Below, in pieces: positions 1 through 64,000 of a stretch of 64,000 bases of DNA; positions within the stretch are counted from its first letter, which is position 1, and every line of letters begins with the position of its first letter. A program made the position numbers and the translations under genes. Source of the stretch: Cymbomonas tetramitiformis (Eukaryota; Chlorophyta; Pyramimonadophyceae; Pyramimonadales; Pyramimonadaceae); the NCBI GenBank assembly GCA_001247695.2, contig LGRX02029370.1:1-64000 (forward strand), read 5' to 3'. The notes under the pieces were generated by a model that worked only from the letters and a program-made list of their open reading frames with translations, was not told the origin of the DNA and did no database searches.

Positions 1-175
1 GACTGGACGGCAGGCGGCGTGCGCCGCGCCGAGATTGGACGGCAGGCGTCGTGCGCCGAGAGTGGACGGCAGGCGGCGTGCGCCGAGACTGGACGGCAGG
101 CGGCGTGCGCCGAGACTGGACGGCAGGCGGCGTGCGCCGAGACTGGACGGCAGGCGGCGTGCGCCGAGAATGCGG
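1..175. repeat. 27-bp GC-rich minisatellite, about 6 copies
   Basis: Head-to-tail copies of a 27-bp unit (core GGACGGCAGGCGGCGTGCGC) run from the left edge to about 175. Copies differ by very few bases. All frames stay open through the array because 27 is a multiple of three, so the short ORFs here are not evidence of coding. Confidence 0.9.
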
Positions 176-481
176 ACTTCAAAAAGCGGAGCCAATATAT
201 ACCGCGGAGCAGAAGAGCGCCGAGGCAGAGGTAGCAGCCAGCAGGTGGCAGTCAAGTGGGAGGGACGCTGTCCATCGAGGGCGAGCCAAAGAGATAACGG
301 AACGTGGGCACCCACCGCATCGTTTATTGCCTTGGCATAGGCAGCGTAGCCGGGAGAGCTCACAACTTGCCCACTCGGCCCGACCGTTGCCTTGGCGTAG
401 CGGTGCATTGCCAGCAGAACCACGTTGAACTGCACGTGCCGGCACCCCCGTCAAGCGCCGACCTAGCGCGCTGGAGGCGGT

Positions 482-886
482 CTGTGCAAGTGTGCCGGCG
501 AGTGGCCCGGCATGTTTGTGTGCAGGCGAGTGGCCTGGCATATTTGTGTGCAGGCGAGTGGCCCGGCATATTTGTGTGCAGGCGAGTGGCCCGGGCATAT
601 TTGTGTGCAGAAGGCGAGTGCCCGGCATATTTGTGTGCAGGCTAGTGGCCCGCATATTTGTGCGCCGGCGAGTGGCCCGGCATGTTTGTGTGCAGGTTAG
701 TGGCCCGGCAGTATGGCGAGGGGCCGGGCATATTTGTGTGCAGGCGAGTGGCCCGGCATATTGTGCAGGCGAGTGGCCCGGCATATTTGTGTGCAGGCGA
801 GTGGCCCGGCATATTTGTGTGCAGGCGAGCGGCCCGGCATATTTGTGCGCCGGCGAGCGGCCCGGGCATATCTGTGTGCGGGGGCC
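482..886. repeat. 28-bp minisatellite, about 14 copies
   Basis: Units with core GGCGAGTGGCCCGGCATATT followed by TGTGTGCA are repeated without spacers. Several copies have 1-2 base indels. There are no unique spacers and no cas genes, so this is a simple minisatellite, probably within or downstream of the 3' part of the channel-like gene. Confidence 0.9.
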
Positions 887-1256
887 ACTTCACCCTAATT
901 GAATTGGAATGACTGGAGCAACTATAACCCTCCGATGAAGAGCAGCGCTTCAGCGCTCTGGGCTGCTGCGGCGAAGGGGAGAGTGCTGCTAACACAATGG
1001 ACTCTCCGAGGGAGCCGAGCACTGCACCCAGGTGCGAGTGCAAATGATAGGTCCGGCTCGTGGGACAGCCAGGGAGCATGGCGTGCGGATAGCCAGGCGA
1101 ACCGTCCGACGAGTGGCTAGGGGATGGGCGCACGGGTGGTCCTAAGGGTCGGCGCAAGGGCGGTCAGGAAGTGAGCGTGGCAGTGCGAATCTGCAGGAAG
1201 GCCGTAGCGCATACACCGAGGGAGCGAGCACTCTAGCGGGCGAGAGGGTGCCTGAC

Positions 1257-2836
1257 CTGCACAGTGATGGCAATGGAGCAGTAGGCGATCATCATGATCA
1301 TATCAAAGTAGCTCATTTTGGAAGTGTGTGCCGTCTCCTGCAGTGTACGGACGGCCAGATCTCACCGCTGAGAAGTCCGCAGCTAGAATGATATCCATGG
1401 GATAACCCCAGTTCAACGCCTCCATCTCGAGCGCATCGCCTGCATGCACTGTACGCGCCTGGGCGGTCGTGCCATCGCTATAAGCGAGGGCCTGGCTGCG
1501 GGTGAGAAGGGCAGCGCTCCATATAGATCGGTACATTCACACATGAGGGAGCCTGAACAGACAGCAGAAATAACAGATATCGGAGTGTGTGGCTAACAGC
1601 CGAGAAACTGTCCTTGCATATGCAGGAAGCCATGTTCTTGCTGCCTTGCGAAGAGGCAAGAGGGCCTGCGGGGACCCTCATGACAAGAGGCAAGAGGGCC
1701 TGCGGGAACCTTCATGACAAGAGGCAAGAGGGCCTGCGGGGACCTTCATGACAAGAGGCAAGAGGGCCTGCGGGGACCTTCATGACAAGAGGCAAGAGGG
1801 CCTGCGGGGACCTTCATGACAAGAGGCAAGAGGGCCTGTGGGGACCTTCATGACAAGAGGCAAGAGGGCCTACGGGGACCTTCATGACAAGAGGCAAGAG
1901 GGCCTGCGGGGACCTTCATGACGCTGTTTATGTGGAACAAAATGGTCGGAATGAGCAGTCCAGCCGACACCCAGTACCGGTATGCCAGGTCCTCCACCGG
2001 GCACAGCGTGTAGGAAGTGATCTGCACCAGTAAGATTGCGTATGTCAGTATGAAATGGGTAGAGAGCAGCCTCATGGGGTGAAGTGGGAAGGGGCCCTCT
2101 CCTTGGGGGGGCGCGTGGTCCCTGCAGATAGCTGGCTACGAGTCATTAGTCATTACCACCGCATGACGCAGAATGTACCCTTTTTGCTTTTCGCTTGAGC
2201 GGCAACTGTCCTTGGACTGCCGCCAGCCGCAGCGCCCGGGTTGGAACGCCGCTCTTCCTCGACGAAGTCGCCAGGAACGTGGCACCGGGGCTCTCCTGGG
2301 GGCAAAGGCCTGACAAGGTGCCCATGCCCAGGCCTGTGGCGTGGTCCACTCAGGGGGCGGGGTATTGCACAAACTCTGATCAACATGTTGCAAGACGCGT
2401 GCGACATACCCGGCACCTCTCATCCGCCCTGATTAACCCTAATGGACACGAGTTGAACAACATGAACCGTCACATGCCACATCTTGCACGACTGCGGCAT
2501 AAACCGTCACACGCCGAACCTGTCAGGAGTACAGCATGAACTGTCACATACCACACCCGTCACGACTGCAGCATCAACCGTCACATATGGCACCCGTCAC
2601 GACGGCGATGAACCGTCACACGCCACACCTTGCACGGCTGCAGCATTGCAGCACAGAGCTGCCATCCAAGGGGATGACCCTGTGCACACTGGGGCTCCCA
2701 ATCCCGTGCGCGCGCCCCGTACACTGGAGGACCGGGAAACGTGTGGGTACGGCCAGCCTGCACAGGGATTGGCCACAAGGGGACGCACGGTGATGAACAT
2801 GTTGAAGAAGGGCACCATGAAGTACCGCAGAAACAC
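1257..2836 (-). CDS. Cys-loop ligand-gated ion channel-like, TM1-TM3 exons
   Basis: Three exons in minus-strand order carry the membrane helices of a pentameric channel-like protein. 2789-2836 encodes VFLRYFMVPFFNMFIT (TM1 start), with donor GTGCGT. 1923-2021 encodes ITSYTLCPVEDLAYRYWV and the hydrophobic stretch after it (end of TM1 to TM2; compare the usual aromatic/acid-Asp-Leu-x-x-Arg spacing between TM1 and TM2), with acceptor TGGTGCAG. 1257-1337 is exactly 27 codons and encodes SKMSYFDMIMMIAYCSIAITVQ-type TM3 sequence between acceptor CACTGCAG and donor GTCAGG. No TM4 exon was found to the left, so the 3' end is missing or diverged. The likely upstream exons of the same gene are at 10.55 and 12.5 kb, which would put a large repeat-filled intron at 2.8-9.4 kb or more. 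Family assignment is from pattern only; ligand and ion selectivity cannot be read. Confidence 0.55.
1645..1922. repeat. 34-bp minisatellite abutting the TM2 exon
   Basis: About eight tandem copies of a 34-bp unit (GACAAGAGGCAAGAGGGCCT then GCGGGGACCTTCAT). The array starts almost at the donor side of the TM2 exon (minus strand), so it lies in the intron between the TM2 and TM3 exons. Confidence 0.9.
2463..2645. repeat. Degenerate 35-37-bp tandem repeat, five copies
   Basis: Five successive units share the pattern AACCGTCACA-CC-CACGACTGCAGCAT with 10-20 percent divergence by eye. They lie in the presumed intron between the TM1 and TM2 exons of the channel-like gene. Confidence 0.75.
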
Positions 2837-3429
2837 CTGTGTCATCCCGCCATCCCCATCCTCTAGTGGCACAAACCAAGTAATCGAAAGTGAAGATTGC
2901 GTATGGCGAATGTTCCAAACGCCCAACGTGTGGGGGTGCTCAGCCTCGGGACTTCTTTGACACCCAGCATCCTAGCCCCCCATACTGCCTCAGAAACTCA
3001 ACACGGCCGCACCACACACTCACCCCGGGAATCGAAGGGTCCAACGAACACTTTGGGACATTTATCCGGATTCTGCAGGGCTCTCTGCTGGAGATTGATG
3101 CCCTTCGCCCCCTCTGAGACACCAGAGCGCGGACTGCTACGCCCAGGCGCAGAAACCACTCCGGGAAAGCCGCTAATTTGCACCCTTCGAAATGCTCAGA
3201 GGCCCCCCACCAACCACCAAGCCTCTGTTGCGAGCTGTCGCCGCCCCTGCCATCGGCCGAAGAGCCCCCAAGCGTGCCCACCCGCGTCCGGAGGTCACTT
3301 TGTAAGGGACTGGGAATGGTGATCTGCGCCTGTTCTTCGCGGATGTGATCGACTGCCATCCAACCGTGCCCCCCTTGCCGCCCTAAACACCCGCCGCACA
3401 ATGCCGAGATCCCGGTACTGAGTGCTCTT

Positions 3430-3750
3430 TGGTTCGCCAGGGCTGCTGTGCCCTGTGCACCGAATCTGCGGCGCTCTACCATTCCGTGTGGTATCCACCC
3501 GCAGTGTCGTCTCTGCACTGCGATTATCACGGCATCACGAAGAGGCGTCAGAGAGCGGAGGCCCGATTTGGGTGGAAGTGGTCAGATGGGGACTATGTCT
3601 GGCTGAGGTCAGCAGAGGGGACGCAACCAGGGGACCCTCTTGACCCCCTTTACATGGCTGCTGCGATCCAGTCAGTACTTCCGGCCACTTTAGATGCACT
3701 CGGGCGTCGCCTACCTCGACGAGATCCACATCGCGGGTCACCCCTAGCGC
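3430..3750 (+). pseudogene. Non-LTR reverse transcriptase remnant
   Basis: A short plus-strand stretch shows two neighbouring reverse-transcriptase signatures in different frames. EGTQPGDPLDPLYMAAAIQS near 3611-3675 fits the conserved G-x-x-Q-G-D-P-L block of LINE-type RTs. YLDEIHIAG near 3709-3735 sits where the catalytic Y-x-D-D motif belongs, here Y-L-D-E, so the second aspartate is replaced. The frame change between the blocks, the altered catalytic residue and the small size indicate a decayed fragment. It lies in the presumed large intron of the minus-strand channel-like gene. No endonuclease or poly(A) end was recognised. Confidence 0.6.
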
Positions 3751-4149
3751 ATGAAGGGAGCTTCTGACACCATTCTTCACAAATGGATTTGGGCTTCCTT
3801 GGTGACGGATCTCAGACGACAGAGAAAGGACTCTGCATCAGAGGCGGCTGCCGTCGTGCCCTCCCGGCAGGACCACGCCATTTCATCGTTTATAGTTGCC
3901 CGATTCTCATCAACCGCAACCGCTGGAAGTACTCGCCACGGGCACCCTAATTCCGCCATTGGGGTTCCAGCTCGCCCAGACTCCCTTACACATCCGAGAG
4001 TCCAGGAGGCGCCCGCTCCAGGAATCTTGTCACAGGTCTGCCTTGTTCCTCGACGCTTACCGTATCCACAGGGGGGGTGATGACCTGGCTTCGGGCCATG
4101 AGAATCGCGGACGGCTGTTACTGCTGGAGATAGTGTCGGGCGGAGTAAG

Positions 4150-4560
4150 GGTGGGGAGCTGGTGGGGGGTGTTGACACATGGGGCTCCTCAGAGCCTGGG
4201 AGTCTATCCCGACAATCACGGCCACTTGCGACTTGTAGCGCGGCAACATGCAAACATCCCATTGGCTTGCGCTCGCCCCTCACAGCGAGGATGCTGGCCG
4301 AGCTGGTGCCAGCAGGGATGAAGCGTTGTCGGGGAGAGACAGCCGGCTGGTCAACCATTGGCCGCCAGGGGGGCTTGGGACCAGGCATCTATGTTGGAGA
4401 CGGGACCCGGGCGGAGACAGTACAGAACCGCAGGCACACTGCAGATCCAGGGCGCACAACTCAGAAGCTCCCGATTACCCCAATAAATGTCCCAGAGTGT
4501 ATGCCGAATCCTTCCATCCCGGGTGCATAGTGCACCTGACTTTGTTTCCTGCGGCAGTGC
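4150..4560 (+). repeat. Diverged copy of the 5.6-8.9 kb repeat family
   Basis: Sequence here aligns by eye with 5960-6210 and 6785-6850 (shared runs around GGGGCTCCTCAGAGC, the CTGGTCAACCATTGGCCGCC segment and the GTCCCAGAGTGTATGCCGAATCCTTC segment). The last block also occurs inverted near 3010-3080. This is an older member of the duplicated family. No intact ORF is evident. Confidence 0.6.
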
Positions 4561-5595
4561 AGTAGCATGGGTAATGCGTAATGGCTGTCCAAGGATGAGT
4601 ACGCATGTATATACGTGTAGACATATACACGCACGGTTGTATGCATATATGCTACCATGCGGTGGTATGCATACAAAGCATATAATAACACACGCTGAAT
4701 TTGTGTTGAACGTGGGGAGTGCCATCTAGCAGTGATGTCCCATCCACTTTGCCCCGCGAACTGACATATCCCCTTCACACAGTTCCTCCACTCAAAACAT
4801 GGCGCCGCCTCCAATGCCTTTGGAGCTGTCTGTATGAAACGCTCAGCGCAAAGCGGCATGACATGTGACTACTGGTTTTGGGACCTCCTACTGGATGTCA
4901 CGCTGGGCTACGGATGCACCCAGAAGCACCTTGAGCACATCGTAGTGATTGTATACACGGAAGTGGAGCTGGTGTCGCTCAGTGGCACCCTCCGGTTTTC
5001 CCTGCCACTCACCCCATCACCCCCCGCCCCCGCCCCCCATCACCGCCACCAGCACCAGCACCAGACACATGCTTTATTTCTTGTTCAAGGTGATGTGCAG
5101 GCGGCTGCAAACTTTGCATCACGCCGCTGCGGATGGCCCAGCATGAGTGCTTCCAGGATGACGCCAGATGAGAAACTGTACTGAAACAGAAAGGCTCGTC
5201 AAGTGGACCCTGCCACGAGAGAGGAAGGCGGGAGGATGTGGCAGCAGTCAAGGCAGGAGCAAGCTTACTTTACACAGCTAACCGGTTACTTCATTGAAAA
5301 CAAATGACATGGCGTGTTTCAGGATGCTTACGTCTGCACATGATGAACGTCTCCTGGTTTGCCATACGTCAACCTGACTTTGTGAGGCGGAGTAGAGCAA
5401 CATGCTATCCGTCCCTTCGGGTGTAGAGCAGCTCAATGGAGAGGGCGGCGCGGGACGTACATATTTCAACCAGTTTTGGCATTCCAGCTCGGGCGACAGA
5501 GACTTGTCCATCAGAACTTCACATGCGGGCTCCTGCGTGTATACATGCTATAGGGTAAATGAGTATCACGAGCACACAAACAAACACACACACAT

Positions 5596-6904
5596 CTTTT
5601 GGAGAGCATGGAGGAAGTGCGGCGGGAGGTGGAGCATCTGGGCACTGTGGGGGGGGCACCGCCGAGGCGCGATCTGGAGGGGCGCGGGCAGGCATAGGCG
5701 GGCTCAGCCAGGCGGCGTCAAGTGTCGAGGGTATCTTGAATGAGTGGGATGACCTTTTGTCGCCGGGCCCGGAGAGTGGGGTCTGGACTCAGGAGCAGAG
5801 TGGGGCCTCGCCGGAGCAAGCAATGGCCTTGGCTGAGGGAGGGGTGGCCACCTTGATGGGGGCGAGCAGGCGGGTGGCCGGCCTTCTTGGGGGGGGTTGA
5901 TGGCATGGGGGGAACTGATGAGGATGACGGGGGAGATGTGGGGAGGTCCGCGGGTGGAGTTGACACACGCCGGGCCCCTCAGAGCCCGGGGGCCCATCCC
6001 GGCAGTGATGACCACTTACAACAGGTTGCACGGAAGCATACAGCATCTGATCAGCTTCCGTGCCCACCGGGCGAGGTTGCTGGCCGTGCCGGAATTAACA
6101 GTGAGCAGCTGTTGGGAAGGCGACGACCGGGTGGTGAACTATCGGCCACCAGGAGGGCTTAGGACACGCAGGCAACTGTGGGGATGGGACCCCAAGTAGG
6201 AACAGTGCGGCGTGACAATTACAGCGCAAGTGTGGAGCGCATTGCTCAAGTTCGCGGCCACCTCGCAAGGCAATCAGCGCAAGGGCTCCAGTCACGGGGA
6301 GTTGGTGCTGGGGGTAGAGGGCTACAAGCGCAAGTCGGTGGCGGATGCGCAAGTTTGGATGAGGGCAACCCAGTTTATCATTCTCAGCCCCTTGGGACAG
6401 CGCTTGGGCATTCTGGCCGTGGCGTGGGTGGGCAAGCTCTCTTGAGACCAGGCTGTAGGCGGCAGCGGGGTGATGTGGGGTGTGGGCTTGGTGGTGGAGG
6501 GGTGGCTCGATTGGCGGAGGTGAGCCGGCTCCAGAGACACAGCAGCAGTGCGCCGGCAGGACAGCCGCAGAGGGGCTCAGGTGGCCCAGTGAGGCTCAGG
6601 GAGCTGAGGGGTGGTCTTGCGCGTGGGCTTGGTGGTGGAGATATGGCTCGCGCAGCTCGGGGGGCAGGGATGAACCGGCTTCAGGCACAAGGCGGCAGTG
6701 CGCTGGCGGTGCAGATGCAGAGGGGCTCGGGTGGCTCAGCGAGGCTTAGGGGGTCCCATTCTTCATTAGTGAGCCCCGGAGAATCCGGATGAGTGTCCCG
6801 AAGTGTGTGCTGAATCCTTTGATCCCCGGCGTGGGTACATAGTGCAGTCTCCTGTGGCTACGGGGTGCCAAAGGATTTGCAAAGATGAGCACACGCACAC
6901 ACAG
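5596..6904 (+). repeat. Large tandem duplication, first copy
   Basis: About 1.3 kb starting at CTTTTGGAGAGCATGGAGGA matches 7601-8915 at an offset of about 2.0 kb with only scattered substitutions and one- or two-base indels. Its 3' part (6676-6903) is also repeated at 6905-7130. The DNA is G-rich and several frames are open on both strands. The tail includes ATCCTTTGATCCCCGGCGTG and a CACACA run, which recurs at least four times in the window and looks like an element end. Origin unknown; it may derive from the non-LTR element seen at 3.4 kb. Confidence 0.75.
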
Positions 6905-7600
6905 TGCCGGCTTCAGGCACAAGGCGGCAGTGCGCTGGCGGTGCAGATGCAGAGGGGCTCGGGTGGCTCAGCGAGGCTTAGGGGGTCCCATTCTTCACTG
7001 GTGAGCTCCGGAGAATCCGGATGAGTGTCCCGAAGTGTGTGCTGAATCCTTTGATCCCCGGCGTGGGTACATAGTGCAGTCTTCTGTGGCTACGGGGTGC
7101 CAAAGGAGTCGCAAGGATAAGCATACACACACACTCTGGGAGCGGCGGTACATGGAGGCGAACGCGGAAGGGGAAGAGCAGGTGGATGGCAATGGGGACA
7201 AGGACGAGGACGAGGACAAAGAAGCGGCACGTGGCGGGGCTGTGGGCTGGAAGGAGAAGTGGGTCCGGCTGCTTTCTTTCGCGCTTGCACGGGGGGTTGC
7301 AGGGCTGATCATCAGGCGGGCTGTAGGGCGATGTCCGGCCGGAAGTAGGTGGCGTTGGGCTGGCGGAGGGCGTGTGGGAGGAGGCATGGGCCCGGACCTG
7401 GATCGGGGGGAGGCGGACCGACGGGAAGGGGCGGAGAGGTTGGCACTGATGGACAGAGCGTGGGAGGACGCGTTCGAGGAGACAGACTATACCACGCAGG
7501 ATGGGTCTGGCGGTGGGATGCAGGAATCTGAGGGAACGCAGCGTGAGCGGTCTGGGCAGGCTCCCGGTGAGGCAGGCGAGGCAGGCGCGATGGCATCGAG

Positions 7601-8915
7601 GCTTTTGGAGAGCATGGAGGACGTGCGGCGGGAGGTGGAGCATCTGGGCACTGTGGAGGGTCAAGGAGGGGGCACCGCCGAGGCGCGATCTGGAGGGGCA
7701 CGGGCAGGCATAGGCGGGCTTAGTCAGGCGGCGTCAAGTGTCGAGGATATCTTGAATGAGTGGAATGACCTTTTGTCGCCGGGCCCGGGGAGTGGGATTT
7801 GGACTCAGGAGCAGAGTGGGGCCTCGCCGGAGCAAGCAATGGCCTTGGCTGAGGGAGGGGTGGCCACCTTGATGGGGGCGAGCAGGCGGGTGGCCGGACT
7901 TCTTGGGGGGGTTGATGGCATGGGGGGAACTGATGAGGATGACGGGGGAGATGTGGGGAGGTCCGCGGGTGGAGTTGACACACGCCGGGCCCCTCAGAGC
8001 CCGGGGGCCCATCCCGGCAGTGATGACCACTTACAACAGGTTGCACGGCAGCATACGGCATGTCATCAGCTTCCGTGCCCATCGGGCGAGGTTGCTGGCC
8101 GTGCCGGAACTAACAGTGAGCAGCTGTCGGGAAGGCGACGACCGGGTGGTGAACTATCGGCCACCGGGAGGGCTCGGGACACGCAGGCAACTGTGGGGAT
8201 GGGACCCCAAGTAGGAACAGTGCGGCGTGACAGTTACAGCGCAAGTGTGGAGCGCATTGCTCAAGTTCGCGGCCACCTCGCAAGGCAATCCGTGCAAGCG
8301 CTTCAGTCACGGGGAGTTGGTGCTGGGGGTAGAGGGCTACAGGCGCAAGTCGGTGGTATATGCGCAAGTTTGGATGAGGGCAACCCAGTTTATCATTCTC
8401 AGCCCCTTGGGACAGCGCTTGGGCATTCTGGCCGTGGCGTGGGTGGGCAAGCTCTCTTGAGACCAGGCTGTAGGGGGCAGCGGGGTGATGTGGGATGTGG
8501 GCTTGGTGGTGGAGGAGTGGCTCGATTGGCGGAGATGAGCCGGCTCCAGAGACACAGCAACAGTGCGCCGGCAGGACAGCCGTAGAGGGGCTCAGGTGGC
8601 CCAGTGAGGCTCAGGGAGCAGAGGGGTGGTCTTGCGCGTGGGCTTGGTGGTGGAGATATGGCTCGCGCAGCTCGGGGGGCAGGGATGAACCGGCCTCAGG
8701 CACAAGGCGGCAGTGCGCTGGCGATGCAGATGCAGAGGGGCTCGGGTGGCTCAGCGAGGCTTAGGGGGTCCCATTCTTCACTAGTGAGCTCTGGAGAATC
8801 CGGATGAGTGTCCCGAAGTGTGTGCTGAATCCTTTGATCCCCGGCGTGGGTACATAGTGCAGTCTCCTGTGGTCACGGGGTGCCAAAGAAGTCGCAAGGA
8901 TAAGCATACACACAT
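7601..8915 (+). repeat. Large tandem duplication, second copy
   Basis: Second copy of the 5596-6904 sequence. A long plus-strand frame, 7035-8585, spans most of it. The predicted product is Gly/Ala/Arg-rich with no recognisable domain, and other frames are open as well, so I do not call a gene. A shorter third copy of the tail lies at about 8960-9340. Confidence 0.75.
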
Positions 8916-9433
8916 ACATGTGTGCTAAAGGAGTCGGTCCAAGGATAAGCACACCCACATAGATCCCGAATGTGGGCTGTGTGGTGAAGAGATGGCTCGA
9001 GTGGCGGAGGTGAGCCGGCTTGAGAGACACAGCAGCAGTGCGCCGGCAGGGCAGCCGCAGAGGGGCTCAGGGGGCAGAGGGGTGGTCCTGCGCATAGGCT
9101 TGGTGTTGGAGATGTGGCTCGCGCAGCTCGGGGGGCAACGATGAACCGGCTTCGGGCACACGGCAGCAGCGCGCCAGCGGTGCAGGTGAAGAGGGACTCA
9201 GGTGGCCCAGTGAGGCTTAGGGGGTCTCATTCTTCACTAGTGAGCTCCGGAGAATCCGGATAAGTGTCCCGAAGTGCGTGCTGAATCCTTTGATCCCCGG
9301 CGTGGGTACATAGTGCAGCCGGTCTTCTGCGGCTACAGTGTGCCAAAGGAGTTGGTCCAAGGATAGGCACACATGCATATATAAACATACATCGGGAGCT
9401 CAAATCAATCGAACTTGAGCGGGATCAAAAAGC

Positions 9434-9556
9434 ATCAACCAGCCTCGTTTCGCAGCTTTTTCATAATATCATCACGTGCGGCGCAGCTGTCAAAGCGGTT
9501 AACATGCAGCAGTGCTTCACTGCGGATCGAGCAATCCACGTCAGCAAGGACACCGT
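9434..9556 (-). CDS. Possible C-terminal exon, unknown gene
   Basis: On the minus strand a 41-codon stretch with a soluble, mixed composition (DGVLADVDCSIRSEALLHVN and then a basic helix) ends in TGA at 9434-9436. It is preceded by a usable acceptor (GACGAATCAG). It lies between the channel-like exons at 10.55 kb and 2.8 kb. Its stop codon argues that it is not an internal exon of that gene unless the channel gene is really two genes. The composition is protein-like, but no family was recognised. Confidence 0.3.
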
Positions 9557-10548
9557 CTGATTCGTCAACTTGCTCACCGTGCCGTTGATACAATCAGCTA
9601 TTGGTGGGTAGCACTTAGATACACGGTGGATGTTCCAGGTCATCTTCTCCGCCGTCGCTTTAATCTGGCTGTTCACTTCCACTCCGCCCCACACTCCAGT
9701 GCCAACTGTATCATCTGCCGACACGTGCTCACCCTACAAAATCCCTGACATCGCCTTTGTTGAGGTTTATTTGACGACATCACGACCAGATGGCGAGAGG
9801 CGTAGAGATGCAGAGTTACTCAAGACTCTTGCAGAGGTGGCTCACAACTCTTATTGTGGCGGGTAGTATGAAGCACGGCCTCGTATGCCACTAGCGAGGA
9901 TTAGAAGAGATATGGGTAGTTTCACACACGCTTGCTCTGATGAAGAATACACGCGGAAGAGGAATTGGGGGGCAGGCGAGGCCAAATGAGACCTGGAGAG
10001 GCCACTTATTGTGTGCAAGAGGCAGTAGTTCGCCCCCTTGCCGTCGCTGCACAACACGCTCCTCAGTCAATCCCCGCAATCCAAATCAGATGCCACGTCA
10101 CTAGGCATGCCTGGATCGAATGATGGTGTTCGAGGCCTTCCCTGCGGCGGCTCGGCCCGAGAGCACGCTGTGGAAATTGAGCAGTTCCACCTACGCATGC
10201 CCCAGGATCATCTGCCATACAAAATCCAGGCTCCAAGATGTGCTTCATGCTCGGCTCCGTCCTGTGCTCCATGTGGGGCTCCATGGTGGGGTCTATGGTG
10301 GGCTTATGTAGGTAGGAACCTCTTTTAAAAGTTCCTGATCCGAGAGTAGAGCCGCTTCTCTCAGAAGCGCTGCAAAATCCGGTAATCTGAGCCGAGCCAC
10401 GTGCGAGCCTGCACAGAGATGGAGCGCATGCAGCTGGGCAAAGCACGCTGATTGGCCAATTGAATGGTGCATCTCCGATTATTCAGAATGATCAAATGCC
10501 CTTGACCGCCCAATGCGATCCAACGTGGCTGAATGGGGGACCGCTCAC

Positions 10549-10611
10549 CTCTCATCCTCCAGGATGATTTCAAACTTTTGGACATCAAAAGGGAAGTTTG
10601 CAACGTCCACC
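10549..10611 (-). CDS. Channel-like gene, FPFD (Cys-loop region) exon
   Basis: A 63-bp exon between acceptor TTTGTGTGAGCAG and donor GTGAGC encodes VDVANFPFDVQKFEIILED. The N-F-P-F-D core followed by alternating hydrophobic residues is the hallmark of the beta-strand around the Cys-loop in pentameric ligand-gated channels. The flanking loop cysteines are not visible in this short exon. It fits between the N-terminal exon (12.5-13.0 kb) and the TM exons (2.8-1.3 kb) on the same strand. Neighbouring exons in 9.6-12.4 kb could not be fixed by eye. Confidence 0.55.
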
Positions 10612-12507
10612 CTGCTCACACAAACACAACGCACATGCGGTGACGGGAGAACAAACAACACCCGAGAGATATGGCATCATTGCATTGCGCCTCCACAGTG
10701 GATTGCCTGGACGCTGCTTGCAGTCATATGTGCGGAGAAGCAGATGCGCCCGAGGGGTCTCAATTAATTGCAGACTTGTTTAGGTACCGTGTGCTTGCTT
10801 TGGATGTTGTCCAATCACAAATGACAAACCCAACTTCGATGATGTGGGTTTATCAGTAGCGCTCGGATTGGACTATACAGTGGGGATGTCTGCAGCACCT
10901 GGAAGATTATACATATATTCATTTATCTATCTATGTATCAGTCTTTCCAGTGGCAAAGAGCGGAAGCATATCGTGAATTCGCCCGCAGGCCACCCCACGG
11001 AGTAGGTGTATGCCCTGCAAACTGCATGCGTGTGTCCTAAATCATGGGAATATCCGAATACAAAAACCTGGAACATCCATACAAACATGCTCGGCCCTCT
11101 TGACAATTTCTCGGCTCACGACAATAAAGGGGCACTTCTAAAAGGCATCACATACTTGTAAGTGAAAGTGCCCTGAACTCGCCAGCAGGCGACCCCCATT
11201 GCCTGCAAAAAACCCACGGGGGCCGACACCCCTCAGTACCCTGTCCTCATATGGCCAAGGCCCCTTCTGACCCTCCCCCTTACCGCCCTGCACCCATGTT
11301 CCCATTGCCCCTTCCAGGCCTCCCCCTCTGCACCCTGCACTCAAGTTGCCACCGCGCATTCCAACCTTACTCCTCAGCACCGTGCCCCCATGTGCCCATC
11401 ATCCCTTCCGACCCTACCCCTCAACACCCTCCAACTGTGTTCCCACCGCCCGTTCTGACCCTACCTCTTGGTACCTCTTAGTACACTGCCCGCATGTGCC
11501 CATCGCCCTGTCTAACCCTACCCCTCAACAACCTGCCCCCATGAGGCCAACAACTCTTCCAACGCTACCCCTCAGTACTCTGCCCCCATGTTGCTATCGC
11601 CCTTTCAACCCCTATTCCTCAGCACCCTGCCCCCATATACTCTCGGTGTTACATTTGCAGCCAAACTCACTGGGCGACGGGCCCAAGGCTTTGCTCGGCA
11701 ATGTGAGGAAACTACAACAAGTGACGTGCCAGGCAGTGGCTGACAATAACAGCGAGCATCAGGGCGGTTGGGAGAGTACTGGCTGGAGGTTGCCGGCCTG
11801 CGTCGCGCCTGCAGCACGCACCACAAGGACTCCCGCGTCAGCAGGAAGAACACCGAACGAGGAGTTATGTACACAAGCAACACAAAGAGAGAGGGAGAGC
11901 GCACTTGCAGAATCAGAACGGAGCATTCCCCCACACACTGCAGCGAGATGCGGTACCTTTAGGACAGTCTTCGAAGGAGGGAGTGGAATGGGTGTTGGCG
12001 AGGAAGGCTCGATTCGGGCCAGTAGAGTATGGTGGCGGTGGCGGAGCAGAGCCGTTGTGCAGATGGCTATGCACGGACCACCTGCAGGCCAACCAACGCG
12101 GCGCTGGGTCACGCACAGAGAGTTCAGTATTCACGGAGCATGTGATAGGTTTTGTCGTGTTAGCGTGCGTTTAGGTTCTGGCCAGGGATAGAGAGCTACA
12201 GTTAAGGAGGAGGACGAGGAGGACGAAGAGGTTACCAGTCTTCGGTTTTCGATTGCAGAGTGTCTGCGGCACAGGCGCCACCCGGAAGAATGGCACGTTC
12301 TCTTAAGAGCGGCAGGCCGCTCTTCAAGATGCCGAAGCTCTGAGCCAAGAGGTAAACAAACGAAAGGACGTTTATCTTCGTTCAAACCTTTGGAATCTCC
12401 AAAGAAGAATGGTGCAAGAATATTAAGGTGCCACGTGTACAAATCAAAATAGAAGGCAGCTTCTCAACGTGTGCCACGGTTAACAGCGACACAGACTCAG
12501 CACGCAC

Positions 12508-12998
12508 CTTCGTGTACAAAAGAAAATCCAGATCGACCTTGCCCTGATACGCGTCGTCATTCCCAACGTTGAGTATGTAGACACCTACTGCAACATAAGG
12601 AGGGTCGATGAATGGTGGGGGTGGCGAAATTGGGTTCGGGGAACAACTGGGGGCCTGGAGGTGGATGGGAGGTTCTGGGGGCTTCGGAGGCTCTCGGGCG
12701 GGCACTCCTGGCAGGAGGTCCTGGCGGAAATGGGCAGGTGGAGTCGAGGGCGATGGGGGATCCCTTGGGGGGGCTGGTGGTGGAGGTATGAGAGGCTCTG
12801 ATGGCTTCGGATATTCGGGGGGGGGTACTCCCGGCCAGGGAGTGCCTGGCGGAACTGGGCTGTGTGGAGTAGAAGGCCATGGGGGACCCGGAAGAAATGT
12901 TGACGGCGGCGGATGCAGGAGAACCCCGGGAGAAGCGCCAAGCTCCATATTCAAGGGATCGCTGTCTGGCGAAATCTTCCCGTGCCCATCAGCTGAAT
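12508..12998 (-). CDS. Channel-like gene, proline-rich N-terminal exon
   Basis: The exon runs from acceptor CCTCCAACAG to donor GTGCGT. About 110 residues are extremely Pro-rich (repeated PPSTPP, PPEPP and PSPS motifs). They are followed by PPYVAVGVYILNVGNDDAYQ and GKVDLDFLLYTK, which resembles the first beta-strands of the extracellular domain of Cys-loop channels (V-x-V-G-x-Y-x-x-x-[IV] then an acidic loop and D-F-x-x-x). A Pro-rich linker ahead of the ligand-binding fold is unusual for the family. The assignment is supported by the FPFD exon and TM exons downstream on the same strand. No signal peptide was seen, so an upstream exon is likely. Confidence 0.5.
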
Positions 12999-13036
12999 CT
13001 GTTGGAGGCAACCCGAAAAGGGTCGTGAGTTTACGT

Positions 13037-13075
13037 TCGACGTTACGTTACGTTACGTTACGTTACGTTACGCTC
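13037..13075. repeat. (CGTTA)n microsatellite
   Basis: About seven copies of a 5-bp unit, CGTTA. It resembles neither the plant (TTTAGGG) nor the alternative algal telomere units and is internal, so it is treated as a microsatellite. Confidence 0.85.
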
Positions 13076-14215
13076 CGAACGAATCTGAGATACGCCCGAC
13101 GTTATGTTACGAAGTGATCACTCAGGAAAGATTACAGCGTACCTGGGGGTGGGACTGCTCCGTGGTTGCTTGTATTGAATGACGGAAGCAGACTACTTGG
13201 GGTGCCAGGATTATCACTAATAACGGATTGGCCTGCGGTGGTGACCTCAGTAAGCAAGGAAACGCTGTTGCGTCCAACCATGGAAAAGAAATACCTTAGA
13301 AGTTTTCAAATAGCTGCTTTATTTGTGCGCACCGTGAATCAATGTAATCGAACACAACAACTGAAACCCTCGCATTGCTGCCCTGTCGACACTACTCAGC
13401 CAGAGGCCATAGTATTCTTAGGAAAGTGTCTGAAGTTGCTAAGGGAATAGGTATCTGATTTCTTTGAAATAGAAAATCCTAAGTCGGGACTGGAATATGA
13501 TGTCAATCGGAGCAAACTCTCTCGTCTCGAAACAATATCGAAATTCAACATGTGGACACACCGACACGACAGAAACAACATCAACATCTGATCTCGTCAT
13601 CAGCATAAGCGCTGTGCAGTAAGCACGACACCATCAGCAGTGAGAAAACCCTAAAAACCCACAAAATCGGTATATCGCCGTTGGATTCCAAACATTATCA
13701 AACAATCGTACTTCATATGGACGCCCCGATTTTCGAGATGTGTAGCGTCACACTTTTGTGTATGGGGCATAAACTTAAAACTAAAACTTGATAAAGCAAA
13801 AGGCGCGCAAGCTGTTTCAATCATCAATGCGTAAAAATCTGAATCTTCAATCTAAAATCTGAACCATCAGGATCACCTGGATCGGCCCATCACCAACGCA
13901 AGTGAAGTCGCCAACTCGCGATGCCGATCGCGATGCCGCATGCGATGTCGATGTCGCCTCCCCCGCCCGCCCCACGCCAGCGCCAGGCCCGCCTCGCCCA
14001 CGCCCCTCCCATCCGACGCGACGCGAGTCCTCGCCTCGTCGTCGTCGTGTTCGCCCCGCCTTTTTCAATTGTTTTGGGTTTCAAAACTGGGGATGCAGAC
14101 CTGTTTCACAATATCCCTACGCTTGTCCTTAACAACGAAGAGGGAACGAATGGCGCTGCACCCCATTGATCGATAGCTCCAACCACTTTCCCTTATGCGA
14201 AACTGAGCAAATCAA
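13076..14215. other. Intergenic, 5' region of the kinase gene
   Basis: No convincing exon was found. The last 400 bases before the kinase ATG are mixed, with a GC-rich block near 13.92-14.05 kb (CpG-dense, purine/pyrimidine alternation) followed by AT-richer DNA. This block is a reasonable place for the divergent 5' ends of the kinase (plus) and channel-like (minus) genes, but no TATA box or initiator was identified. Confidence 0.4.
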
Positions 14216-17200
14216 ATGGAGGACGAGATTTTTCACAAGTTAAGCCAGCATGGGTCGCACACGCAGCAGAGTAGTGATCGGTTACGGCTCTTGGAGGCAA
14301 GGTTGACAGGGCCACTTCCAACCAGAACGCAGCAGGGGCTTGAAGCTTTCCCTGAAGGTAGGCATGAAGCCACTCCGCGTATCATCACTATCCGCAAGTA
14401 TCGCGTGCTATTTCAATTACTCTTGCTTGCGCTCACATTCCGTCAGTGCACCTTTGTGTATATGTCAACCTTGCGCGCCCTTGTTTCGGCATCATTAGAC
14501 GCGGCGCAGACGTTTTGCTGAGCAGGATTTCCTATCATGCGCGTCGGCCTGATGGGCATTTTCTTGAGAAATTGTTGATTAGCGTTCCTTTTTAGAACAG
14601 TTGTGCCCAGACGCGTGGATTTCGTATATATACAGAACTCACGCGTCGCTTCCCGCACGTGAATATGCGAGCTCTCTGCCCGTCTCTATGATTGGTGCCC
14701 TGTTCTTACTCTTGCAGGTTTTGACGCAGGTGAAGATAGTCTGGAAGCACCGAGTCCAAGGAAACCTCCGGAGTTCCTAGAGCTGGTAAAATCATCAATC
14801 ACCCGCCTCTTCGCACTCTCAAATGTTTTCAAAGGTAGCGCCAGCTAAACAGTGCCATTTAGGTCAGGTCGCTCGATGTGTGCTGGGCGGATGCTCCTTG
14901 CTAGACTGTTTTTTAAGGTTAGATTCGGAGCCATGTGGTCGAAAGTTGTAGCAAGTCGGTTGAACCAGGAAGGCTTCCGCCGCGTGGAGTGAATATCTGT
15001 CAACGAAGCAAAACGTTTTCAAAACTTCTACACCTGCTGCCGCATCTCGTTAGCGTTCTCATGTTAAACGATAGTCTTCCATCTCCTCGACAGGTTTCCA
15101 GCGACTCTGATCGAAGCTTCGGCCAGAGTCTGGAGGGACCCTCAGCTCCGCCAGCGAAGAGACGCAAGCGGCAAAGTAAGGCCGCGCAGGATGGGGACTC
15201 AAATCAAGAGGTGCAGCTCAGAGACTTTGCTCAGCTCGTTTAAAAGTACGCGGCTGAGGTTTGCCCAGCAACGGGACGATCTTGAGTGGGGCTCTGCGGG
15301 CTTCTACAGCTGAGGACTCAATTTCGAAGGCTCGACGCCCAGGTCTTGCCTGCAACGCCGCCCCACGGCCCGGCTAAGGTGATCCGCGCGCAACCCGTAC
15401 GCTTCTTCAATGCCCGCGAAGAGGCCGAGCACCTCGGGGTGGCCCAGTCAGAATAACCAACGTTCCGCGTACCCACCGCAGGCCACGCCCGAGAAGAAAA
15501 CGACTCCATCTTCAGGGCACGCTGCCTGCAAGAACAAAGGCCGCAGTGCTATGATCAGCAACTTCTTCCCCAAGGCGCGCACAGCTTGACGCCAGCCTCC
15601 CGGCGCGGTTGAGCAAGGGCGGTTGCGTGGCTTGGCGGCCGTGCGACCCCCGTCGAATGTGCTTCGCCGAGCCACGCCCTGCTGACTTGGCGAGCGGTCT
15701 TAGTGGATCTCTCCACACAGGAGGCATGCTTGGTTCCGGAGAGAACGTGACTTGGGTTTCTGCTTTTCGCAGGTAATCGATGAAGAGCGAGAGGTTGCAG
15801 CCGCGGTTAGCTCCCACGGCGCGGAGACCGCTTCGCAATGCGACTTCGTGGCGGCCTCCCCACTTTCCAGCGCCCTCGCCCCAGCCAATGAAGAGCCCGA
15901 GGTCCGTCCCAATGCTCGGCCCCCGAGTGCGAGCGTGATGGAGTCCCATACACATTTGTTGCAATCGGCGTGGCAGCAAGGTCCTGAGCTTACCCTCACT
16001 TGCCCTGCGGCCAGACGATGTCATGCGTGTCGCGGCCAGGGGGCTGTCAAGCGTATTGTGGCCAGAGGGATCTCAGGCGTATCGCGGCCAGAGGCGGGTA
16101 GACTTTTCACCAAGTGCAGGCTGCCTGACACATTAACGCAAATCGCGGACAGAGGGGTGTCAAGCGTATTGTGGCCAGAGGGGTGCCATGCGTATTGTGG
16201 CCAGAGGGGTGTCAAGCGTATTGTGGCCAGAGGGGTGTCATGCGTATCGCGGACAGAGGGGTGTCACGCGTATTATGGTGTGCGCCGACAGTCATGCTTG
16301 GCAGCAAGTATCATCTCGAGGGTCAAGCCCGATTGGAGTGCAGCTGCAATCAACCCTCTTCTTTGTCAGAGTATTTTCTTGGAGAGACCGACATGTTTGT
16401 CCCTTGTGCTGCATCGTGCGCGCTGTGCTCGCAGTGCCTTAGCGTGAGACCTGAAAGTAAAGAGGCCACGGCTGAAGCAGGGCTTGAGCACTGCCGGCTG
16501 CCGCGAGCTGTTGCCTGGCCCTGCCGCACGTCTCAGAGCTGTTCCCTGGCCCTGCCGCACGTCTCAGAGCTGTTCCCTGGCCCTGCCGCACGTCTCAGAG
16601 CTGTTCCCTGGCCCTGCCGCACGTCCAGAGCTGTTGCCTGGCCCTGCCGCACGTCTCAGAGCTGTTCCCTGGCCCTGCCGCACGTCTCAGAGCTGTTCCC
16701 TGGCCCTGCCGCACGTCTCAGAGCTGTTCCCTGGCCCTGCCGCACGTCTCAGGGCCTCCCACGCCGCTCGAGGCTCGACCACAGCACCACGGCGTTCGCG
16801 GGACATGCGATTTTTCTCGCAGCCTGTACCCTTGTTTTCCAGAGATATTTTGAGTCTGGTGGAAGCTCAGGTCCAATAATGTTGCCAAAGCGGACTGACC
16901 TGCGCTGCTGCTGCAGGCCGTGATGGAGTCATTGGCAATGCCTCTTACCCCGTCAGCTGTCGCTTTAGCGCAACGGGTGCGCATCGTTCCCCATCCGGCA
17001 ACCCTTAAGATTTGATGAAGATGTTTCCACCTAAAATTTGTAGCAATATATATGATGATTTCATTTTTCCTCGTAATATTGGAATATGTTGTAATAATAT
17101 TTTTATTTATATTTTTCATTTGGCAACTCCTCTGGGCATCTGCCCTGGGCCCGGCCCCTGCCGGAGAGCCCACCCGGTTGCGCCGGCTCCGCTGCGTCCT

Positions 17201-20200
17201 CCGGGGGAAGCCGGGCGCAGCCTCCCTGGCCTCGCCTCCGGGGCCATTGCCACAACACTTGCCCCGTGCCTCCTTTCTCAGAGTGGAGCGTGCGCAGCGC
17301 TGAGCTCCATTTCTCGTTTCTGATCTTCCTCTCGGTTGCTATGGGCATGGCCGTCACGAATCCGTGAACTTGCCCGGCTCTCCTGCACTGTTCTTTAATT
17401 ACGCATGGCTCCTGCGCCGCATTGGATGCGGCCCTTTCATGCTGTGCTGCTCGCTGCCACTGCATCACCTTTTACTGCCGCGCTGCTCCGTGCAATGCAC
17501 TGCGCGGGAGCTGACGTGGCGGCCAGGCTCAGTCATATGAGTACACATGTGTACACGCACTTCTCCTATTGGTGGAAATCGTTTTGGCAGCGCTTTACCA
17601 GTATCCATAAGCGTGCACCAGGTAGTAGAGGCGGAGAGGCAGAGGGACAAGGCGCTGGAGGAGGCGCACGTAAGGGCGGAGGCCGCCCGAGCTGCCATCA
17701 CCCAGCTGCAGCAGGTCCGCACTCACCTCCGCTCTCAACATTGAGCCGTGCCGGCCCCACTTCGGTGTTAGCCTGCCTCAGCCATGCCAGTCAGTGTGCT
17801 GGGCACAGGAGTGGGATGTGTAGTTGAGGGCAGCAGTGGGGGCTGGGGGCTGGGGACAGGAGCGAGATGCAGCGCTTGAGGAGGCGCAAGCGACGAAAGC
17901 TAACGTTGTAGCACTTAAAGAAGAGGAAGAGGCCAAATACAAGAGAGTGCTCGAGGTGCGCTGGGGGTCCTGTCAGCTCTTTGCACGTAATGTGGGCTCA
18001 AATGCCACGTGGGTTATCTTAATGCCACGTGGGCTGTATTTACGCCACGCACATTCCAAGACAAGAAGCTGGCACTGAGCACAGATGATGATGACTTCCA
18101 GGGAGTGCCCGCACTGCTTCTGCCGGGCGCCCGCTGCTTCTCTGTGTGTCTCTGGGGAGCCGGCGCCTCCTCTGGAGTTCTTCCGCCCCTCGGGCTGTCG
18201 TTGGCTTCGGCACGTCACCTTCGCCCCCCTCTCGCCTCATGTGGGTCGCAGGACACGGAAGCCATTCAGGTGAAGCTCGAGCAGCGCGTCACGAGACAGC
18301 ACGCGGCGCTAACCGAGATGGTGGTGGCCAAAGCACGGCTTGAGCGCATCGTCAGGTCAGTCCCTTCCCCCTTCTTGCCCCCTGTTCACCGTCCATTCAA
18401 CTCTCACCCCCAATGAAGCCTCCTCCCCGTCATTGCGTTGGCAGCCTCTTCGTATGTATTCCTTGTCAGCAAATCCCCGCGTATGCAGGTGTACGAAACA
18501 TCCTCAGATATACAAATGGGCGCAGAAGATGGGGTGCTAAGGGCATCCTCTCCACGCCCCGCTTGTGTGGAGGCGTTTGCTGGTCTGGAGATCAGGCTGA
18601 AGCAGCTGGGAACGGGGGGGGCTGGGGATGGCAGCCGGCAAGAGATGGAGTCTGCGTCGGGCCGCCTGGGCCGGATGAGCATGCAGCGGATCGGGCTCAG
18701 CTCGCAGGTGGCGGAGGTTTGGGAAGACGGCGCAGCGTTTGTGAGTCTGGTGTGTCCCGCTTACGATGCGCGGCCCATGTACCGCACGATGCGTCCTGAT
18801 TTCGATGACTGGCCTGTGCACCGCACGATGGGAGGACGACTTTCATGGGAGATGGTTGATCGGGAGGGTCATGGGTGCTGTGGGCAGGGTGAGCGATTAC
18901 GGGCGGTGGCAGAGAATCGGGAGGCGACAGATACGCTGCGCAAGGGGCTGAAGCGGCGCCCCCAGGCGCAGTCCACCAGCGCGCCATCTCCATCCTCCTC
19001 CTCCTCCATGCCCTCCTCCAGTGCCTCTGCGGCATCCACCCTCATGCCGCCACCGCCGCCTCAAGTGCCAATGTCCCCGGAGGATGTGCAGCAGCGAGAG
19101 GAGGTGCGCACCACTCAGTGTGGCTTTGGAGGACCCTCCAACACCTTTCGACCCTGCACTCCTGCAAATCACGCACAATCCAACGGTGCTGAGCCGCGCG
19201 CAATATGCCTGGCATGGTGGGAGTCTTAAGGAGACGCCCTGCTCTGTGAGGAGCGAGCAGTGAGGTGATTCCAGCATGCTGAGGTGAGGATGGGTCGGCA
19301 CTAACAGGTGTATAGAGCACGGCTGCAAGCACTTAAGAACGAAGAGCTGCTGCTGATGAAGGAGAAGGAGCGGCTCCAGATGGAGAAGGCATGCGCCCGG
19401 GGAGGCCGTGATGGGCAGCGAGGGTAGACTGATCCAGCGAGAGTGAACGTGAGGAGTAGGATTTGTCTGCAGGAAAGAGCTTGGAGGAGAGGGTTTGAGG
19501 GCGGAGGTGCGAGCAGATGAAGCCATGCTCGTTCCTGCGCAAGAGTGCCGGCCGTGCTGGACGTGCGGTGCTTGAGGGAGCGGCGGGGCTGGCGGAGACT
19601 GAGCTGAGTGGGATACCCGGCGAGGGGGGCAGGCGAAACACGTGAGCGAGCTGCGGCGGATGAGGGAGGAGGGAGCCTCGCAATTCAATAAGGTGCCGCT
19701 GCGGATGCGCATCTCACCACACAGGCGTTCGTCACGGCCTCTGCCATAGCAACACTGTGCCAACACATCACGCCACCCACCCACCCAGAGTTTGCCCCAC
19801 ACCCCAGAGGCAAGAACGAAGTTGCCCAGCTCACTCCTTTGCCCTTACGTCTCTGTGCTCGCTGGCCCCAAGCTTTGGAGTGGGCTGGTGGATGTTGGGG
19901 TGGGGGAAATTGAGGGATGCTGAGGGGGAGAGGTGGAGACTTGGGGGGAGGGAGATGCACAGCACATGGTGCTCGCAGATCGATATGTGCTCACGCACCT
20001 GCTGGGCAGAGGAGGCTTTAGCGAGGTGTTCAAGGTGTGACCCAAGTGCAGCGCTGCTGCGATGCCCTCACGCCTGCCACCCTGAAATATCTGATCCATG
20101 CGGTTGCAACTGCCTGCCGGCCCCTGGAGCCCCTGCCGGCCGGGGCTGGGGAATAGGTCAGGTCAGGCCGGACGCGCACGGAGCTTCGAGAGGGGGCGTG

Positions 20201-23200
20201 AGTGGGTTTGCCAGGCATATATGATACCGTGGAGCTGCGAGAGGGGGCGTGAGGGGACACCAGGGGGCGGGTTTGCCAGGCATATGATACCGTGGAGCTG
20301 CGAGAGGGGGCGTGAGGGGACACCAGGGGGCGGGTTTGCCAGGCATATGATACCGTGGAGCTGCGAGAGGTGGCGTGAGGGGACACCAGGGGGCGGGTTT
20401 GCCAGGCATATGATACCGTGGAGCTGCGAGAGGTGGCGTGAGGGGACACCAGGGGGCGGGTTTGCCAGGCATATGATACCGTGGAGCTGCGAGAGGGGCG
20501 TGAGGGGGACACCAGGGGGGTTTGCCAGGCATATGACACCGTGGAGCTGCGAGAGGTGGCGTGAGGGGACACCAGGGGGCGGGTTTGCCAGGCATATGAT
20601 ACCGTGGAGCTGCGAGAGGTGGCGTGAGGGGACACCAGGGGGCGGGTTTGCCAGGCATATGATACCGTGGAGCTGCGAGAGGTGGCTTGCAAGATCCACC
20701 AGCTGAACACACAGGTATCCACATGGCGCTGAGCCACCACACCTCGCCCGCAGTGTCTGGGTCCGCATCCGCTCTCCCCCCGCTGCTCCGCCCACTCCGC
20801 GCCTTGCAGAAATAGGCTCTGGCAGTGCGCAAAATCAGAGAGGGCGGTAAAGATGCTGTAACCCTATCGGCGGTATTCGGCATTGGAGGTCGGGATGCTA
20901 TGCATATCTTCCCCCCCGGATGCCTGGTATTTGCACTTTTGGCTGAACAGAAGCGACTTCACTCCCATTGACCTGCACTGTGCCGTAGCCTGGATTCAGG
21001 GTCCGCTGGGCGAGAGGGCAAGCGTATCCCGACCATGCGCCTACCGGGGGGGGTGCCGCAGTGGAGTGAGGCGAAGAAGCAAAACTATGTGAAGCATACG
21101 GTGCGGGAGTACAATATCCACAAGGCGCTGCAGCATCCGAACATTGTGCAGCTATACGATGTCTTCGAGCTGGACGCCAACACGTTCTGTACCATTCTGG
21201 AGTACTGCGAGGGGGGCGACCTTGACAGCTATCTGAAGGTGCGCCCACAGCGGCAGCCCCTGGAGTGCCTCAGTGGAGATGTTCGCTTCGCCTCCTCCCT
21301 GGAAGACCCCCGCTCAAGGCGCTCACTCTGCGGGATGTTGGGGGGGATGAGGGAACAGACGAACCGCATCTTGGGGGAGCGTGAGGCCCGCATCATGATG
21401 ATGCAGGTGGCAGGCCCCCCTTATACCCCATCCCCCCCCTCCCCCGCATTCTGGGATGATGGCAGGCCCACACCAGGATGATGCAAGTCACAGGCTTCTT
21501 GCCTTCGCGCTGCACCCTTATCACAGTGTTACAGATGGACCAGTAGAGGGGCCGACGATGATCCTCTTGGCTGACCCACTCGCGGGTGCAAGGGTGCAGG
21601 TGCTCGCTGGTCTTGACTATGTAGCGGACCCTGAGCGCCGCGTCATCCACTACGACCTTAAGCCCGGTAACATACTCTTTGACCGCCATGGCGTTGTCAA
21701 GATCACTGATTTTGGCCTGAGCAAGGCACAGCCCCGCCCCTTCCCCCCCCTGATCTCAGTGACTGGCGCTGTTCTGCACTAGCCTGCTTCAAGTGCTGAA
21801 TCCGGGCTGCGCCACGCGGGACGGCCCTGAACTTTGCTCTGAGTCAGCTGGTGCGCTCGCGTCGCTAGCAGCCACCGAAGTGGAGGCTTTTGGCATGGCC
21901 GATGGGGGGACTGATCCGCCCGCACCAATCGTGAGATGTCAGTGGTGCCCTCGCATCATTCTCCAGGGTCTGAGCTGGGCCCCTTATTCGCAGTGTTAGG
22001 GGCCGCATGCGGAGGTAGGTATGTCTTTGAGGGGAGCGGCCACACGGCGCGTGCACAGGTGATTGAGGAGCAAGGCGCGGACTGCTTGGAGCTCACGTCG
22101 CAAGGTACGTGACCATCGCCGGGCACTCGCGCAGTGACAGCATGACGGCTCACGCCGGCATCCCCAGCGGACCACCACCGCCGCCGCAAAGCAAAGCCTG
22201 TCGATGGGCGAGACAGAGGACGCAGAGAGAAGGGGCCGCTGCGCCACCTGGCGCACTCTACTCGAGCTGCTGCACGGTTTGGCAGGGCAGGCTGGGTGCG
22301 CCCAACAGCCGACAGGACGTCTCGGAGTGAGGGAGGGAGGGAGGGGATGGCCGCAACCCTGCAGGGGCCGGAACATACTGGTACCTGCCTCCCGAGTGCT
22401 TCGAAGTGGGGAATCGCCCGCCCCAAATCTCCAACAAGGTAGTGTCCCGAAGGCCACAGGCGACCAAGGGCGGTGCTGAATGCCCGGAGGCTTGCAGCAA
22501 GGCGCAGCCAGAGCTCCCAGGGGGTGTACTCCGTGATTGGCAGCATGCCTGGGGGGCAGGGCTGGTGTGCTGGGACAGGACTCCGCCATACAGGGGGACG
22601 GGGCCGGGCAGCTGGCATGGGATGACATGTGTGGGGCATCCTGTGTGGGGCGTCGTGTATGTGATGGCATTTATGGGGTGGCATGTGGGGGCGGCATGTA
22701 TGGGGTGGGCATGTATGGGATGTATGGGGTGGTGTGGCGGCATGTATGGGGTGGCATGTGTGGGGCGGCATGGGGGCGGTGTGGGGGCGGCATGTGTGGG
22801 GCGGCATGTATGTGGCATCGTGCATGGGGCGTCTTGTATGGAGCGTCATGAATTTGCTGTTGAGGATGGCTGGTGTGTTAGGGCTGGAAGCATTTCATAG
22901 TGAGTGGGGGGCACATGCTATTTCGCAACCACTGTATCCTGGAGGCCCTTGCGCCGGTGCAGGGCCTTCTCTGCACGACAGCCGATCGGGGACTGTTGTG
23001 GGGGCCTGGACCCGTGAAATGCCCAGGATGCATTTAATGACCGATTGGGAGGCGGTGTGGTGCGGATATAACTGTGTGAGTCTTAGTGGTCTGTGTGGCA
23101 GCAGAATATGACACTGAGCCGTACTGGTCTGTGTGGCAGCAGAATATGATACTGAGCCGTACTGGTCTGTGTGGTAGCAGAATATGACACTGAGCCGTAC

Positions 23201-24308
23201 TGGTCTGCGTGACAGCAGAATATGACACTGAGCCGTAGTGGTCTGCATGACAGCAGAATATGACACTGAGCTGTAGTGGTCTGCATGACAGCAGAATATG
23301 ACACTGAGCCGTACTGGTCTGTGTGGCAGCAGAATATGACACTGAGCCGTAGTGGTCTGCATGACAGCAGAATATGACACTGAGCCGTACTGGTCTGCGT
23401 GACAGCAGAATATGGCACTGAGCCGTAGTGGTCTGCGTGGCAGCAGAATATGACACTGAGCTGTAGTGGTCTGCATGACAGCAGAATATGACACTGAGCC
23501 GTAGTGGTCTGCGTGGCAGCAGAATATGACACTGAGCCGTAGTGGTCTGCGCGACAGCAGAATATGACACTGAGTCGCGGCGCTGGTGTGAGCCACCGGT
23601 GTGGCAGGTGGATGTTTGGAGCGCCGGTGTGATCTTCTACCAGATGCTTTATGGCCACCGGCCCTTCGGTCACAATTTGTCACAGGTGGGGCCTTCGGTC
23701 ATAATCTGTCACATGTCATTCTGCGCATGCTGCCCACCTCCTTGCCACCATATCGCTGGCGCCCTCTGCAGGCGTGATACACGCATTCACTCTGCGCAAT
23801 GATTTAGGTACGAAGCAGATAGATAGAGAAGTCGCCTGTTTCAAACTCATGATTGGTTCCCTGTGGAGGTGGTATGGATTCAGGAAAAAATCCTGCGAGA
23901 GGAGGTGATCATACGTGCAAACAAAGTGGAGTTCCCCGCCAAGCCAGTGGTGTCTAATGAGGTATGCCCAGCTCGATACAATTTGCAGACTTCCTGCGCG
24001 GTATACTGCATTTGCATTTTTGTGTGCATCGTTTGTTGAATGATGTTTGTCTCTGCGCTGCTCATTCTGCAATTGAAGGTCAATTCGCCAAAACGTCGTT
24101 TCCTCCTTTAATTTCTCCATCTCCTATAACGCAGTGGTATTTCATGAGCATTATAAGAGCCTATGCTTATCTGACTTTGTTCTGGTTTTGTATCCTGCAG
24201 GTAAAAGAATTCATTCAACTCTGCCTGACCCACCGACAAGCAGACCGTCCCGATGTGCGTGCTGCAGCAAATGATCCGTACATTTCGGGTGTGCGAATGA
24301 AGAAATAG
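14216..24308 (+). CDS. TLK: Tousled-like serine/threonine protein kinase
   Basis: Nuclear kinase family that phosphorylates the histone chaperone Asf1 (family knowledge). The first exon 14216-14357 starts [10 protein letters not shown] and has [10 protein letters not shown], like plant Tousled N-termini. Further exons: 14718-14785, 15094-15175 (basic PAKRRKRQ), probably 15773-15980, 17622-17714 and 17860-17955 (coiled coil, [18 protein letters not shown]), 18252-18355, about 18490-18740 ([10 protein letters not shown]...VWEDGAAF block), 18888-19103, 19308-19388, 19633-19692. Kinase domain: 19963-20034 ([20 protein letters not shown], glycine loop), 20655-20714 ([20 protein letters not shown] lysine), 21062-21238, 21359-21406, 21600-21725 (HYDLKPGN catalytic loop, DFG), 22059-22104, 22365-22438 (YWYLPPECF), 23608-23685, 23884-23961, 24201-24308 (stop TAG). 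Phases agree across all kinase-domain exons, so it looks functional. Two donors are GC (after 19388 and 21725). Several introns hold minisatellites. The exons at 15.8-17.0 kb are the least certain. Confidence 0.92.
16020..16275. repeat. 26-bp minisatellite in a kinase intron
   Basis: Imperfect copies of GCGTATTGTGGCCAGAGGGG plus TGTCAT/AA, some interrupted near 16105-16140. Intronic in the kinase gene. Confidence 0.8.
16505..16755. repeat. 31-bp minisatellite in a kinase intron
   Basis: About eight copies of AGCTGTTCCCTGGCCCTGCC + GCACGTCTCAG, nearly identical, with one copy shortened near 16625. Each copy ends CGTCTCAG, a potential splice-acceptor-like AG, but no coding sequence is attached. 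Confidence 0.85.
20216..20690 (+). repeat. 63-bp array made of a kinase exon start and its acceptor
   Basis: Eight tandem units of 62-63 bp, each containing GGGTTTGCCAG (acceptor) followed by the first 32 bases of the kinase exon that begins at 20655 (encoding [10 protein letters not shown]), then GTGAGG, a donor-like sequence. Only the last unit continues into the true exon. The unit therefore contains a decoy micro-exon with both splice signals. Since 32 is not a multiple of three, inclusion would shift the frame. Confidence 0.9.
22620..22850. repeat. G-rich GGGGCGGCATGTATGG-type array
   Basis: Degenerate 10-30-bp repeats of GGGGTGGCATGTGTGG and GGGCGGCATGTATG in the kinase intron between 22438 and 23608. 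The strand is strongly G/T-rich. Confidence 0.75.
23085..23575. repeat. 38-bp minisatellite in a kinase intron
   Basis: About 13 copies of a 38-bp unit (GTACTGGTCTGTGTGGCAGC + AGAATATGACACTGAGCC), with alternative bases at a few positions. It ends about 30 bp before the kinase exon at 23608. Long minus-strand ORFs here are repeat artefacts. Confidence 0.9.
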
Positions 24309-27021
24309 GAGAGAGGGGTTGTTGTGTAAATAATATCTTAAATAGAATAGGATCAACTCCTTGTGCGGTTTTGAAGCACTTGCCTTAGGCCGCTTCATCT
24401 TGGAGCAAGTAACATTTTGACAGTACTTGAGTGCGAATATTGCCCGATGGATGACGTGCCGCGTCGCTTTGAGAATGCCTTAGAGGAGACGATTACTTTG
24501 AATATGATCCGAAGAAGCCATATACTGGAGTGCGTCGATGGAACTCTGCCGCATGCTTGTGCAATGGATTTGTGTGAGTAGTTATCAGGCATTGTGAAGC
24601 ATCTTGGAGGTGTGGTTAGCATATGATAAGGATTTGAGCGGATCATGTGCTCACTAGTGTGAAGCAGGTGAGCTCGCATACTTGAAATTTTGGAATTCTA
24701 TGTTAATCTTGCCTTCAGTAGATGCAGACAGGAAAACATTAGCGCCCAATGGTGTCCTCTTAACATACTCTTAGTCAGCGATGAATGTGACGATCCTCCA
24801 CAACTTGGCTCATAAAACCGTATGACCTCGATTATAGAGACCTACTTAAGGGGCACTCATAAATGTTAGGACCTCTCCTCCGGACAATCGAAAAATCGCA
24901 GATATTGTTTCTCTAATCGGGAGCGACAGGTCAAGACTTTGCAACTCAATTTTAGAAAGATAAAAGTAAATACCCAACACAATCACCCAAAAAACACGGT
25001 TTTTTTTTATGACGTGTAGAACTTCCGCCTTTCACGTGTTATGTGGGCTGAATCGCCATTTTAGTGCACGTTCTGTAGAGTTAATGCCACGTAGATGATA
25101 TGCGCACGTGGAACAGGTGAGTCGTGTTTTGAACAATCGGGGATATAACGTACGTAACGTGTTATGGTACATATAGGGTTATATAGCTATTGCAAAGCAC
25201 CGTAAGGAACCCATAGGGATAGCGGGGATGTGATATTGGGACAGTGGGGACACATATACACATATAGTAGGGACAGTGGAGATACGCCATATATGGACAT
25301 GTCCCGATATGGACTCTTTTGCACCAGTGGGGCGACGTGTGTGTGGACCTTGTGGGCTATTGAGACGAGAGCTACAGTATTAGGATAACACGTTTGTGTG
25401 GTGGTTACTAGCTGCTCTTGTGCGCGTCAGGAATATAAGTGTGTGCGCAAATTGTGCTCCGAGTGTTTGGAGATTGGGCGCGCTCGTCGCGTATGTTCCG
25501 TCTTGTTCGGTTGGGGTTTTGCGAGATCCGAGCTTTTTAACGCTTTACGAGCTTGGTGGAAGCAGATGTTAATGGAGCGTTAGTGTGAGTGTATGATGGA
25601 GCCTCAACCTACAGCACGTTTTCGCGCTGTATACATATGAGACCGTGATAGAATTGTTCGTTCTTGCCCTGGATTTGTCTGCACCGTATACGACGAGTTT
25701 ACAATGCGCCACCTTCAGCCAAGCTAACCCTATGGATGGCATGTTTTGTGTTTACCGCTACAGCGCTGAGCCTCTATATAAACGCATATAAATATAAATG
25801 ACAGTTCCATATTGAATCGTGCGAATTGGTTTAACTATCGGATGCCTCAGTTGCTTGGTACAAATCGCACAATGCGTGGTAGTAAGCCTGAGTGAATACT
25901 ATAATATTGAATCGTGCGTATAACAGGAGCATCGAGATCGAAAACCCAGCATATACATTGAAATTTAGTTTTGCTGCTCAATACTGTGAATGATGGCGTA
26001 TGGCAATGAGAAGTGGTTTCCCATCATCGCTTCAAATCCCGAAATTTGCCAAGAAAAAAACTGAGGAGTGAATTGCTGCATTATTCGTGTCAGAGCAAGA
26101 ATTTCACGGCAGCCCCCCACAGGCACATGCCGGTAGAGGGAGTGGTGACAGATGTCGCCCGACCTTGTCGACTGTCGTGGGCTTGCCGATCGAGACCCCG
26201 TTGCAAATCGGCAGATCTGCGTGTTCCAGTTTGAGTAGCATTTGCTGATCAGTATATTCAGGGCTCACTGCCAAGCTCGATGGGTCAGTCCGCCGAGTAC
26301 TCGGTTGAAGGAGCGACAACCGAAATCCCACAACCTTGGTGGGCAGTTTTCTCATGTCAAACCCTCAGGTGCATAGCACCCTTCAGCTCTTTGTTTACGA
26401 ATATTCGTAGCTTGAAGTTAGAAACAAAAACTCTTCCGAAATTCTACAGGATGGCAGCGCCTCCCCCACTGACACTGTACAACAGGTCATACCTAGCTGC
26501 AATCCGAACACTCCGTATATCTCGATACGTGTCTATCAGATCTTAGCTTTTCACCCGACACGTTCAGCGTTATTTCGAATATCACTGCTTGATGAGTCAT
26601 TTTGCGATATTCTAGTACACTGCACTTGCATGATGCTCAAGCAAATGGGCAGGTCATCCCGACCTGTATCAAAGAGCCGGCCAGTAAATGTCAACTCAGT
26701 TTATATTTGAATGAAAATACCAACAAGCACGTGAGTAACATCCGCCTTCAGCATAATACCGAAGTGGCAATGCATCTATAAGCAAGCTCCCTTTTGGTCA
26801 AGACGTGGTCCCAGTTGGACGGCCTCGGGATGACCTGCGGTCGCCCATTTGCTCGAGCATCATGCAAGTGTAGTGTACTAGAATATCGCAAAACGGCTCA
26901 TCAAGCAGTGATATTCAAAGTAACGCTGAACGTGCCGGATGAAAAGCTAAGATTTGATAGACACATTTCAAGATATATAGAATGATCGGATTACAGCTAG
27001 GTGTGACCTGGTGTACAGAAT
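24309..27021. other. Intergenic, no gene recognised
   Basis: 2.7 kb of AT-richer DNA between the kinase stop codon and the retrotransposon target site. The ORFs are short and without domain features. TTATATAG-like stretches near 25.15-25.3 kb and short degenerate repeats are present. Nothing supportable was found. Confidence 0.5.
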
Positions 27022-27026
27022 CAGTG
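27022..27026. other. Target-site duplication, left copy
   Basis: CAGTG immediately outside the left LTR, matching 40752-40756 outside the right LTR. A 5-bp duplication is normal for Ty3/gypsy integrases. Confidence 0.85.
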
Positions 27027-27719
27027 TGTGCCAGGGGCACGACGACAGATGCTCGGAGATATGTTTTTGATTGAACGTGCAAAGGTACACAATTCGGATT
27101 TTTATAATATACTGGATCAGGGCCAGATTGAGGTACAAACGATAATTCGGTTCCGAGTTCTGAAGGCTAAACACTTCTCAAGTGCTCTACTTATTCACTC
27201 GTCACTCAGGTTGCAGGGTCAACCACTCGAGAGCCGATGTCACACTTCGGCTCAACGTTCAGTTCCCGATCCGATCTCATTTCTAATTCCGATTCGTCAT
27301 TCTCGATTCAGATGTTATGCCAACAGGCTGACACGATGACTGCCCCACAGTACTGTCATACTACTGTACTGTCATACTGTCATACTGTCATAGCGTCATA
27401 CTGTCATACTGTCATAACCTTAATATCTGATATTCGATTTCATTGTCTTTTCAACCCCGATGCGAATCTGACCATTCTTCGAGGGTCTGACTGAGTTCCA
27501 CGATGACACCCCCCACAGTACTGTCATACTACTATAGTGTCATACTGTCATACTGTCATAGTGTCATAGTGTCATACTGTCATACCCCGGACATCTGGTA
27601 TTCATTCTCATCGTGATTTCAAGCCCAATCTCACTGTCATCGTGCCAATCCCAGATTACCCCCGATGACACACATACGGACGCATAGACATATCGGCTCA
27701 CGCTGTGCCTCCGGGCACA
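27027..27719 (-). repeat. 3' LTR (693 bp)
   Basis: Begins TGTGCC and ends GGCACA (perfect terminal inverted hexamers). It contains two tracts of an 8-bp unit TGTCATAC (about 27355-27415 and 27530-27590). The second tract has three more units than in the 5' LTR. Confidence 0.93.
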
Positions 27720-27734
27720 ACTCTCCCCCCCTTA
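27720..27734 (-). other. Polypurine tract
   Basis: Directly abutting the 3' LTR, the minus strand reads AAGGGGGGGAGAGT, a purine-only tract in the position that primes plus-strand DNA synthesis. Confidence 0.8.
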
Positions 27735-27907
27735 GGAGTGGTCTACCTCCTGGGATCACTCCGCTAAGGTACCCATCTAAGTTCCAGTTCTTAGGTTCTC
27801 TGGTTCCTTGCTGTTTCCAGTTCTTAGGTTCTCTGGTTCCTCTTCGAGCATAGTTCGCCTGCCGCTACCAGGGCACCACTTTCAAGAAGAAGGGTGCCAC
27901 TTGGAAT

Positions 27908-28372
27908 CTAAAGCGGGTCTTCAGTGTCGCGGAGGCGTAAATGTCGGAAAAGTTGTCGTAGCAGGAGTGCTGGCACGGGGTATACACTCGCAGATCGACC
28001 TGCTCCAGTCTGCTGCGGGTGAGGTCCAAGCTGAGCAGTCTCTGGGTGAGCACCGGTTGCCCATCTGCACGCACACGGTGTTGAAGTAGTACAGCGTAGC
28101 AGGGGCGAGGGTGGTGCTGAGTTCGTCCATATGCAGGTGGGTTTCATGTACTGCGTACCATACATGCAGTAGGTACACACCAGCGGTGGGGGAAGCTGGC
28201 GCATCATAGGGCGAAGCCGTAGCGCGTTAGGGAAGCGACCTCTGGGGTTTTCCATGAACCAATGTTTTGGCTCTAGGTAGTCAATGATCTGCAATGCTCG
28301 TCGTACGATTTTGTCAGCCTGGGGAAGGTCAGGGGGTCCACCAGTGGTGCGCGCTTGACTGTACTGCCTGCA
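27908..28372 (-). CDS. C5-cytosine DNA methyltransferase, C-terminal part
   Basis: Continuation of the methyltransferase begun at the end of the upstream ORF, one frame back (-1). It opens with C-R-Q-Y-S-Q-A-R-T-T, the catalytic Pro-Cys loop (motif IV). It then has ADKIVRRALQIIDYLEP and WFMENPRG (motif VI, with ENP instead of the usual ENV), a Cys-containing segment CTTSTPCACR, GAHPETAQLGP and a final VYPVPALLLRQLF helix that resembles the end of C5-methyltransferases. It stops at 27908, 189 bp before the 3' LTR. The frame change falls in a run of five C residues on the coding strand (28373-28377). Either a -1 slip during translation or one lost base would explain it; a base-calling error also could. 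The target-recognition region is short, so activity is uncertain. Confidence 0.78.
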   Translation of the reverse strand, partial: CRQYSQARTTGGPPDLPQADKIVRRALQIIDYLEPKHWFMENPRGRFPNALRLRPMMRQLPPPLVCTYCMYGTQYMKPTCIWTNSAPPSPLLRCTTSTPCACRWATGAHPETAQLGPHPQQTGAGRSASVYPVPALLLRQLFRHLRLRDTEDPL

Positions 28373-31300
28373 GGGGGACTTGCCCAAATAACATCGAAGA
28401 ATCCAGGCGGGTATTGCCTGTAGTCCCATTGCAAGATGTCACACACATGAGTGGGTTGCCAGATATGCCCGGAGTCGAGGGTCACCACTGAGGCGGAGGG
28501 GAAGCAATTTAGGAATTCCCTCTCTACTGAGCCAGTACCGCTGAAAAGTACGAGAATCCTGGGCGTGCGGGTTGTTTTTGCCTGTATTGCCAGCAGCTCT
28601 GTCACCAGTGCCAACGACCCATCTTCCACGCGCTCCTGGCGTTCCCACGGCAGGGGGATATCATCTTCCATCTGTTCGAGCTGGTCCAGTTCATCGCAGG
28701 GATTGGTGATGAGGTGGGCCAGTGTCATTCCGGCTTGAGCGGAGTGGCGGCCACGCTGCTCGCGTCGCCGAGTGGCTTCGTCGCGGACTTGCGCTTCCAT
28801 GTGCAGTCTCGCTTGCTCGAATTCACGAAGTTGTTGGAGTGGACCTCCGCGTTCAAGTTTGTCACGCGTCCTCCATTGGTCGTGAGCTTTGGAGTAGCCA
28901 GTCCAGCGAACCTTCCACTCTTCCACCTCCTTTCCTCGAACAGACCGCACTCGACGTGCAAGGATACGCTCAACGTGTGCTTCCTTCTGACCGTCCACTA
29001 CCACCTCTTCAGGTACTGCTAGGTGATCGCGTGCGGCAAAAGCATCTTGACCGCTGGTGTACGGTTTGAGGCGATGTTGAGCGAACACGTCGTGAATCCG
29101 CCAGTGAGGAGGGAGGCGTAGGCGGTAGGCTACTGGAGCTCCTCTGTCGGCCTCTGGCATGGTCATCTGTACATCGCTGAAGAAGCGTTCGGTCACAGGA
29201 ACTGGTCCATGCCAGCGCTTGGTCAGTTTCCTACAGATGGAGCGATCCATCACCTTCTCCGTAAGGTGTTTCGCCTCTATCCAGACCAGATCTCCAACAG
29301 CATACTCCCGCTGCCCGTGTCTGCGATCAAACTGTTCGCGCTGTCGCTGTTGAGCCAGCTCTAACCGCTGTCTGGCGTCCCGCAGCTGCGACGAAAATTT
29401 CACAGCCACTTCGTGTGCGGTGCCTACTCCCCCAGTTCGTCGTCCAGCGGTGGACTGTGCGGCCTCCAGGAAAAGGTCCAACTGCGACAGCGGCGAGAAC
29501 CCGAACACCAGCTCAAATGGCGTGAAGCCAGTAGATTCACTCCTGGAGTCATTGATCGCGAACTCCACGTTAGTGGTGAACAGATCCCAGTCCTCCACAT
29601 TGGCGTCAACAAAGGACCCGAGCATGTCCTCAATAACTCTGTTGCTGTGTTCTGCCTGGCCGTCAGACCGAGGGTTGTACGGCGTGGTACGAGCCACTTT
29701 CACACCCATCAGTCTCATGAGTTCCTGCCAGAAAGCATCTTGAAACCGTGGGTCACGATCAGAGACAATCTTCATAGGCGCGCCATGTAAGCGCCACACC
29801 GAGTCAAAGTAGATTCTGGCCACCACAGCTGCGGAGCTGTCGCCGAAGTTCATCGGCACAACGTGGACCATCTTCGTCAGCTTGCAGGTGAAGGCCACGA
29901 AAGCATCATTGCCCCTCTCTGATACCGGCAGGCCGGTGACGAAGTCCACCGCGACATCCTGCCATGGCCTGTTCGGGATGCTGTGAGGGTTTAGCAACCC
30001 ATCCGGGTAAGTTCCCCGCGGTCTCACCGATTGGCACACTGCGCAGGATGCAACCCAGGTGCCCACATCTTCCGCGGCACCACGCCAATAGAAGCGTCGC
30101 AGCACCCTCTCCAGAGTCTTGTCTCGCCCAGTGTGGCCTGAGGACAATGACTCATGAGCATGGCGAATCACTACTTCTCGAAGTGGAGAGTCCTCCCCCA
30201 GCACCAACTGATATCTCCCTGCTGCGGTCCTCCAAACCACTTCACCCACCAGCCTGAAGTCCTGTAGGCATTGGTGTGGTGCCGCCTTCACTTTCTCCCG
30301 CAGCGAACGAAGTGTCCCCTCTCGGGTGTACTCCGCTTTCAACGCACGCAGGAACTTTGAGTCCGACTGCTGGGAGGTTGCGTCTCTGAAGGCTGCTGCC
30401 TCACCTGTCCTTATCACAGCGGGGGCCGTTCGCGGGTGCCTCACGCGTGCCGGCTGTGGTTTGGCGGGAGGGGCGTGTACTATCAGAACAGGCCAACGAA
30501 GGTCGAAGGCCTTCCCATCTGGGTTCTCGAAGAACTGATTGGGCTCGCCCTTTTCATCGTGAGTAGGGATGACCTCCACGATCTGCATATTGGCCTTTCT
30601 GAAAAGTTTGCGCCACGCGGGGAGCTTGGACTGGTGATCTGGTAGGACGAAGATTGCTGAGGTGTTTTCTGGGTCTGCCTTCCATTCTGCGATATACTTG
30701 TTCAAAATCGCCTCTACCGTAATGTGCTTGGAGTTATATGGAGGGTTACACCAAACCCGAAGGCCCCTCCATTTCTCTGAAAGGCAGTCTGTCCAGAATC
30801 TATCCGCCTGTCTGTTGCGGCCGCCAAAGTCACAACAGGCGTCCACATCGAAGGGTCCAAACTTCTCGGCGTACTTCGAGGAGTACTCTGCTCGGACACG
30901 CCAATTCTGTGAGTCTTCGGGGGGAGTCTGCCGTTTTTGCGGGTGAAGGACCGGGGATGGAGCTGACTGCTGGGGCGCCTGCTGCGGGGGTGGTGAGCTC
31001 ACTGGCACCTTCTCAGTGGGCGCCTCCGATGCGTCAGCTCGTGATGGCGTTCGCGTCTTCGGTGACGCCAACTGTGGAGGCGCTGGGGTCGTAGAGGCTC
31101 TTCCAGCGCGTGACATGCTCCTCGTTATCCTTATCTGAGGTGGAGCTCTGTCAGGGGGTTGGTGTGGAGCTTCTGTCGGCTTCGCGCTATCAGCTTCAGG
31201 CCAGTCAGGCATGTCGAAGTCGAGGTGATCCTCCTTCATTCCCTTATAGAGCTTCGGATTAACGAGAGCGATGGTCTCCCCCATGTCCATGGCCTGTTCC

Positions 31301-31917
31301 GCCACGGAGAGGGTCTCCACTGCTGAGAGCCAACAGTCAACCGTCTGAGCCCAGTGGGGATGAGCTGCGGGTGGTGAGCTGGAGAAGCATTCAGACTCCA
31401 GCGTTGCCAGAGGGTCTTTCGGCAGGTCTGAGGTGGGGTCGATCACTCCTGCCTCCTTCAACCCCTCGCGAACGTCCTTGTCTTTGAAGTCGGGTCTTCT
31501 GGACAGGGCGTCTGGTACCAGCAGCAGCGCTCCCTTGATGTACTCCATTCTCGGGACTCCCACCTCCACCAGATCCATGTACCAGCGTGCCTGTCTGCGG
31601 CTAAGCTCTCTGCCAGGTTCCATCAGCCATTCAAGGGGGCGGTGATCACCCTGGATGCGGAAGTTGGTGAAGATGAGGTAATGCCGCCAGGTGACGGTGG
31701 TACAGTGGTGTAGAGCACCTAGCTCACGCTCGCCGGTGTGGTAATTCTGCTCGGCGGCTGAGAACTGGCGGCTCTCGTATGCTATCACGCGCAGCCCAAG
31801 ACCATCTCCATTGTCTTGCATAAGTACTCCCCCAAGAGCGATGCCGCTAGCATCCGTCTGCACCACGAAAGGCGCTGTGCCGTCTGCGGCACCCTTAATG
31901 TTGGGCAAGGCGAGCAC
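28373..31917 (-). CDS. Pol: RNase H, Dam-like MTase, integrase, chromodomain, MTase N-part
   Basis: Counting residues from the GTG at 31917: RNase H 1-140 (QTDASG, DALSRR). A Pro/Ser linker follows. The phage-type N6-adenine methyltransferase domain is at about 336-484 (FDVDACCD at 356, catalytic NPPY at 391-394, genomic 30736-30747, FVLPDH at 423). Integrase zinc module: H588, H595, C625, C628. Integrase core: D658, D720, E756, i.e. the D-D-35-E spacing. A GPxF/Y-like C-terminal module surrounds 900-950. Chromodomain about 975-1035 (WKVRWTGY). Linker. C5-methyltransferase motif I (LVLFSGTGSVEREF) at 1122-1135, ending at the SPP of motif IV (1180-1182). Read-through in this frame to 28273 gives unrelated residues, so the useful coding ends at about 28373. 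The ORF has no ATG at its start and follows the RT ORF in the +1 frame. Confidence 0.9.
30466..30912 (-). other. Dam-like N6-adenine methyltransferase domain
   Basis: About 149 residues inserted in the linker between RNase H and integrase. Visible hallmarks of the phage Dam family: F-D-V-D-A-C with nearby acidic and aromatic residues, W-R-G-L-R-V-W-C-N-P-P-Y (DPPY-type catalytic motif as NPPY), a hydrophobic strand FVLPDH and a final RWPVLIVH strand. The domain is in frame with RNase H and integrase with no stop, so it would be translated as part of Pol. DIRS-type retrotransposons are known to carry Dam-like domains; Ty3/gypsy elements are not usually described with one. Confidence 0.8.
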
Positions 31918-33775
31918 TGGCGCTGATGGTGAGGGCCTTCTTCAGCTCCTCGAAGGCCCACTGCTGCATGGGACCCCACTCCCAGGGTACGTCCGACTTG
32001 GTCAACCGGGTGAGGGGCTGAGCGATCTCGGAGAAGCAGTGGATGAACCTGCGGTAATACCCCGCTAGGCCCAAGAACTGCCTGACGTGGGTAACCGTCT
32101 CCAGCTCGGGCCAGTCCCTCACTGCAGCCACCTTGTCGTGTTGGGGTCTGCAGCCATCTGCGGAGATACAGTGGCCAAGGAACCGCAAGGATTTCTTCAA
32201 CAGTTGGCACTTGGACCTCTTGAGGAAGACGCCCTTCTCCCTGCATGTCAGGAGCAGTTGCTTGACGTGCTCGTAGTGCTCTGCAGCGGTGTTGCTGAAG
32301 ACGACCACGTCATCGATGAAGATCCGGACAAATGGGAGATGGCCCAAGGCCCGCTGCATCCGTCGCTGGTACTGAGATGGTGAATTCTGCAGCCCCTGCG
32401 GCATGACCAACCACTCATATGACCCCATCTGGGTGGTGAAGGCGGTCTTCTCGACATCTCCTGGTGCCATCGGCACTTGCCAGAAGCCATCCACCGCGTC
32501 GAACGAAGAGAAGAACTTCGCACCCTGCATCTCGTCGAACATCATCTGGATGTCTGGGAGAGGATACTTGTCCTTAACTGTCTGGCGGTTGAGGAGCCGG
32601 TAATCGATCACCAGTCGCAGCTCCTTGGGGTTCCCGGGTTTAGGGACCATCAAACAGGGAGCTGCATAAGGACTGGAAGAGGGTCGGATGTAGCCCTTGG
32701 ACATCAGAGTCTCCACGCGTTCTCGAAGTTGGCGGAGTTCCTCTGCGGACTTCTTGTAGATGCGCTGGCAGGGAGGTCCCTTCTTGCTCAGCTCAGGGTC
32801 CAGGTTAATGTTGGCTTCATCTTGGGGGTCATGTCTGAGTCCATCGATGTTCGGTAGAGCAGTCGTCATCTCCTTCTTGTACTCCTCACCCCAGAAGTCC
32901 TGAAACTTGAGGGTCCACTCAGGGCTCACTTCTGCATCTTCAGTATCCGCAGCGGGTTCGGCGTTCTCAGAGTCGATAGCCGTGGCTGCAAAGGCAGAAG
33001 CAGTATCGTCGGGGGACTTCTCGGCCACCATGAGCCAGGCGGGCTGTATCTCCGGGTCGTCATTGCCGCGTAGCTTCTGCGTCTCCGCGTACACCAGGTA
33101 CTTCTTCAGCTGGGCAGGGGTTAGGAACACCTCATCCACCAATCCCGCGCAGGCCGTGCCCTTCGGAGACCTGTCCCCAGATGCTTTCCCAGGAGAACAG
33201 CCTGTGATGGTGACGCGATCCCCAATCTTGCCACTGCGGGACTTCCTGAGGAAGGAGACGGAGCCATTCCCTTCATAGCCCAGAGTGACAGGAGAGTGAC
33301 TGCGCAGCCACCTTCCGCCGAGGATAACATCCACCTGTATGCCCAGTGGTAGGATCCGGAGGGCAAGGGCGTTCTCCGTATAGGTGCCCGTGGTGGTGTG
33401 CGTGTTAAACTTGGCGTACGCGGTGGCGCCAGTGATCTTCACAGATCCATCCGCCAGGGTGACTCGCATCTCGGAGCCGGCTCGTGTTGTGAGGCCACAT
33501 CGCTTAGCGCTCTGCTCCGAGATGAAGTTGTCAGAGGCCCCCGAGTCAATCAGCACCTTGACCGTGTGCCCTCTGAGGGTTGCGTAGAATACCAGCAGTA
33601 GCGGTCCTTCTTCGTCATGTGCCGCTGCAAGGGTACCCTCGATGTCGGTCTTCCACTGAACTCCCCCATCTGTGCGTATGCTTTTGCACTTGAGGTTGGG
33701 GAGGAGGTTGTCCGAGGCCTCGCGGCATTCTTCCAACGTTTGCCTACACGCGGCGTAGAACTCCTCATCCAGCAA
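31895..33775 (-). CDS. Pol: aspartic protease and reverse transcriptase
   Basis: Residues from the first listed start (a TTG at 33775). Retropepsin around 60-160 with D-S-G-A-S at 77-81 and an ILGGRWL flap-side motif at 151. RT about 345-575 with RPSSSPYAAP, LRLVIDYRLLN, motif A FDAVDGFWQV (D426), MPQGLQNSPSQYQ, motif C F-I-D-D at 486-489 (catalytic D488, D489) and LGHCISADG. All catalytic residues are present. No ATG is suitable. The frame is open upstream for at least 30 codons and overlaps the end of ORF2 in the -1 frame, so expression by -1 frameshifting from ORF2 is likely. At its 3' end the RT frame hits a stop at 31895, while RNase H continues in the +1 frame. The overlap window is about 31895-31940. 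Confidence 0.9.
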   Translation of the reverse strand: MLDEEFYAACRQTLEECREASDNLLPNLKCKSIRTDGGVQWKTDIEGTLAAAHDEEGPLLLVFYATLRGHTVKVLIDSGASDNFISEQSAKRCGLTTRAGSEMRVTLADGSVKITGATAYAKFNTHTTTGTYTENALALRILPLGIQVDVILGGRWLRSHSPVTLGYEGNGSVSFLRKSRSGKIGDRVTITGCSPGKASGDRSPKGTACAGLVDEVFLTPAQLKKYLVYAETQKLRGNDDPEIQPAWLMVAEKSPDDTASAFAATAIDSENAEPAADTEDAEVSPEWTLKFQDFWGEEYKKEMTTALPNIDGLRHDPQDEANINLDPELSKKGPPCQRIYKKSAEELRQLRERVETLMSKGYIRPSSSPYAAPCLMVPKPGNPKELRLVIDYRLLNRQTVKDKYPLPDIQMMFDEMQGAKFFSSFDAVDGFWQVPMAPGDVEKTAFTTQMGSYEWLVMPQGLQNSPSQYQRRMQRALGHLPFVRIFIDDVVVFSNTAAEHYEHVKQLLLTCREKGVFLKRSKCQLLKKSLRFLGHCISADGCRPQHDKVAAVRDWPELETVTHVRQFLGLAGYYRRFIHCFSEIAQPLTRLTKSDVPWEWGPMQQWAFEELKKALTISASARLAQH

Positions 33776-33822
33776 ATCAACATCTTCAGTCGGATGACTG
33801 ACGAGGTTGTCTGCACTCGCCG

Positions 33823-35475
33823 TCAGCAGGGTGCCCGCTGAGGTGCATTCGCTCGAGGTGGGCTGACATGAGTGGTGTCGCTGGTGGTAGGGCTCACATG
33901 GGTGGTGTCACTGGTAGTAGGGCTCACATGTGTAGTGCCACTGGTGGTAGGGCTAACATGGGTAGTGCCGCTTACTGTGGGGCTCACGTGGGTAGTGCCG
34001 CTTGTTGTGGGGCTCACATGGGTAGCGACACTATTGGTGAGACTGCCATGGGTGAGAGGATCCTCGTCATGCTGAGGGCTGCCAGCAGGGGAGTTGTGGG
34101 CGAGCTGGTGGGAGCTCTGGTGGTCAGTTCTCGTCTGAGGGGTCCCAGCTGCTGCCATCTGCTGGGTGAAGCAGAGCGAGTTGACCGAGGACTCCTCTTC
34201 CATCACCTCAGGGTCTTCAGCGATGGGGTGGCTGTCGAGACAGGGTGGCGCTTCATCCGCTTCATGCGTTTTGACGGTGGTCATCTGCTGGGTGAAGCAA
34301 AGCGAACTGGGTGCGGAGGTCTCCTCCGCCTCTGAGCAGTAGGATGAACCTTCGGGGTTTCCTCCCGGAGTGGCCGGCGCGTTATCATGGTGCGAAGATG
34401 TAGTCTCTGTTGTGGGCTCGGCCAGCGAGGATGATGGAGGGGATGCTCCCAAGGGGCTGGGACCCAGCTTCCTCATCTTGTACCGGTGTACTGCGTGCAG
34501 ACTGCACCAGGCGCCAGGTAGACCCACATCTCCCGCTGTCCCAGGTATCGTGCCCACTTCAGTGTCCAGGGTGCAGAGGGATGTCGAAGACCTCGCTGCT
34601 GCCCTTCGTGCGCCCTCCTTTTCCCACAGCCTGCTACCTGGGGAAGAGTCTGGACTCGAAGTGGCGATTGCCTTTTGCTGCTCGGCAGGCGACAGCTCTC
34701 TCCAAGCCGCGTAGAGGTCGTGGGAGCTAGTGTTAGAGGATTCGGGGACTTGCTGGCGACCGTCGTGTGAAAGGAGGTGCCACAATGCTATGCGCTGATG
34801 GCCTTCCTTGCGATCTTGAGGTTCGCGGGCAATGCGTATCCTCTCTGCCAGCTGGTTGGCGCGGTTCACGCGCTCCTTTGGCGATCGACTCCCAGAGTGT
34901 ACGCGGCTGCGGACGCGCTCCGACATCTTATCCACCAGGTCCTTGGCAGCCTCTGGGGACTTGCGCAGAGCTCTGCGGACCTTCTGCATGGCGACTTCGA
35001 GGGGGAGGGAGTACAGATCTCTCTTCCAGTGCCACGCAGTTAGCCTTTTCCGTGGGTCTGCGAGGTTGGACTGATAGATGGGCAGCGGTAGGACAACACG
35101 CGGTCGGGGGCGAAGGTCGCGGGGCTCTCCGCGGTTGTTGCCCATAATGGGGGGTCTGTGCCGGGGAACTCGCCGTCCCCTCCGACCCTCAATCCTCGCT
35201 TGTGTATAAGCGGGGCCGTCATCAAGAGGTAGCGACGGCTCATCGAAGGGGGTGCTTCCTGCGAGAGGGTGGCTGGACAAGTCATCCCTCGGCGGCGATG
35301 GGGCACCAGCTGAGCGGTAGGTGCGTCGCAAGCGGGTCCCAGAGGTGAAGGCCACACTCTTGGGGTGGGGACGTTGGCCCCAAGGGTCTCTGCGTCCTCG
35401 GGCGCGTCGGGGTTCCACTGGTTCTGACCGCTTCTCCAGGGCGGAGAGGGTCTGATCATCAGGGCAAGACCTCAC
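33823..35475 (-). CDS. Retrotransposon ORF2, unknown function
   Basis: 550 codons in the same frame as gag, separated from it only by the gag TGA and 13 further sense codons, so it may be the C-terminal part of a gag read-through product. It has a basic, helical N-half (DKMSERVRSRVHSGSRSP, NQLAERIRIA, WHLLSHDGRQ), then an acidic/Ser-rich half with a duplicated SLCFTQQM motif, and a C-terminal array of a 10-residue THVSPTTSGT-like repeat (six or more copies, 33860-34020). No known domain was recognised. Structural or nucleic-acid-binding accessory roles are possible; this is inference. It ends at 33823, overlapping the open pol frame. Confidence 0.7.
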   Translation of the reverse strand: MRSCPDDQTLSALEKRSEPVEPRRARGRRDPWGQRPHPKSVAFTSGTRLRRTYRSAGAPSPPRDDLSSHPLAGSTPFDEPSLPLDDGPAYTQARIEGRRGRRVPRHRPPIMGNNRGEPRDLRPRPRVVLPLPIYQSNLADPRKRLTAWHWKRDLYSLPLEVAMQKVRRALRKSPEAAKDLVDKMSERVRSRVHSGSRSPKERVNRANQLAERIRIAREPQDRKEGHQRIALWHLLSHDGRQQVPESSNTSSHDLYAAWRELSPAEQQKAIATSSPDSSPGSRLWEKEGARRAAARSSTSLCTLDTEVGTIPGTAGDVGLPGAWCSLHAVHRYKMRKLGPSPLGASPPSSSLAEPTTETTSSHHDNAPATPGGNPEGSSYCSEAEETSAPSSLCFTQQMTTVKTHEADEAPPCLDSHPIAEDPEVMEEESSVNSLCFTQQMAAAGTPQTRTDHQSSHQLAHNSPAGSPQHDEDPLTHGSLTNSVATHVSPTTSGTTHVSPTVSGTTHVSPTTSGTTHVSPTTSDTTHVSPTTSDTTHVSPPRANAPQRAPC

Positions 35476-35514
35476 TTCCCCGAAGGGCAGGGTCTGGGGC
35501 TGGCCGCCGGCCAG

Positions 35515-38426
35515 TCATTCATCGCTCTCCACCGGGGGAAGGCCGTCACCCTCCACAAGCTCGATGCCCGCAAGGGCCGCCAGGGTCTGATAGCTCTGCT
35601 CGTCCTCACAGGTAGCGAGAGCCAGGACCTCCTCGGAGAACTCTTCTGGGCCGCCATCCACCGAGGAGATGTCCTCCTGCTGCTCGATGGCCCAAACGAC
35701 GGCGGCTACAAACCCAGGGGAGTTCGCCAGTCGAGCGGGTGCATTGGCCCTCCACTCCTTGAGTTTAGCCTCGTCCGTACAGTTACGGACGATGTGCTCC
35801 TCAGAGCCGCAGGCGAAGCACCGGCGGACTTTCGGAGCGTCAGGGCGGGAGAGGCCAGGTGGTGGTGGCAAAGGAGTCACTGCCGCGGCGACGGTGGTGG
35901 CAGGCCCGTTCTCCAGCATGGCAAGAGCTGGGCGGCTCGAAGAGGGGGTACGCCTGTAGAAGGGGGTGCGAGGTGGTGGGTTAGCGAAGGAAACAGCACG
36001 GGGAGGACGGTCTTGAGAGCGCCTCTGAGCCGCCTCCGTGTCAATGTCACTCTCCACCTCCTCAGCAACTTCCCGAATCTTCAATAAGGCGTTGTGGGTG
36101 CCTGGGATGTCGTCAGCGACGGCCTTCCTCTCCCACTCTTCTGGTTTGGAGACATCCAAGTGGATGGCTCTCAGGCGCCGCATCACCTTGGGTGCATATT
36201 TCAGCCCCCGGCGGTACGTAGAGAGCATCGACAAGTTGGTCATCTCCACGCAATTTGGGACTCTGCTGGCCAAGAAGTTGACGGAGGCCATGCGGGTCTC
36301 CAGTCGCGAGAAATACTCCGCCGCGGTCTCGTTCACCGCCTGCTTCAGGGCAATGGCCTCGCCGTGTGCGTTCTCCAGGTAGGCCTGCGTCAGAGAGCAC
36401 ACCGCCAGATCGCTGAAGAACACGTCCAGGTCCCCGTAGCGTTGGTGCCAAGCTTGCTCGGACCCAAAGGTCCCTGCCGCGCGCTCCAAGAACTTTCTCT
36501 GCTGGTCTTGAAGAGTGTACTCCTTGAAGCTCCAAAGAAGGCTTGACACACTCGCCTGGTACTCTGATACTGATGGCGTACAACTGGGAGTGGTCTGTGC
36601 TTCGATCACGATGGCCTCCTGGAATACCTTCCGCACCATGTGGGAGTAGTGCTCCAACTGCGTCAGGAGGCCCTCCTTGTCGGCCGATTTTGTGTCGGAC
36701 GCGGAGCGGGGAAACCTGGTGACGCTCTTGACCAGCTTTAGCACCATCTCTTTGGTCTTGTGCTCCAGGCGGACCTCGTCTGGAGATGCTCGCAGGTTAG
36801 TGCCCTGCGGCAGACGGACGATGCCTGGAACAAAGGGGGTGGCACTGGGAGAGAGCACGGGGTTTGCAGCGGCGGCAGAGTGAACGGGGTTCACGGTAGC
36901 GGCAGAGTGAACGGGGTTTGCGGCGGCGGAATGGGGAAAACGGGCAGGAGGTGATGGTCCCGGGGCATGCGCGGGCGGAGGCGCAGGCGCGGGATTTGTG
37001 GGGACTGCGGTCGGAGTGGGCGGTAATGTAGGGGCTGATGGTGGTGCGGGGAGTGGAAGAGGTGTATGGAAGGGCAGGGATGTGGATGGTTGTGCGGCCA
37101 CCACGCTCATGCTCCGGTACCAATCGGAGTTGCTGACCTCCGACCACGCGGCGAGCCCGTCCTGATCGAAGTTCTGCATCTCCGACTCCCGCGCAGTAGC
37201 AGGGATCCACTCCCACACTGGCTGCCCCATGCTGGTAGACCGCACATTGGCCGCGGCCGGGTCCCCCATTGCCATATCCATGACCTCGCGGTCGACCATG
37301 AGGACCCAGGTCTCCACACGAGGGTTGGTAAGGGGTAGGGGTGCATGGTGTAGCCGGCCCCCCATGCGCGCATATGCAGTCAGCGGCGCTCCCAGCAGGG
37401 GCATGATCCTGAACAAGATGGCGTCGCCCTGCACCCCAGCCCGGCGGCGTTCGTCCCATGGTAGGGAGACGGTTGCCGCGCCTCGCACCCCAGCTGACTG
37501 ATGCACCCACAATGACCCACCATCGTGGGTGACGAAGAGGGCTCTGACCTCTGGGTATTGAGGGTAGGAGGGCTCTGGTGCGGGATCGTCAGGGGGATCC
37601 TGAGGTGGATCACCAGGGGGGCCTGGTGGCGAGTCGCTTGGACTGGAGTCTCTGGGCTCTGAGTCGGGGTTGCCACCGCCGTGCACCACCGTCTCCATCG
37701 ACTGCCGCCGGCGGGCCACCATCATGTTATGGGGATTTGGCCGGCCCTGAGTGGGAGGTTCGGCGGGAGCGGTCTCAGCGGCGGTCTGAGGCACTGGAGG
37801 GGTTACGCTGGCGGCGGCGTCTGCCTCGTGTAGATGGTCCGCCGTCAGGCCCTGTGCGCTGCCCTGAGGGTCGCCTGGTGGGGAGACTCCTGCCGACGTC
37901 GTCGCACCAGGCAGCGCGAGTCCTCTTGAGAGCACCGCGGAGATGTCCAGGGCCTGTACTGCCGCTAGGACTTCTCTGCGAATGTGTTCACTTCGGCTGC
38001 TCGCGTCCGAGTCAGAGCCGGACCTGTGGGCGGCCCTCCGCCTGCGCTCAGCTCGTGCCTGCGTGCTTCGGCTGCCTCTGGTCCCCGTGCTGGTGCGGCT
38101 GATGTCCGTGCCAGAGTCGGGGTCAGAGTGATCAGGTGCGTGGCTTGGACCTGGGAGATGCTTGCCGTGTGTCGCAGGGCCCGAAGATGCCCTTCGGGAA
38201 CGCCGACGCCGGCGAGTCTCTGAGGTTGTCGCCACCGCGGGAAGGTGACGCACCAAGAGCTGGGTACCGCCCAAGACGTTCTGCTGAACCCTGCTGTCAA
38301 GGGGTACCTGCAGAGGGTCCGGCAGGGCCGCGGCGCCGATGCTGATGAAGTGCTGCAGCGATGAGGGATCCGCGCCTGAGTCATGAAGCACGGAGGTGGC
38401 TGGCGCCAGCTGATGGGGCTGCTGTG

Positions 38427-38458
<32 letters not shown>

Positions 38459-38940
38459 TGCTGTAACTGCTGCTGCATCGGTTCCAGTGGCTGCTGCTGA
38501 AGCCACTGCTGTTGCTGCTGCTGGTACGCGAGCCACTGCTGCTGCTGCTGTAGCTGTTGTTGGAACGGTGTGGGATATGCGCCCACGGGGTGATGGGTTC
38601 CCAGTGTGAACGGCACTGGTGATACTCCCCCAGCGAGGGGCGCTGATTGGGGCAATACCCAATTGACGCCGTTCCATACAGCCTGTGCGGGGGTGCCATC
38701 CGGCATAGTATAAGGGCGGGGCACCGCTGTGTAGGGCATGGTGGTGCCTGGGTGTGGAATGGGGTGAGCGGAAGCATATGTGGTGGGCGATGGGAAGGTT
38801 ATGGGAGAGAACAGAGTGTGGTGTAGCTGCTCTGCGCTGACACTCATGCTGGGAAATGCCTCTGATGTCTGCTGTGACATCCTGATTGCTGAGCTGGTTG
38901 AGATCAAGGACTGGGTGTGGCAATAGCCACAGGTGAGCAA
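35515..38940 (-). CDS. Retrotransposon Gag with CCHC zinc knuckle
   Basis: 1141 codons from the ATG at 38940; an alternative start is Met21 (MSQQTSEAF). The N-terminal third is Gln-rich, with runs of CAG/CTG-type codons (38401-38580). It is followed by Ser/Arg-rich and Pro-rich stretches. A helical capsid-like region occupies roughly 700-960 (LVKSVTRFPRSASDTKS, FERAAGTFGSEQAWHQR-like, VNFLASRVPNC). The zinc knuckle is C1041-x2-C1044-x4-H1049-x4-C1054 (CFACGSEEHIVRNC). The protein ends ESDE with TGA followed by C, a weak termination context. Gag is usually much shorter in this superfamily; the long low-complexity N-terminus is unusual. Confidence 0.88.
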
Positions 38941-40067
38941 AGTGGTGAGTGCTCGCCTTTTTTATTTAATTAGTCTCGTCCTCTTCGATGTCGCTCGCTG
39001 GAGGCGAAGGGGCGGGACTTCCAGGTGGTGATGGGGGAACCCAATCAGCGCCAAGGAGGACCCAAGGGGGGGCGTCGATCACTTGTATTGCCTGGAGATG
39101 CCACACGTGGTCGTAATGTGCTGGTGGGATAGCCAGCGTGACTATATCCAGGCGCTCAGTTCTCCTCCTCGTCGTCAGAGGAAGAGGGGGAAGGAGGACC
39201 GCTCCAAGGACCGCTCTGCCAGAAGGCGCCTGCTGGTGGGTAGGTGGGGTCTGGAGGGAATACCCACTTGATGGGTCCTTGTTTCCACCACGCTCTTCTG
39301 TATTCTTCTGGCGAAGGGGGTACTGCCATGCACCGGCGAACTCAAAATTTCGCCAGGGCTCCGCGACACAGATTTCAAGTGCCTATGTATGCAGGCAGGG
39401 GTCAAGGAACTGCAACCAGAAAGCTCAGCAAGGTCCCAGAAGGTAACCGGACTTCGTACACTCCCAAAATATCCCAGCCAGAGGGTAAACCAGAGGTGTC
39501 CAGAAACTGTCCAGAAACTGTCCAGAAGCCACTAAAAGAGCTGTTTTGAGGGGCTTTCCCAGCTGCTGGTGGCCGTGAGGGCGGTATTGGGGGGTTCTAG
39601 GGTGTTCTATGGGGTCTGGGGAAGGAGTTTTTGGTGGTGGGGGCTACTGTGGAAGGTTTCGGGGTAGGCTGAAAACGGGCTAACACGGCTATTTTGGGCT
39701 GTTTTTGGCTGTTTTTCGCCTTTTTAAGGCTCTAGAAAGTGGGCTATGAGGTTTTCCTGGCTACTATAAACCGGGGAAACCCTTTAGGGTGCTCCCTGAC
39801 GGTTGTTTGTAGCCTGGGGCAGACTTGGAAGTTAAGATCGGAAAACGAATGCTGACTTTTTTGAGCCTGGTTGGGCCCCCAGTGTTAAGGGGCGAAAATA
39901 TGAAGTTTTGGAGATGTTTTCCAAAGGATACGGCCGTTGTATACGAAAAAAATGTACTTACGGAGGCTAAAATTGCGCCCAGATAGCCGGAAGTGCAGCT
40001 CTCCCCCTGTATTACAACGGAAGTTACAAAAGGCCCGTGGGCGAGTTGCGCAGAGGCGAAATCGCAG

Positions 40068-40080
40068 CACGCTGATACCA
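40068..40080 (-). other. Primer-binding site, initiator Met tRNA type
   Basis: Two bases inside the right LTR the minus strand reads TGGTATCAGCGTG. The TGGTATCAG core is the usual complement of the initiator-methionine tRNA 3' end used by plant-type Ty3/gypsy elements. Confidence 0.82.
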
Positions 40081-40082
40081 AA

Positions 40083-40751
40083 TGTGCCAGGGGCACGACG
40101 ACAGATGCTCGGAGATATGTTTTTGATTGAACGTGCAAAGGTACACAATTCGGATTTTTATAATATACTGGATCAGGGCCAGATTGAGGTACAAACGATA
40201 ATTCGGTTCCGAGTTCTGAAGGCTAAACACTTCTCAAGTGCTCTACTTATTCACTCGTCACTCAGGTTGCAGGGTCAACCACTCGAGAGCCGATGTCACA
40301 CTTCGGCTCAACGTTCAGTTCCCGATCCGATCTCATTTCTAATTCCGATTCGTCATTCTCGATTCAGATGTTATGCCAACAGGCTGACACGATGACTGCC
40401 CCACAGTACTGTCATACTACTGTACTGTCATACTGTCATACTGTCATAGCGTCATACTGTCATATTGTCATAACCTTAATATCTGATATTCGATTTCATT
40501 GTCTTTTCAACCCCGATGCGAATCTGACCATTCTTCGAGGGTCTGACTGAGTTCCACGATGACACCCCCCACAGTACTGTCATACTACTATAGTGTCATA
40601 CTGTCATAGTGTCATACCCCGGACATCTGGTATTCATTCTCATCGTGATTTCAAGCCCAATCTCACTGTCATCGTGCCAATCCCAGATTACCCCCGATGA
40701 CGCACATACGGACGCATAGACATATCGGCTCACGCTGTGCCTCCGGGCACA
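40083..40751 (-). repeat. 5' LTR (669 bp)
   Basis: Same ends (TGTGCC...GGCACA) as 27027-27719. Nearly identical apart from a C/T near 40464, an A/G near 40702 and three fewer TGTCATAC units. Promoter elements were not identified. Confidence 0.93.
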
Positions 40752-40756
40752 CAGTG

Positions 40757-41756
40757 GCCATAATGACCAGCATATGATGCCGTAGAAATATTCGGCATCA
40801 TGGCTTCCACTGAGAAGAAACAATGACGATCAGGTTTAACAATAGTATTAGCTTGCTAGAAAGTAGATTTGGACGATGAGGCAATTGGTAGGATGATCCT
40901 TACTCCACAAGCACACAGTCAACGTGGGTACTCCAGTCAAACTTGCAAGTGTGAACTTGCGCCAGGTTACAGTTATTCGGGAAAATCCTCGGTGTTCCAT
41001 GGTTTCTCACACTATCTTATTCCTCCTCCACATATTCCGCAAAGTTTGGTCTTGTTTGCACACACTAATTCTGCATAGTGCGATGGTGAGGCGTTCAGCA
41101 TATGTATTATACATCGTGCTGAGGCGGAGCTACGCGTATGCCTATGGCAGCTCCAGCTGCATTCATTGCTGTGCCTATTTAACAAAACTAATCAATACGA
41201 TGTGGTCAATCTCTGTCAGGGCAGAGCTGAATCGCCAGCACTCACATGTAATTGGGATCAACAAAGAGCTCAGCAACCTTTGGAATCATCAGGATGCATC
41301 TAAGGCAAGTTCATATGCTTGATATAGGTCCATTGATCCAATGAAGAAAGCGCAGCTTCTCTTTGAAACAACCACTTTGGTGCTCTTGCAGTGAAATGTT
41401 ACAATGCAGCTCCCCCATGGGCAGTGTCAGAGGTCGCAGCAGCGCCCAGTGCAGCCCAGTGCAGCCCAGTGCTTGCCATGGGGTACGTGGGAACATGCCA
41501 CCGTGTGCTGCGGCGGAGCTCCGATGGGAGGCGCAGGCTCTTCATCCATGTCTTATCGCCCGCCCATTCTTTTCTTTTTCTTCTTTTCTTTCTTCCAAAT
41601 CACATTTATTGTGGCAATCAGGTGACATGCCATCCTCTCTTGGGCGACCCTCCCGCCTATGGCGGACGGGCAGTAAGCCCCTCTGCTCTGCACGCGTCAC
41701 CTTCGAGCAGCAGCCAAGCTCTGGTAGTGCCCGCCCGCCTCTCAACAACCAATTAT
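40757..41756. other. Intergenic, no gene recognised
   Basis: 1 kb between the retrotransposon and the 3' end of the CCCH gene. It contains a short CAGTGCAGCCCAGTGCAGCC duplication near 41445-41470 and a TC-rich stretch near 41565-41600. No supported exon. Confidence 0.5.
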
Positions 41757-43107
41757 TTAATCCCGATGGCCGAAGTCGATTCGCTTCTTCGGCCGCCACT
41801 CACTTGGCAAAGGGCCCAACCGTGACGCCAGACTCGGCTTATCCCCATGCTGAGGGCCCTCCGCATTCTCCTCCCAGCTGCTGGAGCGCCGCTTCTTCAG
41901 CAAGGTCCTCAAATCCCGGGAGCCCTCCTGCCCGTGCTGGTAGCGGCAATTGCCCCCCTTGAAGCACCCCTCTGGCGTATTGAAGTATCGGCAAAGCGGG
42001 GTGCCCTTGCCAATCCCCATGCTGCTGCTGCCGCCCCCTGGACCACTGGACCGGGATGGATCCAGCCTGTCCCACTCGAGTGGAAGCCGCTCATCCCGCA
42101 CCTCCCGCTCATCCCGCACCTCCCGCAGGTCCCTGTCCCGAGGCGGAGGCTCGTCGCTGAGGTATGACGGAGGCTTCCATCTATCATGTGACCACCCCAC
42201 CACAGGATCATGGGCCACGTGTCGCTCGCGTGACCTCTCCCTCGGAGGACCCGTCCCCCATTCCTGCTGCCGCCGCGATGGCCCGCTGCGGTTGCTACCC
42301 CCGTGCGGCTCCCAGTCGCGGTCACGCTCGCGGCCTTGGCGATGTTCTGGACTGCGGCTCCGGTCATTCCAATGCCGGTCGCTGCCCCGCCACGGTGAGG
42401 TCGCTTGCTTGTCTCGGTCGTCCCCCCTGAAAGGCCTTGGAGCCACCTCAACGGGCATTGCCAGCGCGCGGCGCGGCGGCAACGCGGCACCCGGATAGCG
42501 TGGGTCCTCGTGGAGGAAGCGGCACACCGGCCCCTTTGCACAGCCATCCTTTCCTTTGTATCCGAAGAAGAACATGCAGAGGCGGTTCTTGGTGAGATAG
42601 CCTGGATCAGAGTGCTCCGCGGGCGCCTCCGACACGGAGGGGGGGCCTGCCAAAGATGCCTCTCTCCCCGGCATGTCCCTCTTCTCACAGGCCACAGGCC
42701 TCCTTTGGATTTCCGCAGACAACGTGGAAGAACCTCCGTGGTGTGACTGCAAGCTCTCAACCATCTTTGTCGCTGCCACAGATTGCCCGGGCTTTTCCCC
42801 GAGCCCACTGAGTTGCTGCGCGATGTGCGGCAATTTCTTGGGGGGGCTGTCTCCAGAAGGGACTCTGACAACGGGTACAGTCGGGCTTGGTGTTTGGATG
42901 GCGCTTCCGGCATCCCCATGTGATTGGCCAGCCTCGGGACGGGTCAAGTCCTCGAAGAAGTTGTCCACAGCCACCTGCTGTTCACGGTCATGCTTCCAAT
43001 CGTGCAGGTCGTTGTGGTTGTGGGAGAACCGGCACTTGTCACCGTTTTTGCACATCTGCCTCGTCACGCCCATCGCGCCCACACCGAAGAAGAACCGGCA
43101 CGGCACA
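41757..43107 (-). CDS. CCCH-type zinc-finger protein, three fingers
   Basis: A single long exon starting after acceptor ATTTTTAG (43108-43109) and ending with TAA at 41757. Three CCCH fingers are visible: C-x15-C-x5-C-x3-H (PCRFFFG... MCKNGDKCRFSH), C-x11-C-x5-C-x3-H (LCMFFFGYKGKDGCAKG then PVCRFLH) and C-x8-C-x5-C-x3-H (LCRYFNTPEGCFKGGNCRYQH). Between fingers 2 and 3 is an Arg/Asp/Ser-rich region (RSRSPEHRQGRERDRDW, REVRDEREVRDE). The tail is Lys/Arg-rich. CCCH proteins of this build usually bind RNA and act in mRNA processing or decay (family knowledge). No start codon lies close to the acceptor, so a 5' exon is missing, and none was found with confidence in 43.1-44.4 kb. Confidence 0.8.
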
Positions 43108-43244
43108 CTAAAAATTATCCCCCCCGCCCAAGGCAATCGCGCCAGCCGATCCCCACCCCCTCCGTCTGTCAGTGCAGCCTTCCTTCCGAGCCAGCACCTC
43201 GGCCCCCTTAGCTTGTACCTCAGGTGCCCCACGGGGTTCTCACA

Positions 43245-43430
43245 GGCACACTCACGCACCGATGGATTGGCATGTCAGAATCGTGCGGCACTCATGGGTA
43301 ATGCGCACCGATGGATCGGCATGTCAGAATCGTGCGGCACTCATGGGCAATGCGAACCGATGGATCGGCATGTCAGAATCGTGCGGCACTCATGGGTAAT
43401 GCGCACCGATGGATCGGTGTGTCAGCATCC
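43245..43430. repeat. 49-bp minisatellite, about four copies
   Basis: Units of GGCACTCATGGGTAATGCGC + ACCGATGGATCGGCATGTCA + GAATCGTGC. CCGATGGATCGG within each unit is close to palindromic. Confidence 0.9.
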
Positions 43431-43724
43431 TGCGGTACTGAGGCCGGCTCGGCAACAGGGGTTGATACGGTTGCAGCCTCTGCGCCACTGTTCCGCCGCA
43501 CCGACATGTTGAAAGACTCATTGTATTCTGCACCGTACCAGTGTCCGATGACCTGGGACTCCCGCAAGGCCACCATTCTCCGATCAATGGTGAACCAGTG
43601 ACGAGCGCAACAGCTCTGCCAAATAAGCTGGGACTCCCGCAGTGGGCCACGGTCCTCCGGGCAGTTGTCGGTGCAACAGCGCATGAAATGATCGCAGAAG
43701 CCCCTCTCGCTCGAGTCCCCCCTC

Positions 43725-43940
43725 AGCCATACAGCACACCTCTGACACGACTCTCGCTCGAGTCCCCCCTCAGCCATACAGCACACCTCTGACACGACTC
43801 TCGCTCGAGTCCCCCCTCAGCCATACAGCACACCTCTGACGACTCTCGCTCGAGTCCCCTCTAAGCCATACAGCACACCTCTGACACGACCCTCGCTCGA
43901 GTCCCCCCTCAGCCATACAGCACACCTCTGTCACGACTTA
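43725..43940. repeat. 47-bp minisatellite, about five copies
   Basis: Units of GACTCTCGCTCGAGTCCCCC + CTCAGCCATACAGCACACCT + CTGACAC with few differences; one copy lacks three bases. Confidence 0.9.
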
Positions 43941-44393
43941 TGCCTGCCCAGGAGTCCCTCCCCAAACCCTAGACATCACCGCCTCCTGCTGTGAGGGGTA
44001 AGGTCCCGAGCTCCTCGCTGCTCACGTGCATGGTTCTTGAAGGATTCTTGCAAGACGTTTCAGCCTACGTGGCAGAGGTGCTGTAGCAGCAGGATATGGC
44101 AGCGGGGTGTCAGAGGTCTATGGCAAGGTGCGAGGAGGGCCGTGGGATCACTTAGTGAGGGCCATGTGTGTCTCCAGCACGGCCTTCTCTACTCCGGGAC
44201 TTGCTGGCACAAGTCTGCAACAAGGCAGGGAGGGGCAGGGGGGTGCCGAATTACCTTGTCGATGCCTTTTACGTCTCTGAGCTCAATGAAGCCAAAGGCA
44301 TTTTGCTGGGCTGTAAATTTCGCCCACGATTGCACCACTGCAGCTCCGACCACCACAAGCAGCACCCCCCTTGCCCGTTCAACAACTGGGAGT

Positions 44394-45044
44394 CACATCG
44401 GCAATGTGCATTTGGGCGGTATCTCTGCGGCCCTTCCGAGCAGCTCACCTGAAAATCTCCCAAGCTTCCTGCCGATTAGGCAAGCAGCCTGCTGGGCGAG
44501 GCTCTCCTCCGTGCCGGAGTAGTCACCCACCGGCTGGAAGGAGGCGTAGAGGGAATTCTTCAGGGCAACTGTCGGGTGGCGGCCGAGTACCACCTGGACT
44601 GAGGTGCCTGGGAGCCGGTGCACACGGCCGAGAAAGTGAAGGTTTTGCCTATTCAGCACTTCCAGCACCAGTTCCTCGGAGCTTAGTTCCACCAACACGG
44701 CGCCATCCGAGACTCCCCCCAGCCGCTCCTTCTTCCTCTCCGGAGGTGCCGCCAGCACACTTCGGACCACTTCTGGAGGCAGAGGCGCCGCACCCGATCC
44801 CCCCTCGCCCAGAGTTAGGGACACCGAGCCAGAGGCGCGAGGGGGCGCGCAGCCAGGAGCATCGCATTGCAATGCCACATTCGACCTGGAAACCGGCCGA
44901 GGCAGAATCACCTGATGCGCGGAGCCCTTTCAGCAAGTCCATCACCAAGCCCGTGAGCTCGGCTTTAGTGTGCATCAATTCCACGACTTTCCTGCGGATG
45001 ATGAACCCGCAGCTCACCATCACGTCAGCCACGGCTTCGACGGC
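44394..45044 (-). CDS. Unrecognised multi-exon gene, partial
   Basis: Two stretches read like protein on the minus strand. 44912-45044, after acceptor CTCCCTGCAG, encodes AVEAVADVMVSCGFIIRRKV and LMHTKAELTGLVMDLLKGL. 44452-44885 contains SDGAVLVELSSEELVLEVLN, FLGRVHRLPG and LYASFQPVGDYSGTEESLAQ and ends at a GTGAGC donor. The two lie in different frames with only about 26 bases between obvious splice signals, so the exact join is unresolved. No known domain was recognised. Flanking minisatellites (43.2-43.9 kb) are probably intronic. Confidence 0.4.
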
Positions 45045-45859
45045 CTGCAGGGAGCCACAAGCACTGGCATATCAACAGTACCACAGCTCCGGGGCCTCCT
45101 TTGCCGACAGGAGCCTGTCACCTTGCACAAGATTTCAGTGCGAGGCCAGGTTGCCTAGCCAAGCAAACTCCTCTTGATGCCAGGCGTCGAAGTTCTGATT
45201 GGCACTCGAGATGCACCTCTAGGCATTCCACGTCGCCTTTTGTACACCCAGCGAGCAGGGAGGCGCCTGGGGAAGCCTACCGGTGCTCGTCCGGCTCCGG
45301 CCGTCGCATCCCGCCCCAGCCTTGGATGGCATTCCGCACGTACAAACAGCGCTCGGCATATCCGTCAGCCGCCCTGTAGAATGGCTCTCATACGTGAGTG
45401 CACTCAGTTCAGCAGGGCTGAAGGCCAGTCGCCACTTCTGGTGGCTGTGCAGGTGTGCTCGCTGGCTCTGTACCAGCTGCTATGCATGGGCACTTAAAGA
45501 GGTCTATGTGGGGGAGCGGGCATCGAGGAGCTGACTAAACCCGAAACACCCAAAAAGCAAAGTGGCAGCCAAAGACAAAAGAGGGAAACAACAAGCAGCC
45601 CGCGGAGCTGTCGTTCAAAGTGTGAGAAACAGCTGTGAGGCTTTCCCGAATAGAAGGAGCGCCATAAGGCCACACGACATCGCCGGAAGCCAGACTCTGG
45701 AGGAGCTGCACGGAGCGGGACTTACGAGGCTTGTGACGTCCTTCCGGCAGCAGGACTTACTTTGACAATCTTGGCTGCACACAGAGGGAAAACACAAACC
45801 AGTGGCATAATAAGTGCGATTTCACCCAGCAGGGCGCAGTATGCACAATAAGTGCGATT

Positions 45860-47944
45860 TCACCCAGCAGGGCGCAGTATGCACAGCCGACGACACACTC
45901 CGCTGCAGAGCGATACTGTCACCTGTGGAAGGGGGTGAACTGGTGGGCAGTGAAGGGCATGCACCTTGAGGAACAGGAGGGGATGAAGGCTTTCCATGAG
46001 CCGGACTGATAGTCCGCTTAGTCTTGCTTCTCTCTGCCCACAGATAATTCTGGCCTCAGCGGCTTCAAAGGCAGAGAGAAGACAAATGCAAATGCATACG
46101 ATGATACCTCGACAATAATCCACAAATTGATCGTCGGATAGTGGTACCTGTTCGTTCCAGAGTGGCTTTATTTTCCAGGTCCTTTGGAAGTGATCGTTCA
46201 GGAGAGCTCGTGCGCTTGACATCCACTTTGTTGTGGGATTTTGAACGACTTTCTTTCCCCTCTGTTCTATCAGAAGGATTTTTATCTGCGTGGACAACTT
46301 GTTCCTTCTTTCTTGACCTTGAGGTAAGTTTCTCAGGCTCTTTATCCATAGATTTGAGTTGCTTGATATCTTCCTGCAGGCGATGTTTTGAAGTTTGGTC
46401 TTTGGTTTCCTGATGTTTTGAAGTTTGGTCTTTGGTTTCCTGTGAACCTTCTGCACCTGCGATAAGACTCACCTTACTTGCCATTCCAGTGCCGAGCTCG
46501 TTGCTCGCAACGTCATCGAGTTTAGAACCATCTTTCAAAACTGCTTTTGTTTTTTCGAAATCTTTTACATCCTGCTTTTGAGGAACTACAAGCACTTCAG
46601 CAGCCTCCACAATATGTGAGCAGTCGCTCCACGTCTTCAAAGCAGTGCTTGACTCAGGCTCTTGCTTCAAAGACACTAAATTCGTAGCTTGTCGACTTGA
46701 CGAAAATTGCGAATCTTGCTTTTTGATGTCGTGTGTACAAGCAAGTGTTTTCTGGCCATCAGGCAGAACAGTCTCAGGTAGACGTTCTTGAACTGAGGCT
46801 TGCAGCGCCGTTGGATGTTGACCGGGTGTTGTTGACGATATTTCATTACATAACTCTGGTGGTTGAGTGGTATGCTCTACACACTTCGGTCTGGTGGAAG
46901 CTTCTTCGTTCTTATTCTGGCTTTCTTGAAGATGAGCTGCTGGATCTGGATTGAAGGAGGCCGATTCCACGGCCTGCGCAATAAAGGAATGCGATTCCGC
47001 ACAAGAGAGTAGATCAGAAACACGAGGGCGTACGTTGAGTGATAGTAGCGCGCTTACAATAACGCGGAAGTACACGCCAAACAACCCAAAAAAACAAAAG
47101 TCTTCACAGTGCAGAGGGTCGATACACCTTCTGCGCAGAAACAAGACTTTGTCGAAGGTAGCTAAAGCATGAACATTCACGGCAAAAAACACGGTTGTTA
47201 TCGCTACAGGTACAGGTACAAAGGGAGCGCCGTGTTTGAATATGCAATGCCACCAGTTTGGCATAGGCAAAGGATAACACCGTACGTAATTGAAGGGAAC
47301 TGAAGGGAAGTGGCAGAACTATGAAAGTTGATCTAGGAACATAACGAAAAACTGGAGGACTGTGAGCAGGAAGCACTCAGTGGGAAAGGATGCGAAGCAG
47401 GCGTGATATAGTGAGAAAGCGGGAATACGCAAACAGGGTGCTGGATCCGGGGCGAGAGCGCGAGTCTCGCACTAATTGAGAGGAAAGTAATAATTGAGGC
47501 GAAAATTCGCTGTGTAAATTGAGAAGATGCATAACAGTTTGCGAAAAAAAACTCAGAAAGGAAAATCGAGTGATGCACCTACAAAATCGAAGGCGCGAAG
47601 GCGCAGGAGAATATACGGTTATAACAAGTTGACGGGACACTAACAACCTGTTTGGGTATGTTCTCGGTTTCGACACTTGTTGCTTCTGACTTATTTTCCC
47701 TCTCTATTCGTTTCTTCAATAATCTTTCAACCAATCGACTGGAAGCTGTCTTCAACCTTTTCGCATTATCAAGCGGTAAGCGTGGCGCCAACGGCTGACC
47801 ATCGTCGGCAGAACCCTGCACAAATAGCGTGGGCCTCAGGAAGTACTTCCCAATGCAAGTGGGATCTTCTGAAGCTATTCTCGCCATGATATCCAAGAAA
47901 GAGGCGTTTGCAGCCGTACAAATTTGGAGCGCGCTGGATAGCAT
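45860..47944 (-). CDS. Hypothetical charged, disordered protein (about 427 aa)
   Basis: Four coding exons with consistent phase: 47648-47944 (ATG at 47944; SALQICTAANASFLDIMARI, RLVERLLKKRIERE), 46148-46973, 45965-46062 and 45860-45922 (stop TGA at 45860-45862). A non-coding first exon ending at 48031 with donor GTGAGT is plausible. The first exon encodes a short hydrophobic/helical N-terminus and a basic helix. The large exon is Lys/Glu/Ser/Gln-rich with a duplicated ETKDQTSKHQ (a 30-bp direct repeat, 46385-46444) and a Lys/Arg-rich end (SRSRKKEQVV, KRTSSPERSLPK). The composition suggests a nuclear, intrinsically disordered protein; no family was recognised. A 38-bp duplication covers the stop codon and the downstream region (45799-45880). 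Confidence 0.6.
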
Positions 47945-48051
47945 AGAGTGGAACGCGATCCTAAATAATTAAGTGAAAAAACTTCAGGATATGTTCTCTG
48001 ACGGGATCCGCACAACCGTCTTCCACTCACCAAATCTATGTAGTCTTCCAT

Positions 48052-49242
48052 GGTCTCCAATTATCACCATTCGCTGTGGAAAAAGTTCAAGTTCGCGTGA
48101 ACTGCTATCAGGTCAGAGTTTTGAGGGCGCCAGGATTTCCTTTACAACGACCAAGTTCGAAACCGAGATAGGCACACGCTCCATGCGGCGTCTAAGCCTG
48201 CTCTTAATAGTTGACAAGGGTTGCCGCACAGTCACCCTCCTTGGAACCCTAAGTATGCAGCGTGATCTTGTCCCTGACCGATACTTCAACCAGCGTTCAG
48301 GATATTGGATTAAGAGTTGGGTACAAAACTCGAGATTCAGAAACTTCAGGTTCACGCATTTCAAATCAATCTGAATGCTCTCTCTTCTTATACTATGGAC
48401 TACACTCAAGTATATTAAGACGATACATATGTGCTCACGGAATATATCAAATCCTTCCACCTAGTGCTGTGTATTCCAACATTTCAGCAGTGACTGGTTG
48501 TGTGAGTGATATGATTTAAAATCCCTCCCGTCTCCGACGGGTGGACGGGAATCTTTTTCTTTATGACGAGGGAACCTCTGCTCTTTATGTTTTAGGACCA
48601 GAGCAAATTACATGAGCGTGACTGACGGATCCCAGTTTGACGTGACGTGACGGATCCCACATTAGTTGGCAATTGTGACGCGACTGATTGGACCAACACT
48701 ACAGTATTCCTTTCGGTGCCCCAGCACGGATAAGTTGCGACAGAGTGAAAGTCCCGACAGGAAGCTCGATAAATCGCCCGCCGACGTTCCTCGATAAATC
48801 CCGACAATCGCCCAAGCGGCAAGGTTCCCCGATAAAAAAAAACATGAATACGAGCCCAACGTTTTCTTTCAATAAATACAGTGTTGCTAAGTGGTAAGTG
48901 GTCTGCTGTTCCCTTGGGCTATCTGCCTATAATTACGTACTTGTTTCACAAGGCAAGTGTATAACAACAAAAACCAGAGAAGCCCACTTTGAAGAGGATC
49001 ATTTAAGGGAACGGAGCGAGCAAACACGCAAGCAATTGAAGAATTCAACGCGCAGCAGGTAGTAAAGCAAGGCGACGGTTCGTACTTCATTCCTACTCAT
49101 CTTTCATTAAATTCGTTCGAATCACGCAGCCTGCGAACCGCGCACATCCAGCCTGGGATAACTCCTTTCGAGATCTCAACTCGAATCACGCCCTCACTCG
49201 TCGCGTGTGTCGCAGGACGCGATGCGATCACCTCCTCGGAAA
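48052..49242. other. Intergenic, no gene recognised
   Basis: No supported exon beyond the probable 5' UTR exon of the hypothetical gene. A short GACGTGACGTGACGGATCCC repeat occurs near 48635-48660, and a direct CGATAAATC repeat near 48765-48830. Confidence 0.45.
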
Positions 49243-49450
49243 GTGGCAGATATATAGTTCGGCGGTAATATATATCTAACTGGTGAGATAAACCCTGAGT
49301 TAAGGGTTACGGAATCAGAACGGTAAAAAGTCTGATAGATAAAAGAAGTATACACATAAATACTAACGGGAGTTTCCCGACTACTAGTGACGGTCACCCA
49401 GCCTACTTTAGGAGGTGACAAGTGACAGATTGTCCTGTCGGTGTGTCACA
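49243..49450 (-). repeat. Left (3') terminal repeat of the gag-only element
   Basis: Shares about 195 bp with 54919-55117, including TTCGGCGGTAATATATATC and AACGGGAGTTTCCCGACTAC. It differs at only one position in the first bases and at the outer end. Confidence 0.75.
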
Positions 49451-51884
49451 TCCAGCACACCACCTAGGGTGGTGACCGGAGTTAGCAGTGAAACGAAGCA
49501 AACAAACTCCCTACTCAACTTCAGGAGGAAACTGTAGCATACCTGGGGGCCTGTACTCTTGGTCAGGGCGGTCCCAGGTCACAGCAAGGTTGTCAGATAC
49601 TGTGTTAACTGCTAAAACCCTAAACACAGCTCAAATTCGGAGAGCTCTTCTGTACATCTAGGAAGCTACACTATAGCTAATCTCTAGGTAGGCACGGTGT
49701 GATCAATCTCAGCCACTAGAGGTCTTCGGAGCTGGCGGTCCGGCTCGGAGCAGCGTGAGGGTGAAGCAGTCGCCGGCCTCCGGGGCCGGTGGTAAATCAT
49801 TCGTAGAAGAAATTGTTGAATCCTCGATCACAGGAGGCTGCACCGCACCGGGGTGCTGCCAAGTGCTGCCCGACGGTGGGGCCTCGTCATCTGAAGACGA
49901 TGCCGGCGACAGCGGAGGACCGTCCTCAAATAACACGGCAGGCGGCGGCGGCCCGGGATGCCACGGCACCGGAGCCATATAGAGGCCCTGCCGCCTCTGC
50001 TCCCGCCGGTGGAGACGAGGCGGAATAGCACACGGCACGTCACGAACCACTTCAGTCGGCGAAGCCTCCGTAGTCGGGACTGCTGAGGCAGTCCACGTAG
50101 CACCACCGACCGGTGGAGCCGTGCATGTGCGCGCACCGGCACCACCGACATCGGCAACGGTGTGCGGCGCGGCGGTGGCACAAATTACAAATAGCGCACA
50201 CACCAAGGATGAAGTGAGAAGAGACCTCCCGAAGCCCGGAATGGCGTTCCCACAGCCGTACCGTGGCCGCGGCGGTGCCACCGAGGCATCCTCGTCGTCA
50301 TCGTCGCTCGCGGCGTAGGTCGCGGGCTTGTAGTCCTTCACGCGCTCCGGTGTCTCAACCGCGGAGAGCAAGTTCATGCTCGCGGCCGGCTCGTCGGGCG
50401 CCCCCAATGCAACCCCCGTGCTCTCAATGAAGTCGGCAAACGTGCGGGTGACGGGAGGGCAGAAGGGGTTCGGCGGACCGGTCCATTCCTCCTCGGATTC
50501 AACCGACGCGGGCGGGGAGTGCGCGGTCGGCTCCGACACCACCGGCAAGTCGGCAGTGAAGGTGTTGATGTTGAATGTTGAAGCCCCAGCCGCGTGTGCC
50601 ATCTCAGAGAACTCGGTGACGGCGGACACGAGGACCTCACCGTCCTCCTCGCAGAACGAGCACGCGGAAAGATCGGTGAAGACCTCCGGCTTCCCGCCCG
50701 CAAGCATGCAGAGGGCGTCGAATTCCACGGGGTCGCCGTTGTCGATGGCGTGTTGGAACCTCGCGGCCAGCACGGAGTTCTCGGCCTCCTCGGCGAAGGC
50801 GTAGGCCGAGAGTCCGGTCCTGCCCCCGTTCGGGCAGTCCCGGTGCCAATGCCTCGCCTTCCCCTTAGCACACACCTGATTTTGGCAGTACGGGATGGTC
50901 GCACCGCTGTCGCGGTGGAAGGCCACCTTCCGTGAGACGGATTGAGACCAATTCCCCCCTTTGGGGAGGGGCGAGGCCGCGAAGCGGGTCTTGACGCGGC
51001 GGTCCGGCTTGTCCGCGCGAGGGGTAAACCCCCGTGGTGACGGCTCGGACCCGCCGGTGTCGAGGAATGCGGCCAATTGACGCTTCAAGTCGAGGACCAT
51101 CGTCCTCAAGTCCGCGAGCTCGCCGGGTCCACCGGAGTCATCGGCGGCCCCCTCCATGAAATGCGTGCCGTGAGAGTAGCGGTGTGCGGACGCCGTGGCG
51201 GTGCCCGCCCGCACGTGCTCGGAGTAGCATTCACGCACCCATTGTTGAATCGTGAGGAGGTCGTGAGCGGCTCGTTGATCGTGGAGAAGCAACCGTGACA
51301 CCACCGGCTGGTAGAAGACGGTGTCGAGGGACTTGATGAACAGCGCCTTCACGTCCTCATCGTGGAGTGTTGCCCGCGTCCTCGCAGCCTTCAGAGCGGC
51401 GTTGAAGTCGCCGATTTTGTCATGCGGGTCCACGCCCGCAGAGACGCGGATGCCCAACATGTCCGCTTGACCCTGAAAGGGGTCACCCGCCGGGATTATG
51501 CGGCGGGCAAACTCAAGCAGTACCCTCTTACCGTCGCTCGGGAAGTTGGAGTGCGAGGAGTCCATCCAGTCAGCCGCGGGTGACGTGGGGTCAACCATGA
51601 GCTCAAGCGTGGAGAACAACAAGGCGTTGGCCTCCACGCGGACGGGAAGGGTAGCATTGTCCAGCAGGAAAAGGGGTGCAAAACCAATGTCCTCCGTGAC
51701 AAATGCCGTCTGCAGCGCAGAGACCATCCTGGCGAAGAGCGCGGACGCGTGGCACTCAGTCCCTGAAAATCGCCCGTTCTTGTCCTCGAATAACTTCTGA
51801 CGAACGGACTTGGAGACCTTCATGTCGAAGTGTTCCCGTTGAAGTGTACGTACCGAGGCAAGGAACGCAGCACCTGCTGAATTG

Positions 51885-54398
51885 TGGCTATTACCCAGAA
51901 GTACTGGTAATAGTACTTTCGACGCCGAAAGTACTGTCACAAGTACTTTCACGGCATAATTTTTTTCGGGGTCTTCCCATTATTGGGGGGGGCTGCCAAT
52001 CATATCCCAGTCCCCTAAGGACCTAAACTGAGTTGTCTTATGCCCCATTGGTCGGCTTTCCACTTGTAGCCTTCTCAATGGATGCTAGAAGCCAAGGGGG
52101 TAGCATTTTTTGTTACATTCCATTGTTTTGTAGTTGCAAAGATAGTGCCCTCTCCTTTTGAATTTTTTGAAAGCACGCATTGGCCGATGAACAAGCTGGC
52201 GATCACTCAAATCATAACTATATATCGCATCTAATCATGTATGTGACAATAAATCTGATGACATGATGGCATGTATGATAAGTTGCGGGTCAAACCCAGC
52301 CCTACAAGTGTGTTTAAACTAAGGGATCTTATGGTAGGATAGGGTACACAAGTAGCATGCCGTGGATTCTCCCAACGGGCACCCTTGTACCGAGTATCGC
52401 TCGGAGATGATTTGTAACGATGTTGTGGACTATGAGACCCATTTTTGGGACCCCGATCGATGTCTAAGGTGCATATTTGAGTTTTGAAGAGAGTTCAGAG
52501 CCTACAGACAGCGTACCAGTACGCATACACAAGTAGCATGCCGTGGATTCTCCCAACGGGAACCCTTGTACCGAGTATCGCTCGGAGATGATTTGTAACG
52601 ATGTTGTGGACTATGAGACCCATTTTTGGGACCCCGATCGATGTCTAAGGTGCATATTTGAGTTTCGAAGAGAGTTCAGAGCCTAGCAGACAACGTACCA
52701 GTACGCATACACAAGTAGCATGCCGTGGATTCTCCCAACGGGAACCCTTGTACCGAGTATCGCTCGGAGATGATTTGTAACGATGTTGTGGACTATGAGA
52801 CCCATTTTTGGGACCCCGATCGATGTCTAAGGTGCATATTTGAGTTTCGAAGAGAGTTCAGAGCCTAGCAGACAACGTACCAGTACGCATACACAAGTAG
52901 CATGCCGTGGATTCTCCCAACGGGCACCCTTGTACCGAGTATCGCTCGGAGATGATTTGTAACGATGTTGTGGACTATGAGACCCATTTTTGGGACCCCG
53001 ATCGATGTCTAAGGTGCATATTTGAGTTTTGAAGAGAGTTCAGAGCCTACAGACAGCGTACCAGTACGCATACACAAGTAGCATGCCGTGGATTCTCCCA
53101 ACGGGCACCCTTGTACCGAGTATCGCTCGGAGATGATTTGTAACGATGTTGTGGACTATGAGACCCATTTTTGGGACCCCGATCGATGTCTAAGGTGCAT
53201 ATTTGAGTTTTGAAGAGAGTTCAGAGCCTACAGACAGCGTACCAGTACGCATACACAAGTAGCATGCCGTGGATTCTCCCAACGGGCACCCTTGTACCGA
53301 GTATCGCTCGGAGATGATTTGTAACGATGTTGTGGACTACGAGACCCATTTTTGGACCTTGATCGAAACACCATAGCAAGACCCTACTTTTATGTTATCT
53401 TACCAGAGTAACCACTGAGTGTGTAATATGTTAGGAATGTGCGCTGCTATCATTCTGAGTGGGAATATAGTGGCCTCTACGTGTTCACATTGAAGTTTAA
53501 GAAAGTCGGAAATTAAAAAATCGTGCAGTTGGAGTAATTAGGCTCCAAAATTAATTTTCCTGAAATTAAATGTGGCAGTGTGTCTGGAAATCTATTGTTT
53601 AATAGTAGGGTTGATTCAAATCGGTTCGGCAAGCGGTGTAATACTAGTACGGTCATGCATTAATGTTAAGATCGATATATTTGATATATACATCACTTTA
53701 TAACTCGCATGGATCGCAATATCGAGGCAGTTATGGCAATTTGGGTTTGGGTTTGAATGTGGCCAAAATGGCATTATTGTGGAGTATGTGACCAGCATTC
53801 CGCTTGGGAGGAATGCCATAAATTGTGCAAGCTAAACATGGATCAAACCCCTCAACTCAAAGGACACTCATCTATGGCAGTATATCGAATTTTAGAAATG
53901 TTAACGAGCTCTATACATTCACATATGCGGTCACCATGCACCCACATATGACGTGCACCATATGGACGGTGACTATGGAAATCACGAATTTTTCTGTATT
54001 TGATGAGCGCGGCCCACATCACCACGTGTTTTGAGCCCCAACCTTTATCATAATAGCATGCAACGTAGCACACGTTCGAACAAGGTCCCAATAATGTTGG
54101 GCACCGCTTTACTCGACATCCTAGGCCCATTAACAGCACCTAACAACACATCTAGTCGAAAGTACTTGTGACAGTACTTTCAGAAATTAATTATTTTCTG
54201 GTTTTTCACACCCTAAAAGTATGCTATAAATATACCAACCTAAACTTGATAACGGCACGTGTGAGTCATTTGGGAAATTAAAAAGGGTCGTAAATGAATT
54301 TTCAAAAATGTTAAACGACCCATATCACCAAGTATACCGGATATCACATAGTTTTAGCAAAGTGCTTGTAATAGTACTTTCCCGCCGGGTAATAGCCA
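51885..54398. mobile_element. TIR DNA transposon nested in gag, 4-bp target duplication
   Basis: 2.5-kb insertion whose ends are inverted copies of TGGCTATTACCC (51885-51896 and 54387-54398) flanked by ATTG on both sides (51881-51884, 54399-54402). Removing it plus one ATTG restores a continuous gag frame, which independently proves the boundaries. Both ends carry subterminal AGTACTTTC motifs in direct and inverted orientation (51897-51955, 54150-54185, 54355-54385). No transposase ORF was recognised, so it is non-autonomous. It carries a 181-bp satellite array. Superfamily unresolved. Confidence 0.82.
52346..53360. repeat. 181-182-bp satellite, six copies, inside the nested transposon
   Basis: Units begin at 52351, 52532, 52714, 52896, 53077 and 53258 (at AGTAGCATGCCG). 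The last is truncated after TTTTTGGACC. Copies are almost identical, differing at a C/A in CGGG(C/A)ACCC, TTT(T/C)GAAG and a small indel near GCCTA(G)CAGACA. Each contains the hairpin CCGAGTATCGCTCGG. Two subtypes alternate in blocks (copies 2-3 versus 1, 4-6). Confidence 0.92.
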
Positions 54399-54918
54399 AT
54401 TGGCAGCCGGCTGAGCTGCCGGCGGTGTGGCTGGAGTGTTGGCGTGTCTCGCAGCTGCTGAATCAAAAATCGTGGCTAGTGCGCGTCGGCGATTCGCCAT
54501 GCTAGCGGTGGCTCGATGCGAGTAGAAGCAACCATAGTGAGAAGGACTGAAGGGGCGGAGTGAGGCAATGGAACGTGAGATGTGCGGCAGTTTCGGGCGG
54601 CCAAGAAACGCGTGGGTCGCCGATACGGCAGCCGTGAGAGATCAACTAATTCCGGGAAGTCGTGTGGTAGCGGCGGCCGATACGCAACGGTGTGGGATCC
54701 AACCAGAAAACGTAAACCAGTCCAACGTTAAGTCCCGTAAGAAAATCGTTCTCCAACCGGTGCGGCGTGCCGTAAATCAACCCATAAAATTTAGGCCATA
54801 CCCGTGACTGCCGGCACTCTCACGCGCGGAGCGCCTCAATCCATCCCAGGCGTCCGAGCTTAGCCACTCATGGTGGCAATCTCGCAGTGGCTAAATAAAG
54901 CGCAAGTGGGGCCAAACC

Positions 54919-55117
54919 TGGCGGATATATAGTTCGGCGGTAATATATATCTAACTGGTGAGATAAACCCTGAGTTAAGGGTTACGGAATCAGAACGGTA
55001 AAAAGTCTGATAGATAAAAGAAGTATACACATAAATACTAACGGGAGTTTCCCGACTACTAGTGACGGTCACCCAGCCTACTTTAGGAGGTGACAAGTGA
55101 CAGATTGTCCTGTCGGG
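54919..55117 (-). repeat. Right (5') terminal repeat of the gag-only element
   Basis: Second copy of the left terminal repeat. The outer boundary differs (GTATTCATCC instead of TGTGTCACA), so this copy is probably truncated or recombined. Confidence 0.75.
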
Positions 55118-56011
55118 GTATTCATCCACAGAAGGCCTCCGAGTGATACGGTCGCTATCGCGAGCCTTAAATATATGATATATCAAGATGTCGGTGTTTA
55201 TTGAACAGTGAAACACGCATGCAATTCATGAGCGGGTGATGAGTGACTTCGACAGTAAGATAGGCCGCCACGCTTTGCCCTTGGGGGGGCATATCACATT
55301 GAAATACCCTCCCCCCCTGCATTTCATTTTTCGCCCTTGGGTTAACCTCCCCCTGTGACCTCGATATTTCACCTTGGGGAGTAAGGACCCCCCTAGACCC
55401 GCTTACCGTTAGCCCCCAGACCTCAATATTAGTAGCCATCAGTCCCCCCCCCCCGGCTCCGTTGGAACCTAAACACGCCATAATGGTTTACTACGAAATG
55501 ACAACATTGATGCGCGGGCATACATGAATTACTTCATGAGGCTTACTTATGGCCCGTATGAATACGGTAGCACATGCGGGCAAATTAGAACTCTAAAATT
55601 CTGTCTTGGAAGTCGGTGATCACATTTATCGATATTTATTGATATCGATATTTATTGATATAGTAAATTCGGTACTTATTTATTGATCCGCAGGAGTGCA
55701 CACATATTCTAATCGATTAATATGTTTTTGAGACTATCGTTGTTGATTAATAATAACTGGCACCTATTGTTATCGATTGATATAAATTCAGCCGGCTATC
55801 GAAAAACTATCAATATGGCGTGATACTTTCTATACTACTCCTTGCTTCATGTCATTTCTTCGGATGTTCTTGCTTATTCGATAAACCTTCATCGATTCAC
55901 ATTGAACTATTTTATCACATCATTGTCGTGGGTGTTATCCTAAGTGCAAAAGCAATATGGCATATTCATTTTGTAAGATGTATCACAACAAGTTTTCAGC
56001 ATTTATGCTGG
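55118..56011. other. Intergenic, AT-rich, no gene recognised
   Basis: Short poly-C tracts near 55285-55460, then AT-rich DNA with an ATCGATATTTATTGATATCG direct/inverted motif near 55628-55665. No exon was supported. Confidence 0.45.
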
Positions 56012-56771
56012 ATGTGACACCCCGTGTGTGTCACAGTCCTCTGTCTGTACTAGTACTCCGTACAGTACGGCTGTCACAGGTTTAGGGTTTCCGGCTTAAG
56101 CCGAGGACACTCAATCTAACTTGACTTCTTATGTTATCTTAAGTGTAAGCATTCTGAGTTATCAGCACCTCAATATATAGTCGGCACTATATATCCCACA
56201 GGTTATGGTGCGCCAGGCACCCTCCGCTACTTTTGATTCCATGAGTGGCTAAACCACTCCGCTTGGTGGGGCGTTGGGGGCTCAATTTGATGTCGTGATT
56301 TTCACAGTTGCGGTCGAGAGCTAGTTCACGGGCGGATTAAGTTTGGTATCGCTGCAGCGTTCGCCTACCTGGGATTAATTTGTATTGTCCGCGTTGGATT
56401 TTACTCGACTGAAACTTGATCAATTTTTGTCGTGGGATTCCTTGGCCGCCGCGTTACGATCTTGCAAGATTCACAGTTACGGCTTCCTTAATTATCCGTT
56501 CCGGCACTACATCTTACGGCTCTCGACCATCGCTTTTCTGTGTTCTCTGACATCGGCCCTCTACCCCAACGCTCCCACCTACTGGATTTTAATCATGAGC
56601 GTAAATTCTCACGTCACGCCTCCCTTGGGGGCCAACAATCGCATTAGACTAGACAGGGTTTCCGGCTTAAGCCGAGGACACTCAATCTAACTTGACTTCT
56701 TATGTTATCTTAAGTGTAAGCATTCTGAGTTATCAGCACCTCAATATATAGTCGGCACTATATATCCCACA
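56012..56771 (+). mobile_element. TRIM-like element with short terminal repeats
   Basis: A repeat beginning near TGTGACACCCCGTG and ending TATATCCCACA (about 56013-56201) is matched over its last 115 bp at 56657-56771. About 455 bp lies between. The TG...CA ends and the small size fit a terminal-repeat retrotransposon in miniature. The second copy lacks the first part of the repeat, no flanking duplication was found, and the 101-codon ORF inside (56385-56690) has no known domain. Confidence 0.5.
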
Positions 56772-56784
56772 ATTTATCCATTGG

Positions 56785-57462
56785 TGTCCACTACCCGGCC
56801 TTGGGTACATCGGGATGTACCCAAGGTCACTTGTACATCCTTGGGTCATGCATGCAAGATTTGTGTCCGGTGGCCTTATGGTTGACAAGACATGTCCTCA
56901 AGACTTCCCTTCAGATATACAACCACTCGCTTTGAGCAATTTCGATCATTTGGGTGATTTTCATATGGTATCATGGTTGTCAATTTGCAGGTTTATAGTG
57001 GTTTGTACTTAACAATTTTGCTGGGTACATACCTTGGGTACATCGACCTTTAGGTACATTTATGGATGGTGTAAAAGGTCAACTCAAAATTTGGAGACCC
57101 ATGTTGAAAAGTTCACGAGCTGCGCTTTCTGGAGTGTCATGTCAAAAATTGCATCCGACTTCATCTTCACTGAGCAAAATGGCTTCAAAGTTAAACAACG
57201 TTTCTTGATCACGAACGAAACATGTGGAAACAATTATTCAGCAAGGGGTATGGTCGCCATAGTGGTCCAGTGCGCGACCGTCCATGTCCCATCTTGAACA
57301 TACGTGTCAAATGTTAAATTTCCATCCTCGACGATGACTTGAGGCCAAAGTGCGGTGTCATGGATGTCAATATGGTGCATGATATGTCGAAAATGCTTGG
57401 GTACATGGGGATGTACCCAAGAAGGCTTGGGTACATCGCAATGTACCGCAGGGTAGTGGACA
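56785..57462. mobile_element. Short TIR transposon with TGT...ACA ends
   Basis: Ends are inverted copies of TGTCCACTACCC (56785-56796 and 57451-57462), flanked on both sides by TTGG (56781-56784, 57463-57466). Just inside each end is the palindrome-like CTTGGGTACATCG-GATGTACCCAAG. Further TTGGGTACATCG copies occur near 57023-57050. No transposase ORF was found. TGT termini with a 4-bp duplication are reminiscent of Ginger-type elements, but this is only suggestive. Confidence 0.65.
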
Positions 57463-57570
57463 TTGGGCACCATTTTATAGGCATCAAGCCACAGTTCATA
57501 CTATACAATATTACGTTGCCAGTGAAAAACATTGACAGGCATCTACTATACTAGGCTCCGACATTCATGC

Positions 57571-57818
57571 TTAGTGGGTCCTATTGTACTGAGTTACCAA
57601 ATGGCGGCACCCAGAGGGTATTTCTGAATACGGATGCAAAGAAGGTTGCGCGTGCCCTTGCCAAAACACCTTATAGAAAACTTTGCCCTTGATGGTCTCC
57701 TTGCCGACGACAGCAGTGATGATGAACAACCCACTCTCAGTACATTTGGGACATAACCAGTCAACAGAAGGTACGTGATCTAAAGATGGTGTCAAGCATT
57801 GAATATGGTAGCCAATCT
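57571..57818 (-). CDS. PHD-finger half plus chromo-like C-terminal exon
   Basis: The exon after acceptor GCGATGTAG encodes GYHIQCLTPSLDHVPSVDWL and CPKC, the second half of a PHD finger (H-x2-C...W-x-C-x2-C). It is followed by KGKVFYKVFWQGHAQPSLHP, which looks like the core of a chromodomain (Y-x-V-x-W-x-G), and stops at TAA 57571-57573. The first half of the finger must lie in an upstream exon, but the region upstream is an 80-bp repeat array in which it could not be found. It may be the 3' end of the gene at 58.3-59.5 kb or a transposon-derived reader domain. Such domains bind histone tails (family knowledge). Confidence 0.5.
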
Positions 57819-57829
57819 CTACATCGCCG

Positions 57830-58250
57830 TGCTCGCGGGTTTGTGCTCTGCATAATAGCGACAGCAGCACCGTGCTCACGGATCTGTGCCCTGTATAATA
57901 GCGTAAGTACAACGGCCGGGCACTGCATTTGTGCTTGCATAAGAGAACGGCGTGATCATGGGTCCATGCCCTGCATAGCAGCGTGAGCACAACGGCCAGG
58001 CATCGCATCTGTGCCTTGCAGATAGAACGGCGTGCTCATGGGTTCGTGCCCTGCATAGCACCGCGAGCACAACGGCCGGGCATTCGATCTGCGCCCTGCA
58101 TCACAGAACGGCGTGCCCGCGAATGTGTGCTATTCAAAATAGCGAGAGCAGCACAGCGGGGATATGGATCTGTGCCCTGCGTTTTAGCGTGAGCACAACG
58201 GCCGGGCATTACATCGGTTCCCAACTCAACAGAACGGCGTGGTCACGGAT
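57830..58250. repeat. About 80-bp degenerate tandem repeat
   Basis: Five or so units built around ATCTGTGCCCTGCATA-AGCGTGAGCACAACGGCCGGGCAT and GAACGGCGTGCTCATGG. It lies between the PHD exon and the exon at 58327 and is probably intronic. Confidence 0.75.
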
Positions 58251-58326
58251 ATGTGACGTGTAACGTCAACAGGATCTAGACCGTATATGGCACCGTAAGG
58301 AAAACAGTGTGACACACCAACCATAC

Positions 58327-59465
58327 CCTGTAGAATATGGTACTCGAGAGACTGCGCAAGGAGAAGCCGAGAACGCACCGTAAGCATAGCCATAAGATTG
58401 TTGGCCACTTTCAGTTTGGCTTCCGGGTCGGATTCTTCACCCGCAACTGGTTTGAGCTTTTTGACAAACTCGTGCACCTGCGGAAAGTCTGACTGGATAT
58501 CAAAGAGAAAACTATATATTGTATGCAATGATGACTTGAAGCCCATAGCACACGTGTATTGGAACGAGAGAAAGGAAGCAACGCACCAAGCTTGCGAGTC
58601 CACGTTGTTTTTTAAGGTCTCGAAGAGCGTTGAGCGGCGCGTTCTTCAAATTCCACAAAAGGTCCACCTCCTTATTGCGAAGACCGACCGCGGAGAGGGT
58701 CATAAACTGGTAAATCAGCACGTGCCAGTCGTTCCAAAACTTTGCATAGCCGCTCTTGTCACGGGAAAGGTCGGTTTTCGGCGTGAACGGCAGATTGATC
58801 GCGTTCGCTCCCCTGCCGCCCGATTCCAGCAGCACACAAAATGCAGTGAGGAGAAGCGACATAGTCATAGATGGCACAATGAAATACATCAAACTTATTT
58901 CAGTATCAAGGAATACAGATCTTGAAACTGGGATTTTCCGCATACCTGAAGCCGCTTCCCTTTGGAGAACGTTGGCGATTGAACGAGCTGGCGAAGGGTC
59001 GAGACGGGAAGATTGGTCAGATGGGGTTGGCGTCTCCACTTTGATCCGCTTAGTTGGTGGGGAAGGGTCTTGCGACAGTGCTCCGAGTGCCAGGCATATT
59101 TCAGCCCAAATGATGGAGGGCACCTTCTTTCCGTCAACCAGAACTTCACCCTTGAAATTTTCGAAATCCTTGCTACAATTTCTGCTATGATAACATCTGC
59201 TGAGGACCGCTGTTGTGGACACCAGCTGATCCTGAAAGCTGGATACAAGCTTTGACACGTATTCATCTGGCTGCTGTAGCTTTTCTACTACTATCTTGGT
59301 AAGGAAAGAGTGAAGCGTCTCTTGATCCTGGGTTTCCATGACTGCCTTTCCAAGTATTTTTGTCAGGCGGCTTTCATAAGAGATTGAAGATAAGAATTCC
59401 TCACAAGCTAGAATCTTTGAATCTAGAATCATGCGCCTCATGGCCTCAAGTGATGATGATGTCAT
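58327..59465 (-). CDS. Hypothetical helical protein, multi-exon
   Basis: The ATG at 59465 opens a long exon (58587-59465, in frame throughout) encoding SSSLEAMRRMILDSKILACE, KVPSIIWAEICLALGAL, a Ser/Pro/Lys segment (PTKRIKVETPTPSDQSS) and WNDWHVLIYQFMTLSAVGLR. The donor is GTGCGT. The next exon is 58379-58492 (38 codons, VHEFVKKLKPVAGEES, in phase), then a 25-bp micro-exon at 58327-58351 (SLEYHILQ). A good donor (GTATGC at 58940-58945) suggests that part of 58813-58945 may be an intron, but no acceptor there preserves phase. The product is mostly predicted helix with a PTKRIKVE stretch resembling a nuclear signal. No family was recognised. It could continue into the PHD exon downstream. Confidence 0.55.
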
Positions 59466-61588
59466 GTGCTGATGTCACCCTTTCGCCTTTGTCTGATGTC
59501 TATGTCTCAAGTGGACATCTGCGTCAGTGTCGCGCGTCAGTGTCACCCCCCCGACTCGTTTTCGAGCACTGGGGTGGGGTACGACTTCCCGACCTGCTTC
59601 GACACCGGGCATGACCCCCCCCCCGACCTGTTTTCGACCACGGGGGTGTCACTCCCCCCTGACATTGTAATGTGATGTCGCCCGCCCGGGGGAAAGCGTG
59701 GATACCTATACTGCTCTAGCACAACGCTAGCTCATCTATACCGAATGCCTCCCATCTCACAGATGGCACCGCTATTGGGTTGTGAACAGGGCATATATCT
59801 TACCGTGGCGGGCCGGCCCGGGGCCGTAGCGCGTCACGCCGGGCCGAAAGCGGGCCGGGATTGGATCCGGCTGCGGGCCGTAGACGAACAGTGAAAATCT
59901 CAAAAATTTACGTGAAATTTTTGATTTTCATGATATTCCCATACTTGAAATTGGAAAAATTCGCCTGCGGCGGGCAATTTTCGAGACGGGCCGGGCTGGC
60001 CGAAACCGGGCCTGAAAGTTTTGCAACTGCGGGCCGCAAAATCTTTTGGAAGATATATGCTCTGGTTGTGAACCCGAGGCATTGGTTGAACGACTGGTAT
60101 CGGCAGAACGAATGATGCGTTCGCCCTATGATACCCGCATGCTTGTTCCGCACATGCTAGAAGCGAAGATGATTTCTTCTCCGAACCGGTCGGTACTTCA
60201 AGATTGTATCTTGCTTCGCCATCTTCGAGTTCGACATACGAACTCTCGATGACAGGTGTCATTCAAGTCTTTCCTTGAATAAATGACAGATGATGTGACT
60301 TATCATCTCGATGACATGTGCAGTCATAGTCGACCGTACTGACGACTGTCTGTCATTATAATATATGACATGACTCGACATGACATGACATGGTATGACA
60401 TGTCTGACACGCATGACATGTATGACATGTATGACATGTATGACACATGTGTCATCGGTCATAACCCTGACAGATCTCCCCTCTTAAAAGAGTTGTGACC
60501 TCGCAACGGGCATGCCTTTGTATATGTCTTTGATGTCTTTGTTGTTGTTGCTTCTGCTGGTACCAGTCTTCTTACACCGGTTTGAGGCGTCCCTCATGGT
60601 GTTTTTAGTGTTTTGGGGGGAATTGAGTCCACTTTAGTCCCTCACCTTAGCATGATGCCTTACAGGCTAATGCCTTACAGTTCTTAGGATGTAGCCCCCT
60701 TTGAATTGCGTATCGTATTGCAGAGTGACGATTCAAGGTTCGATGAATTGCGTTTCGTGATACAGATTGACGCTGGATTACTGATTGATCCACACGTATC
60801 GTGCGTCAGAGTGACGATTCAAAGTATCCGAAGTTTACGTTACGGATTATTTGCGCTAGCCGTCGACGCTTTTGCGAACGATGATCCCACGAATTAACAA
60901 TTTCTCATTAATCGAACGATTCTCGGCCTTATATATACATAACTGATCGTTTGCTGTTCGTTTCCACAGTTATTATATATTGTGCACCCAACCCTTCCTC
61001 CCCTCTTGAAGCAACTTCGGAGGTTCACAGGCGGTCATGGGGAGCCCTTTGGATGTTTCCGGAGTTATTTCACCGGGGGCTTGTTTTAATGCAATCAGAG
61101 TGGCCCTGCTTAACGGGATTGGACTTATAATCCTTTACCCGGTCTGCTCAACTCTTTAATTATTGGTCCAGTACGCACGCTTTGAAGAACATCTGTCGCG
61201 ATGAGTGAGAGTGAATTCGCCACGTACTAATGTGAAATTTATTTTAGTTATGTTTGCCAGGCATAACTTAGGATCACAACTCCGTCTACCTCAGTCGATG
61301 TCTCCGGTAGCTTCGGATGACTGGCCACAGAATCCGATGACTAACCACGGTCTTGGCAAAGGTAGCATTTAGCAGTTTTTATTTATCCACAGATATGATA
61401 TCTCGCATGTGCGCGTATCTGTGCAAGGGTATGATTTTGTACAAGGCTCACTACACCTTTAGCAAGGAAGGATCAATTTCCCGCTTCTATGCAACATAAT
61501 GATAAAACATTAAGAGCAAGGTATATAGATGATCGACATGTATTAGTATATATTACAAGAAGTAAGGGCATCAGGCTTAATATAATGT
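59466..61588. other. Intergenic, no gene recognised
   Basis: Contains a C-rich stretch with GTTTTCGA-CACGGGGGTG direct repeats (59535-59660), a GGGCCGGCCCGGGGCC palindrome-rich stretch near 59808-59880, and a TGACATG/TGACATGTA microsatellite at about 60355-60460 in a TGACA-dense block. No supported exon. Confidence 0.45.
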
Positions 61589-61935
61589 TTAGCCTTCATA
61601 GGCAGCTATTATGTCTGCTGCATTGGTCAGCTCTGTGGCTTTGACCCGGGTGTCATGCTCAGGGCCGTAGCCTGCATATCGCACTAAGTAGTACTTGACA
61701 CCTCTAGTGAACTTATCTGAGAGTATATGTGATATCTCAAACAGTGGTTGCCCTTCTTCGGTGATCATCTATGGCAGAGGCAAAGGTGCTTGAATCGAGT
61801 CGTTATACAGCTCTAATCTGAATACAGGCTGTACCGGATGAATACGGATATCGAAGTCTCCGAAATCTAACTCGTATGCACGCCCATGGCTTAGCACTTT
61901 GGATATGGTAAACGGCCCAATATATGGCTGCTTGA
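61589..61935 (-). pseudogene. Ty3/gypsy Pol C-terminus with chromodomain, remnant
   Basis: On the minus strand KQPYIGPFTISKVLSHGRAY is the GPF-type integrase C-terminal module. It continues to LELYNDSIQAPLPLP, meets an in-frame TAG (61769-61771), and resumes in frame as ITEEGQPLFEISHILSDKF with YYLVRYAGYG, a chromodomain ending at TAA 61589-61591. The upstream Pol sequence is cut off at 61935, where a TGTCCACTACCC transposon end begins. The element is therefore a truncated remnant with one nonsense codon plus an insertion. It is not closely similar to the intact element at 27-40 kb. Confidence 0.7.
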
Positions 61936-62200
61936 TGTCCACTACCCGGCCTTGGGTACATCGCGATGTACCCAAGAATGACCCGTTACAATCGTGTGCT
62001 ATATGTATGGATCTTAATTATTGGTCATATGCCTCAATCATATTGCTCAACATAACCCCCTTTGGGACTCGAGCCGCTCACAAGGCCCGCAAAACACTAT
62101 TTATCCACTTTAGGTATGCTCTAATGATGAGCTATGAACGCGTTTTTAGAGACTTTTCGAAACGAAAATTCTTGGGTACATCCCTTGGGTACATCGACTT
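61936..62200. mobile_element. One-ended relative of the 56785-57462 TIR transposon
   Basis: Starts TGTCCACTACCCGGCCTTGG and the CTTGGGTACATCGCGATGTACCCAAG palindrome exactly as the left end of the element at 56785. It also contains the internal TTGGGTACATC-CTTGGGTACATCGAC motif about 235 bp further on. The intervening sequence is different and no inverted right end was found, so it is truncated or a diverged subfamily. Confidence 0.5.
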
Positions 62201-62694
62201 GGATGCATTATAATACACATATCATAGCATTTGATGTGGTCTCCAAGATAGCACACCTTTAGTATACCTCCTAATGCATGTGTGGATATGCTCACTCGGC
62301 TTGAAATGTATTACACTACTATGCATACACATATGAAATGTCCAAGACATATATGTGAGATTATGGCATTTCAGGCGGTAATAAGAACTACTCATATTCA
62401 AGATAGGGTTTGAAGTTATTATCCTCTAACAGTACACATTCTAAACTTTCGGTACAGAAGGAGCACGTTAAAAAAGCAAGTATGTTGTTAAAAGTCAAAT
62501 TTAAAATGTAGCATAGGCCCATCGATCATATAGATCCACTTGCGCATGAAGGTGTGCCTACAGGCTGCACTGGCACTGTCACCGGCACTGGCACTAGCTG
62601 GCGCAGAGTGTACCAGCATGAAACTGAACTGCACTGGCACGAGTCTGCACGTTAATTATCTGATATCAATAGAAAAGTCGGAAATAAATTACTG
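62201..62694. other. Intergenic, no gene recognised
   Basis: AT-rich DNA between the transposon fragment and the transposase stop codon. A CACTGGCACTGTCACCGGCA short repeat occurs near 62565-62640 and may be part of the transposon's 3' end. Confidence 0.4.
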
Positions 62695-64000
62695 TTACTT
62701 TTGCTGTTGAAACAAGCCAACCCGCACAGATTCCTCTTGAGTGTGGGACGCCTTTTTGTGTACACACTTGCGCTTCGGAGTGTGCGCCATACCGTGGTTG
62801 CGCGCATACAGAACGTGCAAGTCCCAGCAGTGCGAACGAGAGCTCGAGCACACCCAAGCGGGGCGTCCTTCTACCATGGGGTAAGCCTCGCACTTGTACA
62901 TAGTTCGAAAAGATCGGCCGTCCGGCGCTTTACAGCCGGGAGCTGAGCATCTCTCATGCACAGCCTTACCCTGAGCGTCGCGCGGAATAGGGACCTGCTT
63001 GCAGAGGATTTTCAAAGTGCTCAGCTGTTCTGAAAGTGCAGCTGAACTGGTCGTGCGCTTCCTGTAACGAGAAAGCTCTGGAGAAACAGCCTGAGCTGTG
63101 GCGTTATTGCCTCCTGTGGCGAGAGACAACAGAGCTCGAGCATCGGACTCCTGTTCAGCCGCAACAATCTCCTGTAGTAAATATGGATTACGAAAAAGTT
63201 CCTGCGTGACACCATGCATCCACATGGTTCTCGCAGACACCTTCCTGCCACTCTGTTGGTCCGCGAGTGCTTGACGCCCAGCGCTATCCCACTTAGTCCA
63301 ACTCGACTCGCCATTAACGTTCATCACAGCAAGCAATTCTCCGAAATCACGGTGCTCCCACGCCTGTGTGCGCCAGACGTCGTGAATGCCAACAGTCCCA
63401 GTGCGTTTGCGGTTATGCTTGTCGATGTCACTGTATCTGCTTCGATACAGGTAAGAGGCTTCCACCTGTGGGCAGAACTTTTCAACAACCTCCTTCATTC
63501 CTGCAACGCTCTCACTTGGACGGGAGGATTGATACGATCGCGCTTCTGCAGGAAGAGTTGTGGCACACGTGGTCACCAGCAATAGGGGAACACCTTTGTC
63601 ATCGCTTCCCCAACCCAAAGCCTTCTTCCGCTTCGCATTCAATCGGCCTGGGCCTTTGTGACCGATCGCATGAAGTGAGGATACTTTTCCAGACGCCAGA
63701 AGCACTGTCGTAGAAAAGGAGACTGCCTCTCCGACCGAATTCGTTTTTAATAGTTCCAGTAGCTGGTTCTTGACAAAAAACTTGTGAGCTGTTTTAACAT
63801 TCATCACAGAGAAAATATCCCACTCAGATAATAGCAAAGATGACTTGACGCTACCAAACCAAGAATCACCAACAAGAACGCGACCAGAACTCTTATACGG
63901 CTCCACCAGACGCAGGACCATTGCGCAAGTCGCCCCATATTCAGCAACGTATTTTTTCAAGTTGTCCAACTCTTTCCCTTCTTGAATTTCAAAGGCGAAC
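62695..64000 (-). CDS. PiggyBac-like transposase, N-terminus beyond the window
   Basis: The ORF is open through the right edge and ends at 62695. Features of the piggyBac/PGBD (DDE_Tnp_1_7) family: GRVLVGDSWFGSVKSSLLLS, where the Asp follows a hydrophobic strand as in the second catalytic Asp block; KGVPLLLVTTCATTLPAEAR; and SDIDKHNRKRTG...HDVWRTQAWEHRDF, corresponding to the third block. The C-terminus has a Cys/His-rich module (CSAPGCKAPDGR, YKCEAYPMV, WVCSSSRSHCWDLH) like the cysteine-rich DNA-binding tail of the family. No frameshift is seen in 430 codons, so it may be active or recently active. The first catalytic Asp is outside the window. Confidence 0.7.
   Translation of the reverse strand, partial: FAFEIQEGKELDNLKKYVAEYGATCAMVLRLVEPYKSSGRVLVGDSWFGSVKSSLLLSEWDIFSVMNVKTAHKFFVKNQLLELLKTNSVGEAVSFSTTVLLASGKVSSLHAIGHKGPGRLNAKRKKALGWGSDDKGVPLLLVTTCATTLPAEARSYQSSRPSESVAGMKEVVEKFCPQVEASYLYRSRYSDIDKHNRKRTGTVGIHDVWRTQAWEHRDFGELLAVMNVNGESSWTKWDSAGRQALADQQSGRKVSARTMWMHGVTQELFRNPYLLQEIVAAEQESDARALLSLATGGNNATAQAVSPELSRYRKRTTSSAALSEQLSTLKILCKQVPIPRDAQGKAVHERCSAPGCKAPDGRSFRTMYKCEAYPMVEGRPAWVCSSSRSHCWDLHVLYARNHGMAHTPKRKCVHKKASHTQEESVRVGLFQQQK

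Follow-up and report, generated by a model that had tools for sequence, protein, structure and literature searches.

DIRS retrotransposons with an adenine methyltransferase were reportedly described by Goodwin and Poulter in 2004, and we know of no methyltransferase in the known chromoviruses. The latter carry a chromodomain at the integrase C-terminus, as does the element of the green alga Cymbomonas tetramitiformis described here, a likeness in domain content. A Gypsy element with a C5-cytosine methyltransferase (C5) is known from Klebsormidium nitens (KnitGypsy-Dnmt3; de Mendoza et al. 2018, PMC5890265). Like the Cymbomonas element, it is an LTR Gypsy with the C5 domain inside the Pol open reading frame (ORF), and this domain is reported to be under purifying selection. 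Its C5 is described there as Dnmt3-related, whereas that of Cymbomonas, with PPC and ENP motifs, scores with phrog_757; the word 'chromodomain' is absent from the text of PMC5890265, whereas the Cymbomonas element has one; and the passages on retroelements mention adenine methyltransferases for DIRS only, whereas the Cymbomonas Pol has both a Dam-like domain and C5. The dinoflagellate elements SymbioDIRS-Dnmt3 and SymbioLINE-Dnmt also captured a C5, but on DIRS and LINE backbones, and the same passages mention no Dam-like domain in them. DIRS elements with PF05869 have the same Pfam family in Pol beside the reverse transcriptase (RT) and RNase H, as described in the relevant part of PMC3783388, but they use a tyrosine recombinase and have no aspartic protease or DDE integrase. 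The Cymbomonas element has a protease, a DDE integrase, LTRs and a 5-bp target duplication, and a DIRS identity was rejected. A Gypsy with C5 and DIRS elements with Dam were known before, and what appears to be new here is the presence of the two methyltransferases together in one chromodomain Gypsy; no description of both in one element was found in full-text literature searches, most of them covering the 12-20 best-ranked papers.

The analysed window is a 64,000-nucleotide stretch of C. tetramitiformis DNA (contig LGRX02029370.1 of GCA_001247695.2, positions 1-64,000). It contains a complete retrotransposon (Table 1) with the features of Ty3/gypsy elements, namely TG...CA LTRs, a short target duplication, a primer binding site, a polypurine tract and the Pol order protease-RT-RNase H-integrase, all of these Pol domains being present in one protein in the relative P0031. 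The full order in Pol is N-extension, protease, RT, RNase H, Dam-like domain, integrase, chromodomain and C5. BLAST counts two point differences between the near-identical LTRs and MAFFT three, their repeat length differs by 24 bp, and the copy is a recent insertion. Gag is 91% identical to P0006 across 578 residues, and the gene model P0004 joins the N-terminal extension of Pol to the protease. Apart from the interruption of C5 described below, the window copy has two further frame changes, one upstream of the protease and the other in the stretch from RT to RNase H.

Table 1. Features of the retrotransposon, in window positions
Feature	Position	Strand	Remarks
LTR retrotransposon, complete	27027..40751	-	13,725 bp; LTR pair, target duplication, primer binding site, polypurine tract, Gag-Pol ORFs
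Target-site duplication CACTG, upstream copy	40752..40756	-	5 bp
5' LTR	40083..40751	-	669 bp, TG...CA
Primer binding site	40070..40080	-	TGGTATCAGCG; presumably resembling the initiator-tRNA-Met type
Gag ORF	35515..38940	-	1141 aa
Gag CCHC knuckle	35776-35823	-	Pfam match slightly under cut-off
Pol N-terminal extension	33823..35475	-	without known domain
ORF with protease and reverse transcriptase	31895..33775	-
Protease	33314-33583	-	PF13650, 1.8e-11
Reverse transcriptase	32171-32647	-	PF00078, 2.6e-32
RNase H	31567..31878	-	PF17917, 3.6e-27
Dam-like domain	30463..30912	-	PF05869, phrog_111, AlphaFold methyltransferase fold
FDVDACC motif (Dam-like)	30832-30852	-
CNPPY, catalytic-type motif (Dam-like)	30736-30750	-
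Integrase, total	29671..30189	-	zinc finger and DDE core
Integrase H2C2 zinc finger	30016-30189	-	PF17921, 2.8e-17
Integrase DDE core	29671-29970	-	rve PF00665, 1.8e-5, under its cut-off
Chromodomain	28813..28977	-	PF00385, 5.6e-7
C5, N-terminal part (FSGTGS ... ASPP)	28372..28560	-	in Pol frame
C5, remainder (C...ENP...KPTCIWT...GAHPETAQLG)	27908..28375	-	frame of ORF 27908-28429; phrog_757
FSGTGS motif (C5)	28528-28545	-
ENP motif (C5)	28238-28252	-
KPTCIWT motif (C5)	28124-28144	-
GAHPETAQLG motif (C5)	28025-28054	-
Polypurine tract	27720..27733	-	AAGGGGGGGAGAGT
3' LTR	27027..27719	-	693 bp
Target-site duplication CACTG, downstream copy	27022..27026	-	5 bp

An earlier note on this DNA had named the motifs of both methyltransferases, all of which lie at the positions first given, and had placed a Dam-like domain in the same frame after RNase H and ahead of integrase, which the coordinates, PF05869 and phrog_111 confirm, the integrase part that follows it being the H2C2 finger. 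The note's reading also required a match to the Dam family for 30466-30912, and PF05869 indeed scored above its gathering score both in the ORF (E=1.4e-7) and with the domain alone (4.4e-8), in a match that reaches profile position 78 of 169 only, i.e., under half of the profile. The domain also matched phrog_111 'DNA methyltransferase' (5e-11). The domain missed the cut-offs of NCBIfam phage_N6A_met (E 1.7e-4, 21.2 vs 97.05 bits) and of the PCIF1/CAPAM profile PF12237 (13.7 vs 31.1 bits), and a comparison with the PDB by sequence alone found no methyltransferase. Judged by its sequence, with the curated cut-off passed and an NPPY motif present, the domain is a member of the PF05869 (phage Dam) family. 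Its AlphaFold model (pLDDT 89.8) has a methyltransferase fold with m6A methyltransferases as top matches; E. coli Dam and T4 Dam were absent among the 50 fold matches listed. In 50,697 phage records, tblastn with the Dam domain found 462 matching at an E of 1 or lower, the best of those listed at 4e-3, a scan of viral contigs gave one distant Dam match (L001), and the seven pattern matches in a scan of genome contigs included no relative of the element.

The C5 behind the chromodomain stood as far as its motifs and their order are concerned, but not as a single frame. In the window copy the frame changes inside the PP|C motif, at 28372: the ORF 28273-31917 is in frame through 'ASPP' (28372-28383), and ORF 27908-28429 supplies the frame from the 'C' onward. 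This remainder is 99% identical to residues 878-1032 of the relative P0001, which is 98.7% identical over 877 residues and reads through PP|C in one frame. As P0001 and others read through, a programmed frameshift was rejected as a family rule; a programmed frameshift in the window copy alone, or a sequencing error, may account for the interruption. For 27908-28566, the match that the note's reading required came from PHROG and not from Pfam: neither window piece matched PF00145, but the second piece matched phrog_757 'DNA methyltransferase' (2.5e-11). Among eight scanned relatives bearing PPC, four passed the PF00145 cut-off (P0001 at 8.5e-6, P0002, P0003 and P0022) and four matched under it (P0006, P0026, P0031 and P0032). 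Motifs I, IV (PPC) and VI (ENP) and the C5 fold are found in relatives, and in the window copy the motifs are split over two frames. A low-confidence model (pLDDT 63) matched C5 methyltransferases: 49 of the 50 listed matches have titles of such enzymes, and the other is a putative prophage DNA modification methyltransferase; the closest listed were DNMT3, while the best PDB sequence matches were DNMT2 and the best phage family was phrog_757.

Both catalytic motifs (CNPP[YF] and ASPPC) occur in 12 of 37 related proteins, seven of the 12 from C. tetramitiformis, so that the domains are present beyond this copy, as the note's reading required; together with the profile matches, this recurrence bears out the identification of a phage-type Dam and a C5 methyltransferase within the Pol of a chromodomain Ty3/gypsy element. 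The 12 come from four sources (NCBI Cymbomonas 7, ENA 3, JGI 1, EukProt 1), and P0024 (2077 aa) and P0031 (1846 aa) are single proteins spanning protease to C5. Because order and motifs recur in this way, the Pol order being shared by many families, chance is ruled out, and an assembly artefact or chance fusion was rejected. Wherever the HMM alignment reaches the motif, it is kept: CNPP[YFW] of Dam in 27/27 proteins, and PPC in 17/17, ENP in 16/16 and KPTxIWT in 7/7 for C5. Across three families (P0024, P0009 and P0031), the conservation of both domains is similar to that of RT and exceeds that of the surrounding linkers, with identities of 66-70% for Dam, 61-70% for C5 and 66-78% for RT, against 25-30% for the RNase H-Dam, 43-52% for the Dam-integrase and 16-34% for the chromodomain-C5 linker. 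This protein-level conservation supports the retention of both domains.

The Dam-like and C5 domains also diverge in step with the integrase (IN). In ten proteins chosen for having all three segments (P0001, P0002, P0003, P0007, P0009, P0011, P0013, P0024, P0026 and P0031, without the window element, P0022, P0025, P0027 and others) and with C5 represented by its first 103 residues, distances correlated with r=0.90 for Dam-IN, r=0.93 for C5-IN and r=0.87 for Dam-C5, the last falling to 0.84 (8 rows) and 0.77 (7 rows) on subsets. An initial run with broken and partial rows included had given Dam-IN 0.87 (n=16), C5-IN 0.62 (n=15), Dam-RT 0.94 (n=8), Dam-C5 r=0.31 (p=0.12, n=12) and C5-RT r=0.61 (p=0.25, n=4); a second run gave 0.92 for C5-IN. 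In a Dam tree of 28 rows (nine selected rows and matches <60 positions left out), retroelement Dam was separate from five phage rows (99/98), with no settled Gypsy/DIRS branching and long branches flagged by the program. The C5 tree (10 of 24 element rows and 40 of 54 distinct viral rows, with no Dnmt3 reference) gives no C5 origin, as its bootstrap is not settled and its root is arbitrary.

We favour, with moderate confidence, the explanation that the family acquired and kept both methyltransferases, which would most likely act on the cDNA of the element before integration. Two acquisitions by a chromodomain Ty3/gypsy family of the Cymbomonas lineage would be involved: a Dam-like adenine methyltransferase of phage type, placed in Pol after RNase H and ahead of integrase, and a C5 at the end of Pol, behind the chromodomain. 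Both enzymes belong to the polyprotein that also supplies RT, RNase H and integrase, and could therefore enter the particle along with the template. There, or in the pre-integration complex, they would methylate the freshly synthesised double-stranded cDNA, which would reach the nucleus already marked, either resembling host DNA or shielded from host nucleases and deaminases. As the C5 frame of the window copy is interrupted, any movement of this copy predates that change or used the proteins of intact copies. Methylation of cDNA has been proposed for C5-bearing DIRS elements in PMC5890265. The interrupted C5 of the window copy speaks against this explanation, as do the Dam-C5 and C5-RT correlations of the initial run and the sister lineage without C5 motifs described below. 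In addition, CpG, GATC and LTR differences revealed no decisive methylation footprint in the element: CpG o/e (0.74 internally and 0.95-1.00 in the LTRs) is near the flank values (0.79 and 0.91), indicating no strong deamination signature, GATC is mildly low (41 observed vs 51.9 expected), and one LTR-LTR difference is a CpG/TpG change. More tentatively, one polyprotein may combine a reader with a double writer, the chromodomain reading host chromatin and the putative Dam and C5 writing 6mA and 5mC on the nucleic acid of the element, which would give each new copy a two-letter tag before or during integration.

It is rather doubtful, though the location of C5 in Pol directly behind the integrase chromodomain speaks for it, that the marks are instead meant for the target site: the chromodomain would bring the integrase to methylated heterochromatin and the methyltransferases would extend marking to the new copy together with its surroundings, leaving insertions quiet and tolerated. 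The family profile of the chromodomain matches HP1/CBX (best E 5.5e-4), but in the alignment the first of the residues that we take to form the aromatic cage is replaced and the other two are kept, which makes methyl-lysine reading uncertain. Two published observations are consistent with such self-silencing: CHG/CHH methylation on silent KnitGypsy-Dnmt3 copies (PMC5890265), and the lack of over-expression, as a whole, of transcripts with a relation to the scaffolds that are over-represented in C. tetramitiformis (PMC5741210).

PCIF1 is an RNA cap adenosine methyltransferase, and since the Dam-like model is similar to PCIF1 as well as to phage Dam adenine methyltransferases, DNA and RNA are both possible substrates of this domain. 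A PCIF1-like enzyme could methylate adenosine of the element RNA, e.g., beside the cap, and so help translation or packaging, leaving C5 alone to work on DNA. We consider this unlikely, as the sequence favours Dam, with PF05869 matching 14/14 family members (best 7e-13). Compared with viral models, the Dam-like model gave 17 matches at an E of 1e-3 or lower, six of them named phage (DNA) N-6-adenine methyltransferases (best 2.6e-8), one named 'Methyltransferase', one uncharacterised and nine nameless, and these phage enzymes outscore the models named PCIF1 (7e-3 and 1.1e-2); moreover, the PDB may simply hold no solved phage PF05869 enzyme.

A sister lineage, P0021 and P0035, provides a natural contrast, as its proteins keep CNPPY but lack C5 motifs in the C-terminal region, which indicates that C5 activity is dispensable in some relatives. 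This region persists behind the chromodomain as 187-236 residues that hhalign aligns weakly to C5 (probability 3.7%, E 0.011), as would be expected if one or both domains were kept for binding or structure, as a nucleic-acid chaperone or integrase partner, and not for catalysis. Such a role is improbable, as the main clade has lost none of the catalytic-type motifs in any protein with an HMM alignment long enough to include them. A benefit to the host, with element-made methyltransferases marking or disabling large DNA viruses of algae, was suggested for transposon methylases generally by the authors of PMC6338049, but it receives no support from our analysis and is very improbable, selection on the element itself being the simpler account of the conservation.

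Self-silencing, mimicry of host DNA and protection of cDNA are the candidate reasons why retroelements capture DNA methyltransferases, and a combination that recurs in diverged relatives is a good test case for such capture by mobile elements. The retention, through divergence, of two writers with different chemistry next to a chromatin reader suggests that marking in itself is important for the element, and the question is testable, as the host genome is published and long reads report 6mA and 5mC together. In the account of high-coverage scaffolds in PMC5741210, four C. tetramitiformis scaffolds exceed 10,000x coverage, against a modal value of 21x for scaffolds, and three of the four encode products matching a chromodomain, an RNase H and a cytosine DNA methyltransferase; that account does not assign them to a single element or mention a Dam domain. 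These scaffolds are probably pieces of such elements, and the family may be among the most abundant repeats of C. tetramitiformis. A separate Cymbomonas protein, P0037, with RT, RNase H and Dam and without integrase, resembles the DIRS type.

Both methyltransferase domains lie inside an LTR retrotransposon (see the feature table), whose Pol runs in the order N-extension, protease, RT, RNase H, Dam-like domain, integrase zinc finger and core, SH3-like domain, chromodomain and C5 methyltransferase. The two LTRs differ at two single positions in the BLAST alignment and at three in the MAFFT alignment, and by 24 bp in repeat length; so few differences suggest a fairly recent insertion. A 5-bp target duplication (CACTG) borders the LTRs on both sides, and the primer binding site TGGTATCAGCG and the polypurine tract are at their expected places. 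The N-terminal extension of Pol (550 aa) contains no known domain, has a repeat-rich tail (THVSPTTS...) and is 50% identical to part of the related protein P0004.

Features of the element and its surroundings in the window
Feature	Position	Strand	Remarks
LTR retrotransposon	27027-40751	-	13,725 bp; encloses both methyltransferase domains
LTRs	40083-40751 and 27027-27719	-	TG...CA ends
Gag	35515-38940	-	
Pol N-terminal extension	33823-35475		
Dam-like domain	30463-30912	-	PF05869, phrog_111
C5 ORF	27908-28429		ENP, KPTCIWT, GAHPETAQLG
ORF adjoining the element	41757-43259	-	500 aa; CCCH zinc-finger match; probably a host gene
ORF	62695-63969	-	sub-threshold DDE_Tnp_1_7 transposase match
Repeat arrays/duplications (self-comparison)	20204-20686, 23077-23574, 52345-53366, 5596-9373		steps of ~63 bp, ~38 bp and ~181 bp, plus a 1.3-kb duplication

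The two METHYLTRANSFERASES of the element are the Dam-like and the C5 domain. The former was matched by Pfam PF05869 (1.4e-7 in the ORF and 4.4e-8 alone, with less than half of the profile covered) and by phrog_111 (5e-11), and scored far under the cut-off of NCBIfam phage_N6A_met. The N-terminal part of the C5 domain (FSGTGS) is in frame with Pol, and the frame changes at 28372, between PP and C of the PPC motif; the C5 domain of this copy is therefore interrupted. The C5 ORF was matched by phrog_757 (2.5e-11). The PF00145 profile matched neither C5 piece of the window, and among eight scanned relatives with the PPC part, four passed its cut-off and four fell below it. The frame also changes upstream of the protease and again between RT and RNase H, and the frame changes of this copy may be sequencing errors.

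Protein searches yielded 37 distinct related proteins (21 of 166 candidates, 22 of 573 and 5 of 88, pooled), 12 of which carry CNPP[YF] and ASPPC together: P0001, P0002, P0003, P0006, P0007, P0009, P0011, P0013, P0024, P0025, P0026 and P0031 (seven from Cymbomonas tetramitiformis, one from JGI, three from ENA and one from EukProt). Over the aligned parts, the Pol of the window is 98.7% identical to P0001, 93.5% to P0006 and 90.5% to P0002, and these matches make C. tetramitiformis or a near relation of it the probable source of the window. The observation in the earlier note that a Ty3/gypsy Pol holds both domains stands and extends to many relatives; its claim of one polyprotein is borne out for the family, but not for the window copy with its broken C5 frame. 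P0024 (2077 aa) and P0031 (1846 aa) run from protease through C5 in a single protein. Many of the remaining 25 proteins are gene models or contigs without one of the two regions. Of the seven proteins without a C5 match whose tails were read, most end before or shortly past the chromodomain, and by eye P0015 shows the start of C5 motif I followed by divergence; none of these predicted models was a clear main-clade protein extending well past the chromodomain without C5. In the EukProt protein P0030, probably a gene model spanning two elements, a PCIF1-like domain (PF12237, 1.2e-15) occurs together with the start of the family's C5 and an RNase H match below the threshold.

Compared at the protein level among P0024, P0009 and P0031, identity is 66-70% in Dam, 61-70% in C5, 66-78% in RT, 76-80% in integrase and 47-61% in the chromodomain, and lower in the linkers (RNase H-Dam, 25-30%; Dam-integrase, 43-52%; chromodomain-C5, 16-34%). 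With Dam matches in 34 and C5 matches in 24 of the 37 proteins, and proteins whose HMM alignment ends earlier excluded, the motifs were present wherever the alignment reached: CNPP[YFW] in 27/27, PPC in 17/17, ENP in 16/16 and KPTxIWT in 7/7. Pairwise distances among ten proteins correlated at 0.90 (Dam-integrase), 0.93 (C5-integrase) and 0.87 (Dam-C5), and among seven, with near-copies and P0013 left out, at 0.87, 0.85 and 0.77 (permutation p <=0.005); in an earlier run that took in broken and partial rows, the Dam-C5 value was 0.31. The simplest reading of these sequences would be a single ancestral Pol with both domains, which then co-diverged.

A sister Gypsy lineage (P0020, P0021 and P0035) retains the CNPPY motif of Dam. 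P0021 and P0035 have a chromodomain match below the cut-off, and their C-terminal region, which occupies the place of C5, contains no FSGTGS, PPC or ENP; P0020 ends earlier. Kinship of this region to C5 is only hinted at, and it is possibly a pseudoenzyme.

In a tree of 28 rows, retroelement Dam domains were separated from five phage Dam domains (99/98), with no resolved branching among Gypsy elements, the DIRS-like P0037 and P0036. P0037 (CYMTET_7505), from Cymbomonas, shows the RT-RNase H-Dam set that PMC3783388 describes for DIRS Pol, and is a possible donor of the Gypsy domain. As the element's Dam also comes after RNase H, the domain may plausibly have been passed on by a DIRS element. 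In the Gypsy Pol P0036, Dam sits after the protease and ahead of RT, and a PHD finger, another chromatin reader, precedes integrase; this arrangement is apparently a separate capture and suggests repeated entry of Dam into Gypsy elements. Element C5 domains formed one group against 40 viral C5 domains (100/100, rooting arbitrary), and matches in phage and viral collections were 26-41% identical. On the viral contig L081, a Dam-type ORF adjoins a C5 gene of the element's type (24-431 and 484-969).

Because both domains share a polyprotein with RT and integrase, we propose, at about even confidence, that they would act on the element's cDNA, inside the particle or the pre-integration complex. 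The rival explanations are that the methyltransferases mark the insertion site, that the Dam-like domain has an RNA substrate, that the domains are non-catalytic, or that they are antiviral; the base composition of the element bore no footprint strong enough to favour one mechanism.

No description of both domains in one retroelement was found in the literature covered, which comprised search listings and passages of PMC5890265, PMC3783388, PMC5741210, PMC12477816, PMC12344493 and PMC12695648, most subscription papers and Repbase lying outside this scope. In these passages, PMC5890265 covers KnitGypsy-Dnmt3 of Klebsormidium nitens and Symbiodinium elements and mentions Dam in DIRS, PMC12477816 describes an algal DNA transposon with a ParB-methyltransferase protein, and PMC5741210 reports that three of four scaffolds with >10,000x coverage match chromodomain, RNase H and cytosine methyltransferase.
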